Shown: positions 1 to 64,000 of the stretch, in pieces | Layout of the letters: each line of letters starts with the position of its first letter | Position numbering within the stretch: the first letter of the stretch is position 1 | Assembly: GCF_022899355.1 (NCBI RefSeq) | Contig: NZ_JALJCK010000003.1 | Location: forward strand, 62,001-126,000 | Source of the DNA: Shinella yambaruensis | Lineage (GTDB): Bacteria; Pseudomonadota; Alphaproteobacteria; Rhizobiales; Rhizobiaceae | Direction of reading: 5' to 3' | DNA length: 64,000 bases | Position numbers and translations under genes: made by a program | Notes under the pieces: model-generated | What the model was told of the DNA's origin: nothing | The model's input: the letters and a program-made list of their open reading frames with translations, nothing else | Databases searched by the model: none

Positions 1-1480
1 TGGCGATCATCATCAGCGCGTTGCGGCGGTCTTCCGACTTCAGCTTGGCGATGCGGGTCTTGACCTCTTCCGCCGTCGTCACCGCCTCCTGGCCGATCTC
101 GACGATCACGTCGCCGGGCACGATGCCGCGCTCGGCGGCGGCCGAATCGGGCGCCACCTCGGTGATGACGACGCCCTTGACGCTTTCGACGATCTCGAAG
201 GTCTTGCGCGCCTCCTCGCCAAGGTCGCTGATGCCCATGCCGAGCACCGTGTCGGCCTTGCTGGGCTGGGCCTCGCCGGTCTCGGGCGCCATGCCTTCCT
301 CCGTGGTGCCCTCGCCCTCCGTCACCTCGTCCTCGCCGGCCTGCTTCTCGCCGTCCTCGAGGCGGCCGAGCGTGACCTTGACGGTCATTTCCTTGCCGTC
401 GCGCAGCAGCACGACATCGACGGCCTTGCCGACCGGGCTTTCGGCGACGACGCGCGGCAGGTCGCGCATCTCGTCGACATCCTTGCCGTCGAAGCGGATG
501 ATGACGTCGCCGGTCATGATCGAGCCGTTGTCGACCGGCCCGCCCTTGATGATGCCGGCGACGAGCGCGCCCTTGGCCTCGCTCATGCCGATGCTTTCGG
601 CGATGTCGTCGGTAACCGGCTGGATGCGCACGCCGAGCCAGCCGCGCCGTGTCTCGCCGAAGTCGCGCAGCTGCAGGAAGATGTTCTGCGCAAGCTCCGT
701 CGGCACGGAGAAGCCGATGCCGATCGAGCCGCCGGAGGGCGAGATGATCGCCGTGTTGATGCCGATGACCTCGCCCTTCATGTTGAACAGCGGGCCGCCG
801 GAATTGCCGCGGTTGATGGCGGCGTCCGTCTGGATGAAGTTGTCGTAGGGACCGGCATTGATGTTGCGCCCGCGCGCCGAGATGATGCCGACCGTCACCG
901 AACCGCCGAGGCCGAACGGGTTGCCGATCGCCATCACCCAGTCGCCGATGCGCATGGTGCGGGAATCGCCGAAGGGCACCGCCTTCAGCGGCGCTTTCGG
1001 CTCGACCTTCAGGAGCGCAAGGTCGGTCTTCGGGTCGGTGCCGACGAGCTTGGCCTTCAGCTTGGAGCCGTTGGCGAAGTTCACCTCGATATCGTCCGCG
1101 CCCTCGATGACGTGGTTGTTCGTGGCGATGAAGCCCGAGGGATCGATGACGAAGCCGGAGCCGAGCGAATTGACGGTCTGGCCCTGGTTGCCCTCCTCGC
1201 CGCCTTCCCCCTTGAAGAACTCGTCGAAGAAGTCCTGGAAGGGCGAGCCTTCCGGCACCTGGGGAACGGGCGCCTTGTCGTCGCTCTTGACGTTCTGCGA
1301 GGTGGAGATGTTCACCACGGCATCAAGCAGGCTTTCGGCGAGGTCGGCGACAGATTCCGGGCCGTTCGGCTGGACCTGCGCGGCCGCCGGAACGGCAAGC
1401 GGTCCCCCCGCGACCAGCGAAAAACTCACCGCGAGCGCGAGTACCGCATGGGCAACGCTGGACCTCATCTTCAAAGCCAT
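1..1480 (-). CDS. degP: Periplasmic serine endoprotease DegP/HtrA (partial, C-terminus beyond left edge)
   Basis: HtrA-family protease and chaperone that degrades misfolded envelope proteins. The frame is open to the left edge, giving 493 codons; the family is usually about 500 residues, so only a few are missing. A signal-peptide-like hydrophobic stretch lies at residues 11-35, ending near an Ala-rich cleavage site. The trypsin-like domain shows catalytic His123 in TNNHVIEG and Ser227 in GNSGGPLF, and the remaining length fits two PDZ domains. ATG at 1480 was chosen because it places the signal peptide correctly; an in-frame ATG four codons later is an alternative. It is the last visible gene of a minus-strand run after hflK, hflC and a DUF2065 gene. 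An Hfl-DegP neighbourhood is common in proteobacteria and suggests a joint role in membrane protein quality control. Confidence 0.95.
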   Translation of the reverse strand, partial: MALKMRSSVAHAVLALAVSFSLVAGGPLAVPAAAQVQPNGPESVADLAESLLDAVVNISTSQNVKSDDKAPVPQVPEGSPFQDFFDEFFKGEGGEEGNQGQTVNSLGSGFVIDPSGFIATNNHVIEGADDIEVNFANGSKLKAKLVGTDPKTDLALLKVEPKAPLKAVPFGDSRTMRIGDWVMAIGNPFGLGGSVTVGIISARGRNINAGPYDNFIQTDAAINRGNSGGPLFNMKGEVIGINTAIISPSGGSIGIGFSVPTELAQNIFLQLRDFGETRRGWLGVRIQPVTDDIAESIGMSEAKGALVAGIIKGGPVDNGSIMTGDVIIRFDGKDVDEMRDLPRVVAESPVGKAVDVVLLRDGKEMTVKVTLGRLEDGEKQAGEDEVTEGEGTTEEGMAPETGEAQPSKADTVLGMGISDLGEEARKTFEIVESVKGVVITEVAPDSAAAERGIVPGDVIVEIGQEAVTTAEEVKTRIAKLKSEDRRNALMMIA

Positions 1481-1607
1481 GGTCGGCATCCTCTTTCGTC
1501 TGGATTGTCGCAGCGAGTGTTTGCCCCGGATACGGCAAAAATCAGTCCGCCGCGCTGAAATCATGTGAAGTCTTGCCCGTCTTCGCGGGCAGCCGCAAGG
1601 GCCGCGT

Positions 1608-1796
1608 TCACGCGCCGCGGATGAACCAGACCATGGCGACGCCCAGCGCCACGGCGGCGAGCCCCGACATGCGCAGCTGGCTTTCCGGAATCTGCGGCAG
1701 CATTTCCGCCATGAGCTTCAAAACCGAAGGGGCCAGTGCGTACACCAGCCCCTCGATGATCAGGAAGAACGCGATCCCCGTCAGGAAATCGGACAT
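1608..1796 (-). CDS. DUF2065 family small membrane protein
   Basis: A 62-residue protein starting MSDFLTGIAFFLIIEG, with two hydrophobic segments at about residues 4-20 and 42-60, so probably an inner-membrane peptide. It matches the DUF2065 family (YjeT-like), which often follows hflC. The frame can be extended upstream, but that extension is Arg-rich antisense-like sequence inside the end of hflC, so the internal ATG at 1796 is preferred. It begins 7 bases after the hflC stop and is almost certainly co-transcribed with hflK and hflC. Its biochemical role is unknown; location implies a link to the HflKC complex. Confidence 0.85.
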   Translation of the reverse strand: MSDFLTGIAFFLIIEGLVYALAPSVLKLMAEMLPQIPESQLRMSGLAAVALGVAMVWFIRGA

Positions 1797-1803
1797 GCCG
1801 TTC

Positions 1804-2754
1804 TCAGTTTGCGGTCGACGGCGTCGTCGCCGTGCCGTTGCCGGTGCCCGTCGCCGCACCCGAGGTCGCAGGCCTCATGCCCGCAGCGTCCTCGAAGTAG
1901 CGGAAGAACTCCGACTGCGGCGACAGAACCAGCGTGGTGTCGGACGAGGTCATCGAGGTCCGGTAGGCGCTCATCGACCGGTAGAAGTCGAAGAAGTCCG
2001 GGTCCTGCGAGAAGGCTTCGCCGAAGACGCGGTTGCGCTCGCCTTCGCCCTCACCTCTGAGGATTTCCGAATCGCGCTGCGCGGCCGCGATGAACTCGAC
2101 GACCTGGCGGTCGGCGATGGCACGGCGTCGCTGGCCCTCTTCGTTACCGCGGGCGCGGATGAGTTCGGCTTCCGCCAGACGCTCGGCCTTCATGCGATCG
2201 TAGGTCTGCTGCGAGACTTCCTGCGTCAGGTCCGTGCGGCGGATGCGCACGTCGGAGATCGTGAGGCCGAGGTTCGAGGCGTCGTTCGTCAGTTCGCCGC
2301 GCACTTCACGCATCATCGAGGCGCGCTCTTCGGAAAGCGCGGATTCGAAGCCGCGCAGACCGTAGACCCGGCGCAATGCCGCATCGAGACGGGTGCGCAG
2401 GCGCGCTTCCGCCGATTCCCGGTCGCCCGAGACCGCTTCGCGGAAGCGGCGGGCATCGGTGATCTTGTAGACCACGAACGCATCGACCTCGTAGAACTTG
2501 CCGCCCGAGACCTGGACGCGGATGTCGTCGAGGTCGAAGCGCAGCGCCTGGTCCTGGATATACTGCACGCTGTCGGCGTCCATGAAGCCGAAGGGCAGCT
2601 TGAAGTAGAGGCCGGGCTCGGCCTTGACGTCCTGGATCTGGCCGAAGCGGATGACGATCGCCTGCTGGCGCTCGTTGACGACGAACACAGAGGAATAGGC
2701 GATGAAGAGGAGAACGCCGATGGCGATCAGGATTGCCGGTACACGATTGCCCAT
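1804..2754 (-). CDS. hflC: FtsH protease regulator subunit HflC
   Basis: SPFH/prohibitin-family protein that forms the HflKC cage around the membrane protease FtsH and modulates its activity. It has 316 residues. One membrane anchor lies at residues 5-25, followed by the SPFH domain (NERQQAIVIRFGQI onward) facing the periplasm, then a helical region rich in Glu, Arg and Ala. The last 20 residues are a low-complexity Ala/Thr/Gly tail. The start codon overlaps the hflK stop by one base (TAATG), which indicates translational coupling. Length and domain order match known HflC proteins. Confidence 0.96.
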   Translation of the reverse strand: MGNRVPAILIAIGVLLFIAYSSVFVVNERQQAIVIRFGQIQDVKAEPGLYFKLPFGFMDADSVQYIQDQALRFDLDDIRVQVSGGKFYEVDAFVVYKITDARRFREAVSGDRESAEARLRTRLDAALRRVYGLRGFESALSEERASMMREVRGELTNDASNLGLTISDVRIRRTDLTQEVSQQTYDRMKAERLAEAELIRARGNEEGQRRRAIADRQVVEFIAAAQRDSEILRGEGEGERNRVFGEAFSQDPDFFDFYRSMSAYRTSMTSSDTTLVLSPQSEFFRYFEDAAGMRPATSGAATGTGNGTATTPSTAN

Positions 2755-3878
2755 TACTGCGTGCCTCCCGCCTGCTGCTGGCTGGTCGACCGGCCAAGTT
2801 CGTTGAGGGGAAGGAACGGAACGACGCCCTGGCCGCCCTGCTTCTCGTCGATGATGACCTTCTTGGAATTCTGCATCACGCCTTCCATGGTTTCAAGGAA
2901 GAGGCGCTTGCGGGTGACGTCCGGCGCTGCCTTGTACTGTTCGTAGATGGACAGGAAGCGTGCCGCCTCACCTTCCGCTTCCTTGACGACGCGGTCCTTG
3001 TAGGCGGCCGCCTCTTCGCGGATCTGCGCGGACTGGCCGCGGGCAAGACCCAGCTTCTGGTTGGCGTACTGGTTGGCTTCCTCGACGAAGCGGTCCTCGT
3101 CCTGCTCGGCGCGTTGCACCTCGTCGAAGGCATCGGCCACCTCGCGCGGCGGGGCCGCGTCCTCGATGGCGACCGTGTTGATCGAGATACCGGAGCCGTA
3201 GGCGTCCATGGTCGCCTGGATCGTCGTCTTCACGCCTTCCGCGATCGCCTGGCGGTTGTCGCGGAAGATGTCCTGGGCGGGACGGCGGCCGACGACTTCG
3301 CGCATGGCGCTTTCGGCAACCTGCTGCAGCGTCTCGGCCGGGTATTCGAGGTTGAAGAGGTAGGACTGCGGATCGGTGACCGAATAGAGCACCGAGAACT
3401 GCACGTTGACGATGTTCTGGTCGCCCGTCAGCATCAGGCCGGAGCTGTCGGAATTCGAGGAGGCCGTGCGGCGGCCGATATTCTGCTGCTGCTCGGTGAT
3501 CTTCACGAGTTCGACGGTTTCCAGCGGCCAGAGGTGGAAGTGCAGGCCGGGCATGGAGACTTCCTGCTTCGGCTTGCCGAAGCGCAGCTCGACGCCGCGC
3601 TCGTCCGGCTGGACGGTGTAGATGGAACTCATCAGCCAGAAGACGCCGACGAGCAGCAGCGCGATGACCACGACGCCGCCGTTGATGCCGCCGGGCATGA
3701 CGTTCTTCAATTGGTCCTGGCCGCGCCGGATGATGTCCTCAAGGTCGGGCGGGCCGCCATTGCCGCTTCCGCCGCCGCCGCGGGGGCGGTTCGGTCCCTG
3801 CCCCCATGGCCCCTGATTGTTTCCGCCGCCGCCGCCCCAAGGGCCGCCGCCGCCGTTCTGATTGCTCCAGGGCATCAA
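2754..3878 (-). CDS. hflK: FtsH protease regulator subunit HflK
   Basis: Partner of HflC in the SPFH complex that surrounds FtsH. It has 374 residues. The N-terminus (about 1-55) is very rich in Gly, Asn, Pro and Trp, as in other HflK proteins and probably cytoplasmic and disordered. A single membrane segment follows at about 65-85 (GGVVVIALLLVGVFW), then the SPFH domain beginning near YTVQPDERGVELRFGKP and a helical segment with Glu/Ala/Arg heptads. It overlaps the hflC start by one base. The 153-base gap to the upstream folA holds an inverted repeat, so hflK may have its own promoter or a structured leader. Confidence 0.96.
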   Translation of the reverse strand: MMPWSNQNGGGGPWGGGGGNNQGPWGQGPNRPRGGGGSGNGGPPDLEDIIRRGQDQLKNVMPGGINGGVVVIALLLVGVFWLMSSIYTVQPDERGVELRFGKPKQEVSMPGLHFHLWPLETVELVKITEQQQNIGRRTASSNSDSSGLMLTGDQNIVNVQFSVLYSVTDPQSYLFNLEYPAETLQQVAESAMREVVGRRPAQDIFRDNRQAIAEGVKTTIQATMDAYGSGISINTVAIEDAAPPREVADAFDEVQRAEQDEDRFVEEANQYANQKLGLARGQSAQIREEAAAYKDRVVKEAEGEAARFLSIYEQYKAAPDVTRKRLFLETMEGVMQNSKKVIIDEKQGGQGVVPFLPLNELGRSTSQQQAGGTQ

Positions 3879-3909
3879 TACCTCTTTCTTTATATCCCTA
3901 CGTGCCGCA

Positions 3910-3934
3910 TTTCGCGGAGTGTTTCACCGCGAAA
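3910..3934. other. Inverted repeat in the hflK leader
   Basis: Perfect 8-bp arms TTTCGCGG and CCGCGAAA are separated by 9 bases, about 30 bases upstream of the hflK start in the gap after folA. There is no T-run on the minus strand after it, so it is not a clear intrinsic terminator. It could be a leader hairpin or a binding site; the sequence does not decide. Confidence 0.4.
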
Positions 3935-4031
3935 CGCGAGGTGAACCCGTTATAGGTATCCCTCCGGCACCTTTCAACAAATCCGCGTGGGCTTGCGGGC
4001 CTGTGCGGCAAAATAGTTCGTGATCGGGGGC

Positions 4032-4553
4032 TTATGCGGCCGCTTTTCGGCGCCAGGTGACAAAACGCATGGCGTGACTGTCCTTCTCGCCCTGCGGAAT
4101 CGGCTCTTCCACCGCCTTTTCGAAGACGGCCGGGTCGATGTCGGGAAAGCGCGCATCGCCCTCCACATCCGCCTTGACATGGGTGACATGCAGGATATCC
4201 GCCCGGTCGAAGGCCTGGGCGTAGATCTGCCCGCCGCCGATGACGCAGACCTCGTCGACGCCCAGTCTTCCCGCCTCCCGGCGTGCGGCGGCCAGCCCCT
4301 CCTCGAGCGAGGAGACGACCTCGGCGCCGGGCGCGGAAAAGGCCGCGTCGCGGGTGATGACGATATTCGGCCGGCCCGGCAGCGGCCGGCCGATCGATTC
4401 CCAGGTCTTGCGGCCCATCAGCACCGGCTTGCCGAGCGTCAGCTGCTTGAAGCGCTTGAGGTCCGACGGCAGGCGCCACGGCAGGTCGCCGTCGCGGCCG
4501 ATGACGCCGTTCCTGGCGACGGCCACAACGAGGACGATCTTGGCTTCAGTCAT
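4032..4553 (-). CDS. folA: Dihydrofolate reductase
   Basis: Reduces dihydrofolate to tetrahydrofolate with NADPH, regenerating the cofactor oxidised by thymidylate synthase. It has 173 residues, normal for bacterial DHFR. The N-terminal motif NGVIGRDGDLPWRLPSDLKRF carries the active-site acidic residue in the family position; the NADPH-binding segment VLMGRKTWESIGRPLPGR and the late VIGGGQIYAQA motif are both present. The start lies 15 bases after the thyA stop on the same strand, so the two are a thyA-folA operon, a standard metabolic pairing. The C-terminus ends in a short basic Ala-rich tail. Confidence 0.97.
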   Translation of the reverse strand: MTEAKIVLVVAVARNGVIGRDGDLPWRLPSDLKRFKQLTLGKPVLMGRKTWESIGRPLPGRPNIVITRDAAFSAPGAEVVSSLEEGLAAARREAGRLGVDEVCVIGGGQIYAQAFDRADILHVTHVKADVEGDARFPDIDPAVFEKAVEEPIPQGEKDSHAMRFVTWRRKAAA

Positions 4554-4568
4554 GCGGACACCTGGAAA

Positions 4569-5363
4569 TCAGACGGCAATGGGCGCCTTGATGGTTGAAT
4601 CGGCTTCATAGCCGATCAGGGTGAAGTCCTCGAATTTGAAGGAGAAAAGGTCCTTCACATCGGGGTTGAGCTTCATGAAGGGCAAGGGCTTCGGGCGGCG
4701 CGTCAACTGGGTGCGCACCTGCTCGAAATGGTTGGAGTAGATGTGCGCGTCGCCCAGCGTGTGCACGAAGTCGCCCGGCTGCAGGCCGGTCGCCTGCGCC
4801 ACCATCATGGTCAGCAGCGCATAGGAGGCGATGTTGAAGGGCACGCCGAGGAAGATGTCGGCGGAGCGCTGGTAGAGCTGGCAGGAGAGCTTTCCGTCCG
4901 CCACGTAGAACTGGAACAGGCAATGGCAGGGCGGCAGCGCCATCTCGTCGACCAGCGCCGGGTTCCACGCCGAGACGATGTGGCGGCGCGAGTTCGGATT
5001 GCGCCTGATGCTGTCGAGGACGGCGACGATCTGGTCGAGATGGCGCCCGTCATGGGTCGGCCAGGAGCGCCACTGGTAGCCGTAGACCGGGCCGAGCTCG
5101 CCCTCGGCATCGGCCCATTCGTCCCAGATGGTCACGCCGTTCTCGTTGAGATAGGCGATGTTGGTATCGCCCTTCAGGAACCACAGGAGTTCATGGATGA
5201 TCGAGCGCAGGTGCAGCTTCTTGGTCGTCAGCACCGGAAAACCTTCCGAAAGGTCGAAGCGCATCTGGTAGCCGAAGACGCCGCGCGTGCCCGTGCCGGT
5301 CCGGTCGGCGCGGTCGGTGCCGTTTTCCATCACATGGGCGAGAAGGTCGAGATATTGCTGCAT
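4569..5363 (-). CDS. thyA: Thymidylate synthase
   Basis: Converts dUMP to dTMP using methylene-tetrahydrofolate as donor. It has 264 residues, the same as the Escherichia coli enzyme. The catalytic cysteine lies in [11 protein letters not shown] (second half-site region), the phosphate-binding motif [13 protein letters not shown] follows, and the folate/nucleotide motif GDAHIYSNH and C-terminal IKAPIAV are intact. It is the first gene of the thyA-folA pair; the upstream 87 bases to the DUF2853 gene end contain only a weak hairpin. Nothing unusual in length or key residues. Confidence 0.98.
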
Positions 5364-5450
5364 GGTCGCCGCCGATTCGTTGTCCAGCGTGAGATACTAG
5401 AGCGGGAACGGCGGCGTCCAAAGCGTGAAATCGGGTTGTCCCGGTTTTCC

Positions 5451-5762
5451 TCAGGCGAGCGCGCCGAGCGTGCCGAGCTCCTTGGCGGTGAGATAGTAGA
5501 AGGTGACGCGCGATTTGGTGCGGTCGTCGGCCATGGTCTTGCAGACGGTCTCCACGGCCTTGTCGGCCGCCTCGCCCGTGATGCCGAACTTCTTGGCGCA
5601 CCACTTTTCCTTGACGCGGTTCAGCTCTTCCGGGTCGGAGCAGGAGACGAGCGAGGAGTCGCGGTTGCGCAGCGCGATGCCGAGATGGCTCACGATCTTC
5701 TTGACGATGGCCTCGTCCGCACCGCTGTCATACTTGCGGACATCTGCGAGATAGTCGGTCAT
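5451..5762 (-). CDS. DUF2853 family protein
   Basis: A small soluble protein of 103 residues starting MTDYLADVRKYDSGADEAIVKKIVSHLGIALRNRD. It matches the DUF2853 family widely found in alphaproteobacteria: conserved SSLVSCSDPEEL, a WCAKK segment and a C-terminal TFYYLTAKELG block. It is predicted to be mainly helical, without a signal peptide or membrane segment. It lies upstream of thyA on the same strand with an 87-base gap, so co-transcription is possible but not shown. Function unknown. Confidence 0.9.
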   Translation of the reverse strand: MTDYLADVRKYDSGADEAIVKKIVSHLGIALRNRDSSLVSCSDPEELNRVKEKWCAKKFGITGEAADKAVETVCKTMADDRTKSRVTFYYLTAKELGTLGALA

Positions 5763-6007
5763 GGTAGCTCCTCTACGATCTCTCGGCCGCCGCCATCATG
5801 ACGGACCTGCCGCGTGCCATGTTTTTCATGCGGTCGCGGCAAGTCAAGTGCTAATAAAGCCCGGCCATCCCGTCCCGCTCGCCGGCTTCCAGGGCCGAGG
5901 CCCGCGGAAACCCCGCCCTCCGTTCGCCGAAACCGCCCGAGCCCGAAAACTTTGCCAGATCCCTGTCACAAAGCCCTTTTCTTGGGGGCCGAGAGCGCCT
6001 ATATGAA

Positions 6008-6335
6008 GGGTGCTGCCTCGGCAGCTATGGCAATAAACGGGCGGTGTAATAAACCCATTGGACCCGGGGGCGGTACCCGGCGCCTCCACCAAAAACCGGT
6101 CTTTCCAAGCGGACCGGCTTTTGATGGGGGCGAAATAGGATCGACAAGGGCGTAAAGATCGACTTTTTGCTCGGCATTGTACCACCGTTATCGGGCTAAA
6201 CTTGTAGTTGCAAACGACAACTATGCGGAAGCTCGTCTCGCTGCCTAATGGCGGTGTGACACTTCACTCAAAGTCCTGACGGGTCGCACCGGCAGGCGGG
6301 GTCCGAAGGCACCTGGCAACAGAAGCCTTCACCTT
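6008..6335 (+). ncRNA. ssrA: Circularly permuted two-piece tmRNA (ssrA)
   Basis: Rescues stalled ribosomes and adds a degradation tag. The acceptor piece comes first: a T-arm-like segment and acceptor strand CGCCTCC end in ACCA at 6088-6091. A short spacer (6092-6125) with an inverted repeat around CCGGTC follows and is expected to be removed. The coding piece starts with GGGGGCG at 6126-6132, which can pair with CGCCTCC (one G-U pair). The tag frame at 6210-6248 reads ANDNYAEARLAA then TAA. This order is the permuted arrangement known in alphaproteobacteria. The 5' limit is estimated from a TATATG element at 6000-6005 and the 3' limit from the hairpin region, so both ends are uncertain by some tens of bases. 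The 200 bases from here to sspB hold no gene I can support. Confidence 0.93.
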
Positions 6336-6543
6336 CTCCAATCTCTTGAAATGGTCTATAGCTGTGCCAGATGACTCGTGCCGACAGGTATGAGGCCGGA
6401 GCAGTTCCAGCAAAAAGCGTGAAGCGGTTTTGCGTCCGGAATTGCGTCGAAACAAGGGACGGAGCATTTCTGCGTTTCGAAGAAAAGCACAAATGCTCTC
6501 ATGCAATGCCTGAACACAAAGGCTGGAAGAAAGACAGGAACGG

Positions 6544-7062
6544 ATGGCGCAAGACCATATTCGCTATGACATTCTCGCCCAGGACGCGCTGCGCAGCGTC
6601 ATCCGCAAGGTTTTGTCCGAGGTCGCCGTCACCGGGCACCTGCCGGGCGAGCACCACTTCTTCATCACGTTCCTCACCAACGCCCCCGGCGTGCGCATCT
6701 CGCAGCACCTGAAGGCGAAATATGCCGAGCAGATGACCATCGTCATCCAGCACCAGTTCTGGGACCTTAAGGTCACCGAGAGCCTGTTCGAGATCGGCCT
6801 TTCCTTCTCCGACACGCCGGAAAAGCTCGTCATCCCGTTCAACGCCATCCGCGGCTTCTATGACCCGTCGGTAAGCTTCGAACTGGAATTCGACGTGCCG
6901 GCCGTCGAGGAAGACGGACACTCCGCCGAGATCACGGCCTACCCCGCCTTCGCGGAAAAGGCGGAGGAAGCCATCGAGGAGCCGACGCCGCCGACCGGTG
7001 GCGACGACAACAACAAGGGCGGCTCCGTCGTCTCGCTCGATTCCTTCCGCAAGAAGAACTGA
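6544..7062 (+). CDS. sspB: ClpXP adaptor SspB (alpha type)
   Basis: Delivers ssrA-tagged proteins to the ClpXP protease. It has 172 residues. The N-terminal folded domain (about 1-125) begins MAQDHIRYDILAQDALRSVIRKVL and contains GEHHFFITFLTNAPGV, characteristic of the SspB-alpha family. An acidic, Pro-rich linker follows (about 128-155), and the C-terminus SVVSLDSFRKKN is the ClpX-docking tail. The gene lies directly downstream of the tmRNA gene in the same direction, so tag and tag-reader are neighbours. A DUF4169 gene follows after 9 bases and is probably co-transcribed. Confidence 0.96.
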   Translation: MAQDHIRYDILAQDALRSVIRKVLSEVAVTGHLPGEHHFFITFLTNAPGVRISQHLKAKYAEQMTIVIQHQFWDLKVTESLFEIGLSFSDTPEKLVIPFNAIRGFYDPSVSFELEFDVPAVEEDGHSAEITAYPAFAEKAEEAIEEPTPPTGGDDNNKGGSVVSLDSFRKKN

Positions 7063-7071
7063 GGTCGCGCG

Positions 7072-7281
7072 ATGAGCGGCGACGTCGTCAATCTCCGCCA
7101 GGTCCGCAAGCAGAAGGCCCGCTCCGAAAAGGAAAGGCAGGCCGAGCAGAATCGCATCAGCTTCGGCCGCACCAAGGCCGAAAAGGCGCTGACGCGCGCG
7201 CTGAACGACAAGGCGCAGAAGACGTTCGAACAGGGCCATCTGGAACGGCCCGGCCGCGACCCCGAGGATGGCGAAGGCTGA
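7072..7281 (+). CDS. DUF4169 family protein
   Basis: A 69-residue, highly charged protein (MSGDVVNLRQVRKQKARSE) rich in Lys, Arg and Glu and probably one long helix. It matches the small DUF4169 family of alphaproteobacteria, where the N-terminal VNLRQVRKQKAR block is typical. It begins 9 bases after sspB and is followed by a ribbon-helix-helix gene, a trio I recognise as common in rhizobia. Function unknown; the charge suggests contact with nucleic acid or a partner protein. Confidence 0.82.
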   Translation: MSGDVVNLRQVRKQKARSEKERQAEQNRISFGRTKAEKALTRALNDKAQKTFEQGHLERPGRDPEDGEG

Positions 7282-7438
7282 TCTTTCAAGCCCTTGCCGT
7301 CGGGACCGGACTCGATACCGGAGAACGTTCCGGCGGCTCAAGGCAGAGCGGGCAGCTCCTCGCGCCTTCGGGCAAGCAAGGACCGCCGCGCTCTGCCGGA
7401 ACGCTCCAACCGGACGGCGCCGGGGCGCAGGAATGGGC

Positions 7439-7663
7439 ATGATCCGCAAATATTCGACGACCCTGCACGGCCACCGCACGAGCTTCTCGCTCGAGCCCGC
7501 CTTTCATGACGCGCTAAGGGCTATCGCCGACGAGCGCGACCTGCCGGTCGCCGCCCTCATTCGTGAAATCGACGATGCCCGCGGCGTCGAGGGCAACCTG
7601 TCCTCGGCGCTGCGCCTCCATGTGCTGGACTGGCTGAAACGCAAGGCAGACGGCGCAACGTAG
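7439..7663 (+). CDS. Ribbon-helix-helix domain protein
   Basis: A 74-residue protein, MIRKYSTTLHGHRTSFSLEPAFHDAL, matching the alphaproteobacterial RHH family (RHH_4 type), small DNA-binding proteins related to Arc/MetJ. The N-terminal strand RKYSTTLHGHRTSFSLE would insert into the DNA groove; helix motifs follow up to LRLHVLDWLKRKA. Two ATGs two codons apart are possible; the second was chosen because AGGA at 7428-7432 is then well spaced. The frame is open upstream, but that part overlaps the end of the DUF4169 gene and lacks family similarity. Target unknown. Confidence 0.82.
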   Translation: MIRKYSTTLHGHRTSFSLEPAFHDALRAIADERDLPVAALIREIDDARGVEGNLSSALRLHVLDWLKRKADGAT

Positions 7664-7668
7664 CGCAC

Positions 7669-7704
7669 GGCCCGCAAGAGGCCTTGCCGGCTTCCCGGCG
7701 GGCC
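7669..7704. other. Inverted repeat between convergent genes
   Basis: Arms GGCCCGC and GCGGGCC are separated by 22 bases and lie between the ribbon-helix-helix gene and the convergent AsmA-like gene. No T-run follows on either strand, so it may slow transcription or be processed, but it is not a classical intrinsic terminator. Confidence 0.35.
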
Positions 7705-7756
7705 ACGTCCGCGGCGGCATGGACCACAATTCGCTGTTCCCGAAACGCGGAACGGC

Positions 7757-10700
7757 TCAGTTGACACCCGGCAGTGCGTCGAAATTCAGGTTCTGCCCGC
7801 TGTCGACGGGCGGCAGTTCGCCGCCCCGCTCCACGCCCTCCTCCGGCGAAACCGGAAGGCGGCGGCGTTCCGCCTCTTCCTCCGCCCGGCGGGCCTCATC
7901 CGCCGCGCGCTGCTCGGCGCGGCGGCGGGCCTGTTCCTCGACCTCCAGCAGGCGGCGTGCGTCGTCCGCGGCCTTGCGGCGAGCGCTTTCGGCCGCTTCC
8001 GCCGCTTCCCGCGCGGTCAGTTCCTGCTCGGCGCGCGCGCGCGCCTCCGCACGACGACGCTGCTCTTCCTCCATCTGCAGGCGCATCGCCTCGGCCAGTG
8101 CGGCCCGCGCCTCGGCGCGCGAACGATAGAGGGCCGCCTCGCGCCTGAGCCGCTGCTTTTCCAGCACGTTGGCCTGCAGGGTCTCCACCCGGCGGCGTTC
8201 CGTCTCGAAGCGCCGCAGCGAGAGGTAATTGGCGAGCGGCTGCACGTCGAGCGCAACACCCGGCGCCTCCACGAGGCCGCGATAGTCAAGCACCACTTCG
8301 GGCTCCGCGCCCGCCAGTGCCTCCTCGCCGGCCGCGTAGGTGACGGACAGCCGGCCCGCCATCGCATCGCCGGCAAGGTCAATATCCGCATCGCCGGAGA
8401 AACCGGCCCTGCCATCTCCTACCGTCACGCTCTGGACGCGCAGCTTGCCGCCGGCAAGCGCGAAGGGCATGCGCACCGTGCCCAGCGCCGCCTCGCCCTT
8501 GAGGATCGCATCCGCCGCGAACCCGGCGACGCGCTCGGGCGTGATATCACCCTCGATACCGTCGGCCGCCGTCAGCAGCGCCGGCAGCGCGCCGGTATCG
8601 AGCCCGCGCAAGGTGAGATCAGAGAGCCGCGCCTCGCCCGAGCCGCTGGCGCCCTCAACCATGGCGCGCACGCTTTTGCCGGAGGCGTCGACGGCCAGTG
8701 TCACATCCGCCTTGCCCATGGCGACGGCGCCCTGCGGGCCGCTCCAGACGATCCTTGCCAAATCGGCGCCGGAAAGCTCCGCCCGTGCCTCGAACAGGCC
8801 GTTCTCCTCCGCATTGGCGACCTTGAGCCGTCCGGCAAGCCGGCCGCCCAGCCAGTCGCCCGCCATGTCGGTCAGCGCCAGTTCGCCCCCCTTCCAGACG
8901 AGGTTGCCCGAAAATCCCTCCACCGCGCCGTAGAGCCCCGGCCAGAACGCCCCGGCCTGCAGCGCGACGGACACATCGGCGGCATCCTGAAGCGGCTGCA
9001 CGAGCGGCGCGGTGTTCAGCCCGCCGTCAAGGGGATCCGTCACCGGCCCGGCGACAGCCTCGGCGAGGAAGGCGAAATCGACCGTATCGAAGCGCAGCGC
9101 GCCCGTTCCCTTGAGCGTCGCCGCCGTGCGGTCGAGCGTCAGGCGGCCGGAAAAGGCATTGCGGTCGGCCTCCCCGGCAATGTCGGTGATCGTGATGGCC
9201 TCGGCGCTCGTGGCGACGGACGCCTGCAGGGCAAGCGGCAGGCCGGCGCCGGCCTGCGGCACGGCGATGCCGTTCATCATCAGATAGGGCTCGATGTCGT
9301 CGCTTTTCACCGAAAGCGCGAGCGCACCGGCCGGGAAACCGGCGGCGGAGAGCGCGGCCGTGCCCTTGATGGAGATCGTCGTGCTGCCCGCGTTGAAGGC
9401 CGCAGAGACATCGGCCGGACCGTCCTCCGGCTGCGTCACGCGGAAGGTGACGCTGCCGTCGGGGTCCGCATCGAAGGGCAATGGGTCGAGCCCGACCTGC
9501 CCGGCCAGCACGACCGACTGCGGATTGAAGATGCTGCCTTCAAGCTCGAAATTGCGTCCCACCAGCAGGTCGGCGGGTGTCGCGGCGGAGAATCTCATCT
9601 CGACCCGCCCGTCATTGACCGGGCCGCTGAGCGTCAGCGTCGCCGGATTCTCCGCCCCTGAGACGGCCAGGCGGACGGCGAGGTCCGCATTGTCGTAATA
9701 GCCGGAATTGGCAAGGAAACGGGCGAGCACGGGATGGGCCGGCAAGTGCCGCGCCAGCAGCTCGGCCACCGGACGCATCGCGGCCGCCTTCACCCTCACG
9801 TCGAGCCCGGCGCTCGGCGCAAGAAGCGAGCCCCCGAGCGTGCCGCTGGCCGAGACGGCCGCGCCGTCCAGCGAGGCGATGTTGAGGCGGCTCAGCGTCA
9901 GAAGGCCATCCTTGACGGACAGCGCCGCGTTGACGCCGGAGGCGCTTTCGCCGAAGGCGAGGAAACGATCGGCCTTGACGTCAAGCGCGATCGAATGATC
10001 CAGCACGGTCGAAAGCGAGGCATCGCCCGCGACAAGGCCGACAAGCGCCTGGAGCGATTCCAGCGCGACTTCGTTGCCGCGCAATTGCAGCGACAGGGTG
10101 GGCGCGGCGTCCGCGCGCGATTCCCGCTCGATACGCCCGAGCAGCGAGGCGCCGCCGATGGCGATTTCGAGGTTTTCGAAGCGCTGCAGTTCGTCGGTGA
10201 GGCTCACTTCGGCGGAAAAGCCCGCCGTCTTGAGCTTGCGGATTTCCGGATCCACGGATCCGGCAAGCCATGTCGCCAGCCCCGACGGCTGGTTCGAGGC
10301 GACCAGCAGGTCGCCGACGAAGCCGCGGTTCTGCCTGAGCGTCAGCCGGCCCTTGGCCTCCAGCGTGGTGCGGCCGGGCAGAAGCGCATCCGCCCGGTCG
10401 ATCCGCCAGCCCTCGCCGTCCGGCTTCACGTCGAGACGCACCTCGCGCACCGTCGTGTCGCCGACCACCACGGCCGGCAGGAACAGGCTGGCGCGGCCGG
10501 GCACCTGCGGGATCGGGATGTCGGCGGCGATCGCCAGCAGCGCCTGGAGCCGCTGGCGGGCGGAAACCTGCGGGTTGCGGCCGGTCTTGCCCCCCTCGCC
10601 GTTGTTGCCGATGCGCGAGACGTCGATCTGCTGGCCGTCGGCGATCAGGAGGAACTCCGGTGCGCGGCCGGTGTCGAGCGTCGCCTCGCCCGTCACCACA

Positions 10701-11554
10701 TAGGGGTCCTCGTGCGGGCCGGCCTCGAGGCGATAGTCCGGAACGCGGATGCGCTCGTTGGAAAGCTCGAATTTTCCGGCGACGCGGATCGGATCGGCCG
10801 GCCCCTCACCCTTCGGCCGCGGCTTTTCCGCGATGGTGAAGTCGCCGTGATATTGCGGGCGGAAATCGACGACCTTCAGCGCACCGTCGAGATCGGCGGT
10901 GAAGGCGAGCCGGTCGGGCACGATGCGGGCGCGCAGGGAAAGCGCGCCGTTCTCCGCCTGGCCGCTCGAAAGCTGGAAGGCCCCGCTCTCGCCATCGAGC
11001 GCCGCGCGCCCGTCGATGCGCCACGGGCCGGCGAGCGACTTTGCCGAGACCTGCGCATCAAGGCCGGTGACATGGCGGGTGCGACCGGTCTGCGCATCGA
11101 CGAATTCGATCTCGCCGCCGGTGATCGCGACATTTTCGAGGATGACAGTGCGGGCCGGGATATCGGACTTGCGGCCACGCGCCCAGTCCAGCGTGCCGTC
11201 CTCGAAAAGCCTGATGCGCGCCTTCGGCTCCTCGATGCGCATGTCGAAGATCAGCGCCTCGCCGGAGAGGAACGGCGCCAGTTCCGCATCCATGGAGAAG
11301 CGCGCCACCTCGACCAGCGGCTGCCCGTCCTCGGGCGCCCCGACACGCACGTCGTTGAGCGTCACGGAGGGGAACGGGATCAGGCGGGCATCGACGCTGC
11401 CATGCACCACGACGGTGCGGCCCATGATGCGGCTCGCCTCGCGCTCGAAATCCTGGCGGAAGCTGGTCCAGTCGACGAAGAGCGGCGCGAGCAGCGCCGC
11501 AAAGAGCGCCACGACCACCAAGCCGCCAACGAAGAGCATGATTCTCGAAAGCAC
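7757..11554 (-). CDS. AsmA-like envelope protein, 1265 residues
   Basis: A very large AsmA-family protein, a group of inner-membrane-anchored periplasmic bridge-like proteins linked to outer membrane assembly and lipid transfer. One N-terminal membrane anchor lies at residues 5-27 (IMLFVGGLVVVALFAALLAPLFV), followed by the AsmA signature DWTSFRQDFEREASRIMGRTVVVHGSVDARLIPFPSVTLNDV and about 1,070 residues of beta-rich repeats. The last 145 residues change abruptly to an Arg/Glu/Ala-rich, probably coiled-coil segment (about 1120-1235) with a short Pro-rich end. The gene lies 42 bases after the flavoprotein gene on the same strand. Membership of the family is clear; the transported lipid, if any, is unknown. 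Confidence 0.88.
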   Translation of the reverse strand: MLSRIMLFVGGLVVVALFAALLAPLFVDWTSFRQDFEREASRIMGRTVVVHGSVDARLIPFPSVTLNDVRVGAPEDGQPLVEVARFSMDAELAPFLSGEALIFDMRIEEPKARIRLFEDGTLDWARGRKSDIPARTVILENVAITGGEIEFVDAQTGRTRHVTGLDAQVSAKSLAGPWRIDGRAALDGESGAFQLSSGQAENGALSLRARIVPDRLAFTADLDGALKVVDFRPQYHGDFTIAEKPRPKGEGPADPIRVAGKFELSNERIRVPDYRLEAGPHEDPYVVTGEATLDTGRAPEFLLIADGQQIDVSRIGNNGEGGKTGRNPQVSARQRLQALLAIAADIPIPQVPGRASLFLPAVVVGDTTVREVRLDVKPDGEGWRIDRADALLPGRTTLEAKGRLTLRQNRGFVGDLLVASNQPSGLATWLAGSVDPEIRKLKTAGFSAEVSLTDELQRFENLEIAIGGASLLGRIERESRADAAPTLSLQLRGNEVALESLQALVGLVAGDASLSTVLDHSIALDVKADRFLAFGESASGVNAALSVKDGLLTLSRLNIASLDGAAVSASGTLGGSLLAPSAGLDVRVKAAAMRPVAELLARHLPAHPVLARFLANSGYYDNADLAVRLAVSGAENPATLTLSGPVNDGRVEMRFSAATPADLLVGRNFELEGSIFNPQSVVLAGQVGLDPLPFDADPDGSVTFRVTQPEDGPADVSAAFNAGSTTISIKGTAALSAAGFPAGALALSVKSDDIEPYLMMNGIAVPQAGAGLPLALQASVATSAEAITITDIAGEADRNAFSGRLTLDRTAATLKGTGALRFDTVDFAFLAEAVAGPVTDPLDGGLNTAPLVQPLQDAADVSVALQAGAFWPGLYGAVEGFSGNLVWKGGELALTDMAGDWLGGRLAGRLKVANAEENGLFEARAELSGADLARIVWSGPQGAVAMGKADVTLAVDASGKSVRAMVEGASGSGEARLSDLTLRGLDTGALPALLTAADGIEGDITPERVAGFAADAILKGEAALGTVRMPFALAGGKLRVQSVTVGDGRAGFSGDADIDLAGDAMAGRLSVTYAAGEEALAGAEPEVVLDYRGLVEAPGVALDVQPLANYLSLRRFETERRRVETLQANVLEKQRLRREAALYRSRAEARAALAEAMRLQMEEEQRRRAEARARAEQELTAREAAEAAESARRKAADDARRLLEVEEQARRRAEQRAADEARRAEEEAERRRLPVSPEEGVERGGELPPVDSGQNLNFDALPGVN

Positions 11555-11596
11555 GCCGCCTGCCTTGAATTTCGTTTCACCGCCTCAGGATAACGA

Positions 11597-13018
11597 CTAA
11601 TTGCCCGAGAGGGTCGAAAAAATCTTGCCGGGGTTCAGAATGTTGTCCGGATCGAGCGCCTGCTTGATCTGCCGCATCAGCTGGACCGTGCCGCCGAGCT
11701 CGCCCGGCAGGAAGGCCTGCTTGCCCTGGCCGATGCCGTGTTCGCCGGTGCAGGTGCCGTCCATGGCGAGCGCCCGGGCATTGAGCCGGCCGACGAAGGC
11801 CTCCACCTCGGTGACATGCGCCGGGTCCTTGTCGTCGAAGACGAGGCTGACATGGAAATTGCCGTCGCCGGCATGGCCGACGATCGGCGCCAGGAGCCCG
11901 TGCTCCTCGATGTCGACCTCCGTTTCGGCCACGCAGTCGGCAAGGCGCGAGATCGGCACGCAGACATCGGTCGCGATCGCCTCCCAGCCGGGTCGCAGCG
12001 CCTTGGCCGACCAGTAGACATTGTGCCGCGCCTTCCAGAGCTTCGCGCGCTCCTCGGCGTCCGCGCTCCACTGGAACGTCCCGCCGCCGCATTCGGCGGC
12101 GATCGCGCCGAACTCCTCCGACTGCAGGCGCACGCTGTCCTCGTTGCCGTGGAACTCGACGAAAAGCGTCGGCTGCTCCGGCAGCGTCAGGCCGGAATAG
12201 GCGTTGCAGGCCTTGATCTGCAGCGTGTTGACGAGCTCGATGCGGGCGACGGGAATGCCGAGCTGGATGGTCATGATGACGGCATTGCAGGCGTCCTTCA
12301 GCGTCGGGAAGCCGCAGATGCCGCCGGCGATGACCGAGGGGATACCCTGGAGGCGCAGCGTGATCGAGGTGAGCACGCCGAGCGTGCCCTCGGCGCCGAC
12401 GAAGAGCCGCGTCAGGTCGTAGCCGGCGGAGGATTTTCGTGCGCGGCGGGCGGTGCGGATCTCCTCGCCGGTGGCCGTGACGGCGGTCACGGCGAGCACA
12501 TTGTCCTTCATCGTACCGTAGCGCACCGCATTGGTGCCCGAGGCGCGCGTCGAGGTCATGCCGCCGATCGAGGCATTCGCGCCGGGATCGATCGGGAAGA
12601 ACAGGCCGGTATCGCGCAGGTAGACGTTCAGCTCCTCGCGCGTGATGCCGGGCTCGACGGTGCAGTCGAGGTCTTCGGCATTGACCTCCAGCACCCGCTT
12701 CATGTTGCTGAAATCAATGGAGATGCCGCCGTTCGGCGCGTTCACCTGCCCCTCCAGCGAGGAGCCCGTGCCGAAGGGGATGACCGGCACCTTCAGTTCG
12801 GCGCAAAGGGAGACGACGGCCTTCACCTCGTCGGCATTCTCGACGAAGACGACGCCGTCCGGCAGCTGGGCGGGAATATAGGTGGTGGTGTGCGCATGCT
12901 GGGCACGGATCGCCGCGCCCGTCTGGAACCGCGCCCCGAATCGCCCGGCAAGACGCGGCAGCGCCGCGGCGATGCCCTCCTCGTTGCGCGTGCCGCCCGT
13001 GATATCCGCCAAAGCCAT
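11597..13018 (-). CDS. FAD-linked D-lactate dehydrogenase (cytochrome)-like oxidase
   Basis: FAD-dependent 2-hydroxyacid dehydrogenase of the GlcD/DLD family, passing electrons to cytochrome or quinone. It has 473 residues. The FAD-binding PCMH domain shows PVIPFGTGSSLEGQ (about 85-98), DPGANASIGGM and GTNAVRYGTMKDNVL; the FAD-linked oxidase C-terminal domain shows GHAGDGNFH (metal/substrate histidines), GTCTGEHGIGQGK and a terminal DPDNILNPGKIF. The start is ATG at 13018, preceded by a short dyad. D-lactate is the closest substrate by overall pattern, but glycolate or another 2-hydroxyacid cannot be excluded from sequence alone; the accessory GlcE and GlcF genes are absent, which favours a single-subunit enzyme. 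Confidence 0.87.
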   Translation of the reverse strand: MALADITGGTRNEEGIAAALPRLAGRFGARFQTGAAIRAQHAHTTTYIPAQLPDGVVFVENADEVKAVVSLCAELKVPVIPFGTGSSLEGQVNAPNGGISIDFSNMKRVLEVNAEDLDCTVEPGITREELNVYLRDTGLFFPIDPGANASIGGMTSTRASGTNAVRYGTMKDNVLAVTAVTATGEEIRTARRARKSSAGYDLTRLFVGAEGTLGVLTSITLRLQGIPSVIAGGICGFPTLKDACNAVIMTIQLGIPVARIELVNTLQIKACNAYSGLTLPEQPTLFVEFHGNEDSVRLQSEEFGAIAAECGGGTFQWSADAEERAKLWKARHNVYWSAKALRPGWEAIATDVCVPISRLADCVAETEVDIEEHGLLAPIVGHAGDGNFHVSLVFDDKDPAHVTEVEAFVGRLNARALAMDGTCTGEHGIGQGKQAFLPGELGGTVQLMRQIKQALDPDNILNPGKIFSTLSGN

Positions 13019-13025
13019 CGTAAGG

Positions 13026-13043
13026 TCCTCAATTCCGTGAGGA
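13026..13043. promoter_or_regulatory. Dyad in the leader of the D-lactate dehydrogenase-like gene
   Basis: TCCTCA and TGAGGA flank a 6-base centre, 8 bases upstream of the start codon at 13018. It could be an operator for an unseen regulator or a leader hairpin that also contains the ribosome-binding site (AGGA-type). No nearby regulator gene is evident. Confidence 0.35.
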
Positions 13044-13107
13044 TTTACTCAGCAAATTGGCGGGCGGCTGTCCAGCCGCAATTGCGCGCAGGATGCAAGT
13101 CTTGGTA

Positions 13108-13246
13108 GCCCCTCATCCGGCCTGCCGGCCACCTTCTCCCCGCAAGCGGGGCGAAGGGATATGCTGCACCGATTTCCCCAACAAATACCCGTTCGTCAGG
13201 CAAGTCCCCTCTCCCCGCTTGCGGGGAGAGGGTTATGGTGAGGGGC
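13108..13246. repeat. RIME-like intergenic mosaic repeat, copy A
   Basis: Starts CCCCTCATCCGGCCTGCC and contains two palindromic blocks, one around CCCCGCAAGCGGGG and one around CCCCGCTTGCGGGG, before ending GGTGAGGGGC. The first 50 bases differ from copy C at 51567 by one base. It lies between the lactate dehydrogenase-like gene and the RND permease gene. The pattern matches the rhizobial intergenic mosaic element class (RIME). Each block can form a stable hairpin in RNA, which may limit read-through or protect 3' ends. Confidence 0.85.
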
Positions 13247-13279
13247 AACTCGCCACAGGGCGGATAGCGCCGTGAGGCT

Positions 13280-16200
13280 TCACTCCGCCGCCTGCGGCAG
13301 GGCTTCCGCCGGCGGCGGCAACGCCTCGTCCTTGCGCTTGCCGAGCGTCTCGGCATGGGCAAGCTCGGCGGCGAGGCGCTTTTCCTCGTCGGCATGCGGG
13401 CTGGTGAAGCCGGCGATGACGAGATAGGCGACGGGCGTCAGGTAGAGCGTGACGACGGTGGCAAGGCCGAGGCCGCCGACCAGCACCCAGCCGAGCGAGA
13501 TGCGCGCCTCCGCGCCCGCCCCGCTGGCGAGGATCAGCGGCAGGGCGCCGACGACGGTGGCGATCATTGTCATCAGGACCGGGCGCAGGCGGATGTTCGA
13601 GGCGTCTTCGATGGCGCTGCGGATATCCTGCCCGCGGTCGCGCAGCTGGTTGGCGAACTCGACGATCAGGATGCCGTTCTTCGCCATGATGCCGACGAGC
13701 AGCACGAGCCCGATCTGGCTGTAGATGTTCAGCGTCGTTCCCGTCATGATCATCGCGAAGACGGCGCAGGCAAGCCCCAGCGGCACCGTCACCATGATGA
13801 TGATCGCGCTGACGAAGCTCTCGAACTGCGCGGCGAGCACGAGGAAGATGATGGCGAGCGCGAAGCCGAAGGTGATGAAGAGCCCGTTCGAATTCTCCTG
13901 CAGCGTCGCCGCTTCCGCCATGGGCAGCACGCGGGAACCTTCCGGCAGCAGCGGCGCGGCCATCTCCTGAACCATGGAAAGCGCCTCGCCGAGCGCCAGA
14001 CCGTCCTTCAGGCCGGCGGAAAGCGAGACGGCGCGCAGCTGCTGTTCGCGCGAAAGCTGCGGGGCGACGGCCTTCTCCTCCAGCGAGGCGATGGACGACA
14101 TGGGCACGATCTTGCCGTCGCCGGTCTTCAGGAAGATGTTCTCCAGGTCCATCGGGTCGTTGATCGGCTGCGTCGTCGAGGACAGCTTGACGGGATAGGC
14201 CTGCCCCTCGACATAGATGTCGACGACGCTCGTGCCTTCCAGCATGGCCTGCAAGGCCGCGGAAAGACCGGTGATGTCGATGCCGAGATCGGCGGCGCGC
14301 TCGCGGTTGACGGTCACGGAAAGCTGCGCCTGGTTGGCCTCGTAGTTCAGCCGCACGTTCTGGAAGCGCCCGCTGTCCTCGATCTGGCGCACGAGTTCGG
14401 CGGCCGCATTGCCGAGCTTGGTGTAGTCGTTGCCGACCAGCGCGACCTGCAGGCCGTTGCCGGCGCCGCGGATGCCGAGGCTGTTCGGCTGCATGGCGAA
14501 GGCGCGCACCGAGGGCACGGCGCCGACCGCCGCGTTGATGTCCTGCACGATCTGCTGCTGCGTGCGCTCGCGCTCGCCCCAGGGCGCCAGCGTCAGCACC
14601 ATGAAGCCGCTGTTCGTCGAGCCGCCCTGGCCGGAGATCGAGAAGATGTTGACGATCTCGCCGCTGTTGTAGAGCGGGCGCAGCTTGTTCTCGATCAGCT
14701 TCATCTGGTCCTGCGCATATTCCAGCGACACGCCCTGCGGCGCGTTCACGCGCAGCATGACCATGGACCGGTCCTCGCTCGGCGTCAGCTCGGACTTGAT
14801 GGTGAAGAAGGAGGTGGCGCCCGCCGCGGTGAAGATGAGCGCCACGACGAAGACGATGAAGGGCGCGCCGAGGCAGGCATGCAGCGTCGAGCGGTAGAGG
14901 CGCGAGGCCGCGCCGCCGATGCGGGCGAGAAGGCCCGTATGCGCGTGCGTCATGTCCTTGGTCAGCATGCGCGAGGCCAGCATCGGGCACAGCGTCAGCG
15001 CCACGAAGGAGGAGAGCAGGATGGCGAAGGCGAGCACGAAGCCGAATTCGCGGAAGAGACGCCCCGCCTGCCCGGGCAGGAAGGAAAGCGGGATGAACAC
15101 GGCGGCGAGCGTCGCCGTCGTGGCGATGACGGCGAAGAACACCTCCAGCGTGCCGAGGATGGCGGCCGCGCGCGGCTTCAGGCCTTCGGCCCGGCGGCGC
15201 ACGATGTTTTCGAGGACGACGATCGCGTCGTCCACCACGAGACCCGTCGCCAGCACGATCGCAAGCAGCGTGAGGATGTTGACGGAGAAGCCGGCCATGT
15301 AGATGGCCGCGATCGTGCCGATCAGCGCGATCGGCATGCTGATCGTCGGGATCAGCGTCGCGCGCCAGTCGAGCAGGAAAAGATAGATGACGAGCGTGAC
15401 GATCGACACCGCGACGATGAGCGCGATCTCCACTTCGTGGATCGCGCCGTCGATGAAGACGGCGTCGTCGCTGGTGATCTTGATCTCGGTGCCCTCCGGC
15501 AGGATGTTGGCGAACTGCGCCACCATCTGCTTCACGCCGGCGGAGATATCGAGCGTGTTGGACTGCGCCTGGCGGATGATGCCGAGGCCGATGCCTTGCC
15601 GGCCGTTGGAGCGCAGCGCGGTGGAGCCCTCGTCCGGCCCCAGCGTCACCAGGGAGACGTCGCCGAGACGCACGCGGTTCTTCAGGATCAGGTTTTCGAA
15701 GTCGGCAGGCGTTTCCAGATCCGCCGTCGCGCGCACGGTGATGTCCTGGCTCTGGCTCTTCAGCGAGCCGGCGGGCACGTCGAAGGCGGCCGTCGCCAGC
15801 GCGTTGCGCAGGTCCGCGACCGTAAGGCCGCGCGCGGCGAGCTTCGACTGGTCGACGTCGACGCGGAAGATCTTCTCCTGGTCGCCATAGACGGCGACAT
15901 CGGCAACGCCCTCCACGGAGGCGAGCCGGTCGGTGATCTCGTTTTCGGCAAGAAGCGTCAGGTCCTCGAGCGAGAGCGTGTCCGAGGTGAGCGCCAGGCG
16001 CATGATCGGCTGGCTGTCCGCATCCGCCTTGACGACGCGCGGTTCGTCGGCCCCGTCGGGGATCTGGTTCGCCACGCGGCCGAGCGCGTCGCGCACGTCG
16101 TTGGCGGCCTGGTTGACGTCGGTCGTGTCGGAGAATTGCAGGGTGACGCGGCTGCGGCCGAAGGAAGAGGACGAGGAAATGTCCTTGATGCCCTGGACGC

Positions 16201-16456
16201 GCGAGACGGCGCCCTCGATCACATCGGTCAGCTCGCGGTCGACGGTTTCCGGCGAGGCACCGTCGAACGTCGTGGAGACGCTGATCACCGGCTGGTCGAC
16301 GGAGGGCAGCTCGCGGATCTCCACACCGTTGAACGCCGCAAGTCCGGCGACGACGATCAGCGTGTTGAGCACGAGGGCGAAGATCGGCCGGCGGATGAAG
16401 AGCGCGGTGAACCCCGCCTTGCCGGATGTATCCAGTCCGCTTGCCCCGCCCGACAT
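13280..16456 (-). CDS. RND efflux permease, HAE1/AcrB type (first pump)
   Basis: Proton-driven inner-membrane exporter subunit of a tripartite efflux pump. It has 1,058 residues, normal for AcrB-like proteins. It begins MSGGASGLDTSGKAGFTALFIRRPIFALVLN (first membrane helix) and shows periplasmic loops and the central conserved segment GLVVDDAIVVLENIVRR in helix 4, the region with proton-relay aspartates; a second set of helices begins around LHACLGAPFIVFVV. The start at 16456 overlaps the stop of the adaptor gene (TAATG), so the two are coupled. The frame is open further upstream but that is antisense-like sequence inside the adaptor gene. No outer-membrane channel gene is adjacent; a shared TolC-like protein would be needed. 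Confidence 0.94.
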   Translation of the reverse strand: MSGGASGLDTSGKAGFTALFIRRPIFALVLNTLIVVAGLAAFNGVEIRELPSVDQPVISVSTTFDGASPETVDRELTDVIEGAVSRVQGIKDISSSSSFGRSRVTLQFSDTTDVNQAANDVRDALGRVANQIPDGADEPRVVKADADSQPIMRLALTSDTLSLEDLTLLAENEITDRLASVEGVADVAVYGDQEKIFRVDVDQSKLAARGLTVADLRNALATAAFDVPAGSLKSQSQDITVRATADLETPADFENLILKNRVRLGDVSLVTLGPDEGSTALRSNGRQGIGLGIIRQAQSNTLDISAGVKQMVAQFANILPEGTEIKITSDDAVFIDGAIHEVEIALIVAVSIVTLVIYLFLLDWRATLIPTISMPIALIGTIAAIYMAGFSVNILTLLAIVLATGLVVDDAIVVLENIVRRRAEGLKPRAAAILGTLEVFFAVIATTATLAAVFIPLSFLPGQAGRLFREFGFVLAFAILLSSFVALTLCPMLASRMLTKDMTHAHTGLLARIGGAASRLYRSTLHACLGAPFIVFVVALIFTAAGATSFFTIKSELTPSEDRSMVMLRVNAPQGVSLEYAQDQMKLIENKLRPLYNSGEIVNIFSISGQGGSTNSGFMVLTLAPWGERERTQQQIVQDINAAVGAVPSVRAFAMQPNSLGIRGAGNGLQVALVGNDYTKLGNAAAELVRQIEDSGRFQNVRLNYEANQAQLSVTVNRERAADLGIDITGLSAALQAMLEGTSVVDIYVEGQAYPVKLSSTTQPINDPMDLENIFLKTGDGKIVPMSSIASLEEKAVAPQLSREQQLRAVSLSAGLKDGLALGEALSMVQEMAAPLLPEGSRVLPMAEAATLQENSNGLFITFGFALAIIFLVLAAQFESFVSAIIIMVTVPLGLACAVFAMIMTGTTLNIYSQIGLVLLVGIMAKNGILIVEFANQLRDRGQDIRSAIEDASNIRLRPVLMTMIATVVGALPLILASGAGAEARISLGWVLVGGLGLATVVTLYLTPVAYLVIAGFTSPHADEEKRLAAELAHAETLGKRKDEALPPPAEALPQAAE

Positions 16457-17628
16457 TACGAGCCCTCCGACACGGAGGACGTCACCTGGCCGTCCTGCTC
16501 GGCCACGGTGCGCACCGCGCCGCCCGGCCTCAGCGTCTGCACGCCTTCGGTGACGATCTGGTCGCCCTCGGCGATCTCGGCCTTCACGAGAACCTTGTCC
16601 GGATTGCGCTGCACGATATGGACCGGCACGCGCTCGACCGTCTCGCCCTTCACCCGCCAGACATAGGAGCCTTCGGCGCTCCACAGCACGGAAAGCGGAT
16701 CGACGCTCGGATAGAGGTCGCCGGCAAAGCGCATGGTCACCTGGAAGGACATGCCCGCGCGCAGGAGGTCCTCGGGATTGTCGATCTGGGCCCGCACGCG
16801 AAGCGTCCGGCTCTCCTGGTCGATGCGGTTGTCGATGGCCTGCACCTCGCCGGTGAAGGTTTCGCCCGGCCGCGCGACCGCCGTCGCCGTCACGGCGCCG
16901 CCGACACGCACGCTCGTCGCAAACCGCTCCGGCACCCAGAAATCGACAAGGATTTCCGAACGGTCGTCGATGCGGGCGATTGCCGACGACGTGGTGACGT
17001 AATCGCCGGGATTGACGGAGATGATGCCGACGACGCCGCCATAGGGCGCGGTGATGTCGCGGCGGCGCAGCGTCAGCTCCGCGTTCTGCAAGGCGAGTTC
17101 CGCAGCCTGCAGCGCCGTCTGGGCGTCCTGCAGCTCGGCGGTACTCATGGTGGATTTCAGGTTCTCGATGCGCGTCAGCTTCTGCCGGGCGCTGTCGCGC
17201 GCCACGCGCGCCTGGTCGGCGGTGATGCGCTGCTCGTCGCTGTCGAGGCGGGCGATCACCTGCCCCTGCTCCACCCGGTCGCCGGATTTCACCAGTACTT
17301 CCGTGAGGTTCCCGGTGGCATAAGGCGTGACGGTCACCGTGCGGATCGCCTCGCCGTCGCCGATGGCGTTGAGCCGGTCGTTGACGACGGACATGGCCAC
17401 AGGCTTGGTGGCGACAAGCGCCGGGCCGCCGCCGAAGCCGCCGCGGCGGCCACCTTCGCGGCCGCCCTGCGCCTCGCCTTCGCCGGCCGGCGCGATGGCC
17501 GCAACGAGCGTGCCGGGCAGGCCCGTAGCCTCCAGCGTGGCATTCGCCCCGGGCACGAAGCGACCCCAGAGCAAGACCCCGGCCGAAAGGACGCCGAGGC
17601 TTATGAGGAGCTGTTTCCAAACCCGCAT
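16456..17628 (-). CDS. RND efflux periplasmic adaptor subunit (first pump)
   Basis: Membrane-fusion protein linking the permease to an outer-membrane channel. From ATG 17628 it has 390 residues: an N-terminal membrane anchor (MRVWKQLLISLGVLSAGVLLWG), a Gly/Arg-rich linker near residues 50-70, a biotinyl-lipoyl-like half motif (GDRVEQGQVIARLDSDEQ), an alpha-helical hairpin (about 130-190), and the second half motif RRDITAPYGGVVGIISVNPGDYV. The frame extends 28 codons upstream, but ATG 17628 puts the anchor at the N-terminus. It is the first gene of a two-gene operon and is preceded by two TTACCGAAATGTAAG repeats about 100-150 bases upstream. Confidence 0.93.
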   Translation of the reverse strand: MRVWKQLLISLGVLSAGVLLWGRFVPGANATLEATGLPGTLVAAIAPAGEGEAQGGREGGRRGGFGGGPALVATKPVAMSVVNDRLNAIGDGEAIRTVTVTPYATGNLTEVLVKSGDRVEQGQVIARLDSDEQRITADQARVARDSARQKLTRIENLKSTMSTAELQDAQTALQAAELALQNAELTLRRRDITAPYGGVVGIISVNPGDYVTTSSAIARIDDRSEILVDFWVPERFATSVRVGGAVTATAVARPGETFTGEVQAIDNRIDQESRTLRVRAQIDNPEDLLRAGMSFQVTMRFAGDLYPSVDPLSVLWSAEGSYVWRVKGETVERVPVHIVQRNPDKVLVKAEIAEGDQIVTEGVQTLRPGGAVRTVAEQDGQVTSSVSEGS

Positions 17629-17728
17629 GCAATCTGTCTCCGAAGGAAGCGAACCGTCACCTGTTGCGGCGCGACATAGGCCAAGTATCCCGCTTTGAAA
17701 ATGAACGGGCAATGAAAGAATGTGATCA

Positions 17729-17776
17729 TTACCGAAATGTAAGATTGGCAGGCTGCTCTGTTACCGAAATGTAAGA
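17729..17776. promoter_or_regulatory. Two direct copies of a 16-bp operator-like sequence
   Basis: TTACCGAAATGTAAGA occurs exactly at 17729-17744 and 17761-17776, with starts 32 bases apart (about three helical turns). Each copy carries inverted TTAC/GTAA ends around six bases. They lie between the divergent RND adaptor gene (minus) and the cyclase-family gene (plus). Tandem sites on one DNA face are typical of OmpR/PhoB-type response regulators, but no such regulator is encoded next to them. Which of the two promoters is served is unknown; the distance favours the pump. Confidence 0.6.
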
Positions 17777-17927
17777 AAAGGCGGAGAAATCTTCCCGTCC
17801 CGCCCCTTCTGCGAGCACGCACATGACTGGACGCCTCCTGCGCTTGTGGTAGCTTTTTCCCGACCCCGGCGGCCAAGCCCTATTTCAGTATTCTTTCATC
17901 AACGCATTGAACGACAGGGGGAATTCC

Positions 17928-18749
17928 ATGTGTGACGCCTGCGTCATCGATACCGTCAAGAACCGCATGCTTTCGAGGAGGAGCTTTTTCCGCGCCGCTG
18001 CCGCGGGCGCTGCCACGGTCGCGGCCGCAAGTTCCGGGGCGCTCAGCCCGGCGCTCGCCCAGGCGCCGACGAAGGCAACGGACCTCACCCATGAGCTCTA
18101 CGAGGAATTTCCGACCTTTTTCGGGGAGCAGCAGTTCTGGCGCGAGCAGAAGTTCAATTACAAGGAACACAAGTTCAATCTCTTCGAACTGCGCGTGAAC
18201 GAGCATACCGGCACCCATCTCGACGCGCCGCTGCATTTCTCCGAGGACGGCAAGTCGGTGGCGGAAATCCCGGTCTCCGATCTCGTGGTGCCGCTCGCCG
18301 TCATCGACATCCGGGAGAAGGCCGCCGCCAATGCCGATGCGCAGCTGACGCCGGACGACATCAAGGCCTGGATCGCGGCCAATGGCGAGCTGCCGGAAAA
18401 GGCCTGCGTCGCGCTGCTTTCCGGCTGGGACAAGCATCTCGGCACCGACAAGTTCCGCAATGCCGATGGCGAGGGAAAGATGCACTTCCCCGGCTTCCAT
18501 GTCGAAGCGGTGCAGTATCTCGCGGAAAATTCGAGCGCGGTCGGCATCGCCGTCGATACGCTCTCGCTCGACTACGGCATCTCGCCGGATTTCGCGACGC
18601 ACTATTCCTGGCTCGCCTCGGGCCACTGGGGGCTTGAGGCGGCCGCCAATCTGGGAGAGCTTCCGGCCAGGGGCGCGACCCTCATCGTCGGCGCGCCCAA
18701 GGTGCGCGGCGGCACAGGCGGCCCGACCCGCGTCATCGCGCTGGCCTGA
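17928..18749 (+). CDS. Tat-exported cyclase-family (KynB-like) metal hydrolase
   Basis: Cyclase/arylformamidase-like enzyme of 273 residues. The N-terminus has a twin-arginine signal: SRRSFFRAAAAGAATVAAA followed by a hydrophobic stretch and cleavage near ALAQAP, so export of a folded metalloprotein is predicted. The family metal-binding motif HTGTHLDAPLHF is intact, and further conserved blocks (LLSGWD, FPGFHVEAV, DTLSLDYG) are present. ATG 17928 is preferred over an upstream TTG because AGGGGG sits at the right distance. A carboxymuconolactone decarboxylase-family gene follows after 50 bases. Related proteins hydrolyse formamide or cyclic compounds; the substrate here is not known, and periplasmic location argues against kynurenine breakdown. 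Confidence 0.85.
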   Translation: MCDACVIDTVKNRMLSRRSFFRAAAAGAATVAAASSGALSPALAQAPTKATDLTHELYEEFPTFFGEQQFWREQKFNYKEHKFNLFELRVNEHTGTHLDAPLHFSEDGKSVAEIPVSDLVVPLAVIDIREKAAANADAQLTPDDIKAWIAANGELPEKACVALLSGWDKHLGTDKFRNADGEGKMHFPGFHVEAVQYLAENSSAVGIAVDTLSLDYGISPDFATHYSWLASGHWGLEAAANLGELPARGATLIVGAPKVRGGTGGPTRVIALA

Positions 18750-18758
18750 TCCCCATCC

Positions 18759-18781
18759 GGCCGGCGGTTCCGCCGCCGGCC
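18759..18781 (+). other. Strong hairpin between the cyclase and AhpD-like genes
   Basis: Perfect 9-bp arms GGCCGGCGG and CCGCCGGCC around a 5-base loop, 9 bases after the cyclase stop. There is no following T-run. Such a structure could partly terminate or stabilise the upstream message and so separate the expression levels of the two genes. Confidence 0.45.
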
Positions 18782-18799
18782 CATTCACCCGGAGGAACC

Positions 18800-19213
18800 A
18801 TGAGCACCGTCAAGCCCGCCGACGATCTGGAAGCCGACCCGCGCGTCAAGGCGGTGTTCGACGATATCCGCGCCACCCGCAAATCGGACTTCGTCAACAA
18901 TATGTGGCGCTACCTCGCCTTCGACCCGGCGCTGCTGGAGCGCACCTGGGCGGAGGTGAAGGCCGTCATGGCGACGCCCTCGACGCTCGATCCGCTGGTC
19001 AAGGAAATGCTCTACATCGCCGTCTCGGTGACGAACGGCTGCAGCTACTGCGTCCATTCCCACACCGCCGCCGCGAAAGCCAAGGGCATGACGGACGGGC
19101 AATATGCCGAGCTGCTGTCCATCGTCTCGCTCGCCGGCAAGACGAACCAGCTCGCAACGGCCCTCCAGGTGCCCGTGGACGACGTCTTCGACGCGGACCG
19201 CGCAAGGGCCTGA
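18800..19213 (+). CDS. Carboxymuconolactone decarboxylase (AhpD-like) family protein
   Basis: A 137-residue protein of the CMD/AhpD fold, many of which are small thiol-disulfide redox proteins. The family motif is complete: EMLYIAVSVTNGCSYCVHSHT, in which the Cys-x-x-Cys and the nearby His form the peroxidase-type active site. A good ribosome-binding site (GGAGG at 18791-18795) precedes the ATG. It follows the Tat-exported cyclase gene and has no signal peptide, so it should be cytoplasmic. The redox partner and substrate are unknown; the two Cys argue for redox function rather than decarboxylation. Confidence 0.87.
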   Translation: MSTVKPADDLEADPRVKAVFDDIRATRKSDFVNNMWRYLAFDPALLERTWAEVKAVMATPSTLDPLVKEMLYIAVSVTNGCSYCVHSHTAAAKAKGMTDGQYAELLSIVSLAGKTNQLATALQVPVDDVFDADRARA

Positions 19214-19315
19214 AGGCCGCCGCTTTCCACAATCTTGCGGCCATTCTTCTTCCCCGCGGAATAAAAGCAGAACGGAAAACTGGCCTTTCGGGGCCGAATC
19301 ACTACATTGAGCCGC

Positions 19316-21772
19316 ATGATCAGCGGTTACGACGACATTCCCTTCTTCGACGAGGACCCGCAGCTCGCCGGCAAGCCCGCGGCACCGGCCAAGCCGACGG
19401 GCGGCATCGCCGCGCGCGCCATGGCGGCGCGCGATGCGCACCGGGCGCCGGATTATCTCTCCGGCCTCAACCCCGAACAGCGCGAGGCGGTGGAAACGCT
19501 CGACGGCCCCGTCCTGGTGCTCGCCGGCGCCGGCACCGGCAAGACGCGCGTGCTCACCACCCGCATCGCCCATATCCTCGCCACCGGCCGGGCCTTTCCC
19601 AGCCAGATGCTGGCCGTGACCTTCACCAACAAGGCCGCGCGCGAGATGAAGGAGCGCATCGGCCTCCTCGTCGGCGGCGCCGTCGAGGGCATGCCCTGGC
19701 TCGGCACCTTCCACTCGATCGGCGTCAAGCTGCTGCGCCGCCATGCCGAACTCGTCGGCCTCCGGTCGGATTTCTCCATTCTCGACACCGACGACGTGGT
19801 GCGGCTGATCAAGCAGATCATCCAGGCAGAAGGCATCGACGACAAGCGCTGGCCGGCCAAGCAGTTCGCCGGCATGATCGACACCTGGAAGAACAAGGGC
19901 CTCGATCCGGCGCAGATCCCCGAGGGCGACGCGCGTGCCTTCGCCAACGGCAAGGGCCGCGAACTCTACGTCGCCTACCAGAACCGCCTGAAGACGCTGA
20001 ACGCCTGCGACTTCGGCGACCTCCTGCTGCACCCGATCCGCCTGTTCCGCGCCAATCCGGATGTGTTGGCCGAATACCACCAGAAATTCCGCTACATCCT
20101 CGTCGATGAGTACCAGGACACCAACACCGCGCAGTACATGTGGCTGCGCCTTCTCGCCCAGCGGCCGAAGGGCACGCCGCAGAACGTCTGCTGCGTCGGC
20201 GACGACGACCAGTCGATCTACGGCTGGCGCGGCGCGGAAGTGGACAACATCCTGCGCTTCGAGAAGGATTTCCCGGGCGCGAAGGTCATCAAGCTGGAGC
20301 GCAACTACCGCTCCACCGCCCATATCCTCGGCGCCGCCGGCCATCTCATCGCCCATAACGAGGACCGCCTCGGCAAGACGCTCTTCACCGACCGGCGCGA
20401 TCCCGACGACGACAAGGTCGTCGTGCACGCCGCCTGGGATTCGGAGGAAGAGGCCCGCGCCGTCGGCGAGGAGATCGAACAGCTCCAGCGCAAGGAGCAC
20501 AAGCTGAACGACATGGCGATCCTCGTGCGCGCCTCCTTCCAGATGCGCGAATTCGAAGACCGTTTCGTCACGCTCGGCCTCAACTACCGCGTCATCGGCG
20601 GCCCGCGCTTCTACGAGCGGCTCGAGATCCGCGACGCGCTCGCCTATTTCCGCCTGGTCAGCCAGCCGGCCGACGACCTCGCCTTCGAGCGCATCGTCAA
20701 CACGCCCAAGCGCGGCCTCGGCGATACGACGATCCGCAACCTGCACGACTATGCGCGCGCCCGCGACATCCCCATGCTCGCCGCCGCCGCCGACATCATC
20801 GAGACGGACGAGCTGAAGCCGAAGGCGCGCAAGGCCCTCTTCGACGTCGTCACCGATTTCCGCCGCTGGCAGTCGCTGCTGGAGACCATGCCGCACACCG
20901 AGCTTGCCGAGCAGATCCTCGACGAGAGCGGCTACACCGCCATGTGGCAGGCCGACAAGTCGGCCGAGGCGCCGGGCCGCCTCGAAAACCTCAAGGAACT
21001 CATCCGTTCGATGGAGGCCTTCGAATCGATGCGCGGCTTCCTCGAACATGTCTCGCTCGTCATGGATGCCGAGCAGAACGAGAACCTCGATGCCGTCTCG
21101 ATCATGACGCTGCACTCGGCCAAGGGCCTCGAATTCGAGACCGTCTTCCTGCCCGGCTGGGAGGAAGGCCTCTTCCCGCACCAGCGCTCGCTCGACGAGG
21201 GCGGCCGCTCGGGGCTCGAGGAGGAACGCCGCCTCGCCTATGTCGGCATCACGCGCGCCAAGCGCCGCTGCCATATCTGGTTCGTCTCCAACCGCCGCAT
21301 CCACGGCCTCTGGCAGACGACCCTGCCCTCGCGCTTCCTCGACGAACTGCCGGAAGCCCATGTCGAGGTGGCCGAGGTCGAACAATCCTACGGCGGCTAC
21401 GGCCGCGGCGGCTATGGCCAGTCGCGCTTCGACAAGCAGGAGCCTTTCCAGAACGCCTATTCGACGCCCGGCTGGCGGCGTGCCCAGGCGAACCGCACCG
21501 ATGCGACGCGCGACAACTGGGGCTCACGCTCCGGCCATGCGGTCGAGCGCATCGGCTATGGCGAGAGCGGGCCGCGCGCACGCACCATCGACGGCGAGCT
21601 CGTGGCGAAATCGACCGTGAGCGAGCCGTCGAAATTTGCGATCGGCGACCGCGTCTTCCACATGAAGTTCGGCAACGGCAACGTGGCGGCGATCGAGGGC
21701 AACAAGCTGACGATCAATTTCGACCGCGCGGGCCAGAAGCGCGTGCTGGACGGCTTTGTCGAAAAGGCCTGA
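19316..21772 (+). CDS. uvrD: ATP-dependent DNA helicase UvrD/PcrA
   Basis: Superfamily 1A 3'-5' helicase used in repair and in removing proteins from DNA. It has 818 residues from ATG 19316. Helicase motifs in order: LNPEQREAV (Q motif), AGAGTGKTRVLT (Walker A), LVDEYQDTN (motif II), GDDDQSIYGWRGAE (III), NYRST (IV), TLHSAKGLEFETVFLPG (V) and EEERRLAYVGITRAKR (VI). A Gly/Tyr-rich linker near residues 700-720 leads to a C-terminal KFAIGDRVFHMKFGNGNV segment that resembles the PcrA/UvrD Tudor-like domain for RNA polymerase contact. A TTG nine bases upstream is an alternative start. It stands alone; a palindromic repeat follows. Confidence 0.96.
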   Translation: MISGYDDIPFFDEDPQLAGKPAAPAKPTGGIAARAMAARDAHRAPDYLSGLNPEQREAVETLDGPVLVLAGAGTGKTRVLTTRIAHILATGRAFPSQMLAVTFTNKAAREMKERIGLLVGGAVEGMPWLGTFHSIGVKLLRRHAELVGLRSDFSILDTDDVVRLIKQIIQAEGIDDKRWPAKQFAGMIDTWKNKGLDPAQIPEGDARAFANGKGRELYVAYQNRLKTLNACDFGDLLLHPIRLFRANPDVLAEYHQKFRYILVDEYQDTNTAQYMWLRLLAQRPKGTPQNVCCVGDDDQSIYGWRGAEVDNILRFEKDFPGAKVIKLERNYRSTAHILGAAGHLIAHNEDRLGKTLFTDRRDPDDDKVVVHAAWDSEEEARAVGEEIEQLQRKEHKLNDMAILVRASFQMREFEDRFVTLGLNYRVIGGPRFYERLEIRDALAYFRLVSQPADDLAFERIVNTPKRGLGDTTIRNLHDYARARDIPMLAAAADIIETDELKPKARKALFDVVTDFRRWQSLLETMPHTELAEQILDESGYTAMWQADKSAEAPGRLENLKELIRSMEAFESMRGFLEHVSLVMDAEQNENLDAVSIMTLHSAKGLEFETVFLPGWEEGLFPHQRSLDEGGRSGLEEERRLAYVGITRAKRRCHIWFVSNRRIHGLWQTTLPSRFLDELPEAHVEVAEVEQSYGGYGRGGYGQSRFDKQEPFQNAYSTPGWRRAQANRTDATRDNWGSRSGHAVERIGYGESGPRARTIDGELVAKSTVSEPSKFAIGDRVFHMKFGNGNVAAIEGNKLTINFDRAGQKRVLDGFVEKA

Positions 21773-21805
21773 TCGGCGGCATCTGATTATTATCGTATCC
21801 GGTCT

Positions 21806-21962
21806 CACCCCCCTCTGCCCTGCCGGGCATCTCCCCCTCAAGGGGGGAGATTGGATGGAGGACCGTGCCGCCAAATTACGACGTTGCTGACCAAGCAAGG
21901 TTTTCGCCTCTTGCCGATCTCCCCCCTTGAGGGGGAGATGCCCGGCAGGGCAGAGGGGGGTG
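21806..21962. repeat. Long intergenic palindromic repeat, second type
   Basis: A 157-base element whose ends mirror each other: it starts CACCCCCCTCTGCCCTGCC and ends with the complement, with inner blocks CTCCCCCTCAAGGGGGGAG and its counterpart around CCCCCTTGAGGGGG. It lies between the convergent helicase and DUF2778 genes. The sequence differs from the three RIME-like copies in this window but has the same plan of paired short palindromes. Transcribed from either side it would fold into a large hairpin and may act as a shared transcription end. Confidence 0.8.
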
Positions 21963-21984
21963 CCACCGCCGCCCATGAGAGCAA

Positions 21985-23175
21985 TCAGGCGCCGGCCTTG
22001 CGATAGAGCGCGGCGAGCTGCGTGCGGGAGGACGGCAGTTCCGGGACCACGACCAGCATGGTCACATGGCCGCGCTTGAAGGCGTTAAGGAACGGCTCGT
22101 AGTTCTGGAAGGCGACACAGCCATGCGAGCCCTTCTGGCCGCGCAGCAGGTTGGTGTGCGTCAGAAGACCCGTGCGGTTCTTCGGATCGCGACCGTCGAT
22201 CGACGTCATGCGGATCGCCTCGACGCCGTGGAAGCGCCGCTCGCGCATCTTCAGGCGATAGATGCCGGCCGGCGTCGGCCCGTTCATCTTGACATGCTCA
22301 TAACGCGGATTGTCGCGCATCTTGCCGATGCCGGAATGGGCACGCAGCTTCGTGCCGTCGGGCATGTAGACCGTCGCGTTGGAGACATCGTAGATCGCGA
22401 CCTTCGTGCCGCGGCCCGGCCAGCCGGTACCGCTGCCGCCCTTGCTCTTGAAGAGGTCGCCGAACAGCGAGCGCTCGGGCTTGACGAGGGCGACGTCTTC
22501 CCTGTCCCTGGTCTTCGCATCCTCGCGCCTGGTGCGCGCGACGGGCTTTTCCTCCACCACCGGCTTTTCGATGGTGACCGTCTCCAGCGCGGGCTTTGCC
22601 TCCGGCAGCGGGATCTGGCCGAGAAGGTTTTCCTCCTCCGCCTCCGGCTTCTGCATGACGAGGCCGAAGGGCTGGATGTCCTTGCGGGCGGAAACGTCCT
22701 CGACGAGCGCCGTCACCATGGTCGGCTGGCCGGTGATCCGCTTTTCGTCTTCCACGGAACGCTCGGCGCGGGCGATGGCCGCCTCGATCATCGCCGCCTT
22801 CGCCTTCTCCCGCTTGACGGCGGCGGCGAGCTGAATGGAAATCCGGCGCTGATGGGCGACCTGGATGGCCTCCGCGGTCAATTGCTTCTGGCGCAGCTCG
22901 CTTTCCGACGGCGACGAGAGCCGCGAAAACTTCGCGACCTTCACCATGCGCTCGGTGTGGTTCTTCTCCGTTGAAACGGGTTTGCCGTGAAGGGAAGCGG
23001 CCATTGTCTTCTTGCCCTCGGAAAGCAGGGAAGCCGCGTCCTGCATTGCGCCGAGCGTCGAGACGACAGCCCAGGCGGAACCGGCGACGACGCCGCAAGC
23101 CAGGAACGTGCTGAGAAGGATACCCCCCCGGCGGGATTTCGACGCGGAACGCGCGGAACTGTATACAGACGCCAT
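21985..23175 (-). CDS. DUF2778 (L,D-transpeptidase-like) membrane-anchored protein
   Basis: A 396-residue envelope protein. One N-terminal membrane anchor lies at about residues 20-42 (ILLSTFLACGVVAGSAWAVV). A long charged, mainly helical and Pro/Glu-rich region follows (about 60-260). The C-terminal domain matches DUF2778: AIYDVSNATVYMPDGTKLRAHSG, TPAGIYRLKMRERRFHGVEA and the catalytic-type block THTNLLRGQKGSHGCVAF, with His and Cys as in L,D-transpeptidases and the Tlde1 effector group. Peptidoglycan cross-link or tail editing is therefore likely. ATG 23175 is preferred because upstream codons form no conserved sequence and the membrane anchor then sits near the N-terminus. No secretion-system genes are nearby, so a housekeeping role is more likely than an effector role. 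Confidence 0.85.
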   Translation of the reverse strand: MASVYSSARSASKSRRGGILLSTFLACGVVAGSAWAVVSTLGAMQDAASLLSEGKKTMAASLHGKPVSTEKNHTERMVKVAKFSRLSSPSESELRQKQLTAEAIQVAHQRRISIQLAAAVKREKAKAAMIEAAIARAERSVEDEKRITGQPTMVTALVEDVSARKDIQPFGLVMQKPEAEEENLLGQIPLPEAKPALETVTIEKPVVEEKPVARTRREDAKTRDREDVALVKPERSLFGDLFKSKGGSGTGWPGRGTKVAIYDVSNATVYMPDGTKLRAHSGIGKMRDNPRYEHVKMNGPTPAGIYRLKMRERRFHGVEAIRMTSIDGRDPKNRTGLLTHTNLLRGQKGSHGCVAFQNYEPFLNAFKRGHVTMLVVVPELPSSRTQLAALYRKAGA

Positions 23176-23428
23176 GATACTCGTTACCCGATACTCGTTA
23201 CTCGACGCGGCCGCGGAAAACACGCTCCGGAAGCCGTTACGCTTGCGGCAGGCGGCGGGATCACGCGTCCCGGGCTTCTGCCGAACGAGCAAAGAATGGC
23301 GAAATATGGTAAGCAATTCCTAAACGGCGCCTCGCGTTTTTGAAGGAGTCTGCCGGACGGTCCTCAACATCCGGCAAAGCTGCCTTTCACGAGAATGCGG
23401 CGCGGGCGTGTCGAAAGTCCGCGTATCC

Positions 23429-24862
23429 CTAGAACTGGGGATGCCGGGAAAGCCAGTCGGTGGCCGCCTCGTAGCGCGCGGCGGCGGCCAGCACGTCGCG
23501 GTCGGCCCGCGGGCGGCCGATGATCTGGATGCCGGCGGGCAATCCGTTCGCGCCGAAACCGGCCGGCATGGCGGCGACGGGAAGGCCGGCCAGCGTCGGG
23601 CCTATGACCACCTCCATCCAGCGATGATAGGTATCCATCGCCCGCCCCGCGATCGCCTTCGGCCAGTCGAGCCCGGCCTCGAAGGGGAAGACCTGGGCGG
23701 AGGGCAGGATCAGGAAATCGTAGCGTTCGAAGAGGCCGGAGATGTGGCGCTGCCAGTCGCTGCGGCCGAGCGAGGCGGCATAGACCTCCGCCGCCGAGAG
23801 GTTCCGGCCGTTCTCGATTTCCCAGATCATCTCCGGCTTCATGCGTGCGCGCCGGTCCGGATCGGCATAGTCGGCCGCCTGGCCGTTGGCGACGAGGAAA
23901 TGGCGCAGCGTGCGCCAGGTCTGCCAGAGCCGCGCCATGTCGAAGCCCGGCGGCACCTCCTCCACGCGGCATCCAAGCCGCCGGAAGACGTCGAGCGAGG
24001 CGCGGCAAAGCTCCAGCACGCCGGGCTCGAAGGGAAGGTAGCCGTCGAAATCGCCGAGCCAGCCGATGCGGGCGCCGGAGAGATCGTGGTCGGCATCGAA
24101 CGCGAGGTCATCGTCGGGAAGCGACAGCGGGTCGCGCGGATCGTGGCCGGATTGCGTCGCCAGGAGGGCGGCGACATCGGCGACGCTGCGCCCCATCGGG
24201 CCGTTGACCGCGAGCTGGCCGAGGAAGAGCTCGGTGTTGAGCGAGGGCACCCGGCCGAAGGACGGGCGGAAGCCGACGACATTGTTGAAGCCGGCGGGAT
24301 TGCGCAGCGAGCCCATCATGTCGCTGCCGTCGGCGACCGGCAGCAGCCGGGCCGCCAGCCCCGCCGCCGCGCCGCCCGAGGAGCCGCCGGCACTCCTGCC
24401 GGTATCGTAGGGATTGCGCGTGACGCCGAAGACCGGATTGTAGGTGTGCGAGCCGAGGCCCATTTCCGGCGCATTGGTCTTGCCGATGACGATGGCGCCG
24501 GCCGCCCGGATGCGCTCGACATGGATGTCGTCGTAGTCGGGCACGAAATCCGCATAGTTGGCCGAACCGAAGGAGCAGAGGATGCCCTTCGCCTCGGAAA
24601 GGTCCTTCACCGCGAAAGGCATGCCGTGCAGCCAGCCGCGATGGTCCCCCGCCGCAAGCGCCCGGTCCGCCGCCTCCGCCTCGGCCAGCAGCACATCGGC
24701 CGGGCGCAGGCTGACAAGGGCGTTGAGGCGCGGGTTGATCGCCTCGATGCGGGAAAGATAGGCCGCCATGACGCTGCGGCAGTCGAGCCGGCGCTCGGCG
24801 ATGGCGGCGGAAAGGGCAAGGGCGGAAAGGTCGGTGATGTCCTGCAAGGTCGGCTCCGGCAT
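23429..24862 (-). CDS. Amidase signature family enzyme
   Basis: Hydrolyses a carboxamide to acid and ammonia, or is a related amidohydrolase. It has 477 residues, typical for the family. The Ser-cisSer-Lys triad is visible: Lys in HGMPFAVKDLSEAKG (about residue 85), and the Gly/Ser-rich signature TGRSAGGSSGGAAAGLAARLLPVADGSD with the two serines. The end of the protein has the usual GLPAGIQIIGRP block. It is unlikely to be the GatA subunit because gatC and gatB are absent. It lies downstream of the DUF1772 gene on the same strand with a 49-base gap. The substrate cannot be told from sequence. Confidence 0.9.
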   Translation of the reverse strand: MPEPTLQDITDLSALALSAAIAERRLDCRSVMAAYLSRIEAINPRLNALVSLRPADVLLAEAEAADRALAAGDHRGWLHGMPFAVKDLSEAKGILCSFGSANYADFVPDYDDIHVERIRAAGAIVIGKTNAPEMGLGSHTYNPVFGVTRNPYDTGRSAGGSSGGAAAGLAARLLPVADGSDMMGSLRNPAGFNNVVGFRPSFGRVPSLNTELFLGQLAVNGPMGRSVADVAALLATQSGHDPRDPLSLPDDDLAFDADHDLSGARIGWLGDFDGYLPFEPGVLELCRASLDVFRRLGCRVEEVPPGFDMARLWQTWRTLRHFLVANGQAADYADPDRRARMKPEMIWEIENGRNLSAAEVYAASLGRSDWQRHISGLFERYDFLILPSAQVFPFEAGLDWPKAIAGRAMDTYHRWMEVVIGPTLAGLPVAAMPAGFGANGLPAGIQIIGRPRADRDVLAAAARYEAATDWLSRHPQF

Positions 24863-24911
24863 TCGTCTGGAACAGAGCTAGCAGGCGGAAGGAAGGAGCG
24901 CCAGCCCGGTC

Positions 24912-25403
24912 CTAGCCGGGCGGGACGCCCTGACGGAAGGCGAGCGCGAAGAAACCGACGGCGGCGAGCGAGCCGACCGTGCGCACGTGGTTCCACATCG
25001 TCCAGACGCCGAGATAGCGCTGCCAGAGGGCCGCCTGTTCAGGGCTGCCGACGGGTGCGGCGGCGAGCGCCTCGTTGAGCGGCACGTTGAAGACGATCGT
25101 CACGCCGATGACGGCGAGGAGGAAGACGACGCCACCCGCCGCAGCCAGCAGGCCGCCGGCTCCGCCCTGCAGGAAGCCGAAGACCGCCAGCACCAGCGAC
25201 AGCAACGCCCCGCCGAAGAAGGCCGAGAAGAACCAGGGGTTCTGAATGACGGCATTGATGGCGTTCATCGCCGCTGCCCCTTCCGCCGGCGAAAGGCGGG
25301 TGAAGGCCGCCATGATGCAGACCGAGAAGATGAAGAACAGCCCGGCATTCAGCGCCGCGGCGAGAATGGAAAGGAAGGTCAGGATGGGAAAGGCGCTTGC
25401 CAT
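24912..25403 (-). CDS. DUF1772 (anthrone oxygenase-like) membrane protein
   Basis: A 163-residue integral membrane protein with four hydrophobic segments: FPILTFLSILAAALNAGLFFIFSV, PWFFSAFFGGALLSLVLAVFGFL, GLLAAAGGVVFLLAVIGVTIVF, and a last one near VGSLAAVGFFALAF. The order and the NVPLNEAL and WNHVRTVGS blocks match DUF1772, a family that includes anthrone oxygenase-like proteins. ATG 25403 puts the first helix at the N-terminus. It is transcribed away from a TetR gene across two dyad operators, so TetR control is very likely. Function in bacteria unknown. Confidence 0.85.
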   Translation of the reverse strand: MASAFPILTFLSILAAALNAGLFFIFSVCIMAAFTRLSPAEGAAAMNAINAVIQNPWFFSAFFGGALLSLVLAVFGFLQGGAGGLLAAAGGVVFLLAVIGVTIVFNVPLNEALAAAPVGSPEQAALWQRYLGVWTMWNHVRTVGSLAAVGFFALAFRQGVPPG

Positions 25404-25498
25404 GGTCGGGTCCTCCAGAAGCCGTTTCGTCCGCATCACGGGCGCGTTAAAAAATCGCGTGGCGGTCGGTCGGCCCCGCGCGCGGCATCGCCGCCCGA

Positions 25499-25547
25499 AA
25501 ATATGAGTAATCCTCATATTTGCAAAATGTGAGGAATGCTCGTATTT
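25499..25547. promoter_or_regulatory. Two tandem TetR-type dyad operators
   Basis: AAATATGAG-TAATC-CTCATATTT at 25499-25521 is a perfect 9-bp inverted repeat with a 5-base spacer; AAATGTGAG-GAATG-CTCGTATTT at 25525-25547 is a diverged copy with the same spacing. Their centres are 26 bases apart. They lie between the divergent DUF1772 and TetR genes, 36 bases before the TetR start codon. Layout is typical of a self-regulating TetR repressor that also controls its divergent neighbour. Confidence 0.8.
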
Positions 25548-25582
25548 GTCAAGACCAATCGAACGTCCTCTTGGAAAGACCG

Positions 25583-26191
25583 ATGGCCGAACCGCAGACG
25601 CGCCGTGCACCGACCCAGAAGCGCAGCCGCGAACGGGTGGACGCCATCCTCGCCAATGCAACGGACATGATCGCGCAGGCGGGCAGCGACGCCCTGCGCA
25701 TGAGCGAGCTCGCCCAGCGCACGGGCATCTCGATCGGCTCGCTCTACCAGTATTTTCCCGACAAGAGCGCGGTGGTGCACGCGCTTGCCGAACGCTGCAA
25801 CGCGGAAAGCCGCGCCTGCATCGCCGAAGGCCTTGCCGCCGTCGGCAGCATGGAGGCGCTTGCCGACGCCTTCGGCAGCCTGATCGACACCTATTACGCG
25901 ATCTTCCTCGCCGAGCCGGTCATCCGCGACATCTGGTCCGCCGTGCAGGCGGACGGGGCGCTGCGGGCCATGGAGGTGGAGGAGAGCCGCCGCAACGGCG
26001 CCCTGCTCGCCGCCCGGCTGCGGATGCTGCGCCCCACGGCCGATGCCGCCCGGATCGAGGCGGCCGCCCTCCTCGTCATGCATCTCGGCGAGGCGACGAT
26101 GCGCCTTGCCGTCTCGGTCGACCGGGCGGAAGGCGACAGGCTGGTCGCGGCCTACAAGCGCATGGCGATCCGGGAGCTGACGGCGCTGTAG
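25583..26191 (+). CDS. TetR-family transcriptional regulator
   Basis: A 202-residue repressor. The N-terminal helix-turn-helix is clear: RERVDAILANATDMIAQAG, then MSELAQRTGISIGSLYQYFPDKSAVV (about residues 38-65). The C-terminal ligand-binding half is Ala/Leu-rich and shows no diagnostic ligand motif. ATG 25583 is preferred over an upstream in-frame start because the latter would place the coding region inside the second operator. It is divergent from the DUF1772 gene and convergent with the next hypothetical gene, where the stops are separated by only one base. Confidence 0.9.
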   Translation: MAEPQTRRAPTQKRSRERVDAILANATDMIAQAGSDALRMSELAQRTGISIGSLYQYFPDKSAVVHALAERCNAESRACIAEGLAAVGSMEALADAFGSLIDTYYAIFLAEPVIRDIWSAVQADGALRAMEVEESRRNGALLAARLRMLRPTADAARIEAAALLVMHLGEATMRLAVSVDRAEGDRLVAAYKRMAIRELTAL

Positions 26192-26192
26192 C

Positions 26193-27281
26193 CTATCGGG
26201 CGCGCCGCGCCTCCAGCACCTCGGCCGCCTCCAGCAGCGTGGCGAAGAGATAGGCGATCTTGTCGCTGCGCGTATCGCCGTACCAGATCTGCGGCACCAT
26301 CACGCGGAAGCGCGTTTGGAGCAGATCGGCCAGCGCCTCGGTGTCGCCCATCCACTCCAGCATGTCGGCATAGAGGTTCATCACGCTCGGCGCGGGAAAG
26401 CGCGACAGGAGGTCCTCGAAGCCCTGTTTCGCCATGTCCGGATCGCAGAGCGTATCGGCAAGCGCGTGGTCGCCGACATCGGTGTTGGCCTGCTGGATCA
26501 GCGCGTAGAAGCCGAGGCCGAAACGATCCTGCGTCAGCGCCACCGCCCGGCGGGCAAAATCCTCGAGGTCCTGCGCATCGCGCCCCAGCCAGCGCGGCAT
26601 GATCATGCGGGCATGCGATCGGCAGAGATCGATATTGTAGCGATCGAGCTGCCAGGCCTGTTCGAAGCGCGCCGTGAATGTCTCGAAATCGCCGTCATTG
26701 GCCGAGCGGCGGTAGTCGCTCATCCGCCAGCTGAAATTGTCCGGGTCGGCCTGGCTGTCGAGCACGGCGTCCGCCGTCTCCAGCAGCGCCTCGCAGCTCT
26801 GCCGCTGCTCCGCCTGGACGAGGTGCCCATAGGCGGTGCCGCGCTGAACGAAGGCCGCCACGCGCAGCGCATCGGCATAGGTCGCGGCGGAAAAGGCCGA
26901 CGGGCTGCGTTGGAAGAAGGCCCGGAAAGGCTCCAGCATGGCGACATGCGCCGGCGCCTCGTCTTCCGGCAGTTCCAGGAACGGTTCGACGAACCATTCC
27001 TTCACCAGCGAATAGAGCGGCCGGCCGCTTTCCGTGATGACGCCGCTCGCCCGCGCCGCCTCGAAGGCCCGCTGGTAGGCCTCGAAATCGCCGTTGCGCC
27101 AGGCGGAGCGCATGGCGTCGCGCTGCGGCACGAGGGCCGGTATCTCGTCGTGGAGATCGACGAGATAGAGGTCGTAGTCGCGCACCAGCCGCTCTTCCGG
27201 GGACAGCAGTTCCTGCGGCGCGGCGCTCGCCCGACCGAGCATCCTGGTGCGCAGAGCGGCAAGAATATCCTTGAAAACCAT
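26193..27281 (-). CDS. Hypothetical protein, helical-repeat type
   Basis: A 362-residue soluble protein that I do not recognise with certainty. It is rich in Ala, Glu, Asp, Arg and aromatic residues and looks fully helical, with repeated blocks such as AWRNGDFEAYQRAFEAARASG, DGDFETFTARFEQAWQLDR and PDMAKQGFEDLLSRFP, reminiscent of TPR-like or DUF4034-type helical arrays. There is no signal peptide or clear membrane segment. Either ATG 27308 or 27281 could be the start; the second has a slightly better purine-rich leader. It is convergent with the TetR gene and divergent from the DUF1194 gene, so it is a single-gene unit. Confidence 0.7.
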   Translation of the reverse strand: MVFKDILAALRTRMLGRASAAPQELLSPEERLVRDYDLYLVDLHDEIPALVPQRDAMRSAWRNGDFEAYQRAFEAARASGVITESGRPLYSLVKEWFVEPFLELPEDEAPAHVAMLEPFRAFFQRSPSAFSAATYADALRVAAFVQRGTAYGHLVQAEQRQSCEALLETADAVLDSQADPDNFSWRMSDYRRSANDGDFETFTARFEQAWQLDRYNIDLCRSHARMIMPRWLGRDAQDLEDFARRAVALTQDRFGLGFYALIQQANTDVGDHALADTLCDPDMAKQGFEDLLSRFPAPSVMNLYADMLEWMGDTEALADLLQTRFRVMVPQIWYGDTRSDKIAYLFATLLEAAEVLEARRAR

Positions 27282-27465
27282 GTCGATCCGCTTTCTCAGC
27301 CCCGGCATGCCTGCATTCCGCCCGCATGCGGCGGGAACCAGCGGAAGACGGTTGCAGCCGGGCGGCTATTCGCCTGTCATCACCGATTTTTGAAGAGCGC
27401 ATGCCCTTTCCCTCCGCCGGTCGTGATACATTTCCAAACCCCGGATGCACGGATAGGTGACGGCC

Positions 27466-28254
27466 ATGCTGACAACGCTTGCCTTGCTGATGAGCCTGAT
27501 GCCCGGCGCGGAACTCGCCGCCGCGGACCAGGAGGTGGATGTGGAGCTGGTGCTGGCGGTCGACGTCTCCGGCTCCATGGACCTCGAGGAGGCGCAGGTG
27601 CAGCGCGCCGGCTACGTCGATGCCCTGCGCCACCCCGACTTCATCAATGCCGTGCGCGACGGGCTGACCGGCCGCATCGCCATCAGCTATTTCGAATGGG
27701 CCGGCACGATCCGCGACAATTCCCTGGTGCCCTGGCAGATCATCTCCGGCCCGGAGGACGCCGACGCCTTCGCCGCCCAGCTCGAAGCCCGCCCGATCGC
27801 CACGCGCCGCGGCACGTCGATCTCCGGCGCCATCGCCTATGGCGCGCAACTCTTCGATGCCAACGGCTATACCGGCCTGCGCCGCGTCATCGATGTTTCC
27901 GGCGACGGCCCGAACAATTTCGGACCGCCGGTGACGCCGGCGCGCGACGCGGCGACCGCGCTCGGCATCATCATCAACGGTCTTGCCATCATGATCCGCC
28001 CCTCCGCCGCCTACGGCTCGCTCGACAACTACTATGCCAACTGCGTCATCGGCGGCCCCGGCGCCTTCGTGCTGCCGGTGCAGGAGCCGGAGGATTTCGC
28101 CATCGCCATCCGCCGCAAGCTGATCCTCGAAGTCAGCGGCGCCGAGCCGCCCGCCCGCATCATTCCGGCCGCCGGAGAACCGGCCGATTGCCTGATCGGC
28201 GAAAAGCTGAGGCCCAGCTACATGGAGCGCTTCTACCCGGAACTCGACCGCTGA
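27466..28254 (+). CDS. DUF1194 von Willebrand factor A-like secreted protein
   Basis: A 262-residue exported protein. A short signal peptide (MLTTLALLMSLMPGAELAAA) precedes a VWA domain with the metal-ion site VDVSGSMDLEE (D-x-S-x-S type), RRGTSISGAI (the Thr of the site) and VIDVSGDGPNN (the Asp). These match DUF1194, a rhizobial and alphaproteobacterial family. GTG 27457 would add three residues; ATG 27466 has the better spaced GGATAGG ribosome site. VWA domains bind proteins through a metal ion, so a periplasmic assembly or adhesion role is likely, but no partner is visible nearby. Confidence 0.85.
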   Translation: MLTTLALLMSLMPGAELAAADQEVDVELVLAVDVSGSMDLEEAQVQRAGYVDALRHPDFINAVRDGLTGRIAISYFEWAGTIRDNSLVPWQIISGPEDADAFAAQLEARPIATRRGTSISGAIAYGAQLFDANGYTGLRRVIDVSGDGPNNFGPPVTPARDAATALGIIINGLAIMIRPSAAYGSLDNYYANCVIGGPGAFVLPVQEPEDFAIAIRRKLILEVSGAEPPARIIPAAGEPADCLIGEKLRPSYMERFYPELDR

Positions 28255-28352
28255 GCCCTGTTCCACCCGAAACAGCGCCGCCCGGTCCCCCATGCGACAG
28301 TCACCCTACTGGATGAATGGTTCGTCCATTGACTGGTAGAGAGGAGACTGAA

Positions 28353-28583
28353 ATGCGCAAGTTCATCATGTCCGCCGTTGTCGCGACCGTCGCAGCGGTG
28401 TCCTTCGCCGCCCCCTCGCAGGCCGGCGGCTTCTACATCGGCTTCGGCCATGGCTGGGGCGGCCATCACCACGGCTATGTCAGCCACTACCATGGCCATC
28501 ACCGCCATTGCTTCTGGAAGAAGATCAAGCGCTACAACAAGTGGGGACACGTCGTCTACAAGCGCGTGAAGGTCTGCCGTTAA
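28353..28583 (+). CDS. Small secreted Gly/His-rich protein
   Basis: A 76-residue protein starting MRKFIMSAVVATVAAVSFAAPSQA, a clean signal peptide with cleavage near SQA-GG. The mature part has 13 His among Gly and Tyr (GHGWGGHHHGYVSHYHGHHRHC) and then a basic end with Lys and Arg and two Cys. A strong ribosome site GAGGAG lies 7 bases before ATG. It could bind metal ions or be a small structural periplasmic or outer-surface protein; I recognise no named family. An intrinsic terminator follows closely, so this is a one-gene transcript. Confidence 0.75.
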   Translation: MRKFIMSAVVATVAAVSFAAPSQAGGFYIGFGHGWGGHHHGYVSHYHGHHRHCFWKKIKRYNKWGHVVYKRVKVCR

Positions 28584-28624
28584 ACACCGGCACCGGCGCG
28601 GTTTTCCGCGCAGAATCCGCCCTG

Positions 28625-28652
28625 CCCCGGCCGCCTCGCGGCCGGGATTTTT
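28625..28652 (+). terminator. Intrinsic terminator after the His-rich protein gene
   Basis: Perfect 9-bp stem CCCGGCCGC / GCGGCCGGG with a 3-base loop followed by ATTTTT. Placement 40 bases after the stop codon and the T-run make it a classical Rho-independent terminator. Confidence 0.88.
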
Positions 28653-28711
28653 CCGTTACGAAAACACACGGCGTTCGCAACCTATTCCTTTTGAACGGAA
28701 ATCGTGCTTAT

Positions 28712-28729
28712 ATTGAATGAACGTTCAGC
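28712..28729. promoter_or_regulatory. Shared operator site 1, before the Rieske oxygenase gene
   Basis: Core TGAATGAACGTTCA at 28714-28727, inside an AT-rich promoter region, ending 20 bases before the Rieske start codon. The same core is found before the ABC transporter/aminotransferase pair (31644-31657) and before the first FAD oxidoreductase (37584-37597). Outer half-sites TGAA and TTCA are invariant. Binding here would block initiation. The BetI-like TetR encoded at 35969-36667 is the natural candidate regulator. Confidence 0.75.
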
Positions 28730-28747
28730 AAAATACAGGGGAGCGAC

Positions 28748-29944
28748 ATGAACGAGATGATCCGCAATATCAGCGTTCCGAACGACTGGGACAGGAGCGG
28801 ACTTCCCGGCTGGTGTTATCACAGCCCCGCCCTCCTCGAACTGGAGAAGCAGCATGTCTTCCGCGAGCACTGGCAGATCGCCTGCCACGTCTCCGATATT
28901 CCCGAGCCCGGCAACTACCTCGCCATGGACGTCGTCGGCGAGCGCGCGCTCATCCTGCGCGGGCAGGACGGCGCGGTGCGCGCCTTCCACAACATCTGCC
29001 GCCATCGCGGCTCGCGCCTCGTCGCCGACGAGAAGGGCAGCTGCCGCAACGCGCTGGTCTGTCCCTTCCACGGCTGGGTCTACAATCTCGACGGCACGCT
29101 GCGCGGCGCCGCGCGCCCCCGCAGCTTCCCGCCGCTCGACAAGAACGAGTTCGCGCTGAAGGCGCTGGAATGCGAGGTCTGGCAGGGCTTCGTCTTCATC
29201 CGCTTCGCGCCCGGCCCGCAGCCTTCCGTCGCCGAGCTGATGAAGCCCTTCGAGGCGGAGCTGGCGCACTACCGCACCGAGGAGATGATCCCGGCGGGCG
29301 ACATCTGGACCCAGGAGACGCCCGTCAACTGGAAGTCCGTGCGCGACGTCGACAACGAGGGCTACCACGTCGCCATGGCCCATCCCGCCCTGCAGGACCT
29401 CTACGGCTCGACTTACTACGACGAACCCTTCGTCGACGGCCTCTGCCGCTCCTTCGCCACCTACAACCCGCATGCCGGCCGGCGCTGGAGCGTGCGCAAC
29501 TACGTGAAGATCTCGCCGGAAAACCATGCGCTGCCCGAGCGGCTGCGCAAGGCCTGGATCTATTTCGGCCTGTTCCCGAACGCCGTCATCGCCGTCACGC
29601 CGGAGACCGTGCAGTTCTACCAGGAATTCCCGCTCGGTGTCGGCCGGACGCTGCTGCGCGGCGGCATCTATCGCTACCGGCAGGAGGAGCGCGCCCAGCG
29701 CCTCGCCCGCTACCTCGCCTTGCGCATCGACCGCGACACCCAGGCCGAGGACGTGCAGCTCACCGTCTGGTCGAACGAGGCGATGACCTCCAACGCCTTC
29801 GCCGGCTTCTACCTCTCCGACCTCGAATACGGCGTGCGCACCCATCACGACCATCTGCGCAAAGTGCTGCCGGTGGTGACGATGAAGGAGGCGCCGGAGG
29901 AGAAGGCGATGGCGGAGGCCAATGCCGGGCTGCGGCAAGGCTAG
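28748..29944 (+). CDS. Rieske oxygenase alpha subunit (ring-hydroxylating / N-demethylase type)
   Basis: Terminal oxygenase with a [2Fe-2S] Rieske cluster and a mononuclear iron. It has 398 residues. Rieske ligands: Cys84, His86 in ICRHRGSRL and Cys105, His108 in VCPFHGW. Mononuclear iron site: Glu204, His207 and His212 in DNEGYHVAMAHP, with a C-terminal carboxylate expected. Family relatives include glycine betaine and stachydrine demethylases as well as aromatic dioxygenases; the length and the absence of a beta subunit favour an N-demethylase-like single-component alpha subunit. No ferredoxin or reductase gene is in the window, so electron transfer must come from elsewhere. AGGGGA precedes the ATG. 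It opens the island controlled by the shared operator. Confidence 0.92.
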   Translation: MNEMIRNISVPNDWDRSGLPGWCYHSPALLELEKQHVFREHWQIACHVSDIPEPGNYLAMDVVGERALILRGQDGAVRAFHNICRHRGSRLVADEKGSCRNALVCPFHGWVYNLDGTLRGAARPRSFPPLDKNEFALKALECEVWQGFVFIRFAPGPQPSVAELMKPFEAELAHYRTEEMIPAGDIWTQETPVNWKSVRDVDNEGYHVAMAHPALQDLYGSTYYDEPFVDGLCRSFATYNPHAGRRWSVRNYVKISPENHALPERLRKAWIYFGLFPNAVIAVTPETVQFYQEFPLGVGRTLLRGGIYRYRQEERAQRLARYLALRIDRDTQAEDVQLTVWSNEAMTSNAFAGFYLSDLEYGVRTHHDHLRKVLPVVTMKEAPEEKAMAEANAGLRQG

Positions 29945-29974
29945 GTTTCTCCGATAGGCCGTGGGTGCCGCGTG

Positions 29975-30110
29975 GGTCCTCGGGTCAAGCCCGAGGATGA
30001 CGATAGGAGAGAAGCACGGCGGGCAAAAGCGACATGGCCGCATGCCGCACCGCTTGACAGGTGGGAGCCTCCTCCTCCCCACCGTCATCCTCGGGCTTGA
30101 CCCGAGGATC
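29975..30110. repeat. Inverted pair of a 28-bp alphaproteobacterial repeat
   Basis: A 28-base unit with CCTCGGGTCAAGCCCGAGG at its centre occurs at 29975-30002 and, inverted, at 30083-30110, with one mismatch. Each unit is itself a hairpin and the two together form a larger one across 136 bases. It lies between the convergent Rieske oxygenase and aminotransferase genes, where it could end both transcripts. The unit is a familiar small intergenic repeat in alphaproteobacterial genomes. Confidence 0.8.
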
Positions 30111-30142
30111 CGCATCACACCGCAGGCCCAACGCGAAGAGCC

Positions 30143-31567
30143 TCAGCCCTTCCAGAGCCCTTCGCGCGCCAGGTCGTCCATCGTCAGTTCGATCCCCTTG
30201 CGCAGGATCGCCGCCATGTCGTCGATCTGGGCGGAAGTGATGGTGAGCGGCGGCGACATCACGCACATGTTGATGAGCGGGCGCACCAGGAGGCCGAGTT
30301 CCTGGCAATGCCGGTCGATGCGCTTGCCGACCTCCAGGTCGAGCGTCAGCGGGTTCTTGCTGACCCGGTCGGCGACGCATTCCACGCAGGCCATCAGCCC
30401 GAGGCCGCGCACCTCGCCGACCAGCGGCAGGTCCTCCAGCGCCTTCAGGCTCGCCTGGAAATGATCGGTAATGGCACGCGCATGGTCGAGCAGCCCGTCC
30501 TCCAGGATGTCGAGGTTCTTCAGCGCCACCGCGCAGCCGACCGGATGGCTGGAATAGGTCAGCCCATGCGCGAACATCGCCTCCGAATGGTTCGAGCGGC
30601 GCAGTTCCTCGAAGAGGCGCCCGGCGATCATCACGCCGCCGAGCGGGAAATAGCCCGACGTCACGCCCTTGGCGAAGGTGATCATGTCCGGGTCGATGCC
30701 GAAGACGTCCTGCGAGGCGAAGACGTGGCCGAGACGGCCGAAGGCGGTCACCACCTCGTCGGCGATGAAGAGGATGTCGTTGGCGCGGCAGAGCGCGTGC
30801 ATGCGCTTCAGGTAACCGGCGGGCGGCACGATGACGCCGCCGGATGCCATGACCGGCTCGGCGATGAAGGCGCCGATATGTTCCGCCCCCCTCTCCTCGA
30901 TCACCGCGCGGAACTCCTCCACGAGGAAATCGCAGAAGGCCTCGACGCTCATGCCCTCCGGCCGGCGGAACGGATCGGGGCAGGACAGCTTGACGACGAG
31001 ATCGGCGGCGCTGTCCATCCAGTCATGGTCGCGCGGCCGGCCGTTGAGCGAGGCGGAGAGGTACGTCGAGCCGTGATAGCCGCCCTGGCGCGAGACGATC
31101 AGCTTCTTCTCCGGCCGGCCCTTCACATTGTTGGCGAACTGCATGAAGCGCAGCGCCGTCTCGACCGCCGACGAGCCGCCGGTCGTGTAGAAGACATGGT
31201 CGATCCCGTCGGGCGCATGTTCGGCAAGGCGGGCGGAGAGCACGGCGGACGGCGCGTTGGTCGTGTACCAGGGCGAATTGTAGGAGAGCTCCATCGCCTG
31301 CGCGGCCATGACGTCGGCCAGTTGCCTGTTGCGATGGCCGGCATTGACGCACCACATGCCGGCAGGCCCGTCGATCAGGCGCCGGCCGGCGGCATCGGTC
31401 ACATAGATGCCCTCGCCCGCCTCGATGCGCCCGCGCGCCTCCGCGCCGATGGAGCCGGAAACCGGCCAGGGCTGCACCAGATGGCGCTCGGCCAGCCGGG
31501 TGAGTTCGTCGCCGGCCGCCTCGTCGGCACGCCGGTCCTCGTTCGCCGTCTTCGGAATTGCCGCCAT
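30143..31567 (-). CDS. Class III aminotransferase (PLP)
   Basis: PLP enzyme of the omega-amino acid/polyamine aminotransferase group, 474 residues. Key blocks: TTGGSSAVETALRFMQF (phosphate binding), GGYHGSTYLSASLNG, FIADEVVTAFGRLGHVFAS (Asp that contacts the PLP nitrogen), ITFAKGVTSGYFPLGGV (Schiff-base Lys) and HGLTYSSHPVGCAVAL. ATG 31567 is preferred because GGAGAGGGAC precedes it; ATG 31579 adds four residues. It is divergent from the ABC transporter operon across shared operator site 2. In this setting it probably transaminates an amine such as a polyamine or an amino product of the pathway. Confidence 0.92.
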   Translation of the reverse strand: MAAIPKTANEDRRADEAAGDELTRLAERHLVQPWPVSGSIGAEARGRIEAGEGIYVTDAAGRRLIDGPAGMWCVNAGHRNRQLADVMAAQAMELSYNSPWYTTNAPSAVLSARLAEHAPDGIDHVFYTTGGSSAVETALRFMQFANNVKGRPEKKLIVSRQGGYHGSTYLSASLNGRPRDHDWMDSAADLVVKLSCPDPFRRPEGMSVEAFCDFLVEEFRAVIEERGAEHIGAFIAEPVMASGGVIVPPAGYLKRMHALCRANDILFIADEVVTAFGRLGHVFASQDVFGIDPDMITFAKGVTSGYFPLGGVMIAGRLFEELRRSNHSEAMFAHGLTYSSHPVGCAVALKNLDILEDGLLDHARAITDHFQASLKALEDLPLVGEVRGLGLMACVECVADRVSKNPLTLDLEVGKRIDRHCQELGLLVRPLINMCVMSPPLTITSAQIDDMAAILRKGIELTMDDLAREGLWKG

Positions 31568-31641
31568 GTCCCTCTCCATCGATTATTTGCCAGAAAAAAT
31601 CTCGGAACAACGATATGAAAGATTTTGGTTTTCCCAATCAT

Positions 31642-31659
31642 ATTGAATGTTCGTTCAAT
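31642..31659. promoter_or_regulatory. Shared operator site 2, aminotransferase/ABC transporter divergent promoter
   Basis: ATTGAATGTTCGTTCAAT is an 18-base dyad with perfect 6-base ends (ATTGAA/TTCAAT) and contains the core TGAATGTTCGTTCA. It lies 75 bases before the aminotransferase start codon and 170 bases before the permease start codon, in a 261-base divergent intergenic region whose remaining sequence shows no gene. One bound regulator could control both directions. Confidence 0.75.
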
Positions 31660-31828
31660 CAATATTGCAGAAACAGGGCTTGATTTCAACGGGGATTTCG
31701 GCGCATGCTGTCCACCAGGGAACAGCAGCGTGCCCGAGAAGGAGCACGCAGAGGCCGAAAAGGCGCAGGCGCATGGGAACGGGAAATCTCACGCTCTACG
31801 AGAGTTGTCGCGGCGGGAGTTGCGGCCG

Positions 31829-32746
31829 ATGACGGCGGCGGCGTTCGGCGCGCTTGCCGATACGCCCTCCTCCGGGAGGCGCAAGGCCTGGATGCGCAGC
31901 GAGGAGGCCCGCGGCCTCGCCCTGATCTCGCCGACCTTCCTCTATGCACTGGCGCTGCTCTTCCTCCCGGTCCTCATCGTCATCGCCTACAGTTTCTGGA
32001 CCCAGGACTATCTCGACATCGACCGCACCTTCACGCTGGAGAACTACCGGCAGGCCCTCACCGAGCCGATCTACCGTGACCTGTTCGTCCGCTCGCTGTG
32101 GATCTCGCTGACGGTCAGCATCGTCACCGTCGTCTTCTCCTATCCGGTCGCCTGGTTCATCTCCTTCCACGGCGGGGTGCACAAGAACCTCTGGCTCTTC
32201 CTCGTCACCGTGCCCTGCTGGACGAGCTATCTTCTGCGCGTCATGTCGTGGAAGGTCATCCTCGGCTATGGCGGCGTCATGAACACCGGCCTCATCTCGA
32301 TGGGCCTCATCGACAAGCCGCTGACCTCGCTGCTCTACAATTCCAACGCCGTCGTCATCACGCTGGTGCACAGCTGGGCGGCCTTCGCCATCCTGCCGAT
32401 CTACGTCTCGCTGCAGAAGATCGACCGCACGCTGATCGAGGCGGCGCGCGATCTCGGCGACAGCCGCCTGAAGGCCTTCCTGCGCATCACCCTGCCGGTC
32501 TCGCTGCCCGGCATCATCTCCGCCTTCCTGATCGTGATGATCCCGACCGTCGGCGACTATGTCACGCCGCGCCTCGTCGGCGGCAAGGACGGCGTGATGA
32601 TCGCGACCGCCATCCAGGCGCAGTTCGGCAAGGCCGCCAACTGGCCGCTCGGCGCTGCCCTCTCCGTCACGACCATGGTGCTCGTTTCGCTGACGGCGGC
32701 GGCCGTCGTGCTGGCACTGAAGTTCACCGTCAGGAGGATCAGATGA
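31829..32746 (+). CDS. PotB-like ABC transporter permease
   Basis: Inner-membrane subunit of a spermidine/putrescine-type importer, 305 residues. Membrane segments begin at SPTFLYALALLFLPVLIVIAYSF; the permease loop EAARDLGDSRLKAFLRITLPVSLPGI (EAA motif that docks to the ATPase) is intact. ATG 31829 is preferred; the frame extends 68 codons upstream but that part is not permease-like and would run over the operator. The stop overlaps the next start (ATGA), showing translational coupling with the second permease. First gene of a three-gene transporter operon. Confidence 0.92.
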   Translation: MTAAAFGALADTPSSGRRKAWMRSEEARGLALISPTFLYALALLFLPVLIVIAYSFWTQDYLDIDRTFTLENYRQALTEPIYRDLFVRSLWISLTVSIVTVVFSYPVAWFISFHGGVHKNLWLFLVTVPCWTSYLLRVMSWKVILGYGGVMNTGLISMGLIDKPLTSLLYNSNAVVITLVHSWAAFAILPIYVSLQKIDRTLIEAARDLGDSRLKAFLRITLPVSLPGIISAFLIVMIPTVGDYVTPRLVGGKDGVMIATAIQAQFGKAANWPLGAALSVTTMVLVSLTAAAVVLALKFTVRRIR

Positions 32747-33567
32747 GCCTCCTCACGCAGCGCCTGCGCGTCCTTCCGTTCCTGCCGGCCTATGTCGCGC
32801 TCTATTTCCTCTTCCTCTACCTGCCGATCCTGCTTCTGCCGGTCTTCTCCTTCAACGATGCGGCGACGACCACCTTCCCCCTCGCCGGCTTCACCACCAA
32901 GTGGTACGCCTCGCTCGCCGGCAATTCGGTCATGCTGCAAGCGGCCTGGAACAGTCTCGTCGTCGGCGTCGCCGTCTCGCTGCTCTCCACCGTGCTCGGC
33001 ATCTGCGCCGCCCGCGCCATCACGCGCTACCGCTTCCGCGGCCAGAGGGCGGCGGCCGGCCTCATCATGGCGCCGCTCTTCCTGCCGGAGATCATCGTCG
33101 CCGTGTCGCTCTTGATGATCGTGCTCGCGATGGGCGTCGAACTGTCGCTGATCACGGTCATCCTCGGCCAGACGGTGTTCTGCGTGCCCTATGCCATGTC
33201 GGTGCTGGTCTCCGGCTTCGAGGGCTTCGACCGCAGCCTGGAGGAAGCCTCCTACGATCTCGGCGAGACCGCGATCGGCACCTTCCGGCGCGTCACGCTG
33301 CCGGTCGTCGCGCCGGCCATCGTCTCCAGCCTGCTCGTCACCTTCACCATCTCGCTCGACGAGTTCATCCTCGCCTTCTTCCTTTCCGGCACCGAGCCGA
33401 CGCTGCCGGTCTATATCTGGGGGCAGTTGCGCTTCGCGGCGAAGCTGCCGGGCGTGCTGGCGCTCGGCAGCGTCATGCTCGTCGCCTCCATCCTGATGCT
33501 CACCCTTGCCGAGATCCTGCGCCGCCGGGCCGAGCGCCGCACGCAGATGGCATTCACGCTGCCTTAG
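32743..33567 (+). CDS. PotC-like ABC transporter permease
   Basis: Second inner-membrane subunit, 274 residues. It starts at ATG 32743 overlapping the upstream stop by four bases, preceded by AGGAGG. It has six probable membrane segments and the docking loop EEASYDLGETAIGTFRRVTLPVVAPAI. The typical PotC segment SFNDAATTTFPLAGFTTKWY follows the first helix. With PotB-, PotA- and PotD-like genes nearby it completes a canonical importer. Confidence 0.92.
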   Translation: MSLLTQRLRVLPFLPAYVALYFLFLYLPILLLPVFSFNDAATTTFPLAGFTTKWYASLAGNSVMLQAAWNSLVVGVAVSLLSTVLGICAARAITRYRFRGQRAAAGLIMAPLFLPEIIVAVSLLMIVLAMGVELSLITVILGQTVFCVPYAMSVLVSGFEGFDRSLEEASYDLGETAIGTFRRVTLPVVAPAIVSSLLVTFTISLDEFILAFFLSGTEPTLPVYIWGQLRFAAKLPGVLALGSVMLVASILMLTLAEILRRRAERRTQMAFTLP

Positions 33568-33582
33568 AAACAGGAGCCGGAC

Positions 33583-34692
33583 ATGGCCGACCGCCCGATG
33601 ATCGAGATCGCCAACGTGTCGAAGTTCTACGGCATCTACAAGGCGCTCGACGATGTCTCGCTCACCATCGGCGAAGGCGAGTTCTTCTCGCTGCTCGGGC
33701 CCTCCGGCTGCGGCAAGACCACGCTCTTGCGCTCCATCGCCGGCTTCGAGACACCGACGGCGGGCGAGATCTTCATCGACGGCGTGCCCTCCCTCGCGCT
33801 GCCGCCGAACCGGCGCCCGACCAACATGGTCTTCCAGAACTACGCCATCTTCCCCCATCTCGACGTCGCCGAAAACGTCGCCTACGGCCTGAAACGGCTG
33901 AGGCTTTCCGCGCAGGACGAGAGGAAGCGGGTGGGCGACGCGCTCGACCAGGTGCGCCTTTCCGGCCTCGGCCAGCGCAAGGCGCACGAACTCTCCGGCG
34001 GCCAGCGCCAGCGCGTGGCGCTCGCCCGCGCCCTCGTCATGCGGCCGAAGGTGCTGCTGCTCGACGAACCGCTCTCCGCCCTCGACAAGAAGCTGCGCGA
34101 GGAGATGCAGGTGGAGCTGCGCACGCTGCAGAAGGCCGTCGGCATCACCTTCATCCTCGTCACGCACGACCAGTACGAGGCGCTGGCGCTCTCCGACCGC
34201 ATCGCCGTGATGTTCGGCGGCCGCATCGCGCAGATCGCCAGCCCGAAGGAGATCTACCAGCGCCCGCGCACCCGCAAGGTCGCCGATTTCCTCGGCGGCA
34301 TGAATTTCCTGAAGGCGAAGGTGCTGGGAGAACAGGGCAACGCCGTCTCCGTCGACGCCGCGCGCTTCGGCGCCGTCAATCTCGACAAGCCGCAGGGTTT
34401 TGCCGCCACCAACGGCCACGTCACCGTCGGCATCCGCCCGGAACGGCTGCGGCTCCTGTGGGACGACGACCGCGCCCCGCATGAGCTTGCCGGCCGCATC
34501 GAGAACCGCGCCTATTTCGGCGAGGTCACACATCTGACGGTCGGCGTCGACGGTCTGGAACAGCCGCTCTCGCTGGTCGAGACGAACAGTTTCGGCGCCG
34601 ACGACCTGCCGGTCGGCGCTGAGATCCGGCTGGCCTATGATCCGGAGGCGTTCGTGTTGCTGGCGGAGGATCCGCCGGTTACGCGCGTGTGA
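33583..34692 (+). CDS. PotA-like ABC transporter ATP-binding protein
   Basis: ATPase of the importer, 369 residues. Walker A GPSGCGKTT (about residues 40-48), Q-loop VFQNYAIFPHL, signature [15 protein letters not shown], Walker B LLLDEPLSALD and switch LVTHDQ are all present; a C-terminal TOBE-type domain (about 240-365) binds regulatory ligands in the family. It starts 15 bases after the permease stop with AGGAG before ATG. A RIME-like repeat follows and separates it from the convergent binding-protein gene. Confidence 0.95.
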   Translation: MADRPMIEIANVSKFYGIYKALDDVSLTIGEGEFFSLLGPSGCGKTTLLRSIAGFETPTAGEIFIDGVPSLALPPNRRPTNMVFQNYAIFPHLDVAENVAYGLKRLRLSAQDERKRVGDALDQVRLSGLGQRKAHELSGGQRQRVALARALVMRPKVLLLDEPLSALDKKLREEMQVELRTLQKAVGITFILVTHDQYEALALSDRIAVMFGGRIAQIASPKEIYQRPRTRKVADFLGGMNFLKAKVLGEQGNAVSVDAARFGAVNLDKPQGFAATNGHVTVGIRPERLRLLWDDDRAPHELAGRIENRAYFGEVTHLTVGVDGLEQPLSLVETNSFGADDLPVGAEIRLAYDPEAFVLLAEDPPVTRV

Positions 34693-34693
34693 G

Positions 34694-34845
34694 TGGCCCC
34701 TCATCCCGCTGCCGCGACCTTCTCCCCGCAAGCGGGGAGAAGGAAGCTGGTGGTGACGCTTTTGCGATGATCGAAGGAAACCCTGCGGCAATGTCCCTTC
34801 TCCCCGCTTGCGGGGAGAAGGTGGCCGGCAGGCCGGATGAGGGGC
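34694..34845. repeat. RIME-like intergenic mosaic repeat, copy B (inverted)
   Basis: Starts GCCCCTCATCC and ends GGATGAGGGGC, with palindromic blocks around CCCCGCAAGCGGGG and CCCCGCTTGCGGGG. Its right half is the reverse complement of the left half of copies A and C, so it is inserted in the opposite orientation. It fills the gap between the convergent ATPase and binding-protein genes and is likely to end both transcripts. Confidence 0.85.
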
Positions 34846-34857
34846 CGCCGCCCCCTC

Positions 34858-35940
34858 TCAATACCCCGATTTGATCTTCTCGAACTCCGCGATCATCTTC
34901 TGCCGCAACTCCGTCGGGATCGGCGCCTGGAACAGGGTGTTGGCGACGAAGGCGTCGACGTCCGCATAGCCCTTGTCGGCGAGGATCTTCGGATCGACGG
35001 CGGCCATGCCCTTGGCGTTGGAATGGCCGTAGCCCCAGCTCTCGACCATATAGGCCGCAATGCCCGGATCGGTGACGGCGTTGAGGTAGTCATAGGCAAG
35101 ATCTGCGCTGCCTTCGCCGCCCTTCAGCCGCGAATAGCCGCAGACCCAGGTGGACAGCCCCTCCTTGGTGTCCTTCTTGATGGCGACCGGCTGGCTTTCG
35201 GCCTGCAGCGTCGTCGCCGTCTCGTTCCAGGCCCAGGCGAGATCGACCTCGCCGCTCGCCAGCGCCTGGCTGAGGTCGGTATTGTCCGTCCAGTAGAGCC
35301 GCACGTTCTTGTGCACCTCGCGCAGGAAGGCGGAAGCCTCCTCGAACTGCGCGTCCGTCAGGCTCGCCCAGTCCTTGACGCCGATGGCAAGGCTCGCCAG
35401 CGCATAGGCATCGTCCACATTGTCGCCGATCGAGACACGGTCCTTGAACTTCGGATCGGCGAAGGCCCTGAGCGAGGCGATTTCTTCCGGCTTCACCGTG
35501 TCGGTACGGTAGGTCAGCACCGTGTTGCCCCATTCGAACGGCAGGAACCAGGCCGTGCCGTCGTCCGAGGTCATCAGGTTCTTCATGCCCTTGAAGGCCG
35601 GCAGGATATCGTTCCACGCGGCCAGCCTGGACGTGTCGAGCGGCTCGAGCAGCCCGGCCTCGCGCCATTTCACGATGCTCTGCGCGCAGGGATGCGCAAG
35701 ATCGGCCTTGAAGCCGGAGCGCAGTTTCTGGAAGGCCTCCTCCTCGTCGCCGAAGAACGAGAAATCCGGCGAGCCGCCGTGCTTTTCCGTGTAGGCGGGG
35801 TGGAAGGCGGGGTCCTCGTAGCCGGACCAGTCGAAGACGGTGAGCGTATCGGCGGCAAGGGCTGGAAGGGCGGTTCCGAGGGCGAGGAAGGCGGCCAATG
35901 CCGCTATCGTGGTGCGTTTGGCCTTGTCTTTGGTCTTCAT
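34858..35940 (-). CDS. PotD-like periplasmic substrate-binding protein
   Basis: Captures the substrate for the PotABC-like importer. It has 360 residues. The signal peptide TTIAALAAFLALGTALPALA is cleaved near ALA-AD. The mature protein starts TLTVFDWSGYEDPAF, which resembles polyamine-binding proteins (family start WxxY). Aromatic and acidic residues that could hold a cationic ligand are frequent (SFFGDEEEAF, FEWGNTVLTYRTD, AWAWNET). The gene is on the opposite strand to the three other importer genes and lies 28 bases after the BetI-like regulator gene, so it is probably co-transcribed with the regulator and methyltransferase genes. The ligand could be a polyamine, a betaine or a related cation. 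Confidence 0.9.
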   Translation of the reverse strand: MKTKDKAKRTTIAALAAFLALGTALPALAADTLTVFDWSGYEDPAFHPAYTEKHGGSPDFSFFGDEEEAFQKLRSGFKADLAHPCAQSIVKWREAGLLEPLDTSRLAAWNDILPAFKGMKNLMTSDDGTAWFLPFEWGNTVLTYRTDTVKPEEIASLRAFADPKFKDRVSIGDNVDDAYALASLAIGVKDWASLTDAQFEEASAFLREVHKNVRLYWTDNTDLSQALASGEVDLAWAWNETATTLQAESQPVAIKKDTKEGLSTWVCGYSRLKGGEGSADLAYDYLNAVTDPGIAAYMVESWGYGHSNAKGMAAVDPKILADKGYADVDAFVANTLFQAPIPTELRQKMIAEFEKIKSGY

Positions 35941-35968
35941 GCCGTACTCCTTCCCCGTTTCGGGTTCC

Positions 35969-36667
35969 CTATTGTGATTGTGGTCCTTGCAAGGTGAGAT
36001 GCTTCGGGAAGATCGCGACGACGAAGGCGATCGCCGCCTCCAGCGCCTTTTCCCGCGTGGTGCCGTCGCCCATCATCAGGCGCAGCCACAGGCCCTCCAG
36101 CATGGCGCAGAGCGAGAGCGCCATCGGCTCCGGCTCGTAGGCGTAATCGCCCTCCGCCTTCAGCGCGGCGCAGAGCGAGATCACGGTCTCCTGGTATTTC
36201 ACGTCGCGCGCGCCGCACAGCGCCTGGTAGGTCGGCCGGGACTTGGCCTCGCCCCAGAAGGCGCACCAGGCGGCAAGCTTGCGCTTGGTGCAGATCTTGC
36301 GGTCGAAATCCGCATGAACCAGTGCCCAGACGCGGCTCGCCGCATTCGGGCCGGCCTTTTCCAGCGCCGCGTTCCAATGGTCCGCATATTCCTCGGACAT
36401 GAACTGCAGCGTGGCGATAAGCAGGTTTTCCTTGCTCTCGAAATGGAAGTTGACGATGCCGCGCGAAAGGCCGGCGCCGTCCGCGACATCCGCGAGCGTC
36501 GTGTCGGAATAGCCGCGCCTTGCAAGCGAATCGATCGTCGCCTCGACGAGCTGCTGCCGCCGCGTCTCCTTGGAGGCCTTGCGCCCCCGCTTCTCGCCGT
36601 CGCCCGAGCCCTGTTCAGCCCCGCCTGCCCGCATCTTCACCGCCACCTTGCCTTTGGGATTGCGCAT
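35969..36667 (-). CDS. TetR regulator, BetI-like
   Basis: A 232-residue repressor. A basic, Gly-rich N-terminal extension (about 1-30) leads into a helix-turn-helix: RRQQLVEATIDSLARRGYSDTTLADVADGAGLSRGIVNFHFESKENLL. The GIVNFHFESK recognition block and the later KLAAWCAFWGEAKSRPTYQAL and LEGLWLRLMM blocks resemble BetI, the choline/betaine-responsive repressor. ATG 36667 follows the methyltransferase stop by 8 bases; ATG 36634 is an alternative with a better ribosome site. It is the obvious candidate to bind the three TGAATG(A/T)(A/T)C(A/G)TTCA operators, which I infer and have not shown. Confidence 0.87.
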   Translation of the reverse strand: MRNPKGKVAVKMRAGGAEQGSGDGEKRGRKASKETRRQQLVEATIDSLARRGYSDTTLADVADGAGLSRGIVNFHFESKENLLIATLQFMSEEYADHWNAALEKAGPNAASRVWALVHADFDRKICTKRKLAAWCAFWGEAKSRPTYQALCGARDVKYQETVISLCAALKAEGDYAYEPEPMALSLCAMLEGLWLRLMMGDGTTREKALEAAIAFVVAIFPKHLTLQGPQSQ

Positions 36668-36675
36668 CGTCACGG

Positions 36676-37494
36676 TCACGGGCGCACTCCCGCGGCCGGC
36701 CTGACGCCGCGCAGATGAGCCGGACAATGCTCCCCGCTGTCAAGAACCTTCTGCATGGCCGTCCAGGTGCGGATGTTTTTGGCGACATAGGCCTCGCCCA
36801 CCGCCGCCACCGCCTCGGCATGGAGCGGCCCTTGCAGCCGCGCCAGCTCGCCGCGCGCCACCTCGCGATACCAGGCATTGCGGCTCTCCACCGTGCCGTC
36901 GGCAAATCCCGCCGCCGCCATCGCCTCAAGGTAGCGGCGCGGCGAGGCCATGCCGAAGCTCAGCCCTTCGGCGGCGATGTAGTCCTGCATGTCCGGGCTC
37001 GGCGCGCCGTCATGGCCGATCAGCCAGTCGGACGCGGCCAGAACGCCGCCCGGCTTCAGCACGCGGAAAAGCTCGGCGAACAGCGCCTCCTTGTCCGGCA
37101 CGTGGATCATCGCATCCTTGGAGAAGACGACGTCGAACTCACTATCGTCGAACGGCAGGCGGCCCGGCGGGCTGGAGACGAAGCGCGCCACCGCGCAAAG
37201 CCCCGCACTTGCCGCAGCCGCCCGCGCCCGGTCGATGACCGGCTGCTCCACGTCGTAGCCGACGATCTCGGCCGGGCCGTGGGTCCTTGCGATATGCAGC
37301 GTGATGCCGCCTGCCCCGCAGCCGAAATCGAGGACGCGCCTGCCCTTCAAGTCGACGCCCGCAAGGACGCGATCGACCTCCGCCGGTCCGCCCGGCGAAA
37401 GATAGCCGTCGCCCCACAGGACCGCGAGGAAGCGGATCGCAGCCTCGTCATATTCCGGCTCCGCCGCCGCACCGTCCCTGCCCGTTGCCGTCAT
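36676..37494 (-). CDS. Class I SAM-dependent methyltransferase, N-methyltransferase-like
   Basis: A 272-residue methyltransferase. SAM motif I is VLDFGCGAGGITLHIA (about residues 55-70), an acidic residue follows at VGYDVEQP, and the post-motif FSKDAMIHVPDKEALFAELFRVLKPGG resembles the SRDTILHI/DKPALF block of phosphoethanolamine and glycine/sarcosine N-methyltransferases. The start is ATG 37494 or GTG 37506, both close to GGAGG. It is divergent from the first FAD oxidoreductase across shared operator site 3, and is followed by the regulator and binding-protein genes. A methyltransferase inside a demethylation-type island is unexpected; it may recycle or detoxify a methylated product, or modify an intermediate. 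Confidence 0.85.
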   Translation of the reverse strand: MTATGRDGAAAEPEYDEAAIRFLAVLWGDGYLSPGGPAEVDRVLAGVDLKGRRVLDFGCGAGGITLHIARTHGPAEIVGYDVEQPVIDRARAAAASAGLCAVARFVSSPPGRLPFDDSEFDVVFSKDAMIHVPDKEALFAELFRVLKPGGVLAASDWLIGHDGAPSPDMQDYIAAEGLSFGMASPRRYLEAMAAAGFADGTVESRNAWYREVARGELARLQGPLHAEAVAAVGEAYVAKNIRTWTAMQKVLDSGEHCPAHLRGVRPAAGVRP

Positions 37495-37581
37495 GGCCTC
37501 CGTCACCCTTCGGCCGCATGGCCGGCGCGCTTTTTCCCTGGCCGAAATTCTAGCGCATAATCAGGCGATTGCAAGATACTT

Positions 37582-37599
37582 GCTGAATGATCATTCAGA
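37582..37599. promoter_or_regulatory. Shared operator site 3, methyltransferase/FAD oxidoreductase divergent promoter
   Basis: TGAATGATCATTCA at 37584-37597 is a perfect 14-base palindrome and extends to CTGAATG...CATTCAG. It lies 61 bases before the oxidoreductase ATG and about 90 before the methyltransferase start codon, so it can serve both directions. It matches sites 1 and 2 at all fixed positions. Confidence 0.78.
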
Positions 37600-37657
37600 A
37601 TATCTGGACAACATTTTGCTTTTGATGCAGCTTTTAGAAACAAGGGAGACATCAAAA

Positions 37658-39277
37658 ATGCAAAAGTACGATGCCCTGATCGTCGGCGGCGGCCATAACG
37701 GGCTCGTCGCCGCCTGCTATCTCCAGCGCTCCGGCCTGAACGTCGCGGTGCTCGAAAAGAACGGCTGGGTCGGCGGGGCGGCGACGAGCCGCGAGCTGAC
37801 CCCGGGCTTCCTCTACTCCAACTGTTCCTATGTCTGCTCCCTCTTCCGGCCGGAGATCATGCGCGACCTGGAACTGCCGAAACACGGCCTCCAGGTCATC
37901 GCCTACGAGGGCGGCGCGGTCTTCACCCGCGACGGCGACTACCTCGCCTCCTACCGCGACCACGACAGCCACCGCCGCGAATTCGCGCGCTATTCGAAGC
38001 GCGACGCCGAGGCCTACGAGCGCTACGCCCGCGACGTGACGCGCCAGTGCCGCTTCATCCAGCCGCTCCTGATGCGCACGGCGCCCGACCCCTTCGGTTT
38101 TCGCCCGCGCGACCTCTCCGAATTCCTCTATCTCGCCAGAAAGTTCGGCGAATTCAGCCCGCAGGAAATGGCCGAGACGCTGCGCTTCTGGACCATGTCG
38201 ATCTCCGATTTCCTCGACGAATATTTCGAGACCGACGTCATCAAGGCCTATCTCGCGCTCTCGGGCATCATCGGCACCGCGCTCGGCCCCATGTCGCCCG
38301 GCACCGCCTATGTCCTGCTGCACCACTATATGGGCGAGGTAGACGGCTCCGTCGGCGCCTGGGGCTATGCGCGCGGCGGCATGGGCGCGGTGACGCAGGC
38401 GCTCGCCCGCTCCTTCGAGGCTTCCGGCGGCACCATCCGCACCGATGCCGAGGTCTCGAAAATCCTCACCCGCGGCGGCAGGACCACCGGCGTCGTGCTC
38501 GCCAATGGCGACGAAGTCAGCGCCCGCCTCGTCGTCTCGAATGCCGACGTGAAGCGCACCTTCCTCAAGCTCGTCGACGAGGACACGCTGCCCGGCGACT
38601 TCGTCCACCGGGTCAGGCATTTCAAGATGCGCGGCTCCTCCGGCAAGGTGAACATCGCGCTCGACAGCCTGCCGGCGTTCCCGGCTTTGCCGGAAGGCTC
38701 CTCCTGCATACGCGGCGACATGCATTTCACCGATTCGATCGAGCGCATGGAACGCGCCTATGACGACTGGAAGGCGGGCCGCTGGTCGGCCGATCCCTTC
38801 CTCGACATGGTGATCCCGACGACGCTCGACCCGACCATGGCCTCGCCGGGAAAGCACTTCATGAGCTGCTTCGTGCAGTACTGCCCGCCGAAGCTTCAGG
38901 GCCGCGACTGGACGGATGCCGACCGCGACGCCTTCGCCGAGACGGTGATCGGCCAGATCGCCGATTATTCGCCGGGCTTCCGCGAACGCATCGTGCATAT
39001 GGAGGTGCGCACGCCGCGCGAGATCGAGAACGAGGTGGGCCTGACGGAGGGCAACATTTTCCAGGGCGAGCTCACCTTCGACCAGTTGCTCTTCAACCGG
39101 CCGGTGCCCGGCTACGCCCAGTACCGCAGCCCGATATCCGGCCTCTACATGTGCGGCTCCTCCACCCATCCGGGCGGCGGGGTGATGGGCGCGCCCGGCC
39201 GCAACGCCGCCGCCGAGATCCTGCGCGACCTGAAGCGTTCCCCCGAACAGATGAGCAAAGCCCATGACGTCATTTGA
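37658..39277 (+). CDS. CrtI-like FAD-dependent oxidoreductase 1
   Basis: A 539-residue amine oxidase/phytoene dehydrogenase-type flavoprotein. The N-terminal Rossmann motif is YDALIVGGGHNGLVAACYL with VAVLEKNGWVGGAATS, and the C-terminal FAD block PISGLYMCGSSTHPGGGVMGAPGRNAA matches the family. The start ATG 37658 follows AGGGAGA at proper spacing. The stop overlaps the next gene by 14 bases, so translation is probably coupled. Family members oxidise amines or unsaturated chains; the neighbourhood (aminotransferase, PotD-like protein) suggests an amine or its ylidene intermediate, but the substrate is not readable from sequence. Confidence 0.9.
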   Translation: MQKYDALIVGGGHNGLVAACYLQRSGLNVAVLEKNGWVGGAATSRELTPGFLYSNCSYVCSLFRPEIMRDLELPKHGLQVIAYEGGAVFTRDGDYLASYRDHDSHRREFARYSKRDAEAYERYARDVTRQCRFIQPLLMRTAPDPFGFRPRDLSEFLYLARKFGEFSPQEMAETLRFWTMSISDFLDEYFETDVIKAYLALSGIIGTALGPMSPGTAYVLLHHYMGEVDGSVGAWGYARGGMGAVTQALARSFEASGGTIRTDAEVSKILTRGGRTTGVVLANGDEVSARLVVSNADVKRTFLKLVDEDTLPGDFVHRVRHFKMRGSSGKVNIALDSLPAFPALPEGSSCIRGDMHFTDSIERMERAYDDWKAGRWSADPFLDMVIPTTLDPTMASPGKHFMSCFVQYCPPKLQGRDWTDADRDAFAETVIGQIADYSPGFRERIVHMEVRTPREIENEVGLTEGNIFQGELTFDQLLFNRPVPGYAQYRSPISGLYMCGSSTHPGGGVMGAPGRNAAAEILRDLKRSPEQMSKAHDVI

Positions 39278-40820
39278 TGCCATCGTGATCGGCGCCGGCC
39301 ACAACGGCCTTGCCGCCGCCACCCGCCTCGCCAGGGGCGGCCGCAGGGTCCTGGTGCTGGAAGCGGCGAACGAGCCGGGCGGGGCGACGCGCGGCCGCGA
39401 GTTCGCGCCCGGCTTCCGCTCCGCCGGCCTCGCCCATCTCGTCAACCGGCTCGATGCGGACGTGGCGCGCGACATCGGCCTCGACCTTGCCGGCGCCGAT
39501 ACCTTGCTGCCGACCACGGTTCTCGACGGCTCGGGAAAGGCCGCCGTGCTGCACGGCGCCTATGGCGAGCGCATCGACGGCGTCTCACCCGGGGAAGCGG
39601 ACGCCTTCGCGGCCCTGCGCAGGAAGCTGGTCTTCCAGGCGGGCATCCTGAAGCGGTTCCTCCGCCGCCCGCCGCCGCAGATCGGCGCGCTCTCGCTCGG
39701 CGACCTCTCCACCTTCGCCGCTACCGGCTTCGGCCTCATCCGCAAGGGGCGCGGCGAGGGCCGCGATTTCCTGCGCATGCTGCTGATGAACGTCGCCGAC
39801 GTCGCCGACGAATATCTTTCGGACGACCGGCTGAAGGGCCTCCTCGCCTTCGATGCGACGCTCGGCATCCATCTCGGCCCCCGCTCGCCGACCTCCCTGC
39901 TCGGCCTCTACTATCGCCTGACCGGCGAGGTCGCGGGCAAGGCCGGCGGCCAGTTCGTGCCGGCAGGCGGCATGGCGCGCGTCGCGCCCGCCTTCCTGCG
40001 CGCCGCCGAAAAGGCCGGCGTCACCCTGCGCTGCGGCACGTCCGTCGGCCGCATCCTCGCCGATCGCGGCCGGGCGAGCGGCGTGGTTCTCGGCGACGGC
40101 ACGGAGATCGTTGCCCCCGTCATCGTCTCGGCTATCCACCCGCAGACGACCTTCCTCCGCCTCGTCGATCCCGCCGAAAGCGGCACCGGTTTCGTGCGCT
40201 CGGTGAAGAACGTGCGCAGCCACGGCAATGTCGCCAAGCTCGACCTCGCGCTCGACCGCATCCCGAACTTCACCGGCCTGCCGGCGGAAGCCCGCGGCGG
40301 GCGCATCGTGCTGGTGCGCTCGATGGAGCAGGTCGAGGAGGCCTTCAACCCGGCGAAGTACGGCGAATTCTCCAGCGACCCCGTCATGGAGGTGACATTG
40401 CCGAGCCTTGCCGACCCGTCATTGGCGCCCAGCGGCGGCTGCACAGTGTCGGCACTCGTGCAATATGCGCCCTACCGCCTCAAGGCGGGCTGGGAGAGCG
40501 GCAAGCCGGCCTTCCTCAGGATCGTGCTCGACACGCTGGAACGCCATGCGCCTGGCCTCGGAAAGTCCGTGGTCGCGGCCAGCCTGATGACGCCGGTCGA
40601 TATCGAGACGGAATACAACCTGCCGGGCGGCCATTGGCATCACGGCGAATTGCAGGCCGACCAGCTGCTCGTCAACCGGCCGACCGGCGCCGCCTCCGGT
40701 TACCGCACGCCCATCGAAGGCCTTTATCTCGCGAGCGCCGGGGCGCATCCGGGCGGCGGCATTTCCGGCCTGCCGGGCTGGAACGCGGCCCGCCACATCC
40801 TTTCGGGAGCGAGCGCATGA
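39264..40820 (+). CDS. CrtI-like FAD-dependent oxidoreductase 2
   Basis: A second flavoprotein of the same family, 518 residues: FDAIVIGAGHNGLAAATRLARGG with VLVLEAANEPGGATRG, and a C-terminal PIEGLYLASAGAHPGGGISGLPGWNAA. It shares only patchy identity with oxidoreductase 1, so the pair is not a very recent duplication. It overlaps the upstream gene by 14 bases and the downstream GcvT-like gene by four bases (ATGA), a tight operon. Two related flavoproteins in series suggest two successive oxidations or a heteromeric enzyme. Confidence 0.9.
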   Translation: MTSFDAIVIGAGHNGLAAATRLARGGRRVLVLEAANEPGGATRGREFAPGFRSAGLAHLVNRLDADVARDIGLDLAGADTLLPTTVLDGSGKAAVLHGAYGERIDGVSPGEADAFAALRRKLVFQAGILKRFLRRPPPQIGALSLGDLSTFAATGFGLIRKGRGEGRDFLRMLLMNVADVADEYLSDDRLKGLLAFDATLGIHLGPRSPTSLLGLYYRLTGEVAGKAGGQFVPAGGMARVAPAFLRAAEKAGVTLRCGTSVGRILADRGRASGVVLGDGTEIVAPVIVSAIHPQTTFLRLVDPAESGTGFVRSVKNVRSHGNVAKLDLALDRIPNFTGLPAEARGGRIVLVRSMEQVEEAFNPAKYGEFSSDPVMEVTLPSLADPSLAPSGGCTVSALVQYAPYRLKAGWESGKPAFLRIVLDTLERHAPGLGKSVVAASLMTPVDIETEYNLPGGHWHHGELQADQLLVNRPTGAASGYRTPIEGLYLASAGAHPGGGISGLPGWNAARHILSGASA

Positions 40821-42049
40821 ACGCCATGACGAAATCCGCCGCGGAGCTGCGCCGCGCCGCCCGCAACCATATCCTCGCGCCGCGGCTCGAAAGCCCGTTC
40901 CATGATCGTCTGATGGCGCTGAGCGAGGTCAACGACTGGTACAACTGGGCGGGCTACAAGGCGCCGCATGCGCTGTTCGACGGCGAACTCGAATATTTCG
41001 CCATCCGCTCCACCGCCGCCCTCTTCGACATCTCGCCGATGGTGAAGTACCGCATCGCCGGCCCGGACGCCGAGCGCTACCTCAACCGGCTGACCCTACG
41101 CGACGTGCGCAAGCTCGGCGTGAACCGCGTGCACTACACCGCCTGGTGCGACGACCACGGCCATGTGCTGGACGACGGCACGCTCTTCCGCCTCGGCAAG
41201 AACGAATTCCGCCTCTGCTGCCAGGAACGCCACCTGCCCTGGCTCCTCGACAGCGCCTTCGGCTTTGCGGTCGACATCCACGAGGAGACGGAGGAGATCG
41301 CCGGCCTCGCCCTGCAGGGGCCGACGAGCTACGCGGTGCTGCGCGATGCCGGGTTTGCCGGTGTTGAGCAATTGAAACCCTTCCATATAGGCGCCTTCCC
41401 GCATGAGGACGGCGACGTGACCATATCGCGCACCGGCTTCACCGGCGATCTCGGCTACGAACTCTTCGTGCCCCGCGCCAGGGCGCTTTCCTTGTGGGAC
41501 CGGGTGTGGCGCGCCGGCGCGCCGCACACGATCCGCGCCATCGGCTACGGCGCGCTCAACCAGGCGCGCATCGAGGCCGGCTTCATCGTCGCCAATACGG
41601 ATTTCGTCACCGCCGAGGGGGCGCTGCGCGCCGACCGGGTGCGCATGCCGGACGAGATCGGCCTCGACTGGCTGGTCGATCCGGACAAGCCGAATTTCAA
41701 CGGGCGCCGGGCGATCCTCGACGCGCGGCGGAATCAATCTCTCAAGCACATCCTCGTCGGCCTTGAAATCGAAGGGAATATTCCCGCCGAGCATGCCATC
41801 GTCTATCATCGGCAAAAGCACGAGGCGGGCCTCGTCACCGCCGCGATCTGGTCGCCGACGGCCAAGCGCAACATCGCCATCGCCAGCCTCGAACGGCCCT
41901 ACGGATCGAAGTTCACGGAGGACCTTTGGGTGGAGATCTATGCGATGCGGGAGCTGAAATACCAGAAGCTGATGAAACGGGCGAAGATCGTGCCGCGCCC
42001 CTTCGTCAGGCTCGCCCGACGCACAGCAAGCCCGCCGGGCCTCACCTGA
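40817..42049 (+). CDS. GcvT-like aminomethyl/demethylase family protein
   Basis: A 410-residue member of the GcvT/DmdA/sarcosine oxidase folate-binding family. It starts MNAMTKSAAELRRAARNHIL; the central ISPMVKYRIAGPDAERYLNRLTLRDV, LALQGPTSYAVLRDAGF and ISRTGFTGDLGYELFVP blocks are family hallmarks for tetrahydrofolate binding. Length is near that of DmdA and larger than GcvT. It would move a methyl or methylene group to tetrahydrofolate, fitting the breakdown of a methylated substrate. The gene overlaps the upstream stop by four bases and is followed after one base by a small gene. No H-protein or P-protein gene is nearby, so this is not the glycine cleavage system. Confidence 0.9.
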   Translation: MNAMTKSAAELRRAARNHILAPRLESPFHDRLMALSEVNDWYNWAGYKAPHALFDGELEYFAIRSTAALFDISPMVKYRIAGPDAERYLNRLTLRDVRKLGVNRVHYTAWCDDHGHVLDDGTLFRLGKNEFRLCCQERHLPWLLDSAFGFAVDIHEETEEIAGLALQGPTSYAVLRDAGFAGVEQLKPFHIGAFPHEDGDVTISRTGFTGDLGYELFVPRARALSLWDRVWRAGAPHTIRAIGYGALNQARIEAGFIVANTDFVTAEGALRADRVRMPDEIGLDWLVDPDKPNFNGRRAILDARRNQSLKHILVGLEIEGNIPAEHAIVYHRQKHEAGLVTAAIWSPTAKRNIAIASLERPYGSKFTEDLWVEIYAMRELKYQKLMKRAKIVPRPFVRLARRTASPPGLT

Positions 42050-42050
42050 C

Positions 42051-42308
42051 ATGGACGAGGAGACCCGCCGCAACTGGGAGATCATCGCCATGCCGCCCGG
42101 CGCCGAATGGTCCGGGCGCGCGCGCTATGCGGCGGCCATGTATTTCTGCCAGCGCGGCGAGATGGCGCCGGAGGTGCTGGAGGTCTACCGCATCTGTTCG
42201 CGGCTCGATGCGGAGGACCCGGTTTCCGTGCTGCGGCGCTGGAAGATCGGCGGCGAGTGGATCGAACGGCTCGAGGCCTATCGCGCCGAGGGGGCGTGCG
42301 AGGAATAG
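42051..42308 (+). CDS. Small acidic protein at the end of the FAD/GcvT operon
   Basis: An 85-residue protein that I do not recognise. ATG is one base after the GcvT-like stop, which implies translational coupling and makes the frame credible despite its small size. It contains Trp, Arg and Glu in a likely helical arrangement (GRARYAAAMYFCQRGEMAPEVLEVYRICSRLDAEDPVSVLRRW). The 3' end overlaps the convergent TetR gene by 31 bases. No signal peptide or membrane segment. It may be a small partner of one of the flavoproteins or of the GcvT-like protein. Confidence 0.65.
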   Translation: MDEETRRNWEIIAMPPGAEWSGRARYAAAMYFCQRGEMAPEVLEVYRICSRLDAEDPVSVLRRWKIGGEWIERLEAYRAEGACEE

Positions 42309-42904
42309 GTCGCGAACAGGCGGCGGAGGGCATCCCTGCCTTCGCTGGCGATATCGAACCTGCGGCCGAACAGCAGCCATTCCGAGCACAGGCCCTTGAT
42401 GACCCAGCGCAGCATGGAGGCCGCCGAGCGCGGCGTCCAGCAGGCGCAGAGTTTTCCCTGTTTCTCCGCCTTGGCGAAGGCGGCTTCCAGCGCCTGCATG
42501 TGCTCGTCGTCGAGATCGTTCTGCCGCTCGGAGATCGCGGAAAATTCGCCGGACGTATCGCAGCGCAGGAGGATCGACAGGATGCGCTGGCGGTGCTCGT
42601 CGGTGGCGAGCAGTTCGAGCCATTCGCGGCCGACCCGTTCGAGCACCGCGAAGACATCGGCGTTTTCGGCTTCCAGCTCGCGGGCGATCAGGTCCTCCTG
42701 CGGCATGGGCAGCGAATTGTAGAGCTCCAGCACGAGATCCGCCCGGTTGGCGAAGTGCCAGTAGATGGCGCCGCGGGTGACCCCCGCGGCACGCGCCACA
42801 TCCTCCATGGAGGCATGGGCGACACCTTTTTCGTAGAAGACCTTTTCTGCCGCCAGCAGGATCTGCTGGCGGGTTTCCTTGGCCTCTGCCTTGGTCCGGC
42901 GCAT
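42278..42904 (-). CDS. TetR/AcrR-family regulator at the distal end of an efflux operon
   Basis: A 208-residue repressor close to AcrR/TtgR in pattern: TRQQILLAAEKVFYEKGVAHASMEDVARAAGVTRGAIYWHFANRADLV (helix-turn-helix, about 10-60). ATG lies 6 bases after the permease stop, so it is transcribed with the adaptor and permease genes. This differs from the usual divergent acrR position. Its probable operator is the dyad at 47429-47452 upstream of the adaptor, giving negative autoregulation of the whole operon. Confidence 0.9.
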   Translation of the reverse strand: MRRTKAEAKETRQQILLAAEKVFYEKGVAHASMEDVARAAGVTRGAIYWHFANRADLVLELYNSLPMPQEDLIARELEAENADVFAVLERVGREWLELLATDEHRQRILSILLRCDTSGEFSAISERQNDLDDEHMQALEAAFAKAEKQGKLCACWTPRSAASMLRWVIKGLCSEWLLFGRRFDIASEGRDALRRLFATYSSHAPSAR

Positions 42905-42910
42905 GGCGGC

Positions 42911-45900
42911 TTACTCCGCCGGGCTTGCCGCCGGTGCCGGCTCCTCCTTTTTCTTCCTGCCGTAGCCGAACAGCTTCATCACGAAGACGAAGAAGACCGG
43001 CACGAAGAAGATGGCGAGCACGGTGGCGGTGATCATGCCGCCCATCACGCCCGTGCCGATGGCGCGCTGGCTGCCCGAGCTTGCGCCCGTCGCGATCGCC
43101 AGCGGCAGGACGCCGAGCGTGAAGGCCAGCGAGGTCATCAGGATCGGCCGGAAGCGCAGGTGGCAGGCCTCGATCGTCGCGTCGATCAGCGACCTGCCCT
43201 CCGCCATCAGGTCCTTGGCGAACTCGATGATCAGGATGGCGTTCTTCGCCGAAAGGCCGATGATCGCGATCAGGCCGACCTTGAAGTACACGTCGTTCGA
43301 CATGTCGCGCAGCGTGACCGCGATGACCGCGCCGATGACGCCGAGCGGCACGACGAGGATGACCGCGAACGGGATCGACCAGCTTTCATAGAGTGCCGCA
43401 AGGCACAGGAACACCAGGAGGATCGAAAGGCCGACGAGGATCGGCGCCTGCGAACCGGACTGGATTTCCTGCAGGGACTGGCCCGTCCACTCATAGCCGA
43501 AGCCCGGCGGAAGCTGGGCGGCAAGCCGCTCCATCTCGGCGATGGCATCGCCCGAGGAGAAGCCCGGCTTGGTGTCGCCGCTGAAGCGGACGGACGGATA
43601 GCCGTTGTAGCCGACCGTCTGCGTCGGCGCCTTCACCCATTCCACGCTCGCAAAGGCCGAGATCGGCACCATGCCGCCGTTCGAATTGCGCACGTTGAGG
43701 TTCAGGAGGTCGGCCACCTGCATGCGCTCGCCCTGGTCCGCCTGCACCGTCACGCGCTGCATGCGCCCGGCATTCGGGAAGTCGTTGACATAGGTCGAGC
43801 CGAGGTTTGTCGAGATCGTCGAGTTGATGTCGGCGAAGGTCACACCGAAGGTGTTGGCCTTCTCGCGATCGATCATGACGTTGACCTGCGCGGCATCCGG
43901 CATGCCTTCGACGCGCACGCCCGCCACGACATTGCTCTGCGCGGCAAGGCCGAGAAGCTGGTCGCGGGCCGCCGAGAGCGCCTCCTGGCCGAGGCCGCCG
44001 CGGTCCTGCAGGCGGAAGGAGAAGCCGCCCGTCGTGCCGAGACCCTGGATCGGCGGCGGCGACAGCGCGAAGCTGATCGCGTCCTTGATCTGGCTCATCG
44101 CGACGGTCGCCCGGCCGGCGATCGCCTGCGCGGCGTTTTCCGGTCCGCGCTCGCTCCAGTCCTTCAGCGTCACGAAGGCTAGGCCGGCATTCTGGCCCGC
44201 ACCGAAGAAGGAGAAGCCGTTGATGCCGACGATGGTGTCGACCGCCGTTTCCTGGCCGAAGATCTTCTCGGTCTGGGACAGCACCTCGTCCGTGCGGTGG
44301 CCGGTCGCTTCCGAGGGCAGCTGCATCATGACGATGACGAAGCCCTGGTCCTCATCCGGCAGGAACGAGGACGGCAGCTTCATGAACATGTAGCCGAGGC
44401 CCGCGAGGATGGCGAGGTAGATCACCATGAACCGGCCGGCACGGCGGATCAGCCAGCCGACGCTGCCGCTATAGCTCCTCGACGTCCTGTCGAAGCTGCG
44501 GTTGAACCAGCCGAAGAAGCCGCGCTTGGCATGGTGATGCCCCTTCGGCACCTGCTTGAGGAAGCTGCCGGCCAGCGCCGGCGTCAGCGAGAGCGCCAGG
44601 AACGCCGAGAACAGGATCGAGACGACCATCGTCAGCGAGAACTGCTGGTAGATGACGCCGACCGCGCCCGGGAAGAAGCCCATCGGGATGAACACCGAGG
44701 CGAGCACAAGCGTGATGCCGATGACGGCGCCGGTGATCTGCTTCATCGCCTTGCGGGTCGCCTCCTTCGGCGGCAGGCCTTCTTCCGACATGATGCGCTC
44801 GACGTTCTCCACGACGATGATCGCATCGTCGACGAGGATACCGATGGCAAGCACCATGGCGAACATGGTCAGAACGTTGATCGAGAAGCCCATGGCAAGC
44901 ATGACGGCGCAGGTGCCGAGCAGCGCCACCGGAACGACGAGCGTCGGGATGATCGTGTAGCGGATGTTCTGCAGAAACAGGAACATCACGAGGAACACCA
45001 GGCCGACGGCCTCGAGCAGCGTGTGCAGCACCTTCTCGATCGAGACCTTCACGAAGGGCGAGGTATCGTAGGGAATCGAATATTCGAGGCCCGGCGGGAA
45101 GAACTGCGCCAGTTCGTCCATGCGCGCCTTGATCGCCTCCGATGTCTGCATGGCATTGCCGGTCGGCGAGAGCTGCACGCCGATCGCCGCCGAAGGCTGG
45201 CCGTTGAGACGGGTCGAGAAGGAATAGGTTTCGCCGCCCACCTCGACGCGGGCAACGTCACGCAAGCGCACGGCCGAGCCGTCCGCATTGGCACGCAGCA
45301 CGATGGAGCCGAATTCTTCCGGCGTCGTCAGCTGCCCCTTGATGTTGACGGGCGCTGCGATCTGCTGGGTGATCGGGTTCGGCTGGGCGCCGATGGAACC
45401 GGCGGCGATCTGCGCGTTCTGCGCCTGCACGGCGGCGGTGATGTCGGCCGCCGTCAGGTTGAGCCCGAGCATCTTGTCGGGGTCCAGCCAGATGCGCATG
45501 GAGCGCTGCGTGGCGAAGAGCTGTGCACGGCCGACGCCCGGCACGCGCTGGATTTCGGAAAGGATGTTGCGGTTGAGATAGTCGCCGAGGCTGATGGCGT
45601 CCATCGAGCCGTCGGTGGAGGTCAGCGAGACGATCAGGAGGAAGCCGGAGCCCGCCTCCTCCACCTGCACGCCCTGGCGGCGCACGGAATCGGGAAGGCG
45701 CGGCTCGACGCGGCTGATGCGGTTCTGCACGTCGACCGAAGCCTGGCTCGGATCGGTGCCGGGCGCGAAGGTGATGTTGATCTCGGCCGAGCCCGCGGCG
45801 CTCGAGGTCGATTCGAAATAGAGCATGCCCTCGACGCCGTTCAGCTCATCCTCGATGAGCTTGGTGACGCTCTGATAGGTGTCCTGCGAGGAGGCGCCGG

Positions 45901-46048
45901 AATAGGTGGTCGAGACCGAGATCTGCGGCGGCGCCACGTCCGGATATTGCGCGATCGGCAGAAGCGGGATGGAGATGGCGCCGGCGATCATGATGAAGAT
46001 CGCCACGACCCAGGCGAAAATCGGCCTGTCGATGAAAAAGCTGGGCAT
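42911..46048 (-). CDS. RND efflux permease, AcrB/MexB-like (second pump)
   Basis: Multidrug exporter subunit of 1,045 residues. It starts MPSFFIDRPIFAWVVAIFIMIAG, the classical AcrB/MexB N-terminus, and has the first large periplasmic loop (SGASSQDTYQSVTKLIEDELNG), GILVDDAIVVVENVERIM in the proton-relay helix, and GLSAKNAILIIEFAKDL late in the protein. The C-terminal tail is short and Lys/Glu-rich. ATG 46048 lies 12 bases after the adaptor stop. The frame extends upstream but only into antisense-like sequence. No outer-membrane channel gene is adjacent. Confidence 0.95.
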   Translation of the reverse strand: MPSFFIDRPIFAWVVAIFIMIAGAISIPLLPIAQYPDVAPPQISVSTTYSGASSQDTYQSVTKLIEDELNGVEGMLYFESTSSAAGSAEINITFAPGTDPSQASVDVQNRISRVEPRLPDSVRRQGVQVEEAGSGFLLIVSLTSTDGSMDAISLGDYLNRNILSEIQRVPGVGRAQLFATQRSMRIWLDPDKMLGLNLTAADITAAVQAQNAQIAAGSIGAQPNPITQQIAAPVNIKGQLTTPEEFGSIVLRANADGSAVRLRDVARVEVGGETYSFSTRLNGQPSAAIGVQLSPTGNAMQTSEAIKARMDELAQFFPPGLEYSIPYDTSPFVKVSIEKVLHTLLEAVGLVFLVMFLFLQNIRYTIIPTLVVPVALLGTCAVMLAMGFSINVLTMFAMVLAIGILVDDAIIVVENVERIMSEEGLPPKEATRKAMKQITGAVIGITLVLASVFIPMGFFPGAVGVIYQQFSLTMVVSILFSAFLALSLTPALAGSFLKQVPKGHHHAKRGFFGWFNRSFDRTSRSYSGSVGWLIRRAGRFMVIYLAILAGLGYMFMKLPSSFLPDEDQGFVIVMMQLPSEATGHRTDEVLSQTEKIFGQETAVDTIVGINGFSFFGAGQNAGLAFVTLKDWSERGPENAAQAIAGRATVAMSQIKDAISFALSPPPIQGLGTTGGFSFRLQDRGGLGQEALSAARDQLLGLAAQSNVVAGVRVEGMPDAAQVNVMIDREKANTFGVTFADINSTISTNLGSTYVNDFPNAGRMQRVTVQADQGERMQVADLLNLNVRNSNGGMVPISAFASVEWVKAPTQTVGYNGYPSVRFSGDTKPGFSSGDAIAEMERLAAQLPPGFGYEWTGQSLQEIQSGSQAPILVGLSILLVFLCLAALYESWSIPFAVILVVPLGVIGAVIAVTLRDMSNDVYFKVGLIAIIGLSAKNAILIIEFAKDLMAEGRSLIDATIEACHLRFRPILMTSLAFTLGVLPLAIATGASSGSQRAIGTGVMGGMITATVLAIFFVPVFFVFVMKLFGYGRKKKEEPAPAASPAE

Positions 46049-46059
46049 CGTCCGGATCC

Positions 46060-47343
46060 TTACTTTGCCTGCTCGGCCTTGGCGGCGTCGTCGCCGCCTT
46101 CGGCCTTGCCGGTCTCGCCGGTCTGGGCAGCGCCCTCCGTGGTGGCGGCGTCGCCCGCCTGGGCCGCGCCGCCTTCGGCAGCCGGCTGCTGGGCGCCGGC
46201 GACCGCGCCCGGGTTCCATTCCGCCGGAACGACTTCACCGCCCGGCTGAACCTTCTGGAAGCCTTCGACGATGATCTTCTCGCCATCCTTCAGGCCATCG
46301 GTGATGACCCAGCGCGTGCCGGCCGCGCGGCCGACGCGGACGCTGCGGGTGCCGGCCTTGTTGTCGGCGGAGACGACATAGACGAGCGCGCTGCCCGACG
46401 AGTCGCGCTGGACGGCCTGCTGCGGCACGAGCACGGCATTCTTCTCGATGCCCTGCTCGATCTGCACGCGCACATACATGCCCGGCAGCAGGTCGCCGTC
46501 CGGGTTCGGGAATTCGCCGCGCAGCGTCACCTGGCCGGTCGTCTCGTCGACGGCGGCCTCGGAGAACAAGAGCTTGCCCGGATGCGGATAGGCCGAGCCG
46601 TCGTCCAGCACCAGCTTGACGTCGGCGGAATTGTTGTCGGCCATCAGGTCGCCGTCCTCCAGCGCCTTGCGCAGGCGCATGAGATCGGTCGCCGACTGGG
46701 TGAAGTCGGCATAGACCGGATCGAGCTGCTGGATCGTCGCGAGGTTCTCCGTGCCGTTCGCCGACACCAGAGCGCCCTCGGTGATGAGCGCGCGGCCGAT
46801 GCGGCCGCTGATCGGCGCCTTGACCTCGGTATATTCGAGATTGAGCTTCGCGGTCGCAAGGCTCGCCTCGGCGATCGCGACATCCGCATCCGCCTGCGCC
46901 AGCTGGGCGACGGCGTCGTCATAGGTCTGCGCGGAGGCGACGTTCGACTTGCGCAGCTGCTCCTGACGCTCGGCCGTGTTCCGCGCCTGGGCCTGGACGG
47001 CCTTGGCACGGCGCAGCGTCGCCTCGGCGCTGTCGACCTGCACCTGGAACGGCGCGGGGTCGATGCGGTAGAGCACGTCGCCTTCCTTGACCTGCGAGCC
47101 CTGCTCGAAGATGCGCTCGATGACGATGCCGGTCGCCCGCGGGCGGACCTCGGCCGTGCGCGTCGCCGCGATACGGCCGGGAAGGTCATTGGTGATCGGC
47201 ACGTCTTCCGTCTTCACGGCGACGACGGCCACCTGCGGCGGCGGAAACGCAAAGCCGCCCTGCGGCGCCTGCTCGTCCTGACAGCCGGCGAGAATCAGAA
47301 GGGCGCCGAAGGTCGCAATCGAAATCGGTCTCGTGAAACGCAT
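46060..47343 (-). CDS. RND efflux periplasmic adaptor lipoprotein (second pump)
   Basis: Membrane-fusion protein, 427 residues. Signal peptide with a lipobox ending ILAGC, so it is lipid-anchored as AcrA is. Lipoyl halves RPRATGIVIERIFEQGSQVKEGDVLYRIDP and LEYTEVKAPISGRIGRALITEGALVS flank a helical hairpin (about 100-155). The last 60 residues are low-complexity, Ala/Gly/Glu/Lys-rich (GDAATTEGAAQTGETGKAEGGDDAAKAEQAK region), unusual in length for the family. ATG 47343 is preferred; ATG 47355 adds four residues. First gene of the pump operon, behind a TetR-type dyad. Confidence 0.94.
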   Translation of the reverse strand: MRFTRPISIATFGALLILAGCQDEQAPQGGFAFPPPQVAVVAVKTEDVPITNDLPGRIAATRTAEVRPRATGIVIERIFEQGSQVKEGDVLYRIDPAPFQVQVDSAEATLRRAKAVQAQARNTAERQEQLRKSNVASAQTYDDAVAQLAQADADVAIAEASLATAKLNLEYTEVKAPISGRIGRALITEGALVSANGTENLATIQQLDPVYADFTQSATDLMRLRKALEDGDLMADNNSADVKLVLDDGSAYPHPGKLLFSEAAVDETTGQVTLRGEFPNPDGDLLPGMYVRVQIEQGIEKNAVLVPQQAVQRDSSGSALVYVVSADNKAGTRSVRVGRAAGTRWVITDGLKDGEKIIVEGFQKVQPGGEVVPAEWNPGAVAGAQQPAAEGGAAQAGDAATTEGAAQTGETGKAEGGDDAAKAEQAK

Positions 47344-47428
47344 GGGTTCTTCCATAAGCGGTGCCGCCCGAAGCGCGGCAGGGTCCTGAAAACGTGAAGA
47401 TGCGGTGATCGCAGGACCACCGCATCGC

Positions 47429-47452
47429 AACATACAAACAACGCTGTATGTT
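47429..47452. promoter_or_regulatory. AcrR/TtgR-type dyad operator before the second efflux operon
   Basis: AACATACA and TGTATGTT are perfect 8-bp arms around an 8-base centre, a layout typical of TetR operators for multidrug pumps. It lies 86 bases before the adaptor start. Next to it (47399-47426) is a second inverted repeat, GATGCGGTG / CACCGCATC, which would form a hairpin in the leader RNA. The regulator encoded at the end of the same operon is the likely binder. Confidence 0.75.
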
Positions 47453-47512
47453 AGTTTCTGACGTTTGACAATCACTGCCGCGGCGCCAATCACGGACTTG
47501 TGATGAGGGTCC

Positions 47513-48514
<1,002 letters not shown>

Positions 48515-48524
48515 TGATATCCCC

Positions 48525-49589
48525 TTAAAACTTGACCGGTTGGCCGGTTCTGACACTTTCATCGGCCGCCAGGCAGATCCTCAGCGACTGCACCGCGTCG
48601 TCCATGTGCCGCGTGAGGTCGATGTCCTCGCGGATCGCCTTCAGCACATAGGCCTGCTCGCGGTCGCACAGTTCCTGGTGGCAGGGCTCGCCGGCCATCT
48701 TCAGGTCCTCGTCCGGCGACAGGAACCTGCCGTCCGGGCCGGTGGCCGCGTTGTGCAGGCGGATGACCGCCGTCTTGGTGTGGGTGTCGATGTCGTCCGA
48801 CTTGGCGTTCGGGTCCATGACGATAGAGACGGAGCCGTTCGGCGACATGACGTCCTTCACGAAGAAGGCCGTTTCCGAGATCATCGGCCCCCAGCCCGCC
48901 TCGTACCAGCCGAGCGAACCGTCGTCGAAAAGCACCTGGAGATGGCCGTAATTGTACATGTCCGGCGCGATCTCGTCGGAGAGGCGCAGGCCCATGCCGC
49001 GCACCTCGACCGGTTTGGCGTCGGTGATCTGGCACATCACGTCGACATAGTGCACGCCGCAGTCGACGATCGGCGGCGTCGTCTGCATCAGCGCCTTGTG
49101 GGTCGCCCAGGTCGGCCCGCTCGACTGCTGGTTCAGGTTCATGCGGAAGACATAGGGCCCGCCGAGCTTGCGCGCCTCCTCGATGAGCCGCATCCAGGAA
49201 GGATGGTGGCGCAGGATGTAGCCGACGACGAGCTTGCGGCCGTTCGCCTTCGCGCAGGCCACCACCCGCTCGGCATCCGCCACGGTCGTCGCCAGCGGCT
49301 TTTCGAGGAAGACATGGGCGCCCGCTTCCATCGCGGCGATCGCATATTCGGCATGGCTGTCCGAATAGGTGTTGATCGAGCAGAGCTCCGGCTTCAATTC
49401 GCGCAACGCGTCGGGGAAGGACGGATGGATCTCGTAGCCCTCCAGCCCCGCCGGGACGGGAACCTTCGAGCGGTTGACGAGGCCGATGATCTCAAAGCCC
49501 GGATTCTCATGGTAGGCGAGCGCATGGCTGCGGCCCATATTGCCGAGGCCGGCGGACAGGACGCGAATGGGGGATGTGGCAGAACTCAC
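48525..49589 (-). CDS. Gfo/Idh/MocA-family oxidoreductase in the sugar-uptake operon
   Basis: NAD(P)-dependent sugar dehydrogenase-type protein, 354 residues from GTG 49589, which overlaps the upstream permease stop (coupled). The Rossmann block is [21 protein letters not shown]; the family signature [17 protein letters not shown] (catalytic Lys in EKP) follows, and the substrate domain holds [11 protein letters not shown]. Substrate is likely the sugar brought in by the same operon, probably an amino-sugar or anhydro-sugar derivative. Its presence inside an ABC operon with murQ and nagA suggests an oxidative step in the pathway beyond simple deacetylation. Confidence 0.88.
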
Positions 49590-50425
49590 TTGACTGCTCC
49601 CGAAGTGATGCCGCGGATCAGCTGCCGCGAGAAGATGAAGTAGAGGATGAGAACGGGCAGGATCGCGAGCGAGAGCGCGGCGAGCACTGCATTCCAGTTG
49701 GTGACGAACTGGCCGATGAAGATCTGCGAGCCCAGCGTCACCGTCTTGGTCGCCTCGCTCGGCGCCAGGATCAGCGGAAACCACAGGTCGTTCCAGATCG
49801 GGATCATGGTGAAGACCGCGACCGTTGCCATGGCCGGCCTGACGAGCGGCAGGACGAGGCGGAAGAAGATCGCATATTCCGAAAGGCCATCGATGCGTCC
49901 GGCATTCTTGAGGTCGTCGGAGACGGTCCGCATGAACTCGGAGAGGATGAAGACGGCGAGCGGGATGCCCTGCGCGGTATAGACGAGGACCAGCGCCGTC
50001 AGCGTGTTGACGAGCCCCGTCGCCACCATGCCCTGCAGGATCGCCACCGTGCCGAGACGGATCGGGATCATGATGCCGATGGCAAGGTAGAGGCCCATCA
50101 GCGTGTTGCCGCGGAAGCGGTATTCCGAGAGCGCGAAGGCAGCCATGGCGCCGAACAGCAGCACCAGCGCGATGGAGGCCACCGTGACGATGAAGCTGTT
50201 CTGGAAGTAGGTCGCGAAATCCCCCTGCCCCAGCACCGTCGTATAGCCGACGAGGTCGAAGGTCTCCGGCGTCGGAAGCTGCATCGGGTTGCGGAAGATG
50301 GCGTTGCGATCCTTCATCGAGTTGATGAGCGTCAGGAACACCGGGAAGACCGAGATGATCGCGTAGCCGATCAGCGCCAGGTGGACGAGCGACGTGCGGG
50401 TCAGCGAAGTGCGTGCTTTGGACAT
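49586..50425 (-). CDS. Sugar ABC transporter permease (MalG type)
   Basis: A 279-residue inner-membrane subunit with six hydrophobic segments and the ATPase-docking loop KNAGRIDGLSEYAIFFRLVLPLVRPAM (EAA-type). It lies 15 bases after the first permease. N-terminal part contains HLALIGYAIISVFPVFLTLINSMKD, as in carbohydrate permeases. Operon member between the first permease and the Gfo/Idh gene. Confidence 0.93.
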   Translation of the reverse strand: MSKARTSLTRTSLVHLALIGYAIISVFPVFLTLINSMKDRNAIFRNPMQLPTPETFDLVGYTTVLGQGDFATYFQNSFIVTVASIALVLLFGAMAAFALSEYRFRGNTLMGLYLAIGIMIPIRLGTVAILQGMVATGLVNTLTALVLVYTAQGIPLAVFILSEFMRTVSDDLKNAGRIDGLSEYAIFFRLVLPLVRPAMATVAVFTMIPIWNDLWFPLILAPSEATKTVTLGSQIFIGQFVTNWNAVLAALSLAILPVLILYFIFSRQLIRGITSGAVK

Positions 50426-50440
50426 GTCCGGCCCTCCCGA

Positions 50441-51391
50441 TCAGAACTGGTAGCGACGCATGCGCCGCTGGATGGCGAAGAGATAGAGCGAGACGCCGGC
50501 GAGGATGATGAGGAACATGACCGTCGCGATCGTCGCACCCATCGAGCGGTCACCGAGCTGGAGCTGGAAGCCGAAGAAGGTGCGGTAGAGCAGCGTGCCG
50601 AGGATGTCGGTGGACTTGTCAGGCCCCGCCAATGCGCCCTGCACGGTGTAGATGAGGTCGAAGGCGTTGAAGTTGCCGACGAAGGTGAGGATCGAGATGA
50701 TGCCGATGGCGGGCAGGATCAGCGGCAGCTTGATCTTCCAGAACTGGCTCCAGCCGGTGACGCCGTCGCATTCGGCCGCCTCGATCACCTCTTCAGGGAT
50801 GTTGAGCAGCGCCGCATAGATCAGCATCATCGGAATGCCGACATATTGCCAGACCGAGATCAGCGACACGGCGATCAGCGCCGAACCCGGCTTACCGAGC
50901 CAGGGCGAGAAGAAGGACTTCAGGCCGACCAGATCCATCAGGTAGGGCGAGACGCCCCAGATCGGCGAGAGGATCAGCTTCCAGATGAAGCCGACGATCA
51001 CGAAGGACAGCAGCGTCGGCAGGAAGATCGCCGTGCGGTAGAAGGCGGCAAAGCGCAGCTTCGGGATCGACAGCATGGCCGCGAGCGCCACCCCGATCGG
51101 GTTCTGCACCAGCATGTGGATGATGAAGAAGATGACGTTGTTCTTCAGCGCGTTCCAGAAATCGGCCGCCCAGCGCTCGTCGCCGAACAGCACCTTGAAG
51201 TTGCCGAGGCCAACGAAGGCCGGCTGGCCGTCCACCGTGTTGAACAGCGACAGGCGCAGCGTCTCTATGAGCGGCAGGATCATGACCGCCGAATAAACGA
51301 TGAAGGCCGGCAGCAGGAAAACGCCGATATGCCAGCGCCTTGGCCGCCTGATCGGCCCCGTTGCCTCATGGGAAGAAGGTATGTCGCTCAT
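50441..51391 (-). CDS. Sugar ABC transporter permease (MalF type)
   Basis: A 316-residue permease with an N-terminal cytoplasmic stretch, then HIGVFLLPAFIVYSAVMILPLIETLRLSLFN and five further membrane segments; the docking loop EAAECDGVTGWSQFWKIKLPLILPAI is intact. ATG 51391 is preferred over a longer frame because the extension is not permease-like. The 321 bases to the binding-protein gene contain a RIME-like repeat and no gene, so the repeat may lower expression of the downstream permeases relative to the binding protein. Confidence 0.93.
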   Translation of the reverse strand: MSDIPSSHEATGPIRRPRRWHIGVFLLPAFIVYSAVMILPLIETLRLSLFNTVDGQPAFVGLGNFKVLFGDERWAADFWNALKNNVIFFIIHMLVQNPIGVALAAMLSIPKLRFAAFYRTAIFLPTLLSFVIVGFIWKLILSPIWGVSPYLMDLVGLKSFFSPWLGKPGSALIAVSLISVWQYVGIPMMLIYAALLNIPEEVIEAAECDGVTGWSQFWKIKLPLILPAIGIISILTFVGNFNAFDLIYTVQGALAGPDKSTDILGTLLYRTFFGFQLQLGDRSMGATIATVMFLIILAGVSLYLFAIQRRMRRYQF

Positions 51392-51566
51392 GGCCCAGCG
51401 TGCCCCGTCCGGTTGTTGTTGGTTAGGTCCGCATGCACGGACGCGTTGCGCGGCCGGTTGTGCCGCACATGACAAATTCAGCATACACGATAGTGCCGGG
51501 GTCGCTCCCCGATTTTGCCTTGCGGCGTCCTGACCTCTCCATCTTCGGAAAGATCGGGGGCACCCA

Positions 51567-51679
51567 GCCCCTCATCCGGCCTGCCGGCCACCTTCTCCCC
51601 GCAAGCGGGGAGAAGGAGACTTGCCGCAACGTCTCGGTCCCCTCTCCCCGCTTGCGGGGAGAGGGCTGGGGTGAGGGGC
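51567..51679. repeat. RIME-like intergenic mosaic repeat, copy C
   Basis: Starts GCCCCTCATCCGGCCTGCC, has palindromic blocks around CCCCGCAAGCGGGG and CCCCGCTTGCGGGG, and ends GTGAGGGGC. Its first 50 bases match copy A with one difference. It lies inside the ABC operon between the binding-protein gene and the first permease. Transcribed hairpins here could protect the binding-protein message, a known way of getting more binding protein than permease. The rest of the 321-base gap shows nothing else. Confidence 0.85.
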
Positions 51680-51712
51680 ATTCCCCTCCCCGCACATTAA
51701 TTTGTCCCGGTC

Positions 51713-52972
51713 TTAGTTGGCCGGCTTGTACCAGCTGTCGAGGCCCTTCTGGAGCTTCTCGCCGGCCACCTCAGGCGTGTCCGTGCCGTTGATGACGTTG
51801 GCCGATTCGGTCCAGGTCTCGTTTTCGAGGTTCGGCGTGCCGCGCGACAGGATCTGGTAGGTCGAGCGGATCGTCGGCTGGCACTTCTCGCGCCAGGAGA
51901 CGAATTCCTGCGCCAGCGGGTCGTTCATCTTCACGGCCGTCGAGTTCAGGCTGAAGAAGCCCGGCAGCGAGTTGGCGTAGATGTCGGCGAATTCCGGCGA
52001 GGCGACGAAGCTCAGGAACGTCTTGGCGGCCTCCGCATTGCCGCTCTTGGCGTTGAGGCCGATGCCGATGTCGTTGTGGTCCGAGATGTAGCAGGTGTCG
52101 CCGGCATTCTTCACCGGCGGCGGGAACGCGCCCATCTTGAACTGCGCCTGCGTGTTGAACAGGCCGATTTCCCACGAGCCGGCCGGGTAGATGGCAGCGC
52201 GGCCGAGCGTGAAGAGGTTCTGGCTGTCCGGATAGGTCTGGGCTTCGAAACCGTCGCCGAGATAGTCCTTCCACTTGGCGAGAACGCGGTAAGGCTCGAC
52301 CCAGGCGTCGTCGGTCAGCTTCTGCGTGCCGGCGATCAGCGCCTTGCGGCCTTCCTCGCCCTTCCAGTAAGTCGGGCCGATGTTCTGGTAGCCCATGGTC
52401 GCGGCCTCCCAGAGGTCCTTCGTGCCCATGGCCATCGGGATGTAGCTGCCCTCTTCCTTGATCTTGTCGAGCGCGGCGAAGAATTCGGCTTCCGTTGCCG
52501 GAACGGCGATGCCGAGCTGGTCGAAGGCGTCTTTGTTGTAGATGAAGCCGTGGATGACCGAGGCCATCGGCACGCAGAAGGTCGTCGCGCCGTCGTCCGT
52601 CGTCCAGGCGGACTTGGCGACGTCGGAGAAGTTCTCCATGCCCGGCAGGTCGTTCAGGCCGGCAAGGTGCCCCTTGTTGAAGAGTTCGAGCGAGGCGTCG
52701 AACGGACGGCAGGTGATCAGGTCGCCGGCCGAGCCGGCGTCGAGCTTGGCGTTCAGCGCGGCGTTGTATTCGGTCGGCGCGGTCGGCGAGAAGACGACCT
52801 TGATGCCGGGATTCTTGGCTTCGAAGGCCGGGATGATCTTTTCCTGCCAGATGGACAGGTCGTCGTTGCGCCAGCTTTCGACCGTCAGCGTGACGTCCTG
52901 CGCCTGGGCAAGCCCGGCCGTGCCGAGGATGCTCGTGGCGAGCAACAGGCCTTTGATTGCGGTGCGTGTCAT
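51713..52972 (-). CDS. Sugar ABC transporter substrate-binding protein
   Basis: A 419-residue periplasmic protein of the MalE/UgpB-like group. Signal peptide IKGLLLATSILGTAGLAQA, cleaved near AQA-QD; the mature protein begins VTLTVESWRNDDLSIWQEKIIPAF. Aromatic and amide-rich segments (SAWTTDDGATTF, YWKGEEGRKALIAG, AAIYPAGSWEIG) are typical of the sugar cleft. GGGGAG precedes ATG 52972. It follows murQ on the same strand by 44 bases. Ligand probably GlcNAc, MurNAc or a short cell-wall or chitin oligosaccharide. Confidence 0.92.
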   Translation of the reverse strand: MTRTAIKGLLLATSILGTAGLAQAQDVTLTVESWRNDDLSIWQEKIIPAFEAKNPGIKVVFSPTAPTEYNAALNAKLDAGSAGDLITCRPFDASLELFNKGHLAGLNDLPGMENFSDVAKSAWTTDDGATTFCVPMASVIHGFIYNKDAFDQLGIAVPATEAEFFAALDKIKEEGSYIPMAMGTKDLWEAATMGYQNIGPTYWKGEEGRKALIAGTQKLTDDAWVEPYRVLAKWKDYLGDGFEAQTYPDSQNLFTLGRAAIYPAGSWEIGLFNTQAQFKMGAFPPPVKNAGDTCYISDHNDIGIGLNAKSGNAEAAKTFLSFVASPEFADIYANSLPGFFSLNSTAVKMNDPLAQEFVSWREKCQPTIRSTYQILSRGTPNLENETWTESANVINGTDTPEVAGEKLQKGLDSWYKPAN

Positions 52973-53016
52973 TTCATTCTCCCCTTTTATGCGCCGCGGC
53001 GCGTTTTGAGACCAGT

Positions 53017-53910
53017 TTATCCAAGGGTTTTCAGGGCGCGCCGGAGGCTCTGCCCCGCGCGGTCCAGCGCCGCCTCGGCCGCGCCGGCATCCCGCGCCCC
53101 CGCAGCGAGCAGCACGGCCGTCTTGACCGAGCCTTCGGAGCGCTGAAGGAGGCGTTCCGCCTCGTCGAGCCCGACACCGGAAATGTCGGAGACGATGCGG
53201 CAGGCACGTCCTCTCAGTTTGATGTTGTCGGCCTTGAGATTGACCATGTGGCCATCGTGCACATGGCCGAGATGCACGCCGACGAGCGTGGAAAACATGT
53301 TGAAGGCGATCTTCTGCGCCGTGCCGGCGCCCATGCGCGTCGAACCTGAAATGACCTCCGGCGGCGTTTCGAGCAGGATCGCCACATCGGCCCCCTCGAA
53401 CAGCGCGGCGCCGGGATTGTTGGCGAGCGCCACGACCCGGGCGCCCTTCTCCTTCGCATGGGATGCGATCGCCAGCGCATAGGGCGTGTTGCCGCTCGCC
53501 GAAACGGCGACCACGCAGTCGCGCGCGCCGATGCCTGCCGCCGCGGCGTCGCCGACGGCGAGCGCACGGTCGTCTTCGTAGCCGCCCGCCAGGTCTTCGA
53601 GGCTCGCAGCCCCGCCGGCGAGCAGGATGACGATGCGATCGCGGGAAATGCCGTAGGTGCCGGGAAGTTCGAGCGCGTCGGCCATGGCCATCAGGCCGGA
53701 GCTGCCGGCGCCCACATAGACCAGGCGTCCGCCGGACAGAAGCGCATCGGCCGCAAGACGGGCGGCAGTGGCGATATCGGCAAGCGCCGTATCGACGGCG
53801 CCGGCCGCGACCTTCTGGGCATCCGCAAGCACTTTCAGCACATCCACGGGCTGACGCTCGTCCAGCCCGCTTGCCTGATCGTGTCTGCCTTCTGTCCTGC
53901 CTGCAGCCAT
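53017..53910 (-). CDS. murQ: N-acetylmuramic acid 6-phosphate etherase
   Basis: Cleaves the lactyl ether of MurNAc-6-phosphate to GlcNAc-6-phosphate and D-lactate in cell-wall recycling. It has 297 residues, normal for MurQ. SIS-domain blocks YVGAGSSGLMAMADALEL and VVAVSASGNTPYALAIA, the catalytic-region EVISGSTRMGAGTAQKIAFNMFST, and a C-terminal helical domain are present. ATG 53910 follows GGAG at the right spacing; a longer frame upstream would cross the operator. It is divergent from the kinase gene across the paired GGTATTTTTTTGG sites and heads the ABC operon. Confidence 0.95.
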   Translation of the reverse strand: MAAGRTEGRHDQASGLDERQPVDVLKVLADAQKVAAGAVDTALADIATAARLAADALLSGGRLVYVGAGSSGLMAMADALELPGTYGISRDRIVILLAGGAASLEDLAGGYEDDRALAVGDAAAAGIGARDCVVAVSASGNTPYALAIASHAKEKGARVVALANNPGAALFEGADVAILLETPPEVISGSTRMGAGTAQKIAFNMFSTLVGVHLGHVHDGHMVNLKADNIKLRGRACRIVSDISGVGLDEAERLLQRSEGSVKTAVLLAAGARDAGAAEAALDRAGQSLRRALKTLG

Positions 53911-53937
53911 CGCCGTGTCTCCTCTGGCCGGAATTAA

Positions 53938-53955
53938 TGCCAAAAAAATACCAAT
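53938..53955 (-). promoter_or_regulatory. GntR-type operator, murQ side
   Basis: On the minus strand this reads TTGGTATTTTTTTGGCAT: two TTGGYAT-like half sites spaced one helical turn apart. It starts 28 bases before the murQ start codon. The core GGTATTTTTTTGG is identical to the site on the kinase side. The GntR regulator encoded in the divergent operon is the likely binder. Confidence 0.7.
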
Positions 53956-54070
53956 TGTCCATAGGAAATTAATTTTTGAGACCACTTTTTTGATCTCAAA
54001 TATTTTTATCATTTAAAAACAGCAGTTTGAACGAAAGCTTATTTTCGGCATCACCATACCCCTTGGTTAA

Positions 54071-54087
54071 TGGTATTTTTTTGGTAT
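54071..54087 (+). promoter_or_regulatory. GntR-type operator, kinase side
   Basis: TGGTATTTTTTTGGTAT contains direct half sites TGGTAT at 54071-54076 and 54082-54087, 11 bases apart. It ends 20 bases before the kinase ATG. It shares the 13-base core GGTATTTTTTTGG, on the opposite strand, with the murQ-side site. The intervening 115 bases are AT-rich promoter sequence with no gene. Confidence 0.72.
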
Positions 54088-54107
54088 CGTTGTGCTCGGA
54101 GGTGCCC

Positions 54108-54995
54108 ATGACAGATCTTATTCTCGGTATCGACGGCGGGGGGACGAGTTGCCGCGCGGCGGTCGCACGCCCGGACGGCTCCATCCTGGGGCGCGGCAAG
54201 AGCGGCGCGGCCAATATCCTCACCGATCCCAACAATGCGATCATCTCCATCGCGGAAGCGGCCAGGGCCGCCTATCGCGACGCCGGGCTCGACGAGGCCG
54301 GCGTCGACGGCGCCTCCGCCTTCCTCGGCCTTGCCGGCACCAATGTCGGCGATCTCACCCGCTACGTGCACGACCGCCTGCCCTTCCGCCATACGGACAT
54401 CGATTCCGACGGCCTGATCGCCCTGCAGGGCGCGATCGGCGATACCGACGGGGCCGTCGCGATCCTCGGCACCGGCTCCATCTATATGGGGCGCAAGAAC
54501 GACGTGGTCCGCTATGTCGGCGGCTGGGGCTTTACCGTCGGCGATCTCGGCGGCGGCGCGCGCATCGGCCACGCGGCGCTCCAGGAAGCGCTGCTCGCCC
54601 ATGACGGCGTGCATCCGCGCTCGGGCCTCACGGATGCCATTCTCGACGAGTTCAAGCACGATCCGCGCGGCATCGTCGAATTCGCCCGCCTCTCCAAGCC
54701 CGGCGATTTCGGCCGCTATGCCCCCCTCGTCTTCACCCGCGCGAAGGAGGGCGACCCGCAGGCGATCGCCATCGTCACGGCGGGGGCGGCAAGCGTCAAC
54801 GAATCCCTCGACGCCATCATGGCGCTGGCCGGCGCGCCGCGCCTCTGCCTGCTCGGCGGCCTTGCCCCGCTCTATCCGCAATGGCTCTCCGAACATCACC
54901 GCGCGATCCTGGTGGAGGCTGAAGCGGACGCCCTGACCGGCGCCGTGGCGCTTGCCGCCAAGGGTTACAGAGAGCGAACGGGAGCTGCCGCATGA
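54108..54995 (+). CDS. BadF/BadG-type amino-sugar kinase
   Basis: A 295-residue ASKHA-fold kinase, probably phosphorylating GlcNAc or MurNAc. N-terminal phosphate loop ILGIDGGGTSCRAAV; middle LGLAGTNVGDL and ILGTGSIYMGRK; GWGFTVGDLGGGARIGHAAL and the late adenosine block LLGGLAPLYPQWL are characteristic. GGAGG lies before ATG 54108. It shares overlapping stop/start ATGA with the GntR gene. Substrate is inferred from nagA and murQ around it: since the ABC system brings in unphosphorylated sugar, a kinase is required. Confidence 0.9.
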   Translation: MTDLILGIDGGGTSCRAAVARPDGSILGRGKSGAANILTDPNNAIISIAEAARAAYRDAGLDEAGVDGASAFLGLAGTNVGDLTRYVHDRLPFRHTDIDSDGLIALQGAIGDTDGAVAILGTGSIYMGRKNDVVRYVGGWGFTVGDLGGGARIGHAALQEALLAHDGVHPRSGLTDAILDEFKHDPRGIVEFARLSKPGDFGRYAPLVFTRAKEGDPQAIAIVTAGAASVNESLDAIMALAGAPRLCLLGGLAPLYPQWLSEHHRAILVEAEADALTGAVALAAKGYRERTGAAA

Positions 54996-55756
54996 CCACG
55001 CCCCTTGCCGCGATCCTCACGCCGGAAAGCCTGCAGTCGGGCGTGCCCGGCCCGCTCTATGTCAAGCTGCGCCAGATGCTGGAGGAGGCGATCACCTCGG
55101 GCAAGCTGAACTACGGCGACGCCCTGCCCGCCGAGCGCGACCTTGCCGACCACGCCAATGTCAGCCGCGTCACCGTGCGCAAGGCCGTCGACGACCTCGT
55201 CAAGGACGGCCTGCTGGTACGCCGCCACGGCTCCGGCACCTTCGTCGCCAAGCCCGTCGCCAAGGTGCAGCAGTCGCTCTCCCGCCTCACCTCCTTTACC
55301 GAGGACATGGCCCGGCGCGGCCTCGTCACCCGCGCCGAATGGCTGGACCGCGGCCTGTTCCACCCCTCGCCGGACGAAATGATGATGCTCGGCCTTCCTG
55401 CCGACGCCCTCGTTGCGCGGCTCGGGCGCCTGCGCGTCGCCGACGACATGCCGCTCGCCATCGAGCGCGCCTGCATCTCGGCGGAATTCCTGCCGGATCC
55501 GATGCAGGTCACGACCTCGCTCTATGCCGCGCTGGAAAAACGCGGCTGCCGGCCGGTGCGCGCCGTGCAGCGCATCTCCGCCTACAACATGAAGGATCCG
55601 GACGCGGCCATGCTTGGCGTGCCCGCCGGCTCCGCCGGGCTTTCCATCGAGCGGGTGTCCTATCTGCGCTCCGGCCGGGTGGTCGAGTTCACCCGCTCCA
55701 TCTATCGCGGCGATGCCTACGATTTCGTCGCCGAACTGACGCTTTCCGAGACGTGA
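54992..55756 (+). CDS. GntR-family regulator with UTRA ligand domain
   Basis: A 254-residue regulator of the HutC/NagR-like branch. Winged-helix PLYVKLRQMLEEAITSGKLNYGDALPAERDLADHANVSRVTVRKAVDDL (about 20-75) and UTRA domain (about 95-245) ending FTRSIYRGDAYDFVAEL, the typical UTRA end. It overlaps the kinase stop by four bases and is thus in the operon it probably controls. Ligand likely GlcNAc-6-phosphate or glucosamine-6-phosphate by analogy with NagR. The paired sites in the divergent promoter are its probable targets. Confidence 0.92.
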   Translation: MTTPLAAILTPESLQSGVPGPLYVKLRQMLEEAITSGKLNYGDALPAERDLADHANVSRVTVRKAVDDLVKDGLLVRRHGSGTFVAKPVAKVQQSLSRLTSFTEDMARRGLVTRAEWLDRGLFHPSPDEMMMLGLPADALVARLGRLRVADDMPLAIERACISAEFLPDPMQVTTSLYAALEKRGCRPVRAVQRISAYNMKDPDAAMLGVPAGSAGLSIERVSYLRSGRVVEFTRSIYRGDAYDFVAELTLSET

Positions 55757-55776
55757 CCAACCGCAAAGGCAATTCC

Positions 55777-56799
55777 ATGCAGACCAACATGCGCAAAGAG
55801 ATCAACGAAATCCCGGAAGCGGCGGCGCGGCTGCTCGAAAATTCCGCCAGCGCCGTCACGGCGGCCGGCAAGGCACTGCGGGAGCGTGATCCGCAGTTCT
55901 TCGTCACCGTCGCCCGCGGCTCCTCCGATCATGCCGCGCTCTTCCTGAAATATGCGATCGAGCTCACCGCCGGCCGGCCCGTCGCCTCGCTCGGCCCGTC
56001 GCTCGCCTCCATCTACGGCGCGAAGCTGAAGCTCGGCGGCGCGGCCGCCATCGCCATCTCCCAGTCCGGCAAGAGCCCCGACATCGTCGCCATGGCCGAG
56101 GGCGCGACCAAGGGCGGCGCGATCTCCATCGCGCTCACCAACACCCTGCCCTCGCCGCTGGCGGATGCCTGCTCGCACTCGCTCGATCTTTCCGCCGGCC
56201 CGGAACTTTCCGTCGCCGCGACGAAATCCTACGTCAACTCCATCGTCGCCGGCCTTGCCGTGCTCGCCGAATGGACGGGCGATTCCGACCTCGACCGCGC
56301 CGTGAAGACCCTGCCGGAACAGTTCGCGAAGGCCGTGGCGCTCGACTGGTCCGACCTTGCCGGTGACCTCAAGGACGCCCAGTCGCTCTACGTGCTCGGC
56401 CGCGGCCCGGGCCTTGCGATCGCCAGCGAGGCGGCGCTGAAGTTCAAGGAAACTTCCGGCATGCACGCAGAGGCCTATTCCTCCGCCGAAGTGCTGCACG
56501 GCCCGGTCGCCCTCGTCGGCCCGTCCTTCCCGGTCATCGCGCTTGCCGCACGCGACGCGGCGGAAGCCTCGGTCACCGGCATGGCCGACAGCCTCGCCGA
56601 CCGCGGCGCCTATGCCTGCGTCACCGCCGCCGGCGCAAAAAGCGCGCGAAAGCTCCCCTTCGTCGCCACCGGCCATCCGATCACCGATGCGCTCGCCCTC
56701 ATCGTGCCGTTCTACGGCTTCGTGGAGGCCTGGTCGCGCGGCAAGGGCCTCGATCCCGACAAGCCGGTCAACCTGAAGAAAGTGACGGAAACCCGATGA
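55777..56799 (+). CDS. SIS-domain sugar phosphate isomerase/deaminase (NagB-II/AgaS-like)
   Basis: A 340-residue two-SIS-domain protein related to the isomerase half of GlmS and to NagB-II, likely converting glucosamine-6-phosphate to fructose-6-phosphate and ammonia. First SIS: TVARGSSDHAALFLKYAIE, ISQSGKSPDIV; second: VLGRGPGLAIASEAALKFKETSGMHAEAYSSAEVLHGP. The glutaminase domain of GlmS is absent, as expected for a catabolic deaminase. Its stop overlaps the nagA start. ATG 55777 lies 20 bases after the GntR stop; ATG 55789 is an alternative. Confidence 0.9.
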   Translation: MQTNMRKEINEIPEAAARLLENSASAVTAAGKALRERDPQFFVTVARGSSDHAALFLKYAIELTAGRPVASLGPSLASIYGAKLKLGGAAAIAISQSGKSPDIVAMAEGATKGGAISIALTNTLPSPLADACSHSLDLSAGPELSVAATKSYVNSIVAGLAVLAEWTGDSDLDRAVKTLPEQFAKAVALDWSDLAGDLKDAQSLYVLGRGPGLAIASEAALKFKETSGMHAEAYSSAEVLHGPVALVGPSFPVIALAARDAAEASVTGMADSLADRGAYACVTAAGAKSARKLPFVATGHPITDALALIVPFYGFVEAWSRGKGLDPDKPVNLKKVTETR

Positions 56800-57956
56800 C
56801 AGCGCTCACCGCCCTTACCGGCGCCCGCATTTTCGACGGCGATCTGTGGCACGAGGACAGCGCGCTGCTGATCGCGGATGGCAAGGTCACGGCCATCGCG
56901 CCCCTTCGCGATGTGCCGGCCGACGCCCGCGCCGTGCCGATGGACGGGCTGTCCCTCGTCCCCGGCTTCATCGACCTGCAGGTCAATGGCGGCGGCGGCG
57001 TTCTGCTCAACGAGCGGCCGGACCTCGAAGGCATCCGCACGATCTGCGCCGCCCATGCCCGCTTCGGCACGACGGCCCTCCTGCCGACGCTGATCACCGA
57101 CAATGTTCAGGTGACGACGGAAACCATCGCCGCCGGCCTTGCGGCGCAGCAGGCGAAGGTGCCGGGCTTTCTCGGCCTCCATCTCGAAGGCCCGCATCTT
57201 TCGGTCGCCCGCAAGGGCGCGCATGACCCGAACCTCATCCGCCCGATGGAAGACGACGACCTCGCCCGCACCATCGCGGCGCGAAAGGGCCTCGATGCCC
57301 TCCTGATGACACTGGCACCGGAAAACGCCACCAACGACCAGATCGCCGCGCTCCATGCGGCGGGCGTCACCGTCAGCCTCGGCCATTCGGATTGCAGCTA
57401 CAGGACCGCCGCCGCCGCCGTCGAGGCCGGCGCCGGCATGATGACCCATCTCTTCAACGCCATGAGCCCGCTCGGCCACCGCGAGCCCGGCATGGTGGGC
57501 GCGGCGCTCGATCTCGGCCATCTCAATGCCGGCCTGATCGCCGACGGCTTCCATGTCGATCCGGCCTCCATCGGCGTGGCCCTGAGGGCCAAGCGCGGCC
57601 CCGGCCGGATCTTCCTCGTCACCGACGCGATGTCGACCATCGGCACCGACATGACGAGCTTCTTCCTCAACGGCCGCGAGATTTTTCGCGAAGGCGGGCG
57701 CCTGACGCTAGCCGACGGCACGCTCGCCGGCGCCGATATCGACATGGCCTCCTGCATCCGCTTCATGCGCGACCACGTCGGCCTCGACCTGGAGGAGGCG
57801 CTGCGCATGGCCTCGCTCTACCCGGCCGAGGCGATCGGCATGACCGGCCGCAAGGGCCGTCTCACCCACGGCCATGACGCCGACATCGCCGTCATCGACG
57901 GCAATATCAACGTCCTCTCCACCTGGATCGCCGGCACGCCGGTCTTCGCCGCCTGA
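56796..57956 (+). CDS. nagA: N-acetylglucosamine-6-phosphate deacetylase
   Basis: Removes acetate from GlcNAc-6-phosphate. It has 386 residues. Amidohydrolase-fold blocks: PGFIDLQVNGGGGV, HLEGPHLSVARKGAHD (metal Glu region), TVSLGHSDC (metal His), MTHLFNAMSPLGHREPG and FLVTDAMSTIG (catalytic Asp). It overlaps the SIS gene by four bases (ATGA). Together with kinase, SIS protein and MurQ it completes the route from imported or recycled amino sugar to fructose-6-phosphate. A strong hairpin follows. Confidence 0.96.
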   Translation: MTALTALTGARIFDGDLWHEDSALLIADGKVTAIAPLRDVPADARAVPMDGLSLVPGFIDLQVNGGGGVLLNERPDLEGIRTICAAHARFGTTALLPTLITDNVQVTTETIAAGLAAQQAKVPGFLGLHLEGPHLSVARKGAHDPNLIRPMEDDDLARTIAARKGLDALLMTLAPENATNDQIAALHAAGVTVSLGHSDCSYRTAAAAVEAGAGMMTHLFNAMSPLGHREPGMVGAALDLGHLNAGLIADGFHVDPASIGVALRAKRGPGRIFLVTDAMSTIGTDMTSFFLNGREIFREGGRLTLADGTLAGADIDMASCIRFMRDHVGLDLEEALRMASLYPAEAIGMTGRKGRLTHGHDADIAVIDGNINVLSTWIAGTPVFAA

Positions 57957-57960
57957 TGCC

Positions 57961-57990
57961 TCCGCCGCGGTTCTTGCGGGCCGCGGCGGA
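57961..57990 (+). other. Strong hairpin after nagA
   Basis: Perfect 10-bp arms TCCGCCGCGG and CCGCGGCGGA with a 10-base loop begin 4 bases after the nagA stop. There is no T-run, so it is more likely an RNA 3'-protecting or partial stop structure than a full intrinsic terminator. It separates nagA from the dipeptidase gene. Confidence 0.5.
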
Positions 57991-58040
57991 ATCGGCTCTA
58001 CCCCGTCGGATGATCTGACGTATCGATCCGGGAGCGCCCC

Positions 58041-59096
58041 ATGCAATTGATCTTCGACGGCCACAACGACGTCCTGCTTCGCCTGTGGGAGAATGCCCGC
58101 AAGGGCGCCGACCCGATCGCTGAATTCATCGACGGAACGGACCAGGGCCATATCGACGCGCCGCGCGCGAAGAAGGGCGGCCTTGCCGGCGGCTTCTGCG
58201 CCATGTTCATCCCGCCAGTGGAGGACTATCCGCCGCGCGAGGTCGACGAGAACGGCCACTACAACATCCAGATGGTCGGGCCGCGCGAGCATGCCGACGC
58301 GCTGAAGATCGCGCTCGACATGGCTGATATCGCCGCCCGGCTGGAACAGGCCGGCGGCCTTTCGATCTGCCGCTCCACGGCGGCGATCCGCGCGGCCATG
58401 GATGCCGGCCGCTTCGCCGCCGTGCTCCATATCGAGGGCTGCGAGCCGATCGCCGAGGACCTGTCGAACCTCGAAAGCTTCCATGACAAAGGCCTGCGCT
58501 CGCTCGGCCCCGTCTGGAGCCGCCACAACCTGTTCGGCCATGGCGTGCCCTTCGCCTATCCCTCCTCGCCCGATACCGGGCCGGGCCTGACGGCGGCCGG
58601 CGTCGAACTGGTGAAGGCCTGCGACCGGCTCGGCATCATGATCGACCTCGCCCACATCACCGAACAGGGTTTTTGGGACGTGGCGCGCGAAAGCACGCAG
58701 CCGCTCGTCGCCACCCATTCCAACGCCCACGCCCTGACGCCGATCTCGCGCAACCTCACCGACCGCCAGCTCGACGCGATCCGCGAGCGCAAGGGCATTG
58801 CCGGCCTCAACTACGCCACGACCATGCTGAGGGCCGACGGCCTCGAAAACCCCGAAACGCCGCTTTCCGACATGGTGCGCCACATCGACCACATGGTGGA
58901 GCGCATGAGCATCGACTGCGTGGCGCTCGGCTCGGATTTCGACGGCGCGACCATTCCCGGCGCGATCCACGACGCCGCCGGCAGCCAGGCGCTCGTCGAG
59001 GCGCTGCGCCAGACCGGCTACAGCGAGGACGACCTCGCAAAGCTTTGCCGGGAAAACTGGCTGCGGCTCCTCAGGACCGTCTGGCGCGAAGCCTGA
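58041..59096 (+). CDS. Membrane dipeptidase family (peptidase M19) protein
   Basis: A 351-residue zinc dipeptidase-type hydrolase. Metal-ligand blocks: IFDGHNDVLLR (His-x-Asp), LHIEGCEPI (bridging Glu), VATHSNAHAL and LGSDFDGAT. There is no signal peptide, so it should be cytoplasmic in spite of the family name. It lies in line with nagA, 84 bases downstream beyond the hairpin. In this position it may split D-amino-acid-containing dipeptides from cell-wall turnover, which is inference from context. Confidence 0.9.
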   Translation: MQLIFDGHNDVLLRLWENARKGADPIAEFIDGTDQGHIDAPRAKKGGLAGGFCAMFIPPVEDYPPREVDENGHYNIQMVGPREHADALKIALDMADIAARLEQAGGLSICRSTAAIRAAMDAGRFAAVLHIEGCEPIAEDLSNLESFHDKGLRSLGPVWSRHNLFGHGVPFAYPSSPDTGPGLTAAGVELVKACDRLGIMIDLAHITEQGFWDVARESTQPLVATHSNAHALTPISRNLTDRQLDAIRERKGIAGLNYATTMLRADGLENPETPLSDMVRHIDHMVERMSIDCVALGSDFDGATIPGAIHDAAGSQALVEALRQTGYSEDDLAKLCRENWLRLLRTVWREA

Positions 59097-59118
59097 CCAG
59101 AACAACCGGAAGGACATC

Positions 59119-59865
59119 ATGGCCAAGCCCCTCATCGAACTCTGCGTCGAAGGCATCGACGGTTTCATCGCCGCCCAGGACGCCGGCGCCGACCGCGTGG
59201 AACTCTGCGCCAGCCTGGTGGAGGGCGGCCTGACGCCGAGCCTTGCGACGATCCGCGCCGCGGTGAAGGCGGCCAGGATCCCCGTCCATGTCATCATCCG
59301 CCCGCGCGGCGGCGACTTCCTCTATTCGCAGACGGAATTCGAGACGATGGTGGAGGACGTCATCGCCCTTAGGCACGAAGGCGTTTCCGGCGTCGTCATC
59401 GGCTGCCTGACGCCCGACGGCAGGATCGACGAGGCGCGCACGAAGCGGCTGGTCGAGGCCGCCCGGCCGATGTCCGTCACCTGCCACCGCGCCTTCGACA
59501 TGACGGCCGATGCCGGCGAGGCGCTGGAGGCGCTCATCCGCTGCGGCGTCGACCGCGTGCTGACCTCCGGCCAGCGCGACACCGCGCTGGAGGGCCTCGC
59601 CATCCTCAAGGCCGCCAACGAGCAGGCCGCCGGCCGCATCGTCATCATGGGCTGCGGCGCGCTCGATGCGGACAACATCCGAAAGGTCCGCGACGGCGCC
59701 AATCTCACCGAACTGCACTTCGCTGCGCTGAAGACCGTGCCAAGCGGCATGGCCTTCCGCAACCCGCATGTCGGCATGGGCGGCACCGAGAAGGACCGGG
59801 AATACGAGGTGACGCTGACCGACGGGGACGCGGTGCGCGCCGCCATCGCCGCGGCAAAATCGTGA
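59119..59865 (+). CDS. cutC: CutC family protein
   Basis: A 248-residue TIM-barrel protein of the CutC family. Conserved blocks LIELCVEGIDGFIAAQDAGADRVELCASL, VIIRPRGGDFLYS, TCHRAFDMT and LTSGQ, MGCGALDADNIRKV are present. The family name comes from a copper phenotype in E. coli, but direct copper binding has been questioned and the fold looks enzymatic. It lies 22 bases after the dipeptidase gene in the amino-sugar locus, so a role in sugar or cell-wall metabolism should be considered. Confidence 0.93.
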   Translation: MAKPLIELCVEGIDGFIAAQDAGADRVELCASLVEGGLTPSLATIRAAVKAARIPVHVIIRPRGGDFLYSQTEFETMVEDVIALRHEGVSGVVIGCLTPDGRIDEARTKRLVEAARPMSVTCHRAFDMTADAGEALEALIRCGVDRVLTSGQRDTALEGLAILKAANEQAAGRIVIMGCGALDADNIRKVRDGANLTELHFAALKTVPSGMAFRNPHVGMGGTEKDREYEVTLTDGDAVRAAIAAAKS

Positions 59866-59956
59866 GAACAAGTGCGGCAAAAGCGAAAATGCTTCAGCGC
59901 CGGCTTGCAAGCGGGCCGCTCCTCCTTACGTTGAAGACGGAACAAGGAGACCTGCC

Positions 59957-60463
59957 ATGCCGCTGACGATTTCTGCCGCCCCCCGCCTCCGCACGGCCAT
60001 CGCCGCCGGCCTGATGGCGCTTGCCGCCCTGCCCGCCGCCGCCGAGACGGTCGGCAAGGTCGGCGTCGACTGGATCGGCAACGACATCTATGTCGACGCG
60101 GTGACCGATCCGGAGGTGTCCGGCGTCACCTGCCACGTCACCTATTTCGACCGCAGCGTCATCGACCGGCTGAAGAAGGGCAACTGGTTCGAGGACCCCT
60201 CGAACAACGCCATCTCCTGCCAGCAGACCGGTCCCATCACCATCGGCGACATCGACCTCGACCGCAGCGGCGAGGAGGTCTTCAAGTCCGGCCTGTCGCT
60301 GATCTGGAAGTCGCTGATCGTCACGCGCATCTACGACAGGAAGAACGACACGCTGATCTATCTCGCCCATTCGCGCGAACTGACGGAAGGATCGGCGAAG
60401 ATGTCGATCTCCACCGTGCCGCTCTATGGCGAGACGGTCACCTGGACCAACGGCAAGCCCTGA
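59957..60463 (+). CDS. CreA family secreted protein
   Basis: A 168-residue protein. Signal peptide TAIAAGLMALAALPAAAE with cleavage at AAA-ET; mature part shows the CreA family blocks VGKVGVDWIGNDIYVDAVTDPEVSGVTCHVTYFD, EDPSNNAISCQQTGPI and a late LIYLAHS. Two conserved Cys could form a disulfide. Function unknown in any organism. ATG is preceded by AAGGAGA. A bidirectional terminator follows the stop. Confidence 0.92.
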   Translation: MPLTISAAPRLRTAIAAGLMALAALPAAAETVGKVGVDWIGNDIYVDAVTDPEVSGVTCHVTYFDRSVIDRLKKGNWFEDPSNNAISCQQTGPITIGDIDLDRSGEEVFKSGLSLIWKSLIVTRIYDRKNDTLIYLAHSRELTEGSAKMSISTVPLYGETVTWTNGKP

Positions 60464-60500
60464 AAAACGCCCCGGCACCTGAAGAGGTCCGGGGCGTTTC
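60464..60500. terminator. Bidirectional intrinsic terminator between convergent genes
   Basis: Arms AAACGCCCCGG and CCGGGGCGTTT (11 bp) around a 13-base loop. On the minus strand five T follow (TTTTT), giving a strong terminator for the secreted hypothetical gene; on the plus strand only three T follow, so it is weaker for the CreA gene. Confidence 0.85.
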
Positions 60501-60518
60501 CATTGATGGGGCAGCGGT

Positions 60519-60881
60519 TTACTTGACGTAGACAACCTTGCCGCCATCACCCGATGTCTGGATCTCGATGACGTTCTGCAGCTGGACGTTCTTGGACGCC
60601 AGTGCTTCGGCAAGGCCCGGCTCGCCCTGCAGCTCGGCCTGGACCTTTTCCATCGTGATCGGGTCGTTGGCCTTGAGGCTCAGGCGCTCGGCTTCGCCGC
60701 GCTTGCTGTCGTCAGCCTCCAGCGAGGACAGCGTGACGACATTCACATTGTCCGCGCTGATCGAGCCCGTGGACATGCTGTCCGAGGTCATGGGCACCGT
60801 GGCATCCTGGGCATAGGCGATGCCCGCCGCCGGCGCGGCGACAAGAAGCGAAGCAAGGGCAATGGTAACGGTCTTCTTCAT
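60519..60881 (-). CDS. Secreted hypothetical protein, Ser/Asp-rich
   Basis: A 120-residue exported protein. Signal peptide TVTIALASLLVAAPAAGIAYA with cleavage at AYA-QD. The mature part is rich in Ser, Asp, Glu and Val (SISADNVNVVTLSSLEADDSKRGEAERL) and ends EIQTSGDGGKVVYVK. I recognise no named family, but proteins of this plan are frequent in rhizobia. It has its own promoter region (about 200 bases up to the CheW gene) and a strong terminator, so it is a single-gene unit. Function unknown. Confidence 0.8.
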   Translation of the reverse strand: MKKTVTIALASLLVAAPAAGIAYAQDATVPMTSDSMSTGSISADNVNVVTLSSLEADDSKRGEAERLSLKANDPITMEKVQAELQGEPGLAEALASKNVQLQNVIEIQTSGDGGKVVYVK

Positions 60882-61077
60882 AAGAATTCTCCATGTTTTC
60901 TCTATGGGAAGCATGGAGGAAACGATGCGGGCTTCGCATGGTTCCTGATAAATCGCCGCGAAACCGCGCATTATTAAATGTTAATTTAGGATACTATACT
61001 GCAGATGACGTCAAACGGCAGAAGGCACCCCGCCGCAAACCGGCCGGGCGCCTGAAATCCGAAGGTTCGCGCCGCGA

Positions 61078-61542
61078 TCAGGCGGCCTGGGCGAGCTCGT
61101 CGGCGATGACGGTATCGAGGTTGAGGAAGCAGACCATCGACTTCTCCAGCGCGACGATGCCGCGGCAGAAGGCGCGCTGGGCTTCCGGGATGATTTCCGG
61201 CGCCGGCTGGAGGGCTTCGCTCTTGATGGTCATCATGTCGGAGACCTGCTCGACGAGCAGGCCGACGAGCTTGCCGGCAATGTCCGTGACGATGATCGCC
61301 GAGCGCTCGGACGGCTCCGTCATCTTCATGCCGAGGCGGCAGGCCATGTCGATGACCGGGATCACCGCGCCGCGCAGGTTGATGAGCCCAAGCACATAGG
61401 GCGGCGTGTGCGGCATCGGCGTCACCGGCGCCCAGCCGCGGATTTCGCGGATGGCCATGATGTCGATGCAGAATTCCTGCTCCCCGAGATGGAAGGAGAC
61501 GATTTCGAGATAGGCGCCGGACTGCTTCAGGGCGTTGGACAT
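61078..61542 (-). CDS. cheW: Chemotaxis coupling protein CheW
   Basis: A 154-residue adaptor that links chemoreceptors to CheA. Blocks YLEIVSFHLGEQEFCIDIMAIREIRGWAPVTPMPHTPPYVLGLINLRGAVIPVIDMACRLGM are diagnostic for CheW, including NLRG and the two subdomain beta barrels. ATG 61542 gives a protein of usual length. No cheA, cheY or receptor gene is in the window, so this is an orphan CheW that may feed a distant chemotaxis cluster. The upstream 266 bases to the next small gene show no other coding region I can support. Confidence 0.95.
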   Translation of the reverse strand: MSNALKQSGAYLEIVSFHLGEQEFCIDIMAIREIRGWAPVTPMPHTPPYVLGLINLRGAVIPVIDMACRLGMKMTEPSERSAIIVTDIAGKLVGLLVEQVSDMMTIKSEALQPAPEIIPEAQRAFCRGIVALEKSMVCFLNLDTVIADELAQAA

Positions 61543-61808
61543 GGTGAGGCTCTTTCCAATCGACGATGGACTTGTTGGAATGCGCTGCACGCCGTCTCCG
61601 GCGCACGGCGGACATCATGTCCAGCGGGTCTGACCGGCCCTTTGCGCGTTGTCCGAAAGTGGCAAAGAGAGATTAAACAATGGCTAAGGAACGGCACCGG
61701 AAACTGGTATTTCAGCAACTTTTGATGAAATACCGGGCACCGGAACACCTTCCGTTACGGCAGTCCGGCCCGGTTTGAAATCCCGCCATTCCGGTCTATA
61801 CTTGCCCC

Positions 61809-61967
61809 ATGGACAAGACCGCCCGCCGATACACCGCCCTGCCCGCCGCGCTCATCATGCTCGGCCTCGGCGTGATGGCCGCCACCGCCGCCTTTGCCGG
61901 CTGGGTGGAGCATGGCACGGCGATCTTCCTCAGCCTTGCCGAATCCGGCATGGCCTGGTGCTTCTGA
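61809..61967 (+). CDS. Small single-pass membrane protein
   Basis: A 52-residue frame: MDKTARRYTALPAALIMLGL, then a hydrophobic stretch through VMAATAAFAGW, and a short tail ending ESGMAWCF. A basic N-terminus followed by one hydrophobic helix fits a small inner-membrane protein. There is no good ribosome site, but TATACTT just upstream could be a -10 element with a nearly leaderless message. It lies 119 bases before the SCO gene in the same direction. I do not recognise the family. Confidence 0.55.
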   Translation: MDKTARRYTALPAALIMLGLGVMAATAAFAGWVEHGTAIFLSLAESGMAWCF

Positions 61968-62086
61968 TCACAATTCCGCGAGACGCCGATCCCGCTTCGC
62001 ATTGCGGCAATTGGCCCGTTTGCGCGCGTCCGGCCGAAGGACTATGACACCGGCAGACCTCGGACCTTGCTTATCGAAGGACTGCC

Positions 62087-62686
62087 ATGAAGACCCTGCG
62101 CCTCGTACTGTGGATCGCCGTCGCGCTCGTCGCGGCCCTGCTCGGCTGGCTGACGCTGGAAATGACCAAAACGAAGGAAGAGGTCGCGGGCGGCCCGTTC
62201 GGCGTGCCCTTCGAGCTCGTCGCGCAGGATGGCAAGCCGATCACCGAAAAGGCCTTCACCGGCAAGCCCACCGCCCTCTTCTTCGGCTTCACCCATTGCC
62301 CGGAAGTCTGCCCGACGACGCTGTTCGAGATGAACGGCTGGCTCACCAAGGTCGATCCCGACGGCTCGAAGCTGCAGGCCTATTTCGTCACCGTCGATCC
62401 CGAGCGCGACACGCCGGAGCTGATCGGCCAGTATGTCGGCAACGTCTCCAAGCGCATCACCGGCATTTCCGGCCCGGTGGACAAGGTGCTGGACATGGTC
62501 AAGGGCTACCGCGTCTACTATCGCAAGGTGCCGCTCGACGAAGAGAAGCCCGACGGGGACTACACGATGGACCACACGGCCTCCGTCTTCCTGCTCGACG
62601 CGACCGGACGCTTCGTCGGCACCATCGCCTACGGCGAGAACCCCGAGGTCGCCGAGCAGAAGCTCGCCAACCTGATCAAGGGATAA
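62087..62686 (+). CDS. SCO1/SenC-family copper/thioredoxin-like protein
   Basis: A 199-residue membrane-anchored protein that helps metallate cytochrome oxidase CuA or acts in thiol redox. N-terminal anchor LVLWIAVALVAALLGWLTLEM; thioredoxin-fold with Cys71 and Cys75 in FTHCPEVCPTT and the distal His163 in MDHTASVFLLD, the three copper ligands of SCO proteins. YFVTVDPERDTPE is the typical middle block. ATG 62087 is preferred since the anchor then starts at residue 5. prmA follows after 79 bases. Confidence 0.95.
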   Translation: MKTLRLVLWIAVALVAALLGWLTLEMTKTKEEVAGGPFGVPFELVAQDGKPITEKAFTGKPTALFFGFTHCPEVCPTTLFEMNGWLTKVDPDGSKLQAYFVTVDPERDTPELIGQYVGNVSKRITGISGPVDKVLDMVKGYRVYYRKVPLDEEKPDGDYTMDHTASVFLLDATGRFVGTIAYGENPEVAEQKLANLIKG

Positions 62687-62765
62687 GGCTGCCGGCGGGC
62701 GATCCGCCTTTGCCCTCGGCTTTCGGACATGCTAGGCGGGCCTGAAACAACAGGAACCCCGAGCC

Positions 62766-63647
62766 GTGAGCGAAATCCGCCTCTACATCACCACGACCGA
62801 GAAGCGGGCCGAGATCGCCCTCTCGCTGATGACCGACGTCTTCGAGGACGAAGGCTATGCCATCGCGACGATGGAGATCGACGAGAAGAAGGACATCTGG
62901 GAAGCCTCCGTCTACATGTTCCGCAAGGACGAGGCGGAGATCCACGCGCGTTTCGCCGCGCTGCTTGCCGGCGAGTTTCCCGATGCGACGATCGAGCGCG
63001 AGGAGCTTCCCGACATCGACTGGATCGCCAAGTCGCTGGAGGGCCTGAAGCCCGTGCGCGCCGCCCGTTTCGTCGTTCATGGCTCGCATGATCGCGGCAA
63101 GGTGCGGGCCGGCGAGATCGCCATCGAGATCGACGCGGGCCAGGCCTTCGGCACCGGCCATCACGGCACGACGGCGGGCTGCCTGGAGGTGATCTCCGAC
63201 GTGATGCGCGCGCGCAAGGTCAGGCGCGTGCTCGACCTTGGCACCGGCAGCGGCGTGCTGGCGATCGCCGCGCGCAAGCTTGCCCCGGTCACGGTGCTGG
63301 CGACGGATATCGACCCGGTCGCCACCCGCGTCGCGCGCGAGAACGTCCGCCTCAACGGCATCGCCTCCGGCATCACGCTGGAGACGGCGCCGGGCTTCCA
63401 CTCCACCGCCTTCGGCCGCCACGGCCCCTTCGACCTCATCATCGCCAACATCCTCGCCCGGCCGCTGATGCGCATGGCGCCGCAGCTCGCCGCCCAGTTG
63501 GCGCCGCAGGGCGACGTCATCCTGTCCGGCATCCTCGCCTCGCAGCGCTGGAAGGTGCTTGCCGCCTATAACGGCGCGGGCCTGCGCCATGTGCGCACGA
63601 TCTGGCGCGAAGGCTGGGTGACGATCCATCTCGACAATCGCCGGTAA
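62766..63647 (+). CDS. prmA: Ribosomal protein L11 methyltransferase
   Basis: Trimethylates ribosomal protein L11. It has 293 residues, starting at GTG 62766. An N-terminal substrate-recognition domain (about 1-95) precedes the SAM domain with AFGTGHHGTTAGCLEVI, VLDLGTGSGVLAIAARKL (motif I), ATDIDPVATRVARENV and DLIIANILARPL (post-motif, substitutes the NPPY class). Key residues and length are normal for alphaproteobacterial PrmA. A hairpin follows the stop. Confidence 0.95.
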   Translation: MSEIRLYITTTEKRAEIALSLMTDVFEDEGYAIATMEIDEKKDIWEASVYMFRKDEAEIHARFAALLAGEFPDATIEREELPDIDWIAKSLEGLKPVRAARFVVHGSHDRGKVRAGEIAIEIDAGQAFGTGHHGTTAGCLEVISDVMRARKVRRVLDLGTGSGVLAIAARKLAPVTVLATDIDPVATRVARENVRLNGIASGITLETAPGFHSTAFGRHGPFDLIIANILARPLMRMAPQLAAQLAPQGDVILSGILASQRWKVLAAYNGAGLRHVRTIWREGWVTIHLDNRR

Positions 63648-63656
63648 CGCACCGGC

Positions 63657-63686
63657 TTGAAGCGGGGTGGCAACATCCCGCTTCAA
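63657..63686 (+). other. Hairpin after prmA
   Basis: Perfect 10-bp arms TTGAAGCGGG and CCCGCTTCAA with a 10-base loop, 9 bases after the prmA stop. There is no T-run, so termination would need Rho or processing. It lies just beyond the end of the convergent small RNA gene. Confidence 0.5.
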
Positions 63687-63697
63687 CATCAGAGAAT

Positions 63698-63863
63698 TGC
63701 AGGCAAAAGAAAAGGCGGTGCCAGAGGCACCGCCTATGGGCCGGCGAACCGACCTGCCCGCGAGCTTGAGGAGGAGGAGTGCTCAAGCGGGCCTATGTGT
63801 TCCGAGCGCCTTCCCGGAGGAGGGAGGAGGAGTGACCGGCAAGACGCCTGATCGGAACACCTA
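63698..63863 (-). ncRNA. Candidate small RNA with anti-Shine-Dalgarno loops (alpha-r14/NfeR1-like)
   Basis: Read on the minus strand the region folds into three stem-loops. First: GTGTTCCGA pairs with TCGGAACAC around a loop containing CTCCTCCTCCCTCCTCC. Second: GCCCGC-TTGAG pairs with CTCAA-(gctc)-GCGGGC around a loop containing CTCCTCCTC. Third: GGCGGTGCC/GGCACCGCC followed by TTTTCTTTT, a clear intrinsic terminator (63705-63735). Unpaired CCTCCTCC loops that mimic an anti-Shine-Dalgarno are the hallmark of the rhizobial alpha-r14 (NfeR1) group and related cuckoo-type RNAs. The 5' end is placed just inside the first stem; the promoter is not resolved. The remaining 137 bases to the window end show no gene I can support. 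Confidence 0.78.
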
Positions 63864-64000
63864 GTCTTTTGCCTTTCGGCAGTTCATTTTGCGATCCGAA
63901 GGACTGGAGGAGCTTTCACTTCGTTTCGCTTAAAGCGCGTTTTGTTTCGCTTCGTTGGCGCCGCTTATACTGGATTCGAAAATTTGCGACAGGGCCTTTG

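Follow-up and report, generated by a model that had tools for sequence, protein, structure and literature searches.

Eleven neighbouring genes of the soil bacterium Shinella yambaruensis, at positions 28748-42049 of the window (the whole analysed stretch, 64,000 nt of NZ_JALJCK010000003.1, GCF_022899355.1), very probably constitute a single regulon (Table 1). A sequence-only reading had placed the island at 28712..42308; the island itself stands, but its end is the GcvT stop, as 42308 falls inside a separate TetR gene (42278-42904) that adjoins an RND pump and lies outside the island. All gene families named in that reading were recovered in the island by Pfam and NCBIfam profiles, and the tight overlaps it described are there: 4 bases for potB/potC, 14 for FP1/FP2 and 4 for FP2/GcvT. 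The genes likely form five transcription units, which we propose to be Rieske, aminotransferase, potBCA, methyltransferase-tetR-potD and FP1-FP2-gcvT.

Table 1. Genes and operators of the island (positions in the window).
Feature	Position	Strand	Remarks
Operator TGAATGAACGTTCA	28714..28727		upstream of Rieske gene; 1 of 3 perfect genome sites
Rieske oxygenase alpha subunit, CntA/GbcA-like N-demethylase type, 398 aa	28748..29944	+	PF00355+PF00848
Class III (omega) aminotransferase, PRK07036 group	30143..31579	-	PF00202, NCBIfam
Operator TGAATGTTCGTTCA	31644..31657		gap between divergent aminotransferase and potBCA; perfect site
PotB-like permease	31829..32746	+	predicted ATG start; open frame from 31625
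PotC-like permease	32743..33567	+	
PotA-like ATPase	33583..34692	+	
PotD-like binding protein, altered pocket	34858..35940	-	
BetI-type TetR repressor	35969..36667	-	PF13977; predicted ATG start
SAM-dependent methyltransferase	36676..37506	-	PF08241
Operator TGAATGATCATTCA	37584..37597		gap between divergent methyltransferase and FP1; perfect site
FP1, CrtO/CrtI-like flavoprotein	37658..39277	+	predicted ATG start
FP2, FP1 paralog (34% identity)	39264..40820	+	overlaps FP1
Stand-alone GcvT-like protein	40817..42049	+	PF01571; overlaps FP2

These units share a 14-bp palindrome, TGAAYGNNCRTTCA, with three perfect sites in the window; three promoters bearing it would cover all 11 genes. The pattern was derived from these three sites themselves; at 0 mismatches it occurs exactly three times in the 6.87-Mb genome, always in the island, bearing out the shared operators claimed earlier, and the backward pattern used as a control has no such site in the whole genome. 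With up to two mismatches, the window holds 6 sites vs 6.2 expected, which is chance level, and hence only the perfect sites carry weight. For a wider comparison we took the best 80 of 585 candidate loci and dropped 14 with short flanks, counting genes in the remaining 66 at a minimum identity of 40-60%, set gene by gene. All 87 operator sites in these 66 loci lie upstream of island genes, 49 of them in the aminotransferase/potBCA gap; 57/66 loci have at least one perfect operator and 9/66 have none, and it is also absent from 4/30 neighbourhoods within the family. The TetR gene is kept in all 30 family neighbourhoods and in 66/66 full-flank loci (from the same best 80). Its product had been called BetI-like, which is true of the C-terminal domain (PF13977), but it scores below both BetI equivalog cut-offs (117 vs 201 and 112 vs 118 bits, NCBIfam). 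One repressor apparently switches 11 genes through three near-identical sites; the island TetR would bind the three operators and hold the five likely units repressed until an inducer comes.

As to what the regulon does, we lean towards import, serial N-demethylation (Rieske, then flavoprotein and GcvT) and transamination as the whole explanation. With the inducer present, the PotABCD-like importer would take up an N-methylated onium compound, the likeliest candidates being omega-amino acid betaines or comparable methylated amines. Served by a reductase from outside the island, the Rieske oxygenase would strip one methyl off the quaternary nitrogen to begin with; the N-methyl carbons still left would be oxidised by FP1 and FP2, and a GcvT partner would trap each oxidised carbon as methylene-tetrahydrofolate. 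The primary amine left over would then go to the class III aminotransferase. An N-methylated amine is the probable substrate, and the exact order of steps is put forward tentatively. Judged from sequence, both the enzyme families and the pocket of the PotD-like protein agree with a substrate of the methylated-amine or betaine kind. If this is true, records named "NAD(P)/FAD-dependent oxidoreductase" and "aminomethyltransferase family protein" would gain a function in moving amine methyls to the folate pool, and it would give rhizobia and some Rhodobacterales a route for using methylated amines or betaines. Among the papers listed by our searches of the open-access literature (without bioRxiv), none gives a description of the cluster.

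The proposal resembles known demethylation systems in its logic. In the glycine betaine route, a Rieske enzyme acts first on the quaternary amine and flavoprotein steps then pass one-carbon units to folate (PMC12093977). The island has the gene content expected of such a pathway (GbcAB/DgcAB/SoxBDAG), with a Rieske gene and flavoprotein genes under a shared operator, and FP1 and FP2 would couple amine oxidation to folate; unlike in that system, the place of DgcAB and SoxBDAG is taken by CrtO-like flavoproteins together with a stand-alone GcvT, a TetR protein stands in for GbdR, a GbcB-type reductase is absent from the island, and an aminotransferase and PotABCD-like import are added. Dimethylglycine/sarcosine dehydrogenases also couple flavin amine oxidation to a GcvT domain, and the island GcvT matches their solved members, but here the genes are separate, the flavoprotein family is another and the island has no DAO-GcvT fusion. 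The C-terminal GcvT domain of the TMAO demethylase Tdm is the best NCBIfam and solved-structure match of the island GcvT, and there are matches of ~37% to DUF1989 proteins encoded by Rhizobium plasmids; the island protein, however, lacks the DUF1989 half and would be partnered by a flavoprotein pair. The DMSP demethylase DmdA shares the GcvT fold but is a distant match (110 bits vs an equivalog cut-off of 410, NCBIfam).

The neighbourhood comparison proposed in the sequence-only reading found the genes co-occurring across Rhizobiaceae. Of 151 family genomes, 31 have a GcvT ortholog and 36 a Rieske ortholog, including all 31 GcvT carriers; a PotD-like ortholog (at least 60% identity, with matches of 48% or less excluded) is present in 29, every one a GcvT carrier. 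FP1, FP2 and GcvT are adjacent and in order in 30/30 family neighbourhoods. Since the genes co-occur and the operator is found only in the island, the idea of a single regulon holds. The single pathway also claimed for them is short of full proof because the set is modular: the island genes are very probably co-regulated and they co-occur, but the trio and the core each occur apart. The two could be separate modules under one switch, a core (Rieske, aminotransferase, methyltransferase, regulator, importer) that deals with one compound and a recruited general methylamine/one-carbon trio. Three genomes (L177-L179) have such a core without FP1-FP2-GcvT, with aminotransferases 68%, 68% and 28% identical to the island one, respectively, and no GcvT ortholog in the genome; the Rieske, aminotransferase and methyltransferase steps can thus run without the trio. 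The trio in turn occurs without core genes in the fetched stretches of L147-L149, L165 and L171. However, every sampled family genome with a GcvT ortholog also has a Rieske ortholog, and the operator spans both parts, and we consider two modules unlikely. Trio and core genes travel together in many rhizobia.

Other versions of the cluster vary further. In genome G114, a Rieske gene 53% identical to the island one has beside it, in place of the trio, two tandem DAO-GcvT fusions (the architecture of dimethylglycine/sarcosine dehydrogenase), along with genes for MTTB and for a class III aminotransferase; this parallel from a single genome slightly favours the demethylation scheme. We give little weight to locus L181 as a case where the trio is replaced, as it concerns one genome and such fusions are common (85/151 genomes, with three in that of Shinella yambaruensis). 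A DMSP-type reading, prompted by a DMSP_lyase-family cupin (PF16867) in L128, was also dropped, as none is found among the eleven island genes; genes similar to this cupin are present in L177 and L179.

The first enzyme of the preferred pathway, the Rieske protein, carries the CxH...CxxH cluster motif of Rieske oxygenases as well as their His motif for mononuclear iron; CRH, CPFH and EGYH....H are kept in 15/15 aligned sequences, the window protein included. Its nearest solved structure is the carnitine monooxygenase CntA, matched over residues 20-218 of 398 only, and a Glu aligns at what we take to be the bridging Glu of that enzyme, but the island has no CntB-type partner. It falls far short of the GbcA equivalog (141 bits, cut-off 670, NCBIfam). 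As stated before, the island holds no ferredoxin reductase: no PF00175 protein is encoded inside it, and five are encoded elsewhere in the genome, two adjoining other Rieske genes. The Rieske demethylases 3vca and 4qup, one of them presumably stachydrine demethylase, are among the nearest solved relatives, which is in line with a methylated heterocycle of the proline betaine, homarine or trigonelline type as the base whose ring or N-methyl the Rieske enzyme would attack, the flavoproteins opening or dehydrogenating the ring. OYE-type oxidoreductases, known from N-methylproline breakdown, also join some versions of the cluster. Such a substrate seems improbable, however, as an omega-type aminotransferase requires an open-chain primary amine and a ring-opening hydrolase is absent from the eleven genes.

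That aminotransferase passes PRK07036 (695 bits vs cut-off 618, NCBIfam). The importer has the same subunit set and families as PotABCD but differs in its binding pocket, where five aromatics are kept and three of four polyamine-binding acids are gone. At the positions presumed to hold polyamine in PotD (E36, D168, E171 and D257), the PotD-like orthologs have G (29/29), N (28/29), D (29/29) and C (29/29), and the island protein reaches 81 bits with the NCBIfam equivalog for PotD, which requires 582. From these replacements, the polyamine import suggested earlier appears doubtful. The altered pocket is repeated in L129, L135, L136 and L138; in L128 and L134 the trio is paired with binding proteins keeping more acids, and hence the substrate may differ between lineages.

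The methyltransferase finds no place in the demethylation scheme. It could instead be the key enzyme of a cluster that makes or modifies a methylated amine rather than degrading it, as a SAM methyltransferase belongs to the eleven genes and accompanies the core also where the trio is absent. It is present in 26/30 family neighbourhoods and 52/66 full-flank loci (from the best 80 of 585), but missing from the other 4 and 14, and catabolic clusters typically combine oxidative enzymes and a folate acceptor with an importer and a repressor, making biosynthesis very unlikely.

For the folate-coupled steps of the favoured catabolic scheme, the stand-alone GcvT (PF01571, 1.2e-54) has the GCV_T fold and conserved Asp of the THF-dependent GcvT/T-protein superfamily: Asp120 aligns with position 96 of the T. 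maritima T-protein, which we take to be the catalytic acid, and the site is acidic in 129/129 sequences (124 D, 5 E). It had been described as GcvT/DmdA-like; the family is right, but the DmdA role is not supported, the best curated NCBIfam match being TMAO demethylase (252 bits). As this match exceeds that to DmdA and the T-protein acid is kept, GcvT more likely captures the oxidised methyl as methylene-folate together with the flavoproteins.

The flavoproteins fall far below the cut-offs of the curated families that match them best: FP1 and FP2 score 310 and 186 bits against CrtO (cut-off 1000) and 132 and 116 against crtI_fam (cut-off 238, NCBIfam). FP1 is nearest to carotenoid desaturases by sequence and fold, with amine oxidases next. 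That both are carotenoid/isoprenoid enzymes, accidental neighbours of amine genes, is extremely improbable despite these best names and the nearest fold, given the fixed GcvT neighbourhood, the shared operator, the lack of any carotenoid gene among the other island genes, and the presence of both putrescine oxidase and monoamine oxidase folds among the best matches of FP1. We had also considered K331 of FP1 (in a 540-residue stretch) as an amine-oxidase catalytic lysine, where CrtI has Ser, but do not use it, as the site varies between K and R (141 K/22 R of 163 in FP1; 106 K/19 R/2 other of 127 in FP2) and a profile comparison with an MAO-like family aligned the N-terminus alone.

FP1-FP2-GcvT is a portable trio, found beyond the family: it occurs adjacent and in order in 18/40 wider class loci chosen from FP1 matches, with 2 more ending at contig edges, and several have no transporter, Rieske or aminotransferase gene within the fetched stretch. 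It is plausible, though less likely than not, that the trio represents an undescribed but widespread kind of N-demethylase coupled to folate, in which three proteins built on CrtO/PYROXD2-like flavoproteins would correspond to dimethylglycine/sarcosine dehydrogenase. It could then serve as a bacterial model for human PYROXD2, to which we assume FP1 and FP2 to be related; variants of PYROXD2 are tied to blood mono-, di- and trimethyllysine, urinary trimethylamine and plasma dimethylamine. A large gene adjoining stand-alone trios was at first taken by its size for a TonB receptor; in both loci tested (L148 and L171) it is glnE, and the neighbour hence tells nothing about uptake.

We counted eleven genes in the island, between positions 28748 and 42049 of the window (see table). 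The sequence-only reading had placed its end at 42308, which is too far and reaches slightly into another TetR gene beside an RND pump. Among the matches listed, the closest named relative of FP1, the first of two CrtO/CrtI-like flavoproteins (FP1 and FP2), is from Shinella granuli (99%), and at the DNA level at least 80% of the 13.4-kb island stretch is matched in four plasmid records, of which three are from Shinella and one is from Ensifer adhaerens. A literature search covering mainly open-access papers, apart from bioRxiv preprints, found no paper describing the eleven-gene cluster.

Features of the island and of related loci (positions without a prefix are those of the window; L numbers are loci of related genomes)
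Feature	Position	Remarks
Rieske oxygenase gene	from 28748	first gene of the island
Inverted repeat	29952-30133	56 nt, imperfect (77%), where the Rieske and aminotransferase genes converge
Class III aminotransferase gene	within 28748-42049	divergent orientation
potB, potC, potA		in this order after the aminotransferase gene
Nested palindromic repeats	34695-34846	potA-potD gap
potD, BetI-type TetR gene, SAM methyltransferase gene		reverse-running, after potA
FP1, FP2, gcvT	to 42049	last three genes of the island
Operator TGAAYGNNCRTTCA		three perfect copies: upstream of the Rieske gene, aminotransferase/potB gap, methyltransferase/FP1 gap
TetR gene (MAATS-type C-terminus) adjoining putative RND efflux pump and adaptor	42278-47685	outside the island
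Rieske locus with DAO-GcvT fusions	L181:6935-18984
gcvT directly after distant FP1 homolog	L131:8995-11746	Shinella sumterensis, inside a CoA-type catabolic cluster
OYE-type oxidoreductase genes	L129:20325-22364, L134:1315-3321, L138:4377-6407, L181:2851-4923	Oxidored_FMN family assigned in L129 and extended to the other three, which resemble it
DMSP_lyase-family cupin genes	L128:24647-25498, L177 ~5594, L179 ~4343	PF16867 assigned in L128 only

Judged by gene direction, the three promoters carrying the operator would serve all eleven genes. Beyond those three places the pattern has no copy in the entire 6.87-Mb genome, and a backward control pattern has zero sites. Because the pattern was derived from the three island sites themselves, the weight lies on the absence of further sites and on the relatives. 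Among the best 80 of 585 loci found with FP1, we counted the 66 with full flanks; 57 of these contain the pattern, and all 87 copies precede an island gene by no more than 400 bases. The pattern is also present in 26 of 30 family neighbourhoods of the stand-alone GcvT-like protein (GcvT) and missing from four. We infer that the island's TetR protein binds the three operators.

In a sample of 151 genomes drawn from the family, 31 have a GcvT ortholog and 36 a Rieske ortholog, all 31 GcvT genomes among them. PotD orthologs (at least 60% identity, with matches at 48% or below excluded) occur in 29, every one within the 31. Fisher tests of this co-occurrence, in which shared ancestry is ignored, gave values of 1e-24 or less. 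The Rieske and GcvT genes share a contig in 28/31 genomes and lie within 25 kb of each other in 25/31. The 30 GcvT neighbourhoods, several of which stop at contig or fetch limits, contain FP1 and FP2 (30), TetR (30), PotD (28), the methyltransferase (26), the aminotransferase (25) and potB (24). In the 66 FP1 loci (again from the best 80 of 585), FP2, GcvT and TetR are each found in 66, PotD in 62, the aminotransferase in 61, potB, potC and potA in 59 and the methyltransferase in 52; Rieske is found in at least 31, the stretch ending 10 kb upstream. The earlier proposal of a single co-regulated set is supported by the co-occurrence of GcvT, Rieske and PotD across the 151 genomes and by the confinement of operator sites to the island. 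Tandem duplicates of potD-like genes were seen at four loci (L033, L038, L089 and L119).

A MAO-like amine oxidase gene accompanies the cluster in 20/30 family neighbourhoods, lying in the potA-potD gap in 17, next to potD in two where the stretch does not extend to a potA, and some kb away in one (L037). It is present in 40/66 FP1 loci (among the best 80 of 585), absent from 7/7 named Shinella loci looked at, and has no full-length match elsewhere in the S. yambaruensis genome. The gap that carries this gene in 17/30 relatives is the one occupied by nested palindromic repeats in the window.

The best curated match of GcvT is TMAO demethylase (252 bits, vs 195 for GcvT and 110 for DmdA), a score below the 1100-bit cut-off set for that two-domain enzyme; TMAO demethylase is also its top match among solved structures. 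Its Asp120, an acidic residue in 129/129 sequences, aligns with Thermotoga maritima position 96, which we take to be the catalytic acid. The Rieske protein has carnitine monooxygenase as its closest solved relative and retains what is presumably the bridging Glu of that enzyme. We read the PotD-like pocket in 29 sequences by alignment to E. coli PotD, using what we take to be its ligand residues. The aromatic residues W34, Y37, W229, W255 and Y293 are retained in 29/29, while E36 is replaced by Gly (29/29), D168 by Asn (28/29), D257 by Cys (29/29), Y85 by Gln (29/29) and E171 by Asp (29/29). From this pattern, a single onium group would fit better than a polyamine. Among nine other binding proteins, those of L129, L135, L136 and L138 have the window's pocket; those of L128, L134 and L177-L179 retain more acids, so substrates may differ among the cluster versions. 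The predicted fold of FP1 (mean pLDDT 80) is nearest to carotenoid desaturases, then to putrescine and monoamine oxidases.

FP1 and FP2 presumably share one broad protein family with human PYROXD2. According to PMC8109053, a PYROXD2 missense variant accounts for 50% of N6-methyllysine and 48% of dimethyllysine variance, and trimethyllysine and N-methylpipecolate show an association as well; PMC3169529 associates the gene region with urinary trimethylamine and plasma dimethylamine. These associations are consistent with an N-methylamine oxidase, which makes the FP1-FP2-GcvT trio worth attention. In glycine betaine breakdown, as PMC12093977 describes it, a Rieske step comes first and folate-coupled flavoproteins follow. 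On the best reading the island pathway would share this order, built from different parts and with an aminotransferase added as the last step. We infer every chemical step of this scheme, in which the SAM methyltransferase is without a role.

Five of the 151 genomes have Rieske without a GcvT ortholog. In L177-L179, Rieske is ringed by aminotransferase, methyltransferase, TetR and importer genes with the trio absent (aminotransferase identity to the window's is 68% in two and 28% in L179), and L180 is a contig of only 5 kb. At L181, the Rieske gene stands beside two tandem DAO-GcvT fusions, an MTTB family gene, an aminotransferase gene (46% identical to the window's) and a second class III aminotransferase gene. 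By analogy, this locus matches a trio that would do the work of dimethylglycine and sarcosine dehydrogenases. DAO-GcvT fusions occur in 85/151 family genomes, the L181 arrangement in a single one.

An FP1 profile search matched 74 of 385 class genomes (S. yambaruensis included), from which we fetched 40 places: the 17 best outside the own genome, one own-genome paralog and 22 hand-picked lower ones. FP1, FP2 and GcvT are adjacent in 18/40, a further two pairs run into the end of a contig, one flavoprotein pair lacks GcvT, and 19 are single, more distant flavoproteins. Some trios have genes for an importer, an aminotransferase and a Rieske oxygenase as neighbours (L134, L135, L138; Fuscovulum and Parasedimentitalea plasmids), and others are alone within the fetched stretch (L147-L149, L165, L171). 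The trio is a portable unit. The suggestion of a single pathway is supported in part: the shared operator and co-occurrence favour it; against it, L177-L179 keep core genes without the trio and some trios stand alone in the fetched stretch. In Shinella sumterensis the FP1-gcvT pairing is repeated with a distant FP1 homolog (42%), and on contig C30 of the S. yambaruensis genome a distantly related paralog of FP1 (35%; L153) lies near another PotABCD-like set. Some cluster versions also carry OYE-type oxidoreductase or DMSP_lyase-family cupin genes.
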